IMG/VR virus record: IMGVR_UViG_3300031712_000131
Span: 1 to 31,751 of that record
DNA length: 31,751 bases
Direction: 5' to 3' (one strand)
Origin: a virus
The position numbers and the translations under genes were made by a program. Below the pieces are notes generated by a model that did not search any database, was not told the DNA's origin, and worked only from the letters and a program-made list of their open reading frames with translations. Below, one piece after another: positions 1 through 31,751 of the stretch (position 1 is its first letter; every line of letters starts with the position of its first letter).

Positions 1-12
1 CCAATGGCTTAG

Positions 13-86
13 TTGGCCGCCCCAGACTTGAACTGGGCACCTCAGACTTATCAGGTCTGCGCTCTAACCAGATGAGCTACCGGCCA
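13..86 (-). tRNA. tRNA-Ile (GAT)
   Basis: A full cloverleaf reads on the minus strand: 7-position acceptor (one mismatch at 7/66), TA at positions 8-9, D-stem GCTC/GAGC, anticodon stem CAGAC/GTCTG with loop CTGATAA, and T-arm CCCAG-TTCAAGT-CTGGG. The anticodon is GAT. No CCA is encoded. It is the last tRNA of the cluster seen here. Confidence 0.93.
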
Positions 87-95
87 ATATAGTAG

Positions 96-179
96 TAGTC
101 CCTCCCGGACTTGAACCGGGACACCACGTGGGTAGTGGGTTTTAAGTCCACCGCGTCTGCCTAGTTCCGCCAAGGGACC
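96..179 (-). tRNA. tRNA-Leu (TAA)
   Basis: An 84-nt class II tRNA with long variable arm. The 5' part (TGGCGGAAC..GGCAGACGC) is typical of tRNA-Leu. The anticodon loop is CTTAAAA, giving anticodon TAA, and the T-arm is CCCGG-TTCAAGT-CCGGG. It lies 9 nt from tRNA-Ile, so the two are probably cut from one precursor. Confidence 0.93.
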
Positions 180-182
180 GTG

Positions 183-1193
183 TTAGAGATCAAGTCGTTT
201 TCGAAACAACCGTGACTCTCTCATGATTCGTATACCTAGTTCTTGAAATCTTTCCTGATCAACAGTTTCAAGATGAAGATCAGGATTACACTTTAGGATT
301 GATGGTAACTTAGTAGAGTACCATACTTTAGAGTCACCTTTAACATCAACATAAGTATTCGATTCTGGTAGATAGAAATCTGGAAAGTATGTGTGAGACA
401 CCCCTGATTCATCAGTGTACTGAAAAGATCCGATACCTTCAAATTGAGTTAGGAACTTGGTAGCAATCTTGTCTAAGTGCTCTGCGTAAACGGCTTCCCA
501 AGTACCTTGGACTTTTGCAATACGACCCGAGGGTAAAGCAAGGGTATAGATCTTACAGAATGTACCAAGAGGGGCAGCTCTACCCTCTGCATAAGCCCTA
601 CGGGCACCGATTGAAACAGAGGCTGACATCTTTGCCAAAACCTCTGGTCTATTGTTACACTCTCTATGCACGGCTGACATATGGGCCGCGAACTCTGGGT
701 TTCTATAACGTTCTTTGGTAGCTGCTGAGATCTTCTCTTTTACTTCAGGCCTACTCAAAACCTCTCGCATAGCTAAAGCTAGTTTTTCTTTAACTTCAGG
801 CCTACTCTGGGACACCTTGAGAATAGCTGACATCCTCTCACGACTACCCGGCTTAGACTTAGCCAACTTAACCGACTCTGAGATCTTGGCTCGCACATCA
901 GGACGAGCCTGAGCAAGCTTCTGACTTTGTGACCTCTTGGCTCGCACATTAGGTAGTGAGCTTGTAACTTCGATCTTTGCTTGAACATCAGGACGAGCAA
1001 AGATTGTTCTACCTGTACAAGATCTTGAACAAAAGTGATAAGGATTCTGGAAGATACTCGTTTGATACCTTCGAGTAAACTCAATAGTACATCTGATCCC
1101 ATCACACTTCAAATGAAGCAATTGGTGTTTGATTGGACGACCACTCTTACCTGATATCTTGTGGTCAATTTGCTCAACTCTCAATAAAGTCAT
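183..1193 (-). CDS. NUMOD3-type homing endonuclease with PD-(D/E)XK (Vsr-like) nuclease domain
   Basis: A 336-residue protein in three parts. Residues 30-59 carry a zinc-binding Cys pattern (C30-x4-C35 and C55-x3-C59). Residues about 66-190 hold repeated RPEVKEKIS-like motifs, typical of NUMOD3 DNA-binding repeats of homing enzymes. Residues 225-330 look like a Vsr/PD-(D/E)XK nuclease: E233, then YFPDFYLP (D272) and YVDVKG (D283, K285). Its ATG overlaps the TGA of the zinc-ribbon gene upstream as ATGA, so translation is probably coupled, and it ends 4 nt before tRNA-Leu. Position among tRNA genes fits a free-standing homing endonuclease. The fold assignment is from motifs only; the target site is unknown. 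Confidence 0.8.
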   Translation of the reverse strand: MTLLRVEQIDHKISGKSGRPIKHQLLHLKCDGIRCTIEFTRRYQTSIFQNPYHFCSRSCTGRTIFARPDVQAKIEVTSSLPNVRAKRSQSQKLAQARPDVRAKISESVKLAKSKPGSRERMSAILKVSQSRPEVKEKLALAMREVLSRPEVKEKISAATKERYRNPEFAAHMSAVHRECNNRPEVLAKMSASVSIGARRAYAEGRAAPLGTFCKIYTLALPSGRIAKVQGTWEAVYAEHLDKIATKFLTQFEGIGSFQYTDESGVSHTYFPDFYLPESNTYVDVKGDSKVWYSTKLPSILKCNPDLHLETVDQERFQELGIRIMRESRLFRKRLDL

Positions 1194-1375
1194 TTGGAAT
1201 AACCAGAATCAGCCCAACCACTACCCTGAAGTTGGAAGCCTGTGCCGCCGCTTATGAGCCTCTTAGCTTCTGGCTTCTTGCACTCAGGGCAATCCATCAA
1301 CGGCGGTTCCGTAATCTTCTGGTCAGCCTCCCAGAGGTGCTGACAGGCTTTGCATTGGTACTCGTAGGTTGGCAC
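1190..1375 (-). CDS. FmdB-like zinc-ribbon protein
   Basis: A 61-residue protein opening PTYEYQCKACQHLW with a second pair CPECKK and a Gly/Ser-rich tail, the signature of the FmdB/CxxC-CxxC-SSSS zinc-ribbon family (putative regulators). I chose the GTG at 1375 because the family starts at this PTYEY segment and an AAGG lies 8 nt upstream. The longer reading from 1453 would overlap the upstream gene by about 70 nt. The upstream gene stops 5 nt before this start, and this gene's TGA overlaps the next ATG, so the three form a tight operon. The target of regulation, if any, cannot be seen. Confidence 0.85.
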   Translation of the reverse strand: MPTYEYQCKACQHLWEADQKITEPPLMDCPECKKPEAKRLISGGTGFQLQGSGWADSGYSK

Positions 1376-1379
1376 TTGA

Positions 1380-1835
1380 TTACCCTTGAGGCATGGGGCC
1401 TGGACCAATGTTGACTTCATGGTTGACCCGGGTGAGCAGTGGCTTACCACCAAGAAGTTTGATGAGCCTGCACCTGGTATTGGAGATCATCTTCTGAAGC
1501 CGGTTTGGATCTGGGGGTGGTGGGGGCTCATACTTGTGCCAATGAGTTCTTGCATCCTTCAAAGATGCTACCAGACATTGAACACCACCAGGATCCGGTA
1601 TTGCATCTGGGTACCCAACTTCAACCTTGGTAGTACTAATCACCGAGGTTCCCCAAAGATGCCCTACTAAGCTACCACCCCACTCTGGTCTAGGTTCTGA
1701 CTTACCAAGCAACTCATAATCAACATGAGCAGAAAGAACTGGTACATCTTCTGGGTGAACAAGAAGTACTGCTACTCGCAGATCTTCACATTCAACCCTA
1801 GACAAGGTATCAGCAACATCATGAAGCGTGGTCAT
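1380..1835 (-). CDS. hypothetical protein
   Basis: A 151-residue reading frame I do not recognise. The central part (GGSLVGHLWGTSVISTTKVE) looks like an ordered globular domain, followed by a five-proline run (EPPPPPDPNR) and a basic C-terminus. No membrane segment or metal motif is visible. The ATG has no Shine-Dalgarno but GGTGTA ends 9 nt before it. It heads a three-gene run with the FmdB-like and NUMOD3 genes, just downstream of tRNA-Glu(TTC). Function unknown. Confidence 0.65.
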   Translation of the reverse strand: MTTLHDVADTLSRVECEDLRVAVLLVHPEDVPVLSAHVDYELLGKSEPRPEWGGSLVGHLWGTSVISTTKVEVGYPDAIPDPGGVQCLVASLKDARTHWHKYEPPPPPDPNRLQKMISNTRCRLIKLLGGKPLLTRVNHEVNIGPGPMPQG

Positions 1836-1844
1836 GTGAGATAG

Positions 1845-1850
1845 TACACC
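1845..1850 (-). promoter_or_regulatory. GGTGTA start-proximal motif
   Basis: GGTGTA on the minus strand, 9 nt before the ATG at 1835. The gene has no Shine-Dalgarno. One of the recurring copies proposed as a phage promoter element. Confidence 0.5.
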
Positions 1851-1863
1851 GAGAAGAGTTTGG

Positions 1864-1937
1864 TGACCTTGGTGGGACTCGAACCCGACATTGACAACTT
1901 GAAAGGCTGTTATCCTGATCCTTTAGAAGACAAGGCC
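1864..1937 (-). tRNA. tRNA-Glu (TTC)
   Basis: Acceptor GGCCTTG/CAAGGTC, discriminator A and an encoded CCA at 1861-1863. The anticodon stem ACAGC/GTTGT closes loop CTTTCAA (anticodon TTC). The T-stem is weak: TCGGG faces CCCAC, with only three good pairs. Confidence 0.88.
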
Positions 1938-1942
1938 GTTGG

Positions 1943-2016
1943 CGTCCCTGAGGGGTGTCGAGCCCCTTTCAGCGCCTTGAGAGGGCACTATCCTAGCCAG
2001 CGTAGACGACAGGGAC
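1943..2016 (-). tRNA. tRNA-Glu (CTC)
   Basis: Acceptor GTCCCTG/CAGGGAC, anticodon stem GTGCC/GGCGC with loop CTCTCAA (anticodon CTC), T-stem AGGGG/CCCCT. CCA is encoded at 1940-1942. The T-loop is CTCGACA rather than the usual TTCRANN. It lies 5 nt from tRNA-Glu(TTC). Confidence 0.88.
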
Positions 2017-2092
2017 ATTGATAGGTGAGACAAGGAACGAGCTAGAGGGATTCAATTAACAAGATTGTACTCCAGATCAGTATTCTCACCAG

Positions 2093-2176
2093 CGGAAGGA
2101 GCGGGATTCGAACTCGCAGAGCTGTTACGCTCGATTGTTTTCAAGACAATTTCCCTCACCTATAGGAGGCCCTTCC
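2093..2176 (-). tRNA. tRNA-Ser (TGA)
   Basis: An 84-nt class II tRNA: acceptor GGAAGGG/TCCTTCC, anticodon stem ATTGT/ACAAT with loop CTTGAAA (anticodon TGA), long variable arm, T-arm GCGAG-TTCGAAT-CCCGC with one A-C mismatch, discriminator G. Confidence 0.9.
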
Positions 2177-2184
2177 GTAGTAAC

Positions 2185-2265
2185 TGAGTTCTCGGGAGTT
2201 TACGATCCCCCTTCTTCGCCTACCCGGGTAGAACGAGATCCTGCAATATGGACGACGAGAACTCA
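2185..2265 (-). ncRNA. tRNA-like element with expanded anticodon loop
   Basis: A 10-bp perfect inverted repeat (TGAGTTCTCG/CGAGAACTCA) closes an 81-nt element between tRNA-Ser and the Met tRNA. Inside, GTCC/GGAT can form a D-stem and GGGGG-ATCGTAA-ACTCC a weak T-arm. The central arm TCGTT/GGCGA would enclose 11 nt containing the self-complementary TACCCGGGTA instead of a 7-nt anticodon loop. The D-loop lacks GG. It could be a decayed tRNA, a tRNA with an enlarged anticodon loop, or a tRNA-mimicking small RNA such as a Y RNA. Confidence 0.45.
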
Positions 2266-2270
2266 AGTGG

Positions 2271-2344
2271 TAGCGGGAATGAGGAGTTGAACCCCACTGT
2301 TTCCGGGTTATGAGCCCGGCGTAGAACCATTTTACTCTCCCGCA
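2271..2344 (-). tRNA. tRNA-Met (CAT), initiator-like
   Basis: Anticodon arm CCGGG-CTCATAA-CCCGG gives CAT with three consecutive G-C pairs at the base of the loop, the hallmark of bacterial initiator tRNA. With position 1 at 2344, bases 1 and 72 are an unpaired T-T, bases 2-7 pair GCGGGA/TCCCGC, and A73 is followed by encoded CCA (2268-2270). One extra base must then be accommodated near the T-stem (TGGGG/CCTCA). The alternative acceptor GCGGGAG/TTCCCGC would pair 1-72 but leaves the D-arm spacing wrong. Confidence 0.85.
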
Positions 2345-2345
2345 G

Positions 2346-2418
2346 AGCTGGCAAGTGGAGTCGAACCACCCTGAACATCTTTACGAAAGATGCGCGTTCC
2401 CACGATTGCTATGCCAGC
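2346..2418 (-). tRNA. tRNA-Thr (CGT)
   Basis: Acceptor GCTGGCA/TGCCAGC, anticodon stem CATCT/AGATG with loop TTCGTAA (anticodon CGT), T-loop TTCGACT, discriminator T. It directly precedes the Met tRNA. Confidence 0.9.
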
Positions 2419-2500
2419 ATAGGGCACTCCCGACCTTGTCGGGCGCCCAGGGGATCTCTACTTCCCCCACTCGTCTCCCGTAGAGATGAGGTTGACGAGT
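2419..2500 (-). other. structured spacer between tRNA-Asn and tRNA-Thr
   Basis: No gene is visible. Minus-strand RNA would form an extended hairpin, GGGC outside CCCGAC-AAG-GTCGGG, close to tRNA-Thr. It could also form either ATCTCTAC/GTAGAGAT or the overlapping ACTCGTC/GACGAGT stem, which exclude each other. No T-run follows, so processing or mRNA stability is more likely than termination. Confidence 0.4.
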
Positions 2501-2503
2501 TGG

Positions 2504-2576
2504 CTCCAGCTCCTGGGCTCGAACCAGGCACCCTTTGTTTAACAGACAAACGCTCTACCTACTGAGCTAAGCTGGA
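2504..2576 (-). tRNA. tRNA-Asn (GTT), copy 1
   Basis: Acceptor TCCAGCT/AGCTGGA, anticodon stem TTTGT/ACAAA with loop CTGTTAA (anticodon GTT), discriminator G, encoded CCA at 2501-2503. Confidence 0.92.
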
Positions 2577-2589
2577 ATGAAACACTAAG

Positions 2590-2663
2590 CTCCAGAGGCT
2601 AGAATCGAACTAGCGGAATCGTGATTAACAGTCACGCCCATGTACCAACACATGAACCCTGGA
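2590..2663 (-). tRNA. tRNA-Asn (GTT), copy 2
   Basis: Acceptor TCCAGGG/CTCTGGA with one G-T pair, anticodon stem CGTGA/TCACG with loop CTGTTAA (anticodon GTT), T-loop TTCGATT. No CCA is encoded, and the body differs from copy 1, so this is not a recent tandem duplication. Confidence 0.88.
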
Positions 2664-2932
2664 ATATGGAGGCTGTTTCAAGCCTCCCCCGACACGAGTT
2701 GGTGCTCGTGCCGTAGGCACTGTGCTTGCCCCTACGGGGCTCGCCAATGCCTTACTTCATTACGGTCAGGAATGAAAAACTACCCGGCAGGCACGGTCGC
2801 TGCAGCCCTCGGTTTACTTGAGGTCGATCACGGCACGTCTGCTTCCCGAGCCCACAACAGACTCGTAAGGTCAGCACTCATTCACTGTTAGATTGTCAAG
2901 GATCTAAGCTAGCGGTTGCTTGCTTCGATTGG
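2664..2932 (-). other. 269-nt gap with hairpins, no recognised gene
   Basis: Between tRNA-Gln and tRNA-Asn copy 2. I see no credible protein; the plus-strand frame 2640-2891 runs antisense through a tRNA. Minus-strand RNA could form TTAGAT/ATCTAA, TTCATT/AATGAA, CACGAG/CTCGTG and, just before tRNA-Asn, GGAGGC/GCCTCC. It does not match tmRNA, RNase P RNA or another RNA I know. Confidence 0.4.
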
Positions 2933-3004
2933 TTCCGACACCTGGATTCGAACCAGGATAACGGGCTTCAAAGGCCCGCGCCCTAACCGTTGGACGATGT
3001 CGGA
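2933..3004 (-). tRNA. tRNA-Gln (TTG)
   Basis: Acceptor TCCGACA/TGTCGGA, anticodon stem CGGGC/GCCCG with loop CTTTGAA (anticodon TTG), T-loop TTCGAAT, discriminator A, encoded CCA at 2930-2932. Its 5' part overlaps the end of the HNH reading frame. Confidence 0.93.
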
Positions 3005-3669
3005 TCAAAAACTGAGTGAGCCTGGAGGGAGTTGAACCCGTCAACCTTCGGATTAAGAGTCCGCTGCGCTACCAATTGCGCCACAAGCCCGTGTCTATTC
3101 CAAGTGATACCTATCTTATGAAGCTTCTCTCTAACTGTCTTTGAGTGGCACCCCAACTTAGTAGCTATCTGACTAGGGGTCATAGTATGAAGCATCTCTA
3201 CTAACTCATCTGAACTTGGCCACACAAGTGTCTCACGACACTTCTTACTACAGTAAACTTGACCTGTACTTGGGCGAGCATAGAATAACCCACCACAAGT
3301 CTTACAAGTATGAGGTACTTTTGGATTTGTATGCCGAATTGGAATTTGCGATCTGACAGAATGCTCTAACTTAGCGTGGTGCTCACTGATTATCTTACCG
3401 TGCTCTTCTCGATGACAGTTGGAACACAGCAAGACACATTTATCCAACTCTAACCTCAACACTTCCCAAGCCCTGTGATTTCTAGCCACTGTCCAGTCCT
3501 TCTGGGATGGATCAGTGTGGTGGAACTCCAAAGCACCTAGGAATTTTGAGTAACCGCAAACCTGGCAACAACCTCCTTTGTATTCAACAGCTCTTCGCTT
3601 CAAGTCATGGTTTCGTTTGCTTAACTTCAGGGTAGTGTAGTCAGAGTGTAGTTGGCGCTCTCGCTTCAT
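2983..3669 (-). CDS. HNH endonuclease whose frame runs through tRNA-Lys
   Basis: A 228-residue HNH nuclease. C35-x2-C38, LEFHHTD (H50, H51) and LCSNCHREEH (C82, C85, H86, H90) form the zinc-braced HNH fold at residues 30-92. A second Cys cluster (C122-x2-C125, C140-x3-C144) and a helix-turn-helix (about 154-188) probably bind DNA. From residue G194, exactly at the first base of tRNA-Lys(CTT), the frame translates the tRNA and ends only inside tRNA-Gln, so the last 35 residues are read from tRNA sequence. The true protein may end this way or a stop may have been lost. The ATG has no Shine-Dalgarno, but GGTGTA ends 10 nt upstream. Likely a homing endonuclease of the tRNA cluster. Confidence 0.82.
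   Translation of the reverse strand: MKRERQLHSDYTTLKLSKRNHDLKRRAVEYKGGCCQVCGYSKFLGALEFHHTDPSQKDWTVARNHRAWEVLRLELDKCVLLCSNCHREEHGKIISEHHAKLEHSVRSQIPIRHTNPKVPHTCKTCGGLFYARPSTGQVYCSKKCRETLVWPSSDELVEMLHTMTPSQIATKLGCHSKTVREKLHKIGITWNRHGLVAQLVAQRTLNPKVDGFNSLQAHSVFDPTSSNG
3017..3090 (-). tRNA. tRNA-Lys (CTT)
   Basis: Acceptor GGGCTTG/CAGGCTC, D-stem GCGC, anticodon loop CTCTTAA (anticodon CTT), T-loop TTCAACT with a weak T-stem, discriminator A. It lies wholly inside the HNH reading frame. Confidence 0.9.
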
Positions 3670-3679
3670 ACAAGGTACC

Positions 3680-3685
3680 TACACC
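3680..3685 (-). promoter_or_regulatory. GGTGTA start-proximal motif
   Basis: GGTGTA on the minus strand, exactly 10 nt before the HNH ATG at 3669. No Shine-Dalgarno lies between. Confidence 0.5.
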
Positions 3686-3715
3686 AAAGAAGATTAATCG
3701 ATTGTTTTAACTCAG

Positions 3716-3788
3716 TGGGCTCGGGGAGCAATGATCTCCCAACCTTGCGGTTAAAGGCCGCTTGCTCTGCCAATTGAGCTACGAACCC
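3716..3788 (-). tRNA. tRNA-Lys (TTT)
   Basis: Acceptor GGGTTCG/CGAGCCC, D-stem GCTC/GAGC, anticodon loop CCTTTAA (anticodon TTT), T-arm GGGAG-ATCATTG-CTCCC. The T-loop begins with A instead of T, which is unusual. Confidence 0.88.
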
Positions 3789-3863
3789 TCGCTTTCTGCT
3801 TTTAGTTGCCCGCTCCCGGGCTCGCGTTTGATGAACATGATGAGTACCTTTCTAGTGTCTTGG

Positions 3864-3948
3864 TGGTGGCTGGTGGATTTGAACCACTCCTCCCGAAGGA
3901 AACAGATTTACAGTCTGCCGCAACTCGCCTGATTGCTAATCAACCACC
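3864..3948 (-). tRNA. tRNA-Tyr (GTA)
   Basis: An 85-nt class II tRNA: acceptor GGTGGTT/AGCCACC, anticodon arm CAGA-CTGTAAA-TCTG (anticodon GTA), long variable arm, T-loop TTCAAAT, discriminator A, encoded CCA at 3861-3863. It is the first tRNA of the cluster in transcription order. Confidence 0.92.
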
Positions 3949-4420
3949 ATAGTGTGGGGTCTAGCTGCGGTTACGAGTCGATAGCGATCTGTAATTCCCA
4001 TTGTCCTTTGCTTTCCTAACGAACTGACAAACCTATCCTGATGCCACTGTGTGTGACAGACGAAGCTCTAGTTTTCACACAGTTCCCTGTGTGTTGGTTT
4101 TATCGGGGGAATGGCCCTAAAACGACTAAGGCCACCGTGGTTTCCCAGGGCGGCCTTCTGTTTACGGGTACTCCGTTATTCAGACTAGCCGCCCTATGTA
4201 CCCACCTCTGGATTGGCAATACGTGCTGAGGTGGGATACCAAGACTTAAGTTGGGCCATATCGCTTGTAAAATGCCCTAGACTATGGACGCACAACGAAC
4301 CCGACAGCGATATTCTCGCCGGCCTGGATTCTAATGTTGCGGTTTTGAGTAGAGAGGACACGTTACTCCGATTGATTGGCTTCTTGAGCCTTGAGACTGT
4401 AGCCTAGCTCAGGGGGCGGT
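3949..4420 (+). ncRNA. possible structured RNA or leader upstream of the protease gene
   Basis: About 470 nt with no convincing gene. Plus-strand RNA would form CACACAG/CTGTGTG near 4076, AAGGCC/GGCCTT near 4128 and an 8-bp stem CCCACCTC/GAGGTGGG near 4202-4235, and ends in an intrinsic terminator. Two short frames (4041-4229 and 4213-4407) have no start signals. It could be a small RNA, an attenuated leader, or decayed sequence. I see no match to tmRNA, RNase P RNA or group I intron signatures. Confidence 0.4.
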
Positions 4421-4440
4421 AGACCGTCAAGGTCTTTTTT
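4421..4440 (+). terminator. intrinsic terminator
   Basis: AGACC-GTCAA-GGTCT followed by a run of T. The stem is short (5 bp) but has a U-tract. It sits just upstream of the protease frame, so it either ends an upstream RNA or attenuates the protease gene. Confidence 0.6.
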
Positions 4441-4447
4441 CGCCTGT

Positions 4448-5143
4448 GTGATCTTTTTTCTTGGCCCGACATTCCCCTACCTGGGGAGGTCAAACCTTGA
4501 GCACCAGCAGTACACCGAGGGGCTGGGGTACGTCAAGAGAAACTTTTACTTATCAGGACCCTTGGTTGTGAAAAGCCTTTTCGCCTCCGAGCCCCCGAAG
4601 TTCGTCTGCAAGGTCTTCAATTCAGAATGGGACCGCTTCGTTGAATCCTGGCTGCCCAAGATCCACACCTATCTAATTGAAGCCCTTGGACCATTCGGCA
4701 AGGAGCCCCTACCCACCATCCTCCCTATGGCAGATGGCATGCACATGTCCGGCGCCACCGCCTCCTTCAACATGATGACTGGTCAGGTGCAACTGAGCCC
4801 GAGCGTAGAAGGCAACCCTGGGCAGACCCTGGAAAAGCTAACCCACGAGTTCACGCATGGGAGCTATGCCAAGTTCCCTATAGATGATTGCTTCTATGAT
4901 GAGGGGTATGTTGACTTCTCAACGTGGGTCCTTGCCCACTCCCCAACTTATGGAGAGTATCGTCAACAGATCATCGACGCGGCCGCCTACAACATCCAAA
5001 TGAGACGTGAGCGAGCCATGAGGAACCTCTCGGACTATGACCGCAAGAGGTGGGCTGGTGGGACCTTTGCAAGTATGTTCTACGGTCCTATGATCCTGCA
5101 CCACATGAAAATGAAGAAGGCAGAAGGCGACTTCACCTGGTGA
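4448..5143 (+). CDS. zincin-type metalloprotease
   Basis: A protein of up to 231 residues with the zinc-protease motif THEFTHGSY (HExxH), where two His bind zinc and Glu is the catalytic base. A downstream DEGYVDF is a plausible third ligand (Glu), as in gluzincins. The GTG at 4448 has no Shine-Dalgarno and lies 7 nt after the terminator; an internal GTG near 4568, 9 nt after AGGA, is an alternative start giving about 191 residues. The N-terminal part resembles no domain I know, and there is no clear signal peptide. It ends 1 nt before the convergent gene at 5145. Substrate unknown. Confidence 0.72.
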   Translation: MIFFLGPTFPYLGRSNLEHQQYTEGLGYVKRNFYLSGPLVVKSLFASEPPKFVCKVFNSEWDRFVESWLPKIHTYLIEALGPFGKEPLPTILPMADGMHMSGATASFNMMTGQVQLSPSVEGNPGQTLEKLTHEFTHGSYAKFPIDDCFYDEGYVDFSTWVLAHSPTYGEYRQQIIDAAAYNIQMRRERAMRNLSDYDRKRWAGGTFASMFYGPMILHHMKMKKAEGDFTW

Positions 5144-5144
5144 G

Positions 5145-5687
5145 CTACTCGCTCTCCAACTCCAACATCAAGTCAATAGCCGACTCTTCCACCACGAAGA
5201 CATTGGTACACTCCGAAGCTTCGATCCCTACGCCCGCCAAGCAACCCCTCCACGGCCCCCGTTCAAAACCCAAGGACTTGATCCCCTGAGCCAAAGTGGA
5301 GTCCCACACGAACACTTCTCCTGGGGGTAATAATTTGAGGATGAAGGACAACTTCCTCAAGTCGATATTGATCCCTGCAAGGACTCCTTGAAACTTCAAG
5401 TCCACATCAATCACATCAAGTAAGGGCTTAATCTTGGTGACCCACCTCAACAGGGAACTCAGCTCTACCCTCACAGCCTCCTTAGGACGAGGTAGCTGCA
5501 GAACAGGAAGTAATGGTGCGTCCTCAACCTTCTCACCTACTTCCCCTTTGAAAGCTATGACGCAGTGGTGGTTAGCTACTACAGACCACCCTTCCTGGTG
5601 TAGAAACACACTGCTCATCCATTGAAACTTCCCTGATAGTAGGAATTTATGAAGTATGTCTAACGGTTCCATCTGGGTTGTATACAT
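5145..5687 (-). CDS. hypothetical protein
   Basis: A 180-residue protein I do not recognise. It has alternating hydrophobic segments (GWSVVANHHCVIAFKGEV; VDLKFQGVLAGINIDL) suggestive of a beta-rich fold and ends in LELESE, the same kind of tail as the methyltransferase (YELESE). The stop is TAG. The ATG at 5687 and a second at 5672 both lie inside the start region of the divergent GIY-YIG gene, so the two genes overlap head to head. A GGTGTA copy lies 27 nt upstream (5720-5715). Function unknown. Confidence 0.6.
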   Translation of the reverse strand: MYTTQMEPLDILHKFLLSGKFQWMSSVFLHQEGWSVVANHHCVIAFKGEVGEKVEDAPLLPVLQLPRPKEAVRVELSSLLRWVTKIKPLLDVIDVDLKFQGVLAGINIDLRKLSFILKLLPPGEVFVWDSTLAQGIKSLGFERGPWRGCLAGVGIEASECTNVFVVEESAIDLMLELESE

Positions 5688-5997
5688 TATCAGGAGTCAG
5701 GTGACTGGGAAGCTTTACACCGGGATCACGAACGACCTTGAGAAGCGACTGACGGCCCACAACAATGGAACCGGAGCCAAGTTTACTCGAGCGGGAAGAC
5801 CATGGAAGCTAACCTACCGAGAGCCAGTGGAGGATAAGAGCTCAGCTCTAAAGCGAGAGCTGAAGATCAAGAATCTAACTCGAGCCCAGAAACTCACTCT
5901 GATTCAAGCTCATACATTGCCCCAGCCATTACCTCTCGGTCCTCAAACTCCCGACGATCCGCTTGAGCAGCCAGGACTCTCAACCGAGCGGTCTTGA
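5656..5997 (+). CDS. GIY-YIG endonuclease (UPF0213/YhbQ-like)
   Basis: A 113-residue single-domain nuclease. WVVYIIRS and KLYTGITNDLEKRLTAHNNG carry the GIY-YIG-type strand pair (variant VYI..YTG) with the catalytic Arg in the helix, and EPVEDKSSALKRELKIK supplies the metal-binding Glu. This is the YhbQ-like architecture. AGGA lies 11 nt before the ATG. The last about 30 residues (from HTLPQP) are low-complexity and antisense to the methyltransferase C-terminus, giving a 104-nt convergent overlap. In phages such proteins may act in homing, recombination or repair. Confidence 0.8.
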   Translation: MSNGSIWVVYIIRSQVTGKLYTGITNDLEKRLTAHNNGTGAKFTRAGRPWKLTYREPVEDKSSALKRELKIKNLTRAQKLTLIQAHTLPQPLPLGPQTPDDPLEQPGLSTERS

Positions 5998-7231
5998 CCG
6001 ATGGCTCTTCCTTCTCGATGCCTACGAAGTGGAATCCCTTATTAATAGCAGCTACGCAAGTCGTACCTGATCCACAATAAAGGTCTAGGACAGTCCCGTT
6101 GGTAGGGGTCGCCATAGTTACCAAGTACTCCATGAGCCGTACAGGTTTGACCGTATTGTGCTCGTTCTCTTCCCCCTCCTCAAGCCCGGCACTCTTCTCT
6201 CGGAGATTGGGTTTGGGGACGTAGAAGAATAGGGAATCAGGGTCAACATTCAGGAAGTACTTCGAAGCCCCACCAGCCTCAACCTTGTGCTGTTGATTGA
6301 GATGGTAGATCGGACACGAGGGGTGACACTCCCAAGTATCAATGGTCTCATCCTCTCGATGGACTGTTGTGTACTTGTGACCGGCACCGCCACCAAATGG
6401 CTTAGCTCCATCATCAAAGCGATTGATGGGCGGCATAGCCACTACCTGACTACCAACCTTCCGGCATAAGTCCGAATGAACGAAGATGACGTTCGGAGGG
6501 AGTCGACCCGAAGTCGAGACATCATTGGCTCCAGACAGGTCAGAAGAGTTCTTCCACGAGTTACCCATCTTGCCCCCGCGCGCCTTGATGGCGTCTACCC
6601 CCGCCTTGTGCTTGGCGAAGTCTGCTAGGGATGAGTGCTTGACCCTAGAAGCCTCGATGTTGATGACCCCAGTCCCAGTGACTTCAAGCTGCTTGAGCAG
6701 GGTCTGTTCAGCAATAGGTTTGCGGAAGACGAGTATTGGTTCCCAGTAAGGTTTAAGAGCCGTTCCGAACTCTTTCCATAGAACCGCTAGGTCGAGGAGG
6801 CCCGCCTTCTTGAACTCCTTACCGACATCAACATTCTTGGGCATCCCTTGAGCACGAAGCCACCGAAGGATTGGCGGCCCCATCTCAACCGGGATAGTGT
6901 CACGATTCGTGAACCCAGCGATCCGGATTCCAATTGAGAGGATGTCAATCGTCCGAGTCCCGGCGAACGAGAACAAGAACCCACCGGGCTTGACGACCCT
7001 AAGGCATTCCTTCCAGACCAGGACTGAGGGTAAGTCCCAATCCTTGTTCATGAACTCCCCTGTTACAAGGACCGCCCCATTCAGGTAAGCTAAGATCTCT
7101 TCCGGCGTTGGGTCACGCCCACCGAGCCCGTAAGGCGGATCTGTTACGACACTATCAAAGAAGTTGTCTGGGTAAGTACGGAGAACATCCAAACACTGAC
7201 CGTGGAGGATGACGTCTACAGGTTGAGTCAC
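5894..7231 (-). CDS. beta-class N4/N6 DNA methyltransferase
   Basis: A 445-residue SAM-dependent DNA methyltransferase of beta order. The catalytic motif TDPPYGLG is near residue 31, and the SAM-binding motif LDLYCGSGTT follows near residue 385 after HNTVKPVRLMEYL. DPPY fits N6-adenine or N4-cytosine transfer to exocyclic amines. No restriction partner is adjacent, so self-protection or regulation is likely. The GTG start lies 6 nt after the TAG of the sigma-like gene and in the same frame, so amber readthrough would fuse the two. The Shine-Dalgarno is weak. The 3' end overlaps the GIY-YIG gene. Confidence 0.93.
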   Translation of the reverse strand: MTQPVDVILHGQCLDVLRTYPDNFFDSVVTDPPYGLGGRDPTPEEILAYLNGAVLVTGEFMNKDWDLPSVLVWKECLRVVKPGGFLFSFAGTRTIDILSIGIRIAGFTNRDTIPVEMGPPILRWLRAQGMPKNVDVGKEFKKAGLLDLAVLWKEFGTALKPYWEPILVFRKPIAEQTLLKQLEVTGTGVINIEASRVKHSSLADFAKHKAGVDAIKARGGKMGNSWKNSSDLSGANDVSTSGRLPPNVIFVHSDLCRKVGSQVVAMPPINRFDDGAKPFGGGAGHKYTTVHREDETIDTWECHPSCPIYHLNQQHKVEAGGASKYFLNVDPDSLFFYVPKPNLREKSAGLEEGEENEHNTVKPVRLMEYLVTMATPTNGTVLDLYCGSGTTCVAAINKGFHFVGIEKEEPSVKTARLRVLAAQADRREFEDREVMAGAMYELESE

Positions 7232-7237
7232 GTCCGG

Positions 7238-8002
7238 CTATACACCAAAGTGGCGCTCAAGAACCCTCTTGATCACCCCTTCATACCGCCTCAACCCTTG
7301 CTGGGTCATTGCCTTGTCTTGTAGGCTAGGAAGTAACCTCTCCCGCGCAATCTCCTCTGTATTGTGACCTTCTAGCAGGAGCTGGAAGTACTCCACGATA
7401 TCAGGGAACGTCTCCGGGTTGACAGCGCGCTCTAGCTCCTTCAGTAGAGCTTCTTGCTCAGCCCTCGGGATCATGTCGCCTAGGCTATCCCATGAAGCTG
7501 GCTCGGTGACGAGATCTTCAATGTCACTGTGGGCGCGTAGCCTTTCTTTACGCATCAAACTGACTGCCTCACTCCTTACAGCTAAGTATGCATAATTCTC
7601 AGCGTAGGCGAGTGGCTTCCCCTTGAATTTACTCTCTAGGGTTGAGTCAGAGAAAAGCTTCATGAATACAAGAGATAGAGTCTCTTGAGACCGCTCGACC
7701 TTCATCGAGTCGGATTTGAACAATCGAAGGGCAAGGCCTAACGCCTTTTGGCCGAAATCTCGACCATACCCGTGCAATCTGTTGATATCCTTGATACTTT
7801 TAGGTACCATAGGTGGGGTGGGCATCCCCTCAACTCCGTAGAGGAGAAATAACCCGTAGATGGATTGACCAAAGACGGAGGCGTCGGACGCGAACCGGAT
7901 CTGGTGGAGCAAGTGCGCAACTCGAAGGCCCCAAGGCAACGAGCTGAATACTAGGCGCTTGAGTTCTAGGGAGGCTTTGATGAGACGAGTTCGAGCTGTC
8001 AC
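7238..8002 (-). CDS. sigma-70-family-like protein
   Basis: A 254-residue protein with ECF-sigma-like layout: a region-2-like segment (QETLSLVFMKLF ... YAENYAYLAVRSEAVSLMRKERLR) around residues 110-170 and a region-4-like C-terminus (EYFQLLLEGHNTEEIARE ... GVIKRVLERHFG). I chose GTG 8002 because AGGGGG lies 6 nt upstream; the longer TTG frame from 8032 overlaps the upstream stop. It follows the first sigma-like gene in the same operon. It stops at TAG in frame with the methyltransferase. It may direct RNA polymerase to phage promoters, but could instead be a recombination or anti-sigma variant of the fold. Confidence 0.6.
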   Translation of the reverse strand: MTARTRLIKASLELKRLVFSSLPWGLRVAHLLHQIRFASDASVFGQSIYGLFLLYGVEGMPTPPMVPKSIKDINRLHGYGRDFGQKALGLALRLFKSDSMKVERSQETLSLVFMKLFSDSTLESKFKGKPLAYAENYAYLAVRSEAVSLMRKERLRAHSDIEDLVTEPASWDSLGDMIPRAEQEALLKELERAVNPETFPDIVEYFQLLLEGHNTEEIARERLLPSLQDKAMTQQGLRRYEGVIKRVLERHFGV

Positions 8003-8028
8003 ATCAGACCCCCTGAACAAGAGGATTC

Positions 8029-9138
8029 TCAAGTCCCGAGTGAGAGGGTCTTGAGTCCACGTTTGGGCAGCCCAAGACGCACAACAATCTCTTCAGGGGA
8101 GCACCCCTTCGCTAGCAAGATGATGACGTCTTCGTGGGTTTTCGTCATCACATCCGAGTTGTTATCCACAAGGATCTTTACAGCCTCATGCAACTCGGAC
8201 AGTGTGTCTTGAGTCGAGGTGTTTGACACGAGGGTGTCTTCCCATGACCGACCCGTCTCAGGGTCTGTCCCTGGGAAGTGCTCCTTGTACCGTCGAGACC
8301 GAGTCCGACACCAGTTGGCGTAGATGTTGTGAACCGCGCGAGCAAGATACAGTTTGAAGAACGGTTTTGACTTGATCTTCCTAGGACAGATGGCCTTGTT
8401 ATTACGCTTGCCTCTAGCTTCCCGCTCCAACCGGAACCGTTCAATATCCTCTCGAGAGTAAAGCGCCTTCTTTGAAGCCCACGTACCCTCAATGGGTACT
8501 GGGGCCCACTCAGACTTGGAACGTACCACTGGAGGACTGATCTGGCGCAAGCAGATGAAGCAAGTGGTCTTGTACCGGTCGGCTTCATCCATACCCCTTC
8601 GGAAGGCAACGCTAGGGTCCTTCACGGCGTACCAGAAGGTCTTCTGCTTCGAGGTCAGGCCAAGCGATGCCAGCATTCTCTTGAACCAGTTAGTCCTCAA
8701 CGGATCACTCTTGTACCGGTTGAAAGCCTTGCCAAACTCAACCATGTTCCTACCGCAACAGTGGCAGGTGCCGTGATCCCGTCGAAGGAGTTTGCCCTTA
8801 GTGTCTTTTGACACACTTCGAATGCGGTCGAGATGGCGATCCTCACCAATAAGGTGACGGTGAACGGCGCGCTTCAGTGATCCCCACTCTATATCTAGAT
8901 AAGCACACGCTTCGAGCGCGGTCATCTTCTTAGGGAGGGAGCTTGAGTCATTGTACTTCTGAATGACGTCAACTTCGACCAACTTCATCCATACGTGCTG
9001 GAGAAGGTCCTCGAAATTAGCTTGAACACGATTGTACCGTGTGACTAACCTCGTAACAAATGGTGAGTAGGTGTCATATAACACAGTAAAGTTTGAGGGT
9101 ATGAAATCATCAGGTAAATTTCCTACTAAATTAGCCAC
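8029..9138 (-). CDS. sigma-factor-like protein with a zinc-domain insertion
   Basis: A 369-residue protein from GTG 9138 (AGGG 5 nt upstream). The N-terminus (FTVLYDTYSPFVTRLVTRYN, then NFEDLLQHVWMKLVE) matches sigma region 2.1-2.2. The continuation (FKLYLARAVHNIYANWCRTR, 2.3-2.4-like) appears only after about 190 extra residues. That insert carries a HNH/zinc-ribbon-like start (LLRRDHGTCHCCGR) and a second pair CFIC. A region-4-like helix-turn-helix (LAKGCSPEEIVVRLGLP) is at the C-terminus, which ends abruptly. It stops 26 nt before the start of the second sigma-like gene. Probably a phage transcription factor; the insert's role is unknown. Confidence 0.62.
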   Translation of the reverse strand: MANLVGNLPDDFIPSNFTVLYDTYSPFVTRLVTRYNRVQANFEDLLQHVWMKLVEVDVIQKYNDSSSLPKKMTALEACAYLDIEWGSLKRAVHRHLIGEDRHLDRIRSVSKDTKGKLLRRDHGTCHCCGRNMVEFGKAFNRYKSDPLRTNWFKRMLASLGLTSKQKTFWYAVKDPSVAFRRGMDEADRYKTTCFICLRQISPPVVRSKSEWAPVPIEGTWASKKALYSREDIERFRLEREARGKRNNKAICPRKIKSKPFFKLYLARAVHNIYANWCRTRSRRYKEHFPGTDPETGRSWEDTLVSNTSTQDTLSELHEAVKILVDNNSDVMTKTHEDVIILLAKGCSPEEIVVRLGLPKRGLKTLSLGT

Positions 9139-9207
9139 AGTTTCCCTTTTTAAGGTCAAAGCACCAAACTCTACCTACTAGTGTGATTCTCTACCTATGT
9201 CGGACTC

Positions 9208-9213
9208 GGTGTA
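9208..9213 (+). promoter_or_regulatory. GGTGTA motif upstream of gene at 9267
   Basis: GGTGTA 53 nt before the ATG at 9267, in the divergent gap between the sigma-like operon and this gene. Confidence 0.35.
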
Positions 9214-9266
9214 TTATCTCAGTGGACTTGTTGTTGTCAACTTCAAATAAGGCTGTGAACGAATCA

Positions 9267-9923
9267 ATGGTTAATAGTAGTCGCAAGAGGTCTACCTCTA
9301 GAGGAGGGGTACGCAAACATCTCTCACCATCTGAGCCACTAAGTCTAAGCAACGATCCTGATCTGCCTGATGACTCTGAGGATACTAGTACTATCATCTC
9401 AGAGATGGCTGCACAGAAGGCTGTTTTTGACGCGGCTTTTTCTGATACACCGAATAGAGAGAGGGTTACGACTTATTCTGAAAAGACTTTGAGGTTACTT
9501 CCTGTCAGCCCCGACAAGTTCGAAACAAGGCTGTTGATATTCTGCTTGAACTACTGCTTAGATGTCGTGCGCAGCGATCTAATCCCTACGAAAACAAAGG
9601 GGAGACGTTGGTCTCGGAAGACCTTTGAGGCCCTATCCATAGGCTGGATGAGGTGGATGACGGATCGAAGCGATGATGGAGTTCTGTTCTACATATCTAA
9701 CATGCACAACGATGAGCCAAGAGACGAAGACAAGTCTTTTGACACACTAATTTTGAACTTCTGGTCTAAAGCTATTGAACTATTGGTACTGAATCGGCCC
9801 ACTGAGGCCAAGAAGTTCTTCGATAGGGCGAATGAAGTTGGAGCTCAAATTGGAACCAGTATCAATCCGTCCATCTGTTGGACTTACGCTACGAGCTTCT
9901 ACATGTTGAGGGGTACGAGGTAG
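9267..9923 (+). CDS. hypothetical protein
   Basis: A 218-residue protein I do not recognise. The first 60 residues are Ser/Asp-rich and probably disordered (SRKRSTSRGG; DLPDDSEDTST), followed by a helical domain with several aromatic and basic stretches (RRWSRKTFEALSIGWMRWM). ATG 9267 is preferred over the upstream GTG at 9183 because the extra 28 residues look unstructured, and AAGG lies about 15 nt upstream. Stop TAG. Divergent from the sigma-like operon. Confidence 0.6.
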   Translation: MVNSSRKRSTSRGGVRKHLSPSEPLSLSNDPDLPDDSEDTSTIISEMAAQKAVFDAAFSDTPNRERVTTYSEKTLRLLPVSPDKFETRLLIFCLNYCLDVVRSDLIPTKTKGRRWSRKTFEALSIGWMRWMTDRSDDGVLFYISNMHNDEPRDEDKSFDTLILNFWSKAIELLVLNRPTEAKKFFDRANEVGAQIGTSINPSICWTYATSFYMLRGTR

Positions 9924-10321
9924 TGGGGTTGCTTCTATATGGGTTGAGGTATCGGTTATCTTGTTCTCACTGAGAGTATTTGAAGTTACGGTTATTGTGG
10001 TTGAAGTTGCTATCAGTATTCGAATTGAATGTGGAATTTGAGTCCTCAGCTTCACCACTAATTACTTCTCTCGTAGAGAGAGAAGTAATCATAGAGATAA
10101 TGATCGATCCCAATGAAGAAGTAGACCTTGGATCAGATGATCCGCGGAGCGACTTCAACAGTGTTAGATCGGTCATTCGTTCTAATCTCTATTCGGGGTA
10201 CTAATCAAAGCGGACTGAGGGAGAACATCTCGCAGCCGCTCTTACAGAGGGATTATTCTTCGAGTCCAAATAGCTCTCTCGAAGAACAGAGCCCAATGAA
10301 ACCAGATACGGAGACACTTCG
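9924..10321 (+). other. 398-nt gap with short frames and a hairpin
   Basis: No convincing gene. The first part is GT-rich with GTTGAAGTTG-like repeats. A 34-codon frame from an ATG near 10101 (acidic, IDPNEEVDLGSDD) could be a small protein, but has no good start signal. Short overlapping frames at 9980-10204 and 10128-10325 begin at TTG and look spurious. May be a decayed gene. Confidence 0.35.
10061..10089. repeat. 12-bp perfect hairpin
   Basis: ATTACTTCTCTC (10061-10072) and its exact reverse complement (10078-10089) flank a 5-nt loop. No T-run follows on either strand, so it is more likely an operator or RNA-processing hairpin than a terminator. Confidence 0.6.
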
Positions 10322-10549
10322 ATGAGAAGTGATGGCCAATTCCGTACTGAGGCATTTATTGATTTTCGTGGAGGTCTCTGTAGAGCTGCACAGAGTTCCG
10401 CGTACCCTTTGGTAAGGGTCAAGGATCAGGGAACCTTCCTCTACGGCCATGTGAGGGTCTCGTCTTATACACCCTCCAAGATCCCAGTGTCTAGATCATT
10501 TTTCTGGTGTATCGATCTTAGTGTTACTTCTGAGGTAAGTCGAACATGA
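10322..10549 (+). CDS. small hypothetical protein
   Basis: A 75-residue frame with GGAG 8 nt before the ATG. Its TGA overlaps the next ATG as ATGA, which supports real translation. The sequence (TEAFIDFRGGLCRAAQ..TFLYGHVRVSS) resembles nothing I know. Confidence 0.5.
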   Translation: MRSDGQFRTEAFIDFRGGLCRAAQSSAYPLVRVKDQGTFLYGHVRVSSYTPSKIPVSRSFFWCIDLSVTSEVSRT

Positions 10550-10863
10550 ACCGAGCAAGCATCGTTAAATTCAGCGATATGAAGCAGTCACCTGAGGTGC
10601 GCATGGATCTTCCTGAGCCAATACCAATCGGCAGTAAGATTAAGATCGCATTCACACTGAGTCGAGTGAACCGGGGGCGCACCGAAGAGCTAAAAGTGAA
10701 CGGTGAGTTCCAAGTCACCTCAGTAGTTTCTGATCTTACACGTGGAACTACCAAGCAGGTAGTAACAGTTTCCTCAATTGGACTTGCCCCAGCATGGGTG
10801 GCAGTCAAGTCTACCCCTAAGAAGCTAGCTCCAACCCATTGCGGACCCACCAAGGTGCTATGA
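10546..10863 (+). CDS. small hypothetical protein, beta-rich
   Basis: A 105-residue protein with repeated beta-strand-like segments (SKIKIAFTLSRVNRGRTEELKVNGEF and following). It sits between two ATGA overlaps, with GAGG 10 nt before the ATG. A GGTGTA copy lies about 33 nt upstream, inside the preceding gene. It could be a small virion or OB-fold-like protein, but no family can be named. Confidence 0.6.
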   Translation: MNRASIVKFSDMKQSPEVRMDLPEPIPIGSKIKIAFTLSRVNRGRTEELKVNGEFQVTSVVSDLTRGTTKQVVTVSSIGLAPAWVAVKSTPKKLAPTHCGPTKVL

Positions 10864-11156
10864 GCGACACCCCTAGCTTCGCCACCGGTACCGAGAAGCT
10901 GCCACGTTCAGTCTACTTCAGGAATCACAGCCTTCTCATTTGCCGAGGTACGCCATCCGAGATGGTCTTGGAAATGGTATCCAGAGACCCCCCGTTGACC
11001 GTACGAGAGTCTTTGGAGTACCTCGTGAGGCATATAGCCGCGACGCGCAACTTCACCATAGAGCTACCCTGGCAAGCCACTGACGAGATCCTCTGCAACC
11101 TCTTCATCAAGGTCTTGCTCGAGGCTGGCATCGTCGAACCAACCCCACTGTCCTAA
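10860..11156 (+). CDS. small hypothetical protein
   Basis: A 98-residue protein. ATG 10860 overlaps the preceding TGA (ATGA) and AAGG lies 5 nt upstream, so it is preferred over the longer frame from 10839. The helical C-terminal half (RESLEYLVRHIAATRNFTIE) could mediate protein contacts. No family recognised. Last of a three-gene translationally coupled set. Confidence 0.6.
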   Translation: MSDTPSFATGTEKLPRSVYFRNHSLLICRGTPSEMVLEMVSRDPPLTVRESLEYLVRHIAATRNFTIELPWQATDEILCNLFIKVLLEAGIVEPTPLS

Positions 11157-11216
11157 CAATCAACCAGATGTTTGTAACTGGGTCTCTTAAATGCCGGTTA
11201 CACACCCCATTAAATC

Positions 11217-11222
11217 GGTGTA
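11217..11222 (+). promoter_or_regulatory. GGTGTA start-proximal motif
   Basis: GGTGTA exactly 10 nt before the ATG at 11233, the start that also gives the expected dCTP deaminase length. No Shine-Dalgarno. Confidence 0.5.
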
Positions 11223-11232
11223 CTTGAATCCT

Positions 11233-11787
11233 ATGCAACAAGGTATTCTGTCGGGGAAAGAGATTGAAATGGAGACTCATCTCGGTGAGATCGACATAAG
11301 TCCGTTCGAGGTTTCTCAATTAAACCCAGCCTCCTATGACCTCACACTTGGCGATGGAATCACAGTGTACAATAAGGTCTGGAAGAGCGGTAGTTACTTG
11401 GACCCCAAGGTGGACAACCCAACGAACTCCTTCAAGATGGGTCCTGAGGGGTTCATACTCAAACCTGGCATCGGATACCTGATGCACACTAGAGAGAGTG
11501 TCGGAACCAACAAGTATGTCCCAGCAATTGACGGTAAGTCAAGCATAGGACGGCTATTTGTGCTGGTTCATGTAACCGCCGGTCTCGGGGACCCTGGTTT
11601 CTATGGTCAGTACACACTCGAAGTACTAGCCACCTATCCTATCAGGTTATACCCAGGGATGAGAATCTGTCAAATACGATTTTTCACCATTCGTGGTGAA
11701 GTTGATCTTTACAAGGGGCATTATCAAGGTGATAATGCCAAAGGCGCGGTAGCGTCACGTGCTTACGAACAGTTTGGTGACAAATGA
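11233..11787 (+). CDS. dcd: dCTP deaminase family protein
   Basis: A 184-residue trimeric-fold nucleotide enzyme. NPASYDLTLGD, DGKSSIGR, the HVTAGLGDPGFYGQYTLEV block with its catalytic Glu, and the late YQG/GAVASR segment are those of dCTP deaminase, which makes dUTP for thymidylate synthesis. The related dUTPases lack the TLE order seen here, but a bifunctional enzyme cannot be excluded. The family normally begins near MQQGILSGKEI, so I chose ATG 11233; the longer frame from 11191 adds 14 residues. Its TGA overlaps the peptide deformylase ATG (ATGA). Confidence 0.93.
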   Translation: MQQGILSGKEIEMETHLGEIDISPFEVSQLNPASYDLTLGDGITVYNKVWKSGSYLDPKVDNPTNSFKMGPEGFILKPGIGYLMHTRESVGTNKYVPAIDGKSSIGRLFVLVHVTAGLGDPGFYGQYTLEVLATYPIRLYPGMRICQIRFFTIRGEVDLYKGHYQGDNAKGAVASRAYEQFGDK

Positions 11788-12434
11788 TACGAGATCACAT
11801 AGCCATTGCCTACTCAAATGCTCTAGAACAGGAATCTGCTAAAGGATCTGAGGAGATCACCGGAATTAGCCCGCTGAAGATGGTCTACTACCCTAGCGAT
11901 ATCCTCAATCAGGTCTGTGTTCCCGTAGAAGAGGTCACTGAGGAGATCAAGCAGCTGGCGCGAGACATGCTCTTGACCATGATGTTAGAGGGTGGGGTAG
12001 GTCTAGCGGCCCCCCAGGTTGGGAAGAGCATCCGAATGTTCGTGGTCGACGTCCGGTGGCCAGAGGACTTGGAACGTTCTGACCCTCATATCTTCATCAA
12101 CCCAGAGTTGGTCCTACCCGAAGGAAAAGAACCGGTCATGAGCCGGGAGGGCTGTCTGTCCTTCCCCGGTGGTAGCGCAAAGATGCCTCGCTACGAGACC
12201 ATCAAGGTGAAGTACTTAGATGGTGAGGGATTCCCCACTGAAATCGAGGCTGAGGACTTCTTTGCCAAAGCGATTCAACACGAGATGGATCACTTGGACG
12301 GTAAGACCATTCAGGGGGCGATATCAACCCTCGACATGATGACGGTTCGGAAGAACATTCTGGCCAAGTCTAGACAACACAAGCGAGAGGCTAAACCTCA
12401 TCATCACCAGAAAAACGGGCGCAAACATTTCTAA
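11784..12434 (+). CDS. def: peptide deformylase
   Basis: A 216-residue peptide deformylase, which removes the N-formyl group from nascent proteins. All three motifs are present: GVGLAAPQVG (71-80), EGCLS (122-126, Cys124 binds metal) and QHEMDHLDG (His166, Glu167, His170). A 35-residue N-terminal extension and a His/Lys-rich tail (KPHHHQKNGRKH) are additions to the core. Coupled to dcd by ATGA. Phage deformylases probably speed maturation of virus proteins or of photosystem/host proteins; here an initiator-like tRNA and Pth2 are also present. The 3' end overlaps the convergent gene by 44 nt. Confidence 0.97.
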   Translation: MIRDHIAIAYSNALEQESAKGSEEITGISPLKMVYYPSDILNQVCVPVEEVTEEIKQLARDMLLTMMLEGGVGLAAPQVGKSIRMFVVDVRWPEDLERSDPHIFINPELVLPEGKEPVMSREGCLSFPGGSAKMPRYETIKVKYLDGEGFPTEIEAEDFFAKAIQHEMDHLDGKTIQGAISTLDMMTVRKNILAKSRQHKREAKPHHHQKNGRKHF

Positions 12435-12654
12435 CTAGTTGGTGCTCTGCAGCTACCACAGGGTCCTTGTGCTCATGCCAGATCTTGTAGAGCCCCATCA
12501 CCTTGTTTTGCTTCCGTCCCTTGGGGATCGGTTCAATCTCAATGGTTGGGTTTCCGTGCTTGTCTTGCCCGAATGAGACAACGCGACCACGGTGGTTTTT
12601 CCATCGGCCATAGAGAATAACATCTCCAAGGTTGAAGTACGCACTGAGCTTCAT
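12391..12654 (-). CDS. small hypothetical protein, KOW/SH3-like
   Basis: An 87-residue protein. FNLGDVILYGRWKNHRGRVV reads like a small beta-barrel (KOW/SH3-like) that could bind nucleic acid, followed by IEIEPIPKGRKQNKVMGLYKIW. The start ATG 12654 follows GGTAGTAACCA. It overlaps the peptide deformylase end by 44 nt, convergent. Stop TAG. I recall similar small phage proteins, but without a known function. Confidence 0.65.
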   Translation of the reverse strand: MKLSAYFNLGDVILYGRWKNHRGRVVSFGQDKHGNPTIEIEPIPKGRKQNKVMGLYKIWHEHKDPVVAAEHQLVRNVCARFSGDDEV

Positions 12655-12741
12655 TGGTTACTACCATAGCTAGTACGTCAAAACTTTATTGGGAGTCCTG
12701 AGGTATGGGCGCTGATAGAGCACTCATACGGCAGTCATGGT

Positions 12742-14148
12742 ATGGCTGCGTCTCCGCACGTTCTAGTTCAAGATGGCACTGGTCCGCTAATCAACCCTGA
12801 TCACACAGGAGATCCGAACTACCCAGCTGGAGTAAACGTCACTCCAGGCAACACGATATCCATCACGCTAGTAAGTGCTGATAGCGTTGGGCAGTGGACT
12901 CTCAGGGTAGTAGGTACTGATGAGGATACTGTTGTCCCAGTCCTCGCTAACGTAGACCCCATAACAGGTATCGTCTCGACCCCCGGTAGCACGGTAACCT
13001 TCACGGTTCCTGCAGGGGTAGCTGGTCGAGCCTACATCTTCCAGTCCATAGCCAACAACGGGGGTCCGGCATACACGACGACGTTTGGGATCTATACCCT
13101 GACAGCTAGCTCATTTCGTGTAGGCGCCCTAGGAGAACGCTTCGAGAATGATCCGGTCTTTGGTTGGGCTAGGACCCTCAATCAATTCATCAAGCGTGGC
13201 GGGGGTGGTGGCGGCTCGAGTGTAGAGGCGTTTATTGATGGGGGTTCGATTGGAAATTTCACAAAGCTCAATATTACTGGTACTACTACCTTCAACACCC
13301 CAACCCTGACTTCAAGTGAGCTCAACCTACCTATAAGCCCGGCAGGGACTTGGTCTGCAGTTGGTAACACGGGGACTGATGAACTACAACCCAGTGAGAT
13401 CTTTCCATACCAAAACTTTGGGCTTTTCTTTGACGCTTCACTTGGTTCAGGTAACCCACTTGGGATAATGACCGATAGGATGACGGTCAAAGCAGTCTCC
13501 TTAGTTGCCTCCCCTGATCCAGGTAATCCATCACACTTTGATGGGGTAACTCTTAGTAACGCTGATCTAGTGTTACTATCTAGAGGGTCGTTAGGGTCAA
13601 ACACTATTTACTGGTATATTGGTGGTAGTTTAGTACCTTACCCATTTATTCCCTGGATGACTACAGGGTTTCAGGTTTATGTTAGAGAAGGTAGCGTTTA
13701 TGCTGGAAAAACGTTTAGGCAGACAGCTGTAGCGGATCCAGCACCCGTAGCTTCTTTCCATAACCAGGTTTGGAAGTGTGAACTTGGTCCTGATATCGCG
13801 CCACCACTCACCACCTATAATGGTACTGGCGGCGGGGTAACCTGGCATATTATCGACACTATTGTAGGTCCACCAGCAGATGGATACGACTTGCTTGTAG
13901 TAACTGACAACATTGCTACTAATACAGGTACTGGGGATAACCTCCAGAGGGAGCGTGGGGTGGTCACCTATCACCGCGCCGGAGGAACCCTATCTCTGTC
14001 TGATGATAGTCGATCTCTTACCTCAGCCACCTACTTCAGACAGGTGATTAATGGGAACTCGGTGCAACTCCAGGTGGGTCAGCAAGCATCCGGTAATCAC
14101 TACAGCTTTAGGGTTCGAGCTTGGTTCGAGTACGTGAGGGCACTCTAA
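12742..14148 (+). CDS. virion-type structural protein (tail fibre or decoration)
   Basis: A 468-residue protein rich in Gly, Thr, Ser and Val with a low charge, like phage fibre or decoration proteins. The first about 120 residues form an Ig-like beta domain (NTISITLVSADSVGQWTLRV; STVTFTVPAGVAGRAYIF). A helix (GWARTLNQFIKR) then a six-glycine hinge precede a beta-rich region to the C-terminus (YSFRVRAWFEYVRAL). No lytic or glycosidase motif is seen. The Shine-Dalgarno is weak. Its TAA overlaps the next ATG (TAATG), so it is co-translated with the propeller protein and probably joins the same structure. Confidence 0.7.
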   Translation: MAASPHVLVQDGTGPLINPDHTGDPNYPAGVNVTPGNTISITLVSADSVGQWTLRVVGTDEDTVVPVLANVDPITGIVSTPGSTVTFTVPAGVAGRAYIFQSIANNGGPAYTTTFGIYTLTASSFRVGALGERFENDPVFGWARTLNQFIKRGGGGGGSSVEAFIDGGSIGNFTKLNITGTTTFNTPTLTSSELNLPISPAGTWSAVGNTGTDELQPSEIFPYQNFGLFFDASLGSGNPLGIMTDRMTVKAVSLVASPDPGNPSHFDGVTLSNADLVLLSRGSLGSNTIYWYIGGSLVPYPFIPWMTTGFQVYVREGSVYAGKTFRQTAVADPAPVASFHNQVWKCELGPDIAPPLTTYNGTGGGVTWHIIDTIVGPPADGYDLLVVTDNIATNTGTGDNLQRERGVVTYHRAGGTLSLSDDSRSLTSATYFRQVINGNSVQLQVGQQASGNHYSFRVRAWFEYVRAL

Positions 14149-15959
14149 TGAGAACCATTGCACGAGCCCCCGAGTGGGCCTTAGGCAAGCGCCCACTTAT
14201 TGGGGGGCACATGTGGGTCCCTCTTGGCTCAGCAAATCTAGTACCGCGCGTCAACATAGCTACCGGGGCTATTGACAGCACCGTTACCGCTGGTGACAAC
14301 CCCCAAGCGATAGTATGGGATGGTGGATCCTATATGTACTTGGCTGAGGTTGATGGGGATTCAGTTCAAAGAGTTAGGATATCCAGTCTTGCACTAGATA
14401 GTACTACTAACATTGGATCTCAACCGATTGCGCTAGCTAGGGATACTAGCTTCGTGTACGTGGTTGACAATGAAAACACGATTACTCGAATTGCAATTGT
14501 CTCGGGGGTTGTAGACTCTAACATCAACTTCAGTAGTAGTGACGGTGTTCCCAACAAGGTGGCTTGGGATGGCAGCTTCAATATGTGGGTAACTGCCAAC
14601 AATACTAACCCAAACACGAACAAGATTCTGGAAGTATCAGTAGATACTTGGCCTAGTTATTCGTCAGTACATCTGATGAATGCCCCTAATTCATGGGGCG
14701 TTGCACGAGACGGGTCTGGTCACATCTACACAGCAAACTTTGGGCAAGGGACGGTCTCTAGAATCATTGCTTCTACTGGAGTTATTGACTTAGTCATCCC
14801 TGTTGGGATATCTCCAATTGATATCGCGTGGGATGGTGGGGCCCACATGTACACAGTGGACCAGGATGGTTCAGTCTACAGGATCCTGATCTCAACAGGA
14901 GTTGTTGATCTGATCATCCCTGTTGGTTCTAATCCATATAGGGTTGCGTGGGACGGAGGGGCCCACATGTATGTCACTAACAATGGCACCAACACTGTAT
15001 CTAGAATCCTGATCTCGAGCGGAGCTGTCGATGCGACCATCTCCCTGGGGTCAGGATTTCCAACTGGGGTTGCTTGGGATGGCGGCCTCTACATGTACGT
15101 ATCCATGGATAGTACAAACGTAGCTAGGAGGATTCTAATCTCTTCTGGAGTAGTAAGTGATCTCATTAGTGTTGGTAGTGAACCGGTTGATATTGCATGG
15201 GACGGTGGACTCTACATGTATGTCGCTAGTCAGAACGACAACACAGTTACCAGGATAGCAATAGCAGATCTGAGTACTACTACCATAAGCAGTGCTGAAA
15301 CTAACCCATTCGGAATTGAATGGGATGGTGGCTCATACATGTATGTTGTTGGTCGTGGTGGGAACACTGCTCATAGGATCCAGATCGCAACAGGCGCTCT
15401 ACTTGGATCCGCAATTACACTTGGGAACTCCCCTCGTGCTATCGCTTGGGACGGTGTGTCCCACATGTTTGCGGTCAATAGTAGCGATGGAACAGTGTCT
15501 AGCGTGGACACTACAACCGCAACAGTCAACCTGACTATCCCTCTATTAAACGACTTTAAGGGAGTTGCTTGGGACGGTGCGGACCACATGTATGTGGTTA
15601 GCTCGTTATCCAATCAAGTAATCCGAATCAGTCTGACGAGTAACAATGTCGATGCTATGATCTTCGTAGGGAGTAGCCCGAATAAAATAGCGTGGGATGG
15701 GGCGGACCACATGTATGTCACTAATTCCGGTGACGGAACTGTATCACTCATAGAGATCTCTTCAGGGACAGTTGACTCAACTATCAGTGTCGGGACAACT
15801 CCAGACGAGGTTGCCTGGGACGGTGCGGACCACATGTATGTGAACAACAAGGGTAGCAACAATATCTCGCGCATCCTGATCTCCTCAGGGACAGTGGATG
15901 CTACCATTAGTGTGGCAGGTATCCCGAGCGGTCTTGCAGGGGATGGCCCACTTCGATAG
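14148..15959 (+). CDS. 14-repeat YVTN/NHL-like beta-propeller protein
   Basis: A 603-residue protein made almost wholly of about 41-residue repeats with consensus (I/V)AWDGxxHMYVxNxxxxTVxRIxISSGxVDxTIxVGxxP. Thirteen clear units run from about residue 50, each 40-47 residues. An N-terminal unit lacks only the WDG (GGHMWVPLG...) and a GDG stub ends the protein. Fourteen units fit two seven-bladed propellers. The last three full units all begin WDGADHMYV, which suggests recent duplication. YVTN/NHL propellers bind ligands or proteins; here a receptor-binding or adhesin role is likely. ATG 14148 overlaps the preceding TAA. Stop TAG. Confidence 0.85.
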   Translation: MRTIARAPEWALGKRPLIGGHMWVPLGSANLVPRVNIATGAIDSTVTAGDNPQAIVWDGGSYMYLAEVDGDSVQRVRISSLALDSTTNIGSQPIALARDTSFVYVVDNENTITRIAIVSGVVDSNINFSSSDGVPNKVAWDGSFNMWVTANNTNPNTNKILEVSVDTWPSYSSVHLMNAPNSWGVARDGSGHIYTANFGQGTVSRIIASTGVIDLVIPVGISPIDIAWDGGAHMYTVDQDGSVYRILISTGVVDLIIPVGSNPYRVAWDGGAHMYVTNNGTNTVSRILISSGAVDATISLGSGFPTGVAWDGGLYMYVSMDSTNVARRILISSGVVSDLISVGSEPVDIAWDGGLYMYVASQNDNTVTRIAIADLSTTTISSAETNPFGIEWDGGSYMYVVGRGGNTAHRIQIATGALLGSAITLGNSPRAIAWDGVSHMFAVNSSDGTVSSVDTTTATVNLTIPLLNDFKGVAWDGADHMYVVSSLSNQVIRISLTSNNVDAMIFVGSSPNKIAWDGADHMYVTNSGDGTVSLIEISSGTVDSTISVGTTPDEVAWDGADHMYVNNKGSNNISRILISSGTVDATISVAGIPSGLAGDGPLR

Positions 15960-15962
15960 TAC

Positions 15963-16208
15963 TTAGGTCTTCTTCCTCTTGTTCGGGATTACAACTGTCT
16001 CAATCAATCCTGGGTGCTCTCCACTATCCGCTGAAGTCAACTTGTAGAGACCAGGATCAACGGGATGCAGTGACTCCTTTGGAGGTGGGTCACTCTTAAC
16101 CTTTTCCACCACGGCTATCGTAGCCTCAAGAACCCCATCCAACTCAGCCTTGACTGATTGCATGAGCCCAGACTGGTGCCTGAAGATCTTTGGGTGGGGC
16201 CGATCCAT
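15963..16208 (-). CDS. small hypothetical protein
   Basis: An 81-residue basic-ended protein (IPNKRKK tail) with a helical middle (KAELDGVLEATIAVVEKVK). Its ATG lies 2 nt after the TAA of the membrane/coiled-coil gene, and it stops 3 nt before the convergent propeller gene's end, so it fits tightly between real genes. No family recognised. Confidence 0.6.
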   Translation of the reverse strand: MDRPHPKIFRHQSGLMQSVKAELDGVLEATIAVVEKVKSDPPPKESLHPVDPGLYKLTSADSGEHPGLIETVVIPNKRKKT

Positions 16209-16210
16209 GG

Positions 16211-16732
16211 TTATCTCTTAGTGAGGCCTAATGCCATGTGCAAGCCTTGGAGGAGCCCTTTGACCTCAAACACAGTAGTTCTAACTCCCGCTATTTCCTC
16301 GGCACGCTTACGATCAGCAGCTTCGAATTCCTCCTCCATAACCATGCGCTTGACCCTCATGTCAAGTCGTTGAAGGCTCTCTTCAATCTCCCTCACCTTG
16401 ACTTCAAAGTTCTTAATACGATGGATTAGGGAAGGTAGGGCTGTCGTATCAGCCTCAAGCATATCATCAAAGCTGAGGAAGGACGGGCGACGCCTACGAG
16501 CGTCGGTTGTCTCCTCAGTGTCTCGTTTGACATCCTTGATGGTCTCCTCTAGCCTGACTATTGCGTAAGCAAGTCCGGTTTTAGATTCAAAAGAACCAAC
16601 CTTCTTCTCAAGTTCCTCGACCTTCTTTCGAATGTCCTTGAAAAGAGCGAAGACAGTAGTGAACGCGGTACCGCCACCGGATAAGACGGCAGTAATCAAA
16701 CTGCCGATCAAGGTCTCTGGGGTGAAGGACAT
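16211..16732 (-). CDS. membrane-anchored coiled-coil protein
   Basis: A 173-residue protein. Residues about 5-32 (TLIGSLITAVLSGGGTAFTT) form one membrane segment, followed by charged coiled coil (DIRKKVEELEKKVGSFESK, then KVREIEESLQRLDMRVKR). Such layouts occur in holins, spanin-like or membrane-tethering proteins of phages; no single family can be named. ATG 16732 is preferred because the longer frame from 16777 reads through an intergenic hairpin. It is in an operon with the 81-residue gene. Confidence 0.65.
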   Translation of the reverse strand: MSFTPETLIGSLITAVLSGGGTAFTTVFALFKDIRKKVEELEKKVGSFESKTGLAYAIVRLEETIKDVKRDTEETTDARRRRPSFLSFDDMLEADTTALPSLIHRIKNFEVKVREIEESLQRLDMRVKRMVMEEEFEAADRKRAEEIAGVRTTVFEVKGLLQGLHMALGLTKR

Positions 16733-16735
16733 TAC

Positions 16736-16779
16736 ACAAAGGACACCGCAGAAGTAAATCCGCAGTGCCCTTTGCAATC
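16736..16779. repeat. intergenic hairpin
   Basis: CAAAGGACAC and GTGCCCTTTG pair with one mismatch across a loop. It lies between the end of the Ro60 gene and the start of the coiled-coil gene, both read leftward. It could end Ro60 transcription, but no T-run is evident. Confidence 0.4.
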
Positions 16780-16799
16780 AACTAACTATACTTGGTTAC

Positions 16800-18416
16800 T
16801 CAGAGTTCAACTTGATTGATGATGTCTACCCACTGGTTCTTGCCGGAACCAGTGACAAAATCACTGATCATGCTGAAAACCTGATCAGAGAACCCACCGA
16901 TACCAAAAGTATCAGATCGGCTTACAACCTGATTCGTGTTGTGAGGTGCGAGATCCAAGCAGACCAACTTGGCATTGGGGTTCCTACACTTCAGTAAGTC
17001 CCATTGCCCTTGCATTTGAGTCGCCCCTGTGATCCCATGATTACCAGTCCAAGACTCGTAATCCGAGACGAAGATGACCACGTCAACCTTGGCGGCCTCT
17101 GCATTGAGCAAAGCCAAAGGTTTAGCACAATCAGTTGAACCACCACCAACGGAGGCTAAGATCTTGGTATTCTGCATGACACTGTTGCCAGCATGCACCT
17201 TGACCGGGACTACTCGACCCTCGAAGGCGATGAGTCTAGCCCGCGGGTTCCTTCTGAGGATGGACGAACCAATCAACGAACCCACATCGATGCTCATGAC
17301 CTTTGTAGTGGAACCCTTTCGAGAACCAGTTACAGGGCTTGTGGACATCGACCCAGACACGTCGACACAGATGACTACGTTCTGCCCATCGAAGGCAGGA
17401 ACGTTCATTGTAGCTAGTTCAAGAGCTTCCTCAAGAGCTACAATGATCTTGTTCGGCATCTGTTCAAAGTCGTCATCATTGGGCTTTGAACCACGGAAGG
17501 TGATGCTCCGATCCGTAACCGCCTTGTAGGTCATCATGATCTGGTATGGAAAGACGTGAGCCTTTTCGATCAGATCCTTGTTATGTAGTTTGGCTGCAAT
17601 CAAGTTGACCATCTCAGGGTCCGCAAGAACTCCGTGACGAGCGAACGTATTGAGATTCTTGAAGGTCTGAGGCCAAGTTGCCTTGGCGGCTACCGCCTTC
17701 CAATCATCAAGACTCAACTTAAGTCCCAATAGCATCTCGAAGGGTGCATTAGGAACCTCACCCACCGGGGACACCCGGAAGGCTTCATAAGCCGCTACTA
17801 GCGCCGGGAGAGACTCAGCCGTAACGAAGTCCTCACCGTCGAAGAAACCCTTATCCTTGCCCGCCAGGTGAGCATAGAGAGCAGACCTGGTCCTAGACGT
17901 CGGGCGCACCCGAGCCACCTTCACCACGTCACCCAAGGTCGGGTTGTTACCGACCGAGTTGAAGAATATTTGGTCGTCAGTCCTAGAGTCGAACCACTGG
18001 GCAATGACCTTTCGCAGCCGGTGCGAGGAAGCGTTCCTCTTACCAAACTTCCCAGACCGAATGATCTGAGCAAAGTTGCGCAACATCTTACCGTTGCTGA
18101 CTACGCGCGGGAAGACCTTCACGCAGAGCTCAGGGTTACGAACAGCTAAGTTGGCCAGGAGGGCCGCCGGCATGTCCTTCATGTACCCAGTCGTATGGGC
18201 ATAAACCGCTAGCTTAGCCACGAACTCAGGATCAGACTTCCCGACTAGGTCGAGAACCTGCTCTGCCTGTGACTCAGCAGTTGTATAGAAGGTACTGTTA
18301 AAACAACCAGTTACAGCTAGTTGTGCCAGGGCATTCTCCGGCGCCATAGCATACGCATCCCCACCAGCATAATTGCTCGCATTCGGGTTCAAACCGACGA
18401 TATTATTCTTGGCCAC
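16800..18416 (-). CDS. rsr: Ro60-like TROVE/vWA RNA-binding protein
   Basis: A 538-residue protein with the whole Ro60 layout. A TROVE HEAT-repeat ring fills residues about 20-340 (AHTTGYMKDMPAALLANLAV is typical). A von Willebrand A domain follows with an intact MIDAS (CVDVSGSMS, residues 352-358, and GGGSTD later). Ro60 proteins bind misfolded small RNAs in the ring and Y RNAs on the outer surface, and in bacteria work with PNPase in RNA quality control. I chose GTG 18416 because GGAGG lies 5 nt upstream; ATG 18437 has no spacing for a Shine-Dalgarno. A 7-bp hairpin lies just upstream. Divergent from the ADP-ribosylglycohydrolase gene. No standard Y RNA adjoins it. Confidence 0.95.
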   Translation of the reverse strand: MAKNNIVGLNPNASNYAGGDAYAMAPENALAQLAVTGCFNSTFYTTAESQAEQVLDLVGKSDPEFVAKLAVYAHTTGYMKDMPAALLANLAVRNPELCVKVFPRVVSNGKMLRNFAQIIRSGKFGKRNASSHRLRKVIAQWFDSRTDDQIFFNSVGNNPTLGDVVKVARVRPTSRTRSALYAHLAGKDKGFFDGEDFVTAESLPALVAAYEAFRVSPVGEVPNAPFEMLLGLKLSLDDWKAVAAKATWPQTFKNLNTFARHGVLADPEMVNLIAAKLHNKDLIEKAHVFPYQIMMTYKAVTDRSITFRGSKPNDDDFEQMPNKIIVALEEALELATMNVPAFDGQNVVICVDVSGSMSTSPVTGSRKGSTTKVMSIDVGSLIGSSILRRNPRARLIAFEGRVVPVKVHAGNSVMQNTKILASVGGGSTDCAKPLALLNAEAAKVDVVIFVSDYESWTGNHGITGATQMQGQWDLLKCRNPNAKLVCLDLAPHNTNQVVSRSDTFGIGGFSDQVFSMISDFVTGSGKNQWVDIINQVEL

Positions 18417-18438
18417 GGTGGCCTCCATTTCTAGCATT

Positions 18439-18456
18439 CCAGTCCTAACGGACTGG
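18439..18456 (-). promoter_or_regulatory. leader hairpin of the Ro60 gene
   Basis: CCAGTCC and GGACTGG form a 7-bp stem with a 4-nt loop, 22 nt before the GTG at 18416 and next to its GGAGG. It may gate translation of Ro60 mRNA. Confidence 0.5.
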
Positions 18457-18491
18457 ACAAGTTGCCCCTCGATATGAGGAACTCACCTATC

Positions 18492-18497
18492 TACACC
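18492..18497 (-). promoter_or_regulatory. GGTGTA motif upstream of Ro60
   Basis: GGTGTA on the minus strand, 75 nt before the GTG at 18416. A Shine-Dalgarno (GGAGG) is present at the gene, as at the other distant copies. Confidence 0.45.
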
Positions 18498-18524
18498 AGC
18501 TAGTTTTAATCTTCAAGTGAAATC

Positions 18525-18557
18525 GACATGAAGTCTCTGAGGGGACTTCATGTCCCC
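18525..18557. promoter_or_regulatory. competing hairpins between divergent Ro60 and ADP-ribosylglycohydrolase genes
   Basis: GACATGAAGTC (18525-18535) is exactly complementary to GACTTCATGTC (18544-18554), an 11-bp stem. The right arm can instead form GGGGAC-TTCAT-GTCCCC (18541-18557). The element sits between two outward-facing GGTGTA copies, so it may be an operator or a terminator/antiterminator. Confidence 0.55.
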
Positions 18558-18559
18558 TT

Positions 18560-18565
18560 GGTGTA
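18560..18565 (+). promoter_or_regulatory. GGTGTA start-proximal motif
   Basis: GGTGTA exactly 10 nt before the ATG at 18576. No Shine-Dalgarno. Confidence 0.5.
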
Positions 18566-18575
18566 GTGACAATAC

Positions 18576-19496
18576 ATGGTTAGTGATCCGGCACCTCTAG
18601 TAGGTGAGGCTGTGGCAGATGCTCTTGGAATGCCCTTCGAAACACGGCTTGCGAGCGATCCTATGCTCCTAAGTTGGAGGGGAGACTACTTGCCAAGTGA
18701 GTATCATCAGCTCACCCCTGGCCAATGGACTGATGATACTATGATGGCGAAGATGCTTACAGAATCCCTGTACATCTGTGGGGGTTTTTACCCGCGCGAT
18801 GTCGCCAACCGGTATCTCCACTGGTACATCGCCGGGGATACTCGGGGGATGGGTAAGACCACCAAAGCCTCACTTCAACGCTTGAAGGAGGGTTTTCGCT
18901 GGACAGATAGTGGGATTGATGGCGCCGAAGGCAATGGTACCGCAATGCGGGCGGCCCCCATGGGAGCATTTTACCATGATGATCCGCTGACGGTATCCGA
19001 GTTTGCAAGGATGGAGTCTAGGATCACCCATAAGTCAGTGGAAGCTCGAGAGGGTTCAGCAGCAGTTGCCTTGATGGTTGCTTTCATCTGGCAGGGGGTA
19101 CCAAAGTTTGATCTTATTGAAGCTACCTTGGATTTTCTGAGCAACTCCAAGATCAAAGACAAGCTCATCATACTCGGAAAGACCAAAGACCGACTTTCCC
19201 TACCGGAGGCATTCAGTGTCTTTGGAACCAAGTCTCATGTAACCCAAACGGTACCCTCAGCGGCAGCCGCCTTCATGCTCACTGATTCATACGAGGATGC
19301 TGTCATGGCCGCCATCAGAGCGGGTGGGGACACAGACACGACAGCTGCTATCGCCGGAGCAATGGCCGGCTCCTACTATGGGTTCGAAGCTATCCCTAAG
19401 AAGTTCAAGCTCTCACTGGAGAGAATGGATCACCTGCACAACTTAGATAACCATATTGGGGTAGGCCCAAATACAACGGTCATGTGGAAACTCTGA
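18576..19496 (+). CDS. ADP-ribosylglycohydrolase (DraG-like)
   Basis: A 306-residue all-helical hydrolase of the DraG/ARH family, which removes ADP-ribose from proteins or nucleic acids using two Mg ions. Metal ligands are in WTDDT (51-55), GNGTAMR (119-125) and GGDTDTTAAIAGA (250-262). VADALGMPFETR near the N-terminus is also typical. A short unstructured start (MVSDPAPL) precedes it. Divergent from Ro60; its TGA is 1 nt from the 3' end of the suppressor tRNA on the other strand. In a phage it may reverse host ADP-ribosylation defence or control a phage target. A macrodomain gene follows 2.3 kb later. Confidence 0.95.
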   Translation: MVSDPAPLVGEAVADALGMPFETRLASDPMLLSWRGDYLPSEYHQLTPGQWTDDTMMAKMLTESLYICGGFYPRDVANRYLHWYIAGDTRGMGKTTKASLQRLKEGFRWTDSGIDGAEGNGTAMRAAPMGAFYHDDPLTVSEFARMESRITHKSVEAREGSAAVALMVAFIWQGVPKFDLIEATLDFLSNSKIKDKLIILGKTKDRLSLPEAFSVFGTKSHVTQTVPSAAAAFMLTDSYEDAVMAAIRAGGDTDTTAAIAGAMAGSYYGFEAIPKKFKLSLERMDHLHNLDNHIGVGPNTTVMWKL

Positions 19497-19497
19497 G

Positions 19498-19569
19498 CGC
19501 TTCCGGAGGGGTTCGAACCCACGACCAATGAGGTTAGAATTCACTGCTCTACCGCTGAGCTACGGAAGC
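19498..19569 (-). tRNA. amber-suppressor tRNA (CTA)
   Basis: A complete cloverleaf: acceptor GCTTCCG/CGGAAGC (7 perfect pairs), TA at 8-9, D-arm GCTC-AGCGGTA-GAGC with GG, anticodon stem GTGAA/CTCAT (A-C mismatch at 31-39), loop TTCTAAC, variable TGGTC, T-arm GTGGG-TTCGAAC-CCCTC, discriminator G, no CCA. Position 33 is T, 34-36 are CTA and 37 is A, so the anticodon reads UAG. Reading it as TCT (Arg) would break the stem. The amino acid it carries cannot be told. It overlaps the end of the RHH gene by 10 nt and stands alone, outside the cluster. Confidence 0.85.
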
Positions 19570-19751
19570 TTGGTATCACTATCAGGTGGATCAGTTACAC
19601 CGGGAAGATTCTTGATCTTTGATCTCGCTATCCTCCAGGCTTGAACGACAACCCACGAGACGGATCGATCAAGGCGTACAGCCTCCTCACGAACCTCGTG
19701 GTACATATCCACAGGGAAGTAGAGACTCTGTTTGCAATTGGTCACCGTCAT
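19560..19751 (-). CDS. small ribbon-helix-helix-like DNA-binding protein
   Basis: A 63-residue protein: KQSLYFPVDMYHEVREEAVRL then SWVVVQAWRIARSKI match the strand-helix-helix of RHH proteins, close to a small family I associate with Myxococcota genomes. It would bind DNA as a dimer. ATG 19751 is preceded by TAGTTGAGT, the same leader as the virion gene at 31085. It follows the Pth2 gene's TAG directly and in frame, so amber readthrough would join them. Its own TAG stop is made of bases 8-10 of the suppressor tRNA. Confidence 0.72.
   Translation of the reverse strand: MTVTNCKQSLYFPVDMYHEVREEAVRLDRSVSWVVVQAWRIARSKIKNLPGVTDPPDSDTKLP
19595..19600 (-). promoter_or_regulatory. GGTGTA motif upstream of the suppressor tRNA
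   Basis: CCGGTGTA on the minus strand, 25 nt before the 5' end of the suppressor tRNA and inside the RHH gene. It could start a short tRNA precursor. Confidence 0.4.
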
Positions 19752-19757
19752 ACTCAA

Positions 19758-20102
19758 CTATAGCCTAAGAGCCAATTGAATGTTACGCAAAAGTGGTTTG
19801 GCTTTCGGTTCGAAGGCCACCGCAGTCAATTCGTCAAGTCTGTCTGGCTCTCTAAACTCCGAGATCATAAACCCTTTACGTCTAGCTTTGTGGGCCAAGG
19901 CGCTCAAACTCTCCTCAGTCGGAACTGACAGTAAAGCCAGGGTATTTGAGCTTGAGTGCCAACTCAAAGCACCTTCTTTATGCTGCATTAGGTACTCAGT
20001 CAGGGCATGTGCAGCCTGGACAGCTTGTTGAGCAGGTGATAGATCCTCACGAGTTACAAGGTAAAGTTTCTGCGGGGTAGTAGTTTCCATGGAAGACAAC
20101 AT
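19758..20102 (-). CDS. pth2: peptidyl-tRNA hydrolase 2 (Pth2) family protein
   Basis: A 114-residue Pth2-fold protein: KLYLVTREDLSPAQQAVQAAHAL (the family's first strand and helix), then ALLSVPTEESLSALAHKARR and ISEFREPDRLDELTAVAFEP. Pth2 frees tRNA from stalled peptidyl-tRNA, and is usual in archaea and eukaryotes but also occurs in some bacteria and phages. A shorter form from ATG 20090 is equally possible. It overlaps the divergent zinc-ribbon gene by 14 nt. It stops at TAG directly in frame with the RHH gene. The nearby suppressor tRNA and peptide deformylase fit a translation-support set. Confidence 0.88.
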   Translation of the reverse strand: MLSSMETTTPQKLYLVTREDLSPAQQAVQAAHALTEYLMQHKEGALSWHSSSNTLALLSVPTEESLSALAHKARRKGFMISEFREPDRLDELTAVAFEPKAKPLLRNIQLALRL

Positions 20103-20304
20103 CCGTCCGAGAGGGACCGTTGAACTTGAATGCTCGAAGTGTCATTGGGCCTCCTGGTTCGACCCACTTCATCCGAGCGTGATTGAAGCGAGTCGAACCG
20201 GAGTACACGTGTGTGATTCGTGCTTGGGTAAGCCTGAGATCACAGCCAAGCACGAAGATCAGACGAGTGGATCAGGGTCTTCAGGAACCTCATCATCCTC
20301 GTAG
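20089..20304 (+). CDS. small zinc-ribbon protein (uncertain)
   Basis: A 71-residue frame with two Cys pairs (ECSKCHW at 14-20; VCDSCLG at 41-47), the spacing of a zinc ribbon. The Ser/Gly tail (SGSGSSGTSSSS) is antisense to the acidic end of the convergent gene and may be an artefact of overlap. The start lies inside the Pth2 start region. The paired Cys motifs favour a real gene, but it could be spurious. Confidence 0.5.
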   Translation: MEDNIRPRGTVELECSKCHWASWFDPLHPSVIEASRTGVHVCDSCLGKPEITAKHEDQTSGSGSSGTSSSS

Positions 20305-20729
20305 GCAGCCTGAACCCGAGCATCTTTGTCCACTTGGAAGTGCATCGAGATTGCCCCGATAACCACCTCAGGGATCCCAGCCGCTTGGAGCTTCTCCCTC
20401 CACTTAGGGTAGGGCCTGTCACCCCCTAGGTAATGCTTTTCCCCAACTTGAAAGCTCGGTGGGTCAGAGTATACATTACCCTCCGGAGTTTCCAAGTAAG
20501 GCCAAACCTCCAAAGGACTGTCAGAGCAACACCCGCAGTTATGTCGAAGGTCAAACCTTTCAACTTTCGAGTTCACTGATACTGAGTAGTAGGCCACCTT
20601 GTTCCATCGACCCACATGCTTTTGTAGATCTGGAAACATAGCAGATAGCCGTACTAGCCTCTCTGCCTCAGCCGTCTTCTCGACGGCTTCCTTGTTGAGC
20701 TTGTCTAGCTCTACTTGGATGCTGGACAC
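20259..20729 (-). CDS. hypothetical protein
   Basis: A 156-residue protein from a GTG that overlaps the upstream TAG (TAGTG). A helical start (SIQVELDKLNKEAVEKTAEAERL) precedes a domain with a Cys cluster (HNCGCCSDSPLEVWPYLETPEG) that may bind zinc, and an acidic C-terminus. Not recognised. Coupled to the gene upstream. Confidence 0.65.
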   Translation of the reverse strand: MSSIQVELDKLNKEAVEKTAEAERLVRLSAMFPDLQKHVGRWNKVAYYSVSVNSKVERFDLRHNCGCCSDSPLEVWPYLETPEGNVYSDPPSFQVGEKHYLGGDRPYPKWREKLQAAGIPEVVIGAISMHFQVDKDARVQAAYEDDEVPEDPDPLV

Positions 20730-21196
20730 TAGGCAGCCACCTCAATGAGTTGGGGAGCAGCACCACCCTTGACCCACTCGTTGATCTCGTCAGCTCCAAT
20801 CGGACACCTGGTGTCCGAAAAGTACCCTTCGAGGATACAGGCCATCCCGTAGGTACTCGGATAGTTATCCTCTTTGCATTTAGCTTCAACACTCTTGTAC
20901 GCGCGCCCTCGAAGCATAGCCCAAAGGAGCAAGTAATCACGAGTCGTGAAGCCAAGGCTCCTTTTCTTCGTCCAGAGACGGTTTCGCTCATCGCCGGTCT
21001 CGGGGCGAAGGTAAGGCTTTAGGGATCGACTTCCGTTGACCCTCTGCCCCTGCTCGTTCTTGGCGGAGCGAAGACGCTGCACCTCGGGTAACGATCCATC
21101 TTTCCACTTGAGGCTTTGGATCTTTCTACTGATCTCCAAAGTGTCTTGGATACTCTTGACTAAATCTGTTCGTAGTTTCTTTATCACGGTATGCAT
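20729..21196 (-). CDS. hypothetical protein
   Basis: A 155-residue protein with the best Shine-Dalgarno in the window, AGGAGG 8 nt before the ATG. The N-terminal third is helical and basic; the rest (FTTRDYLLLWAMLRGRAYKSVEAKC...STYGMACILEGYFSD) looks globular. Not recognised. Followed by a coupled gene (TAGTG). No GGTGTA precedes it, in keeping with use of a normal leader. Confidence 0.7.
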   Translation of the reverse strand: MHTVIKKLRTDLVKSIQDTLEISRKIQSLKWKDGSLPEVQRLRSAKNEQGQRVNGSRSLKPYLRPETGDERNRLWTKKRSLGFTTRDYLLLWAMLRGRAYKSVEAKCKEDNYPSTYGMACILEGYFSDTRCPIGADEINEWVKGGAAPQLIEVAA

Positions 21197-21341
21197 CGCA
21201 CTAACCTCCTAGTCGTTTCAAAGTTATTTGAAAAACGAACATGAGGCGGCGGGCCGCGAGCTGAAGAAATCTACGTATACTTCGACATGCCACCCAGGAT
21301 AATCAGTTGTCCTAGTTCTGTCAACGGTGTATCTTCCCTCG
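21197..21341. other. divergent intergenic region
   Basis: Starts of two opposite genes flank it. GGTGTA lies at 21326-21331 (plus). I see no further hairpin or repeat. Confidence 0.4.
21326..21331 (+). promoter_or_regulatory. GGTGTA start-proximal motif
   Basis: GGTGTA exactly 10 nt before the ATG at 21342. No Shine-Dalgarno. The longer GTG frame from 21327 starts within the motif, so ATG 21342 is preferred. Confidence 0.5.
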
Positions 21342-21758
21342 ATGTGTCGTTTCTTCAAACTCGAGGGAAAGACGGCGGTCCCCGTCAGCTCTATCGAATG
21401 CCTTGAGTGGATTGTACAAGATCCTGATCATGGAGTTCGAAGAGTACGAAAGGATGAGTATCTTTCTGGGACCGAGGAGATCCTTGTATCAACTACTTTC
21501 CTCATGGGCATCAATCACCGCTGGATGGACGGAGCCGAGCCACTCCTATTTGAGACCATGGTATTCGGAGGAACTATGGATCAGGCCCAGTGGCGTTATT
21601 CGACATGGGAGAAGGCCGAGGCAGGCCACCAAGAAGTACTTGACCAGCTGCTCCGAGAGATGCCACACCTGAAGAGTAAGACTGGGTCCCCTCGCGAGTG
21701 CGTCCCCACCCGACACGAGAGAGTCATTCGTAACTTATGCCACCCAGAGAAAAAATAG
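21342..21758 (+). CDS. conserved phage hypothetical protein
   Basis: A 138-residue protein. The stretch ILVSTTFLMGINHRW ... EPLLFETMVFGG ... WRYSTWEKAEAGHQEVL resembles a small protein family common in actinophages and other tailed phages, whose function is unknown. It looks cytosolic. The stop is TAG. Confidence 0.7.
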   Translation: MCRFFKLEGKTAVPVSSIECLEWIVQDPDHGVRRVRKDEYLSGTEEILVSTTFLMGINHRWMDGAEPLLFETMVFGGTMDQAQWRYSTWEKAEAGHQEVLDQLLREMPHLKSKTGSPRECVPTRHERVIRNLCHPEKK

Positions 21759-21842
21759 TCATAGGTTATAGAAAGTTACTCGGCTTGACGTTGATAGCTT
21801 GCGCGGAATAGAAACGTAGAGTACCAAGAGATCGGAGGCGCA

Positions 21843-22343
21843 TTGATCACTTACTTGCAGGGTGACGCTACTCGTCCACAACCGAGTGAATCTAGAATCA
21901 TTATGCATATTTGCAATGATAGGGGCGGTTGGGGAAAGGGCTTCGTGTTGGCGTTATCCAAGCGCTGGACCGAACCGGAAGGGCAGTACCGGAAGTGGTA
22001 CAAGGAAGGGCACAACACTAGATCTGGTGACTTCGCCCTCGGTAATGTTGGCTGGGCTTTGGTCGGTCCTGGTCTCTGGGTCGCCAACATGATTGCCCAG
22101 GTTGGTTATGGGAGGGCTGGAAGTCTACAGCACGCGGTTGAAGAGGACCCAGGTCCATCACCGCTTCGATACGATGCACTTCGAACTTGCTTGACCAAGG
22201 TAGCAGAGAGCGCTCGCTCGAAGGGCTCCACTATTCACGCCCCGAGGATTGGGTGTGGACTCGCTGGTGGAAAGTGGGATCAGGTAGAACCTCTGATCCA
22301 AGAGACAATGGGTGATCTTCCAGTCTTCATCTACGACCTATGA
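21843..22343 (+). CDS. macrodomain (ADP-ribose-binding) protein
   Basis: A 166-residue single macrodomain. YLQGDAT (residues 4-10) and HICNDRGGWGKGF (22-34, with Asn25 at the ribose) form the ADP-ribose pocket; RIGCGLAGGKW (about 136-146) is the second glycine-rich loop. The pattern is nearest to the ADP-ribose-1''-phosphate phosphatase/deacylase branch, some of which remove ADP-ribose from nucleic acids or proteins. The start is TTG with GGAGG 4 nt upstream; no ATG is available nearby. Its TGA overlaps the next ATG (ATGA), which couples it to the SLOG protein. Confidence 0.92.
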   Translation: MITYLQGDATRPQPSESRIIMHICNDRGGWGKGFVLALSKRWTEPEGQYRKWYKEGHNTRSGDFALGNVGWALVGPGLWVANMIAQVGYGRAGSLQHAVEEDPGPSPLRYDALRTCLTKVAESARSKGSTIHAPRIGCGLAGGKWDQVEPLIQETMGDLPVFIYDL

Positions 22344-22798
22344 AATCGGCTGCTATCACGGGTCACCGTACTATTGGCCCCAAGAGTACGAAACGGGTGT
22401 GGACTGCAGCCGCTACCTTGCTTATGAACCTAAGTATTGACGAAGTCTACCTTGGTGGTGCAAGTGGGGTGGACACAGAATTTCTCAAGGCAGCCCTTCA
22501 CTACCGAGAAGGTATCAGGCCTAAACTCATCGTAGTGGTTCCGGACACCGTCGATAGACAACCCCTCTCGACTAGGAACTGGACTCGACGCGCAGACTTG
22601 GTCATCGAACTTCAGGAACCAATTACTGAGGACGATCACTACTTGAGCTACAAGAAGCGGAATGAGTACCTAGTGGACCGAGGGACCTTTGTAGTAGCGT
22701 TCTTCAACGGCAACTTCAAGTCAGGTACTGGGCAAGCCATCACCTACGCAAGAAAAGCCGGGAAGACCGTGTACACTATCCCTGTTTCGTTAGCGTGA
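22340..22798 (+). CDS. SLOG-superfamily (YpsA/LOG-like) Rossmann protein
   Basis: A 152-residue protein: AAITGHRTIGP at the N-terminus, LGGASGVDTEFLKAAL, then ADLVIELQEP and FVVAFFNGNFKSGTGQAI make the SLOG/DprA-like Rossmann fold that binds nucleotide or ADP-ribose-type ligands. Closest in feel to YpsA and short LOG proteins. It is coupled to the macrodomain gene (ATGA), which suggests a shared ligand. It might be a sensor, hydrolase or sponge of such signals. The 3' end overlaps the convergent gene by 23 nt. Confidence 0.82.
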   Translation: MKSAAITGHRTIGPKSTKRVWTAAATLLMNLSIDEVYLGGASGVDTEFLKAALHYREGIRPKLIVVVPDTVDRQPLSTRNWTRRADLVIELQEPITEDDHYLSYKKRNEYLVDRGTFVVAFFNGNFKSGTGQAITYARKAGKTVYTIPVSLA

Positions 22799-23225
22799 AC
22801 TCACGACCCCACGTCCCCTTGCAATCAGGGCAAACCCAGTGGGTGATCTTGTCCAAGCCCCTGTCTACTACTCCAATTTGCCTGAGACCAGGAGGACCCA
22901 TCTTGTGATCTCGTAGGTCAGCTTTGCAGTGAGGGCACTCCAAGGTCCCCTTCCAGACATGCCAGTAGGCGCCCCAGCCCTCGACCATAGTGAACACGGA
23001 GTTCGGGTTACCTTCAGGCGTATCCTCCGGGTAGACCTTTCGACGAATTAGCTCGTCGACAAGGAAATGCATGATCTCCTTGCTAGCCAAGGAGAAAAGA
23101 TTCCTCTCTTGATCCAAGATCTGGAGCAAGGTAAGGTCTGAAGCGCTGGGCCCAAGCCTCTTCAACGTTTCGATAGTGGTTTCTTTTCTGTCGTCACCTT
23201 TGATCGGTCTAGCATTGTTTCCCAT
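22776..23225 (-). CDS. zinc-ribbon hypothetical protein
   Basis: A 149-residue protein. The N-terminal half is helical (TLKRLGPSASDLTLLQILDQ; IMHFLVDELIRRKV); the C-terminal half has two Cys pairs (ECPHCKADL and VCPDCKGTW) forming a zinc ribbon. It is the last gene of an overlapping four-gene stack; its start lies 64 nt inside the gene before it. Stop TAG. Not recognised. Confidence 0.7.
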   Translation of the reverse strand: MGNNARPIKGDDRKETTIETLKRLGPSASDLTLLQILDQERNLFSLASKEIMHFLVDELIRRKVYPEDTPEGNPNSVFTMVEGWGAYWHVWKGTLECPHCKADLRDHKMGPPGLRQIGVVDRGLDKITHWVCPDCKGTWGREFTLTKQG

Positions 23226-23557
23226 ACATGCCTATCCAGAGTAGCGAGCCCGTTGGCCCAAGCATATAACACGAAAGCCTCGGGTTGACGTAGAATTTCT
23301 TCGTAGAACGGGGTCTCGACGGCAGCCCGCTCTTCTGGGGTTGCATCGCTCTTGAGGCCGAGGGTCTTCAGCCAGAGATCTCGAACCTTATGATCCTTCC
23401 CGATTACCTTGGTGGCTTCCTTCCGGGCCTCCTTGCTTTTTGTAGTCAGGTACCCACGAAGGGCAGAAAGCTCTGCCTGGGTCAAATGGGACAAGTCCGG
23501 AAGCGGTATGGGAGCCACCGGTCGTTGCGGGCTATCTTCCACGAGTACTAACGACAC
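23162..23557 (-). CDS. hypothetical protein
   Basis: A 131-residue mainly helical protein (LTQAELSALRGYLTTKSKEARKE; TPEERAAVETPFYEEILRQ). No motif recognised. It overlaps the gene before it by 26 nt and the gene after it by 64 nt. Confidence 0.65.
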   Translation of the reverse strand: MSLVLVEDSPQRPVAPIPLPDLSHLTQAELSALRGYLTTKSKEARKEATKVIGKDHKVRDLWLKTLGLKSDATPEERAAVETPFYEEILRQPEAFVLYAWANGLATLDRHVWETMLDRSKVTTEKKPLSKR

Positions 23558-23975
23558 CGGATGGTCTCATTCCGGCCACTGTAGTTGCTGGAGCGGTCGA
23601 AGTCACCTTAGTCCTAATCTCATCTGGGAGCCCCGCCCATGCATTCTTACTACGAGTCCTAGGGATTGGGTTGTGGAAGGTTACCTCGTAGACCATGACA
23701 CGCGGGGGTACCACCACCTGAGGGATTTGAGTATCTTCCAACTCGCGCGCAAAGTCGAGTAGAAGACGAAATTGGATGGTCTTCTTGGGGTCCCCACGGG
23801 TCCGGTCGGGGTGAAGGTCCGGTATCTTCTTCCGGAGTTCTTTCTTGAAGCGTGCTTTCAGGGACTCAAGTTTCTGAGTAGCTTCTTCTCGAGTACGCGC
23901 CCTTCGAATCGAATCGAAGTCCTCAGGACAGAACCCCATCTGCATTAGCAGATCTTCTATTGGTTTGAGGGGCAT
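23532..23975 (-). CDS. J-domain-like protein
   Basis: A 147-residue protein. ARFKKELRKKIPDLHPDRTRG (with HPD at 55-57) followed by a long helix (IQFRLLLDFARELED) matches helices II-III of a J domain, which stimulates Hsp70/DnaK ATPase. Loop length is unusual (PDLHPD). The rest (VVPPRVMVYEVTFHNP) is unknown. ATG 23975 fits better than 23999, which lies deeper in the upstream gene; either start overlaps that gene. Stop TAG. It may recruit host DnaK to a phage target. Confidence 0.65.
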   Translation of the reverse strand: MPLKPIEDLLMQMGFCPEDFDSIRRARTREEATQKLESLKARFKKELRKKIPDLHPDRTRGDPKKTIQFRLLLDFARELEDTQIPQVVVPPRVMVYEVTFHNPIPRTRSKNAWAGLPDEIRTKVTSTAPATTVAGMRPSGVVSTRGR

Positions 23976-24333
23976 CACAATTCTCTCCGATAGCCGCAAT
24001 TAGGGCTGAGAGATCCAGTGGCTTTGCAAGTAGCTTGCAGTCATTCGAGTCGACATACTCTCTCAGGTCCGCACTCATGCTCCCTGAACAGAAGAAAAAC
24101 CTGTGATGGTGGTCAGGAAAGTTCTCAGTCACCCAAGAGTGAAAGTCCCGCCCTGTCCCGTCAGGTAGCATCATGTCGGACATCACCAAAGAAAATACTC
24201 CACCCTGGAATGCCTTCTTGGCTTCTGTCACCGACCCCACCGCTGTAACAGTCAGTCCTAATGACTTGAGAATACGGGTGAAAGTACTCCTGAGTACTGG
24301 CTCGTCCTCAACTATAAGCATGTTCCCTGTCAT
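23923..24333 (-). CDS. single-domain response regulator (receiver)
   Basis: A 136-residue receiver domain with all key residues: acidic pair Asp10-Glu11, phospho-acceptor Asp53 (MSDMMLPDGTG), Ser near 83-85 and Lys104-Pro105. There is no output domain; the C-terminal 15 residues (PQTNRRSANADG) are a tail. It could take phosphate from a host histidine kinase or act as a decoy. GGGAGG lies 4 nt before the ATG. It is the first gene of the stack with the J-domain protein. GGTGTA lies 36 nt upstream. Confidence 0.92.
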   Translation of the reverse strand: MTGNMLIVEDEPVLRSTFTRILKSLGLTVTAVGSVTEAKKAFQGGVFSLVMSDMMLPDGTGRDFHSWVTENFPDHHHRFFFCSGSMSADLREYVDSNDCKLLAKPLDLSALIAAIGENCDAPQTNRRSANADGVLS

Positions 24334-24369
24334 GTTCCCTCCCTTCTTACACTAGTAACGGCTTTTCAG

Positions 24370-24375
24370 TACACC
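24370..24375 (-). promoter_or_regulatory. GGTGTA motif upstream of the receiver gene
   Basis: GGTGTA on the minus strand, 36 nt before the ATG at 24333, which has its own Shine-Dalgarno. Confidence 0.45.
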
Positions 24376-24453
24376 ACTTTAGGGGTTATTGATAATTTAT
24401 GGTTTACATGATGGTACATGCTCTCACCTAATAATCCTTCAGTGAGGTTGACC

Positions 24454-24459
24454 GGTGTA
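24454..24459 (+). promoter_or_regulatory. GGTGTA motif upstream of the zinc-ribbon gene
   Basis: CCGGTGTA, 68 nt before the ATG at 24528. The leader between is unusually long and no Shine-Dalgarno is seen. Confidence 0.4.
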
Positions 24460-24527
24460 GGATTAGAAGGCGGCTATTCTGGCTGACCTGTGAACCCGAA
24501 CTGAATCAACGAAACCATTCCCCAAAC

Positions 24528-24797
24528 ATGTCAGACTTCGAAGATAAGACCCTTAATTGCTGCGATTGTGGAAAAGACTTTGTATTTAGGTCAAAGGACC
24601 AGGAGTTCTTCTCTCGAATGAACTTCACAGATCCCCGCCGATGTAAACCATGCAGGGATATCAAGAAGGCACAGAAAGAGGGTCTACCAGCGCCAGCACC
24701 CAGTGGTGTCACATCTTTTCCCGAGGATGACTTCGGACCCAAGAAGAAGAGTAGCGGGGGTGGTGGGCGCCGACGTCGTGAGGATGACGGGTACTGA
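24528..24797 (+). CDS. zinc-ribbon protein (zf-trcl type)
   Basis: An 89-residue protein: DKTLNCCDCGKDFVF ... SRMNFTDPRRCKPCRDIKK is the probable-zinc-ribbon domain found in many bacteria and phages, with C-x2-C and C-x2-C. A linker and a Gly/Arg tail (GGGGRRRRED) suggest nucleic-acid contact. It ends 1 nt before the convergent kinase gene. Function not established. Confidence 0.85.
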   Translation: MSDFEDKTLNCCDCGKDFVFRSKDQEFFSRMNFTDPRRCKPCRDIKKAQKEGLPAPAPSGVTSFPEDDFGPKKKSSGGGGRRRREDDGY

Positions 24798-24798
24798 C

Positions 24799-25398
24799 TT
24801 AGGGGAACTTGATCTTGGAGAGCACGTGTAGTGCTTCCTTGTAAAGTTCGTCCTTAGATCCTTCGTTCCACAGTACATAGTCTGCAAGTTTGACTTTGTC
24901 ACTGATTGGAAGCTGAGAGCTGATGCGCGCGAGCGCCTCTTGCTCGTTGAACCCATCTCTGTCCATCAATCGTTGTAGTTGTATCTCGGATGATACTGCT
25001 ACAACGACTATGGGTCTGAACTCCAGGTGGTGCCCGTGTTCAATGAGTAGGGGAGCCTCAAACCCAACCAGTGGGTATTGGTCAACGGCCTGCTTTAGGC
25101 GAAGTCGTATCTCGTCATTCAAGTATCGACGGAGGGTGTTGTCAAGAACGGCCCTCTTCTTTGAATCCGTAAATACCAAAGCCCCCAATCTCGGACGATC
25201 AAGAGACCCGTCGGGGAGTAGAATGTCCCTTCCAAAGTTACTCACTAAGAGGGATAGCGCTGGGGTGCCCGGGGCCACTACGTCTCGAGCCACCACGTCG
25301 GCATCCACCATGCGGACCCCGTTATCCTGGTATAGTCTGGATATAACGCTCTTTCCACAAGCTATTCCACCAGTTAGCCCGAATATTCTACCCTTCAT
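24799..25398 (-). CDS. coaE: dephospho-CoA kinase
   Basis: A 199-residue P-loop kinase that adds the 3'-phosphate in the last step of CoA synthesis. FGLTGGIACGKS (P-loop, residues 6-17), MVDADVVARDV (substrate-binding DAD), GFEAPLLIEHG and RLMDRDG match CoaE over its full length. The start ATG 25398 has GGTGG and AGGAG just upstream with tight spacing. Rare in phages; it would secure CoA or NAD-like cofactor supply, or act on another nucleotide. Confidence 0.92.
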   Translation of the reverse strand: MKGRIFGLTGGIACGKSVISRLYQDNGVRMVDADVVARDVVAPGTPALSLLVSNFGRDILLPDGSLDRPRLGALVFTDSKKRAVLDNTLRRYLNDEIRLRLKQAVDQYPLVGFEAPLLIEHGHHLEFRPIVVVAVSSEIQLQRLMDRDGFNEQEALARISSQLPISDKVKLADYVLWNEGSKDELYKEALHVLSKIKFP

Positions 25399-25450
25399 CT
25401 CCTGCCACCATCTTCAAGGAAAAGATTGAAAGTCCTAGACATTTTGGTCC

Positions 25451-25456
25451 GGTGTA
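25451..25456 (+). promoter_or_regulatory. GGTGTA motif upstream of the carbonic anhydrase gene
   Basis: CCGGTGTA, 37 nt before the ATG at 25494, with AGGA lying between as a Shine-Dalgarno. Confidence 0.45.
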
Positions 25457-25493
25457 GATAAGTACCGCAACTTCAGTAGGAAAGACAACTAAA

Positions 25494-25970
25494 ATGAGCG
25501 AATTCACCACACTACCTGGGTTCAAAGAGGATCACCCTGATACACTAGTCATTCAGTGCAGTGATGGCCGGTTCAGTAAACCAATCTTTGAGCTACTCAG
25601 GAACAGCGGTTGTCAGCGGTACGATGTGATGGCGATGCCCGGCGGACCCGCGCTCCTGGACATGGTAGGAGCCTCGATTATTGAGTCAGAGGCCTGCCGG
25701 TCAGGAACCTCTTTTCTTGTCAAAGGGCACAAGATCAATACTATCCACTTGATTGCCCATGCAGGTTGCGGGTACTATCAGTATCGTTTCGGTGGTATGG
25801 GAAAAGTAGCTCTCCAGAATAAACAGATCGAAGATATGCAACATGCAGCTGCCTGGTTACGCAGACTAGACAGGAACATCTTGGTTCTTGCCTACTTTGC
25901 CTCTGTGAAGAATGGATCCATACTCTTCCAAGACGTGACAATTAACCTAAACAAGAGCCCGCTGTACTAA
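25494..25970 (+). CDS. beta-carbonic-anhydrase-like protein
   Basis: A 158-residue protein. QCSDGRF gives Cys22, the Asp24-Arg26 dyad, and HAGCGYY gives His89 and Cys92, the four-part zinc site of beta-carbonic anhydrases; MPGGPA also matches. The family usually has about 190-220 residues, so this is a compact version. It would convert CO2 and bicarbonate in the cytosol, but some relatives act on CS2 or COS. Coupled to the Nudix gene (1-nt gap). AGGA lies 12 nt before the ATG. Confidence 0.82.
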   Translation: MSEFTTLPGFKEDHPDTLVIQCSDGRFSKPIFELLRNSGCQRYDVMAMPGGPALLDMVGASIIESEACRSGTSFLVKGHKINTIHLIAHAGCGYYQYRFGGMGKVALQNKQIEDMQHAAAWLRRLDRNILVLAYFASVKNGSILFQDVTINLNKSPLY

Positions 25971-25971
25971 T

Positions 25972-26382
25972 ATGAGCCAACTTTTCTCGGTAACCGGATT
26001 ATTTGTCAAAAGGGGTCAGATACTTGTAGTATCGCGCAAAGACAACCCTGACGACTTTGGGCTACCCGGTGGGAAGATCGACCCGGGCGAGACAGCTGAG
26101 GAGGCTATCATACGGGAAGTATGGGAGGAGACTGGGATCGAGGTAATCCACTGTGAGCCTATCTTCGAAGACAAGGACCGAGTAGAATGTGGGGAGCCTC
26201 GCCCTTGTTTGGCATTTCTAATTCGATCTTGGAAGGGGGAGCCGCGTTCCAAAGAAGCTGGTGTTGTGAAGTGGGCAGATCAGTCGGTTATCACTGATCC
26301 ATCGACATCATTCCACGAGTACAATACTAGGCTTTTTGCGAGTATGTCTCCAGGATTGAAGGATGCTCTGCGGTTGGTCTGA
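25972..26382 (+). CDS. Nudix hydrolase
   Basis: A 136-residue Nudix protein with an intact box (GKIDPGETAEEAIIREVWEE and following TGI, residues 34-56). The family hydrolyses nucleoside diphosphates linked to X, for example oxidised dNTPs, ADP-ribose, NADH or CoA. The substrate cannot be told. It directly follows the carbonic anhydrase gene; its end overlaps the convergent gene by 56 nt. Confidence 0.95.
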   Translation: MSQLFSVTGLFVKRGQILVVSRKDNPDDFGLPGGKIDPGETAEEAIIREVWEETGIEVIHCEPIFEDKDRVECGEPRPCLAFLIRSWKGEPRSKEAGVVKWADQSVITDPSTSFHEYNTRLFASMSPGLKDALRLV

Positions 26383-26677
26383 GGCTCTCTAGGTTAGGGG
26401 GCGACGGGATTGTGTCCAGGTTATGGGAGTCGACGAACGTCGTTCGGTTCACCCCAAGGAACCGGCCCATCTCGTCGTAGGTTGGGTCTCGAACTGTGAA
26501 CTCATCCTCAAGTGCATCACAGATAGTGAAGATCCGAATCACTCGAGTACATGGGGAGAGTACGTGTAGTGGATCATCTTGCACATACACAAGGTTCCTC
26601 TCTGAGTCAACAAGGAGGACCCAAAAGAGATACCCCTCTGAGTCTTCAAAGATGGTACCTGGCTGAAGTTTAGTCAT
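26327..26677 (-). CDS. hypothetical protein
   Basis: A 116-residue protein. The N-terminal part (LQPGTIFEDSEGYLFWVLLVD) looks like a small beta domain. The sequence YDEMGRFLGVNRTTFVDS could be a short helix-turn-helix. Not recognised. It is divergent from the YqiJ-like gene across a palindrome. Stop TAG. Confidence 0.62.
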   Translation of the reverse strand: MTKLQPGTIFEDSEGYLFWVLLVDSERNLVYVQDDPLHVLSPCTRVIRIFTICDALEDEFTVRDPTYDEMGRFLGVNRTTFVDSHNLDTIPSPPNLESLRPTAEHPSILETYSQKA

Positions 26678-26695
26678 AGGGGTTACTTACGCCTT

Positions 26696-26723
26696 CCAAC
26701 AATCTTTTTCTGAAGATTGTTGG
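26696..26723. promoter_or_regulatory. 11-bp perfect inverted repeat between divergent genes
   Basis: CCAACAATCTT and AAGATTGTTGG flank a 6-nt loop. It lies between two divergent starts and 5 nt before a GGTGTA copy. It could be an operator, or an RNA hairpin ending antisense transcription. Confidence 0.55.
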
Positions 26724-26728
26724 CGACC

Positions 26729-26734
26729 GGTGTA
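26729..26734 (+). promoter_or_regulatory. GGTGTA start-proximal motif
   Basis: CCGGTGTA exactly 10 nt before the ATG at 26745. No Shine-Dalgarno. Confidence 0.5.
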
Positions 26735-26744
26735 ATAGCCGTAA

Positions 26745-27392
26745 ATGTCTGACTTTTTCAAGTGGTATAATCTGATCTTCTACATCCCGCTGGCAATCGG
26801 AATACTATCCGTACTTGGAGTCGGGTTTTCAGGTGCTGGTCACGACGTAGGGGTTCATGGGGACATCCACGGTGACTTTCACCTAGACGGGGATCATGAC
26901 GCTGAAGGGGATCAGGATGGGGAGGGACAGGGGAGTTGGTTACTTGGCTTCCTAGGGTTTGGGAGGGTACCACTTGCCATCTCATTCATGTCTCTGTCCT
27001 TGATATTTGCAGGTACTGGGATCTGCATGAACACGATACTCGGAGCACTCATCAAGGTGTGGAGTGGGTTCGCTCTTATCTCAGTAGCCGTTGCCTCCAT
27101 CACGATGTTCTTTGGTACTGCCTTCGTGAGTCGAACCGTGGGTAAGTTCATGCCCACCACTGAAACCGATTCAGTGAAGAAGGTAGACCTCATTGGGTGT
27201 ATTGGAACTGTCACCCTAGCTTGTGACAGTACTGGTGGGGTAGCTCAAATCACGAATAGGAGTGGGGACCGCTACCAAATCCAATGCAGGTCGGACAAGC
27301 CTATTGCCAAAGGCACTCCAATTCTAACCTTCGAATACAACGAAGCTCTTGATGTGTACACAATAGTTGTTGATCCCACCATTGGTGGGTGA
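26745..27392 (+). CDS. YqiJ/NfeD-like membrane protein, flotillin partner
   Basis: A 215-residue membrane protein. Helices lie near residues 9-30, 73-97 and 103-125, and a C-terminal OB-like domain (VDLIGCIGTVTLACDSTGG ... TFEYNEALDVYTIVV) follows, the YqiJ/NfeD layout. The loop between helices 1 and 2 (about 32-61) is very rich in His, Asp and Gly (GDIHGDFHLDGDHDAEGD) and could bind metal. YqiJ proteins pair with YqiK flotillins, as here with the next gene 44 nt on. In the cell it would sit in the inner membrane. Confidence 0.82.
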   Translation: MSDFFKWYNLIFYIPLAIGILSVLGVGFSGAGHDVGVHGDIHGDFHLDGDHDAEGDQDGEGQGSWLLGFLGFGRVPLAISFMSLSLIFAGTGICMNTILGALIKVWSGFALISVAVASITMFFGTAFVSRTVGKFMPTTETDSVKKVDLIGCIGTVTLACDSTGGVAQITNRSGDRYQIQCRSDKPIAKGTPILTFEYNEALDVYTIVVDPTIGG

Positions 27393-27402
27393 GTTTATTA
27401 AA

Positions 27403-27418
27403 CCCTGCTCTCGCAGGG
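27403..27418 (+). promoter_or_regulatory. hairpin between YqiJ-like and flotillin genes
   Basis: CCCTGC-TCTC-GCAGGG, right after a second hairpin CCCACC/GGTGGG at the end of the YqiJ-like gene. GGGGGAAAG and an ATG followed at once by TAA (27424) lie between it and the flotillin ATG. May tune the ratio of the two proteins. Confidence 0.4.
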
Positions 27419-27436
27419 GGAAAGATGTAAATCAAA

Positions 27437-29374
27437 ATGGGTATAGGTCTATTTTTTCTGTTGCTCTTTGGGATAGCTCTAATTGCCAGTCCAATAGCAG
27501 TAAACACATTCACAACGCACCATGTACCGGGGGTGTCCTCCGTCATCATGACTATCAGCGGAATCACGCTGGTTCTGATCTGCGTAACACTTCTCGTAAT
27601 CACCAAGTTGTATGTCAAAACAAAGGCAAGTGAGGCCTTTGTCAAGACTGGCATGGGCGGGTTGAAGGTCATTCGAGATGGTGGTCAGGTTATCCTCCCT
27701 GTCATCCACCAGATAGTTCGAGTGTCCCTTGAGACCATCAAGTTGCCAGTACAACGTATTGGGGCCGATGCTCTCATCACCAGTGATAAGTTGCGCGCCG
27801 ACGTCCAAGCTGAGTTCTACGTTCGGGTACAAGCCTCGGATGAGGATATCAAAGCAGCAGCCCGTTCCCTTGGTGACAAGATGAGCGAAGTCAATGTGAA
27901 TTCTCAACAACAAAGAAAGTCTGACGGACGGTCCTATGAGTCGAGTGTAGCGGCCCTCATTGAAGACAAGCTGGTATCAGCTCTGCGCACGAGTGCTGCC
28001 AAGAAGACCCTAGAACAACTAAACAGCGACCGAGATGAGTTCTTGAAGGAAGTTGTGGAGGGGGTCACTGCGGACTTGAAGCACAACGGGTTCCTCCTTG
28101 AAACAGTCACCATCTCCAAGTTGGATCAGACCGATATTACCAACCTGAAAAATGATAACATCTTCGACGCCCAAGGGCTGAGAACCATTGCGGAAATCAC
28201 TCAGAAGAACCTCACCGAGAGGAACACCATCGTCCGCACCGGTGAGCAAGCTCGAAAGGATCAGGACGTTCAGACACGAACTCAGATCCTAGAGCTGGAG
28301 AGGAAGCAAGCTGAGGCTGAAGCGAATCAGTCGGCTCAAGTACTCTCAATTCAAGCTGAGCAGGAACGCATTGGTAAGCAAAGCCAGATCGAAGCTCAAC
28401 GGAAAATCGATGTGGCTGCAACCGAGAACGCACAACAGACAATCCTTGCCAAGGTTTCTCAAGAACAGGCCGTCGAGGTTGCCAAGCGTCAGCAACAGCA
28501 AGCCATCGTGGTTGCTGAACAGAAGGTGGAAGTCGCCAAGCGGGACCAACAGAAAGCCATTGCTGGATCTGAAGCCGAGAAAGCCAAGGCGGAAGCCCTC
28601 TTAGCGGATGCTGAAGCTGACCGACAGAAGGCTCGTCAGAATATCCAAACGGTAGAGGTAGTTGCTGCAGCAGACCGAGAGAAGCAGAAGGCAGTTATTG
28701 CGGCTCAAGGTGAAGCTGAGAAGAACTATGTAACCGCCCAGAGGACCGCTGATGCCGGCGCCTATCGGACCATGAAAGAGGCTGAGGCGCGCAAAGCATC
28801 GGCTGATGCGGATGCTGAAGCTACAACCAAGAAGGCAACAGCAGATTCGAAAGCAGCAGAACTTCAAGCCGCTGGTAACAAGGCAACCCTCATTGCCCAA
28901 GCTGACGGTGAGAAAGCCAAGCTGCTAGCTGCTGCTGAGGGTCAGAAAGCTCTGGCCATGGTCCCTGTCGAGGTCAAGGCTCGCGAGGTCCAGATCGACA
29001 AGCAACGAGTTGAAGAGGTCCTCAAGCCTGAACTAGAAGCTCGTGCAGCCAACGGTGAGGCGGCTCAGAACTTCGAGTTGGCCAAACTCCAAATCACCCA
29101 AGAAGCCCTGGTCAGAATCGAGTCGGCCAAAGCGACTGCCCAGTTCTACGGAAAGATCCAAGCCAACGTCTACGGTACCCCTGAGGACGTCGCCAAGATG
29201 TCCCAGCACTTCAACGCGGGCATGGGCCTCTCCCAGGCCTTCGGTGGGTTCTTGGCCGGCGCAGACGCCTCCACGGTCGAGACTGTTCAGAAGACCATGG
29301 GCGCAGTCAACGAGATCGCATCCTCAGTTGGCAAGATGATAGGTAAGAAGACTGACAAGCCAGCTACAACCTAG
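27437..29374 (+). CDS. flotillin-like SPFH protein (YqiK type)
   Basis: A 645-residue flotillin. Two hydrophobic segments (residues 2-24 and 38-58) anchor it, followed by an SPFH/band-7 domain (about 65-260: FVKTGMGGLKVIRDGGQVILP, LRADVQAEFYVRV). A very long Ala/Glu/Lys/Gln coiled coil fills about 265-560 and a Gly-rich end (MSQHFNAGMGLSQAFGGFLAG) follows. Flotillins form large membrane cages or microdomains. It is paired with the YqiJ-like gene and closed by a strong terminator. It ends in tandem TAG TAG stops. In a phage it could reorganise the host membrane. Confidence 0.93.
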   Translation: MGIGLFFLLLFGIALIASPIAVNTFTTHHVPGVSSVIMTISGITLVLICVTLLVITKLYVKTKASEAFVKTGMGGLKVIRDGGQVILPVIHQIVRVSLETIKLPVQRIGADALITSDKLRADVQAEFYVRVQASDEDIKAAARSLGDKMSEVNVNSQQQRKSDGRSYESSVAALIEDKLVSALRTSAAKKTLEQLNSDRDEFLKEVVEGVTADLKHNGFLLETVTISKLDQTDITNLKNDNIFDAQGLRTIAEITQKNLTERNTIVRTGEQARKDQDVQTRTQILELERKQAEAEANQSAQVLSIQAEQERIGKQSQIEAQRKIDVAATENAQQTILAKVSQEQAVEVAKRQQQQAIVVAEQKVEVAKRDQQKAIAGSEAEKAKAEALLADAEADRQKARQNIQTVEVVAAADREKQKAVIAAQGEAEKNYVTAQRTADAGAYRTMKEAEARKASADADAEATTKKATADSKAAELQAAGNKATLIAQADGEKAKLLAAAEGQKALAMVPVEVKAREVQIDKQRVEEVLKPELEARAANGEAAQNFELAKLQITQEALVRIESAKATAQFYGKIQANVYGTPEDVAKMSQHFNAGMGLSQAFGGFLAGADASTVETVQKTMGAVNEIASSVGKMIGKKTDKPATT

Positions 29375-29394
29375 TAGTCGGTAATCGTTAGTTG

Positions 29395-29429
29395 AAAAGG
29401 GCTTGGTGCAAACCAAGCCCTTTTTATTT
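29395..29429 (+). terminator. strong intrinsic terminator
   Basis: AAAAGGGCTTGG-TGCAAA-CCAAGCCCTTTT, a 12-bp stem followed by T-rich sequence. It ends the flotillin operon. The A-run on the left allows function on the other strand too. Confidence 0.92.
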
Positions 29430-29444
29430 GTCTGGACCCTTCAA

Positions 29445-30092
29445 ATGTGGCACAATAGTAGAGTGAGTACTACCGCCTACCTGTTATCTCGATGGGAAAC
29501 TACCCTAAAGAGAGCTGAGGCTCAGGGAGCCAGCCCGAGTTTGATTGAGGAGATCCTTGGGGCGTACAGTGGTAAAGGTCGGTACTACCATGTGAGGGAT
29601 CACCTCCGTCATATGTTCGAAGTCTACGATCGATTCTTCCAGGAGCCGAGCATAACCCTTGAATTGACGTTCTGGTATCATGACTTTGTATATGACCCGA
29701 CTGCACGGGACAACGAGGTTCAGAGCGCGAACATTGGTCAATCTCGTGTGGAGCGCATGCTTCAAGTCCCATCACCGGTCAGTGCTAAGATCCGTGACCT
29801 AATACTTTTCAGTCAGTACACGAGAGAGCCCAAGACGCGCGAGGAGATGATCCTCCATGACATCGACCTGGCCATCTTCGGTGAGAGTCTGGACCAATTT
29901 GTTAAGTATGAGGGAGACATCCGTCTGGAGTATCAGTTTGTGGAGCTCGAAGCCTACCGTAAGGGGCGCGCGAGCATACTCAAGCGGTTCCTTCGGGACC
30001 CGTTCTACTCCACCCCCGAGATGCGCTTCAGCTCCTACGAGCACCTGGCTCAGATCAACATCCGCAAGTCGATCGAAGCCCTAGAAGCTTGA
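29445..30092 (+). CDS. HD-domain phosphohydrolase
   Basis: A 215-residue protein with the HD metal site: RYYHVRDHLRHM, WYHDFVYDP, ARDNEVQSA and HDIDLAIFG, followed by EYQFVELEAYRKGRASILKRFL. This is the layout of a small predicted HD phosphohydrolase family (COG4339-like), whose substrates are poorly known but probably nucleotides. Start is uncertain: ATG 29445 or GTG 29463; the GTG at 29403 lies inside the terminator. It overlaps the convergent gene by 12 nt. Confidence 0.85.
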   Translation: MWHNSRVSTTAYLLSRWETTLKRAEAQGASPSLIEEILGAYSGKGRYYHVRDHLRHMFEVYDRFFQEPSITLELTFWYHDFVYDPTARDNEVQSANIGQSRVERMLQVPSPVSAKIRDLILFSQYTREPKTREEMILHDIDLAIFGESLDQFVKYEGDIRLEYQFVELEAYRKGRASILKRFLRDPFYSTPEMRFSSYEHLAQINIRKSIEALEA

Positions 30093-30263
30093 GCCCCAAG
30101 AGACTGGGTCACCTTCATCGAATTCAGCGTCTGGGTACTCCAGGCGAACTCGGTCCTTCAGGGCCTCGAGGAAAACCCCACGGTACCTCCGGTCGCCACC
30201 CTCGATACGCCACTTGATGGCGTTCCCTTTATCATCGACGACGGGGTGGCAGATGAACTTCAT
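30081..30263 (-). CDS. small hypothetical protein
   Basis: A 60-residue protein (MKFICHPVVDDKGNAIKWRIEGG...LEYPDAEFDEGD). GGTGTA ends 8 nt before its ATG, and it fills the gap between two real genes. No family recognised. Stop TAG. Confidence 0.6.
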   Translation of the reverse strand: MKFICHPVVDDKGNAIKWRIEGGDRRYRGVFLEALKDRVRLEYPDAEFDEGDPVSWGSSF

Positions 30264-30271
30264 AGGTGGAC

Positions 30272-30277
30272 TACACC
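30272..30277 (-). promoter_or_regulatory. GGTGTA start-proximal motif
   Basis: GGTGTA on the minus strand, 8 nt before the ATG at 30263. Confidence 0.45.
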
Positions 30278-30278
30278 A

Positions 30279-31085
30279 TCACGGCAGCCCTTGCCAGAGC
30301 AAGTAAGCGGTTACTGTACCAGTTGCAGGGTTTCCTGATTGAGTTACATTTGCGTAAATTGCTTGACCAGCCGGATACATGGCTTCAAAGCCAGTGGATT
30401 GGCTCATATCAAACCCCAAGGTCCCAAGAGCAAACCCTCCAACACTTGAACCAACAGTTGATGAGTCAGTTACTGTCTGATCAACAACTATCTGCTGCTC
30501 ACCAGAGACTGCCCCAATACTGAGAACTGAACTAGGGGTACCAACCCCTGTAATAGCGACCTTTAATCGGAGGTCAATCGACTTTAACTTCCATCGACCA
30601 GGTCCTGTCGGAGTCGATGGACGAGTATCTATCGCAGTATTCGCTGTTGTGGTGAGGTCAATATCAAACTGAGTGGTTACGAGGGTACTACCTGGTGTTG
30701 GGGTTGCCCAAGCAGCAACAGTATCAGAGGAAGCGGTAAGAACTTGACCTGGTGATGGTGCAGTGGACGCTGATACATCAACTACTGTCGTTGCTGTCCT
30801 GAGTCCAGAGGCTGAAATTTCTGATAGTGCCCCAGCAGTCAAAATATGAGTTACTGCAGCCCCATTGGCGTGGGGTACGTTCAGTGTTCCTTCTAATCCT
30901 CTTTGAACAGTGAAGCTAACTCCGCTGACCCCAGTCACTAGCATGAGCTCATCCTCAACTAGCACTCTAAATTGTGGTAGGGTGGGGAACTCGGAGGCAT
31001 CAGTAACCACCAAAGAGGTTACAACCCCGTTAATCCCACCATTGAGGGTCGTGATAGCCTTGTTGGCAAACCTTTCGGTAGTCAT
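30279..31085 (-). CDS. phage virion-type (tail or fibre) protein
   Basis: A 268-residue protein. The N-terminus (RFANKAITTLNGGINGVVTS ... FPTLPQFRVLVEDELMLVTG ... FTVQRGLEGT) matches a module common in phage tail and fibre proteins, where positional values and units are read as beta-strands. The C-terminal half is Gly/Ser/Thr-rich beta structure ending YLLWQGLP. ATG 31085 shares the leader TAGTTGAGT with the RHH gene. Divergent from the gene at 31157. Confidence 0.72.
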   Translation of the reverse strand: MTTERFANKAITTLNGGINGVVTSLVVTDASEFPTLPQFRVLVEDELMLVTGVSGVSFTVQRGLEGTLNVPHANGAAVTHILTAGALSEISASGLRTATTVVDVSASTAPSPGQVLTASSDTVAAWATPTPGSTLVTTQFDIDLTTTANTAIDTRPSTPTGPGRWKLKSIDLRLKVAITGVGTPSSVLSIGAVSGEQQIVVDQTVTDSSTVGSSVGGFALGTLGFDMSQSTGFEAMYPAGQAIYANVTQSGNPATGTVTAYLLWQGLP

Positions 31086-31156
31086 ACTCAACTACCGCGG
31101 CATAAGAACTTCAACCAGGGTTGTGGTCCTCAGAAGTTGAAGGTACACTTAGCTCT

Positions 31157-31564
31157 ATGCCTGTTACCAAAAACATCCGTGACTTATTCTCAGGGGGTCA
31201 AGATAACAACCCAACCCTTCGAGATCACGCAAATGACCGAGTTACTGAAGATGAACGGTATGTTCTACCTCCACAGAACCCGTTGTTTACTGCACGGATG
31301 CCAGGTGACCACGATGATCATCCGTTGCTAGAGTCACAGAGGGGTAATCCGTTCTACGGAATCAGCCCTCAGAAGGTATCAGCACTCCTTCAAGCGGGTA
31401 GAATCAATCCAAACCAAGAGCGTCAAGCTAGGGCTTGGGTTGATCAGTACCAGAAGCTAACCGGTGAGACTCTGTACAACGGGCGTAACCACAACTTCGA
31501 GGAACCAGAGGTAACCGGAGACAACAAGTGCGGTCTCCGGCGAGCTGATCCCTGGCCACGATAG
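31157..31564 (+). CDS. hypothetical protein, possibly virion-associated
   Basis: A 135-residue polar protein (TKNIRDLFSGGQDNNPTLRDHAN; VSALLQAGRINPNQERQARAW) with a helical middle. Not recognised. ATG 31157 is preferred over the longer frame from 31121; GGTACA, a variant of the recurring motif, lies 9 nt upstream. Stop TAG. It may belong with the neighbouring virion-type genes. Confidence 0.55.
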   Translation: MPVTKNIRDLFSGGQDNNPTLRDHANDRVTEDERYVLPPQNPLFTARMPGDHDDHPLLESQRGNPFYGISPQKVSALLQAGRINPNQERQARAWVDQYQKLTGETLYNGRNHNFEEPEVTGDNKCGLRRADPWPR

Positions 31565-31571
31565 TCAGTGG

Positions 31572-31751
31572 TTATAGTACAGGGGCAGGTGGCGGCCCTG
31601 CCGTCTGCACAAAATGACAAATACGTGCTGACATTCTGCTTGAACCAGCGGCGAGGTTGTTGTTATTGGAACAATCGATATCAATTCCAAACCTAGTAAA
31701 CGTCGTTGGGGCCCCAAAGTTATAGAACCAGCTGTTGGGGCTGCTGAAAAT
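31572..31751 (-). CDS. partial C-terminus of a virion-type protein
   Basis: An open frame enters from the right edge and reads 59 residues before TAA (SSPNSWFYNFGAPTTFTRFG ... SARICHFVQTAGPPPAPVL). The aromatic, Asn-rich beta character resembles the C-terminal parts of tail fibre or decoration proteins. It is cut by the window edge, so its start and family are unknown. Confidence 0.55.
   Translation of the reverse strand: MFSSPNSWFYNFGAPTTFTRFGIDIDCSNNNNLAAGSSRMSARICHFVQTAGPPPAPVL

Follow-up and report, generated by a model that had tools for sequence, protein, structure and literature searches.

The window, i.e., the whole stretch of 31,751 nt of viral DNA analysed here, is very likely a piece of a huge phage genome. 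Its gene order matches that of L003, a phage contig of 512.6 kb and the closest large relative; at the DNA level, no near match to the window was found in the phage collection. In total, 39 open reading frames (ORFs) were picked, 30 of which were scanned with Pfam. An earlier note had placed three ORFs of ADP-ribose-related families within 4.2 kb on the plus strand. Positions, strand, span, and families were all confirmed, and the catalytic signatures of the ADP-ribosylglycohydrolase (ARH) and the macrodomain are largely intact. The features of the region are as follows:

16800..18437, minus strand: Ro60/TROVE protein, divergent from the ARH gene; order kept in L003
18576..19496, plus strand: ADP-ribosylglycohydrolase (ARH/DraG family), 306 aa; identified by Pfam and motifs
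19497..19569, minus strand: tRNA (anticodon CTA) immediately following ARH; slot shared with L003
19758..20102, minus strand: peptidyl-tRNA hydrolase PTH2; order kept in L003
21843..22343, plus strand: SCO6735/BT1257-type (ALC1-like) macrodomain, 166 aa, TTG start; identified by PHROG, PDB, and alignment
22340..22343, plus strand: ATGA overlap of the macrodomain stop and SLOG start codons; same junction in the relative L014
22340..22798, plus strand: YpsA-like SLOG protein, 152 aa, lacking the LOG catalytic glutamate; identified by predicted structure and fold match

Between the ARH and macrodomain genes, the tRNA gene, the minus-strand ORFs 19758, 20259, and 20729, and the plus-strand ORF 21327 are situated. 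An alternative genetic code, as might be suspected from the CTA tRNA, appears unlikely: 12 of the 39 picked ORFs end in TAG and read-through adds mostly short tails. A Y RNA partner of Ro60 was rejected, the Rfam YrlA match at 2522-2640 being weak (21.6 versus 69 bits).

The two-metal site of the ARH/DraG family is marked by the motifs TDD near the N terminus and GGDTDT near the C terminus. Residues 8-275 of the window ARH match Pfam ADP_ribosyl_GH with an E value of 1.6e-66 (225.4 bits, cut-off 26.2), and its motifs WTDDT, GGDTDTT, and DALGMPFE are all intact; TDD as well as GGDxDT are present in 11 out of 11 aligned sequences. Family and metal motifs are shared with MJ1187 (1t5j), DraG, Tri1, and ARH3, but unlike Tri1 and DRAG the window protein stays far below both NCBIfam equivalog cut-offs (107.1 versus 490 bits for Tri1 and 94.8 versus 337 bits for DRAG). 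PADLOC returned no match for the ARH or the SLOG protein of the window.

The macrodomain scores 17.4 bits against Pfam Macro, below the cut-off of 22, and matches PHROG 335 at 1.7e-30 and PDB entry 5e3b at 4.7e-43. This entry is SCO6735, a thymidine-DNA ADP-ribosylhydrolase, to which the window protein is approximately 50% identical (75 out of 151 aligned residues). His24, Asn27, Lys34, Gln85, Gly126, and Gly128 of SCO6735 are kept, and Val25 is replaced by Ile; in window numbering, H22, I23, N25, Q86, and G139 correspond to His24, Val/Ile25, Asn27, Gln85, and Gly128. Excerpts of PMC9411070 name these SCO6735 residues as active-site positions and report Ile at position 25 in some homologues. 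Like SCO6735 (5e3b) and BT1257 (2fg1, 2afc), the window macrodomain keeps most of the named active-site residues. Unlike SCO6735, it is encoded in a huge phage, its gene overlaps a SLOG gene, the loop after Gln86 is longer, and Lys89 is missing. The latter residue, which according to the same excerpts supports DNA activity from the mobile loop, aligns with Gly90, although the longer loop is hard to align at this place.

Gln85 is described in the excerpted PMC9411070 as the residue separating the SCO6735 type from the TARG1 and DarG groups. Its counterpart Gln86 is of the SCO6735 type, with TARG1 lying outside the alignment and the TARG1/DarG catalytic lysine being Lys84 or Lys80. Judged by these residues, the active site appears most like that of the thymidine-DNA hydrolase SCO6735. 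An identity as DarG antitoxin was rejected due to a score of 24.2 against the NCBIfam cut-off of 250 bits, with a match covering the end of the macro part only; for the macrodomain, PADLOC likewise yielded only one weak match, to DarG.

For the SLOG protein, sequence comparison alone is weak: Pfam DprA was matched at 2.5e-5 with 24 bits (cut-off 29.6), NCBIfam DprA with 18.4 bits (cut-off 191), and a sequence search of the PDB gave no notable match. A structure model built from 41 sequences reached a pLDDT of 92.3 and matches YpsA (2nx2) with a Z score of 16.6 and an E value of 1.3e-7, ahead of DprA, LOG, and ThsA SLOG chains. This model supersedes an earlier one from 3 sequences (pLDDT 53.4), for which the fold search was empty at E 0.001. 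The fold is shared with the YpsA family (PF06908, 2nx2), and a sequence link is provided by the relatives L028 and L029, which match Pfam YpsA at 1.5e-16 and 6.6e-19 and are found by a 3-sequence SLOG profile at 1.5e-8 and 7.2e-7, respectively. The window protein itself is not matched by the Pfam YpsA model (PF06908) at E 0.1. A pattern scan for bacterial SLOG relatives confirmed 0 out of 299 stretches. LOG-type nucleosidases carry the motif PGGxGTxxE with its glutamate. The window protein, which has SGTGQAI at residues 128-134 and no Glu, lacks this motif and is probably not such an enzyme.

The earlier note had treated the three genes as one unit. The ATGA overlap of macrodomain and SLOG which it mentioned is real and recurs in L014, but a fixed three-gene module is contradicted by two observations. 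In L003, ARH and SLOG occur in the same order, while the macrodomain is absent between the same neighbours, and no macrodomain remnant was found at that place. Furthermore, the ARH-macrodomain distance in 7 contigs with both genes does not fall below that expected by chance (combined p 0.96-0.98).

The distance tests, all of which ignore kinship between contigs, show which pairs among the three genes sit together in huge phages and which do not. A set of contigs >200 kb was chosen solely by the presence of this macrodomain; taken over 7 of them, SLOG is closer to the macrodomain than under random placement (combined p 0.022 linear and 0.0055 circular). Of 16 contigs treated as circular, 14 have ARH and SLOG no more than 50 kb apart; in case of the two-ARH contigs G012, G039, G042, and G047 the ARH nearer to SLOG was used, which favours nearness. 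G037 and G050 were omitted because they probably almost duplicate G036 and G049; G002, G003, and G012 were known beforehand, and positions were entered rounded. Among the 22 macrodomain-bearing contigs, presence of SLOG and presence of ARH are unassociated (3/7 versus 4/15, Fisher p 0.63). ARH occurs in 7 of these 22 contigs >200 kb, for which the only comparison is a published survey of other phages, excerpts of which (PMC9503650) give approximately 5% of jumbo phages with ARH. In the huge phage relative G003, genes for a macrodomain, NADAR, a phosphoesterase, and SLOG form one gene run, with ARH approximately 22 kb off. Neighbours of the macrodomain loci (n=141 proteins) include NAMPT (4), SIR2 (3), NADAR (1), and ARH (1). 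ARH, macrodomain, and SLOG are a loose cluster and not a fixed operon; each is probably acquired and lost independently within a regional pool.

With a probability of roughly 60%, we consider the region, as a whole, to clear ADP-ribose marks or signals of host defences. On infection by the huge tailed phage from which this genome piece probably derives, ADP-ribosylating or NAD-consuming host defences would attach ADP-ribose to DNA, RNA, or protein or else set free ADP-ribose signals. The macrodomain would hydrolyse ADP-ribose linkages and perhaps reverse DarT-type DNA marks, and ARH would strip ADP-ribose from other acceptors via its two-metal site. The SLOG protein, presumably translationally coupled to the macrodomain, may sense or sequester an ADP-ribose-type nucleotide by binding it rather than act as LOG-type nucleosidase. 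Such roles were already predicted for phage Macro, SLOG, and ARG proteins in the excerpted text of PMC9503650 (Iyer and colleagues 2022). The window resembles the Macro/SLOG/NADAR/Nudix/ARG networks described there in its Macro-SLOG neighbours in a large phage, the nearby ARG, and the proposed role; unlike these networks, it has no NADAR among the 30 ORFs scanned with Pfam. The region adds a further case to a pattern already predicted for large phages and offers a concrete candidate for phage enzymes undoing ADP-ribosylation. Of the counter-defence module suggested earlier, the role is plausible and in line with PMC9503650 as excerpted, but a single module is unsupported.

Since the macrodomain family has a solved and assayed bacterial relative, its substrate is predictable and checkable. 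One may speculate, tentatively and against the odds, that in many huge phages the SCO6735-type macrodomain erases DarT-like thymidine marks and that, in this lineage, the ADP-ribose thus set free is sensed or retained by the coupled SLOG protein. If true, DarT would be counteracted here by catalysis, in contrast to AdfA and AdfB, for which inhibition by protein binding has been proposed.

A rather unlikely alternative is a clean-up in RNA repair, by which macrodomain and ARH would process the ADP-ribose 1''-phosphate of KptA or phosphate-linked ADP-ribose at RNA ends within a translation and RNA-repair zone. This would agree with the Ro60/TROVE, PTH2, and tRNA genes which flank ARH in an order kept in L003, and with the RlaP (2), SAK repair (1), and PTH2 (3) proteins among the 141 macrodomain neighbours. 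A weaker PDB match of the macrodomain (1e-9) is Poa1p, which acts as phosphatase on ADP-ribose 1''-phosphate, and excerpts of PMC11833690 report that ARH-like and MacroD enzymes act on phosphate-linked RNA ADP-ribose. However, the Results of the same excerpted paper describe SCO6735, the nearest characterised relative, as inactive on 5'-phosphate-linked ADP-ribose, even though its Discussion says otherwise. KptA is present in L003, but this is the only one of 15 contigs with KptA and lacks the macrodomain at this place.

Even less probable is that the hydrolases undo marks set on host molecules by a transferase or sirtuin of the phage itself. The Streptomyces Loccivirinae phages Annadreamy and Faust couple a macrodomain of the same family to a Sir2 gene by a one-base stop/start overlap, and the excerpted PMC9503650 predicts a sirtuin-macro pair in Streptomyces phages. 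In these phages the overlapping partner is Sir2 and lies upstream, whereas the window partner is SLOG and lies downstream, and the Pfam scan of 30 window ORFs revealed neither a transferase nor a sirtuin. A PF01129 search of 15 contigs is uninformative, since the control gave no match either.

A comparably low probability is given to three unrelated accessory genes being neighbours by chance in a large genome, which would fit the macrodomain missing in L003, the lack of mutual nearness of ARH and macrodomain, and the commonness of macrodomains, SLOG, and NADAR in jumbo phages (PMC9503650, excerpts), but not the ATGA overlap kept in L014 nor the SLOG-macro and SLOG-ARH nearness exceeding random.

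An extension of the proposed ADP-ribose clearance by Nudix and CoaE proteins, as had been suggested, found no specific tie to ADP-ribose, although both genes are present. The set is not extended by them, because the Nudix protein looks similar to MutT, and CoaE was identified as dephospho-CoA kinase (Pfam 2.1e-50). The best match of the Nudix protein is of MutT type (3id9 at 5.3e-11); two MutT models scored 53 and 51 bits, both under cut-off, and the ADP-ribose diphosphatase model scored lower with 18.5 bits.

In the window, whose virus record measures 31.8 kb, the genes for an ADP-ribosylglycohydrolase (ARH), an SCO6735/BT1257-type macrodomain and a YpsA-like SLOG protein are all located on the plus strand, and the latter two overlap by ATGA; the earlier note had described the three genes and this junction correctly.

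16800-18437, minus strand: phage-borne Ro60/TROVE protein with a vWA domain
18525-18554: perfect 11-base inverted repeat, GACATGAAGTC, with an 8-base loop, in the stretch from which the Ro60 and ARH genes diverge
18576-19496, plus strand: ARH gene
19497-19569, minus strand: CTA-anticodon tRNA beside ARH
21843-22343, plus strand: macrodomain gene
22340-22798, plus strand: SLOG gene
8932-9004 of L003 (locus on the closest large relative), minus strand: CTA-anticodon tRNA beside ARH, in the same slot as in the window

The macrodomain gene starts with TTG, and the GGAGG just upstream is likely its ribosome site. Between ARH and the macrodomain lie the CTA tRNA, a PTH2 gene and three ORFs of no recognised family (two on the minus and one on the plus strand). 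The CTA tRNA bodies of the window and L003 are identical at 35 of 73 positions (ungapped); TAG apparently serves as a stop despite this tRNA. At 12-3945 (minus strand), at least 11 tRNA genes form an array, and dCTP deaminase-like and peptide deformylase genes overlap by 4 bases at 11191-12434 (plus strand). The inverted repeat, which was not found in L003, could be an operator or terminator. Ro60/TROVE relatives occur in four of the 12 contigs searched (huge-phage contigs G002, G003, G012, and G017).

L003, on a contig of 512,571 bases, is collinear with the window for two large proteins (window 12742-15959), Ro60, ARH (61% identity), PTH2, the ORFs at 20729 and 21327, SLOG (64%), and the ORF at 22776. 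Due to this common gene order, the window genome is most likely about as large as the L003 contig. At the matching place in L003 neither a macrodomain nor a remnant was found. The locus L014 begins within the macrodomain tail and retains the ATGA junction and the downstream genes, among them the tandem YqiJ-like membrane protein and SPFH/Band 7 protein genes (window 26745-29374, plus strand), and in L008, another related locus, a macrodomain relative (41%) immediately follows ARH.

Among 80 macrodomain loci, 23 are on contigs >200 kb, of which 22 were tested and G010 was left out, since its ARH was already known. ARH was present in 7 and SLOG, by profile, in 7 of these 22, the latter including two weak partial matches (G017 and G025), and the two were unassociated (Fisher p 0.63, kinship ignored). 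With kinship likewise ignored, the macrodomain-SLOG distance was shorter than under random placement (combined p 0.022 for linear and 0.0055 for circular contigs); this did not hold for the macrodomain-ARH distance (0.98 and 0.96). The earlier note took the three genes for a set and thought a module plausible; given this last result and the missing macrodomain of L003, they are a regional cluster rather than a fixed unit. In 16 contigs >200 kb picked for YpsA-like SLOG, a set that is partly circular because the search was seeded with proteins of two ARH-bearing contigs, ARH occurs in 11 and a Pfam Macro match in 4. In the distance test, ARH and SLOG are at most 50 kb apart in 14 of 16 contigs treated as circles. 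An SCO6735-type macrodomain profile match lies within about 2.5 kb of 3 of 80 phage SLOG genes (kinship ignored in all these counts).

Other huge phages have similar clusters. On the 447.8 kb contig G003, one gene run of about 5.2 kb (L204, 1773-6976) comprises a macrodomain, a small ORF, NADAR, two genes of no recognised family, a phosphoesterase and a YpsA SLOG; the distance to ARH is about 22 kb. G012 carries NADAR, R2K ATP-grasp, phosphoesterase and SLOG within about 6 kb. Of seven ARH-bearing contigs >200 kb that came from another search, NADAR was observed in five and a Pfam Macro match (E 0.01) in four (G002, G003, G008, and G010); G007, another of the seven, has a window-type macrodomain overlooked by Pfam.

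The best solved matches of the macrodomain are 5e3b (4.7e-43) and BT1257 (5.6e-41), with far weaker ones to Poa1p (1e-9), chain 5m3i (0.0078) and TARG1 (0.011). 5E3B is SCO6735, which cleaves thymidine-linked ADP-ribose off DNA and for which His24, Val25 (Ile in some), Asn27, Gln85, and Gly128 are discussed (PMC9411070). These correspond to H22, I23, N25, Q86, and G139, and Lys34 to K32, whereas the DNA-related Lys89 aligns with G90 and is thus not kept. Across 87 rows (the window and 86 loci, near-copies among them), His24 and Asn27 are each conserved in 84 and Gln85 in 85; both glycines are present throughout, and the Lys34 position is Lys in only 9. Due to the SCO6735 match and the retained active-site residues, a thymidine-DNA hydrolase is plausible, though one DNA-related lysine is lost. 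No assay of an SCO6735-type phage macrodomain was found in open-licence PMC papers.

In ARH, Pfam ADP_ribosyl_GH spans residues 8-275, and both metal motifs, WTDDT and GGDTDTT, are preserved. The closest solved relative is MJ1187 (1.2e-33), followed by 2cwc, 6dre, Lmo0067, ARH3, and DraG; scores are under the cut-offs for the Tri1 and DRAG equivalogs.

Sequence matches of the SLOG protein are weak. Its structure model, from a 41-row alignment (pLDDT 92.3, pTM 0.88), gave YpsA 2nx2 as the top Foldseek hit (1.3e-7), with DprA second. VIA-align returned YpsA (Z 16.6, rmsd 3.0, 148 aligned), ShosA (16.3, 2.1, 138), DprA (15.7, 2.1, 139), LOG (13.4, 2.8, 129), and ThsA (12.1, 3.0, 120). As rows within 1 Z count as ties, it is the sequence connection with L028 and L029, both members of the YpsA family, that supports the YpsA clade. 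The catalytic glutamate of the LOG motif is missing from the window SLOG, and therefore a binder or sensor appears likelier than a nucleosidase.

Families, fold, residues, overlap and gene order are shown directly. By inference, the macrodomain may erase ADP-ribose marks, possibly from DNA, ARH would erase marks on other acceptors, and SLOG would bind a related nucleotide. Such roles fit the counter-defence function suggested in the earlier note, which is reasonable but not new, since a counter to ADP-ribose-based immunity has been proposed before for the Macro, SLOG, NADAR, and Nudix proteins of phages (PMC9503650). The same source reports their co-occurrence in phages above chance, gives 56% Macro, 31% SLOG and about 5% ARG for jumbo phages, and names the ADP-ribosylation of DNA by toxin systems as a conceivable target. 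For the known anti-DarT factor AdfB, binding of DarT is the supposed mode of action, and the same is hypothesised for AdfA (PMC11481870); a catalytic eraser of the DarT mark, if shown, would therefore be of interest.

PMC7824862 covers similar ground for jumbo phages, including TROVE and KptA, and a KptA/Tpt1 RNA 2'-phosphotransferase gene is present in G002, the closest huge relative (L112, 453368-453853). In L003, a TnpB/Cas12f-like gene (11424-12833, minus strand) splits two genes adjacent in the window. Neighbours of the 80 SCO6735-type phage macrodomain loci (alignment A4) include PTH2 (3/141) and NAMPT/NAPRTase (4/141), as counts without a control set. In the Streptomyces phages Annadreamy and Faust (L015 and L016), an upstream Sir2 gene overlaps the macrodomain gene; this partner is an ADP-ribosyltransferase according to one record and SIR2 according to Pfam.
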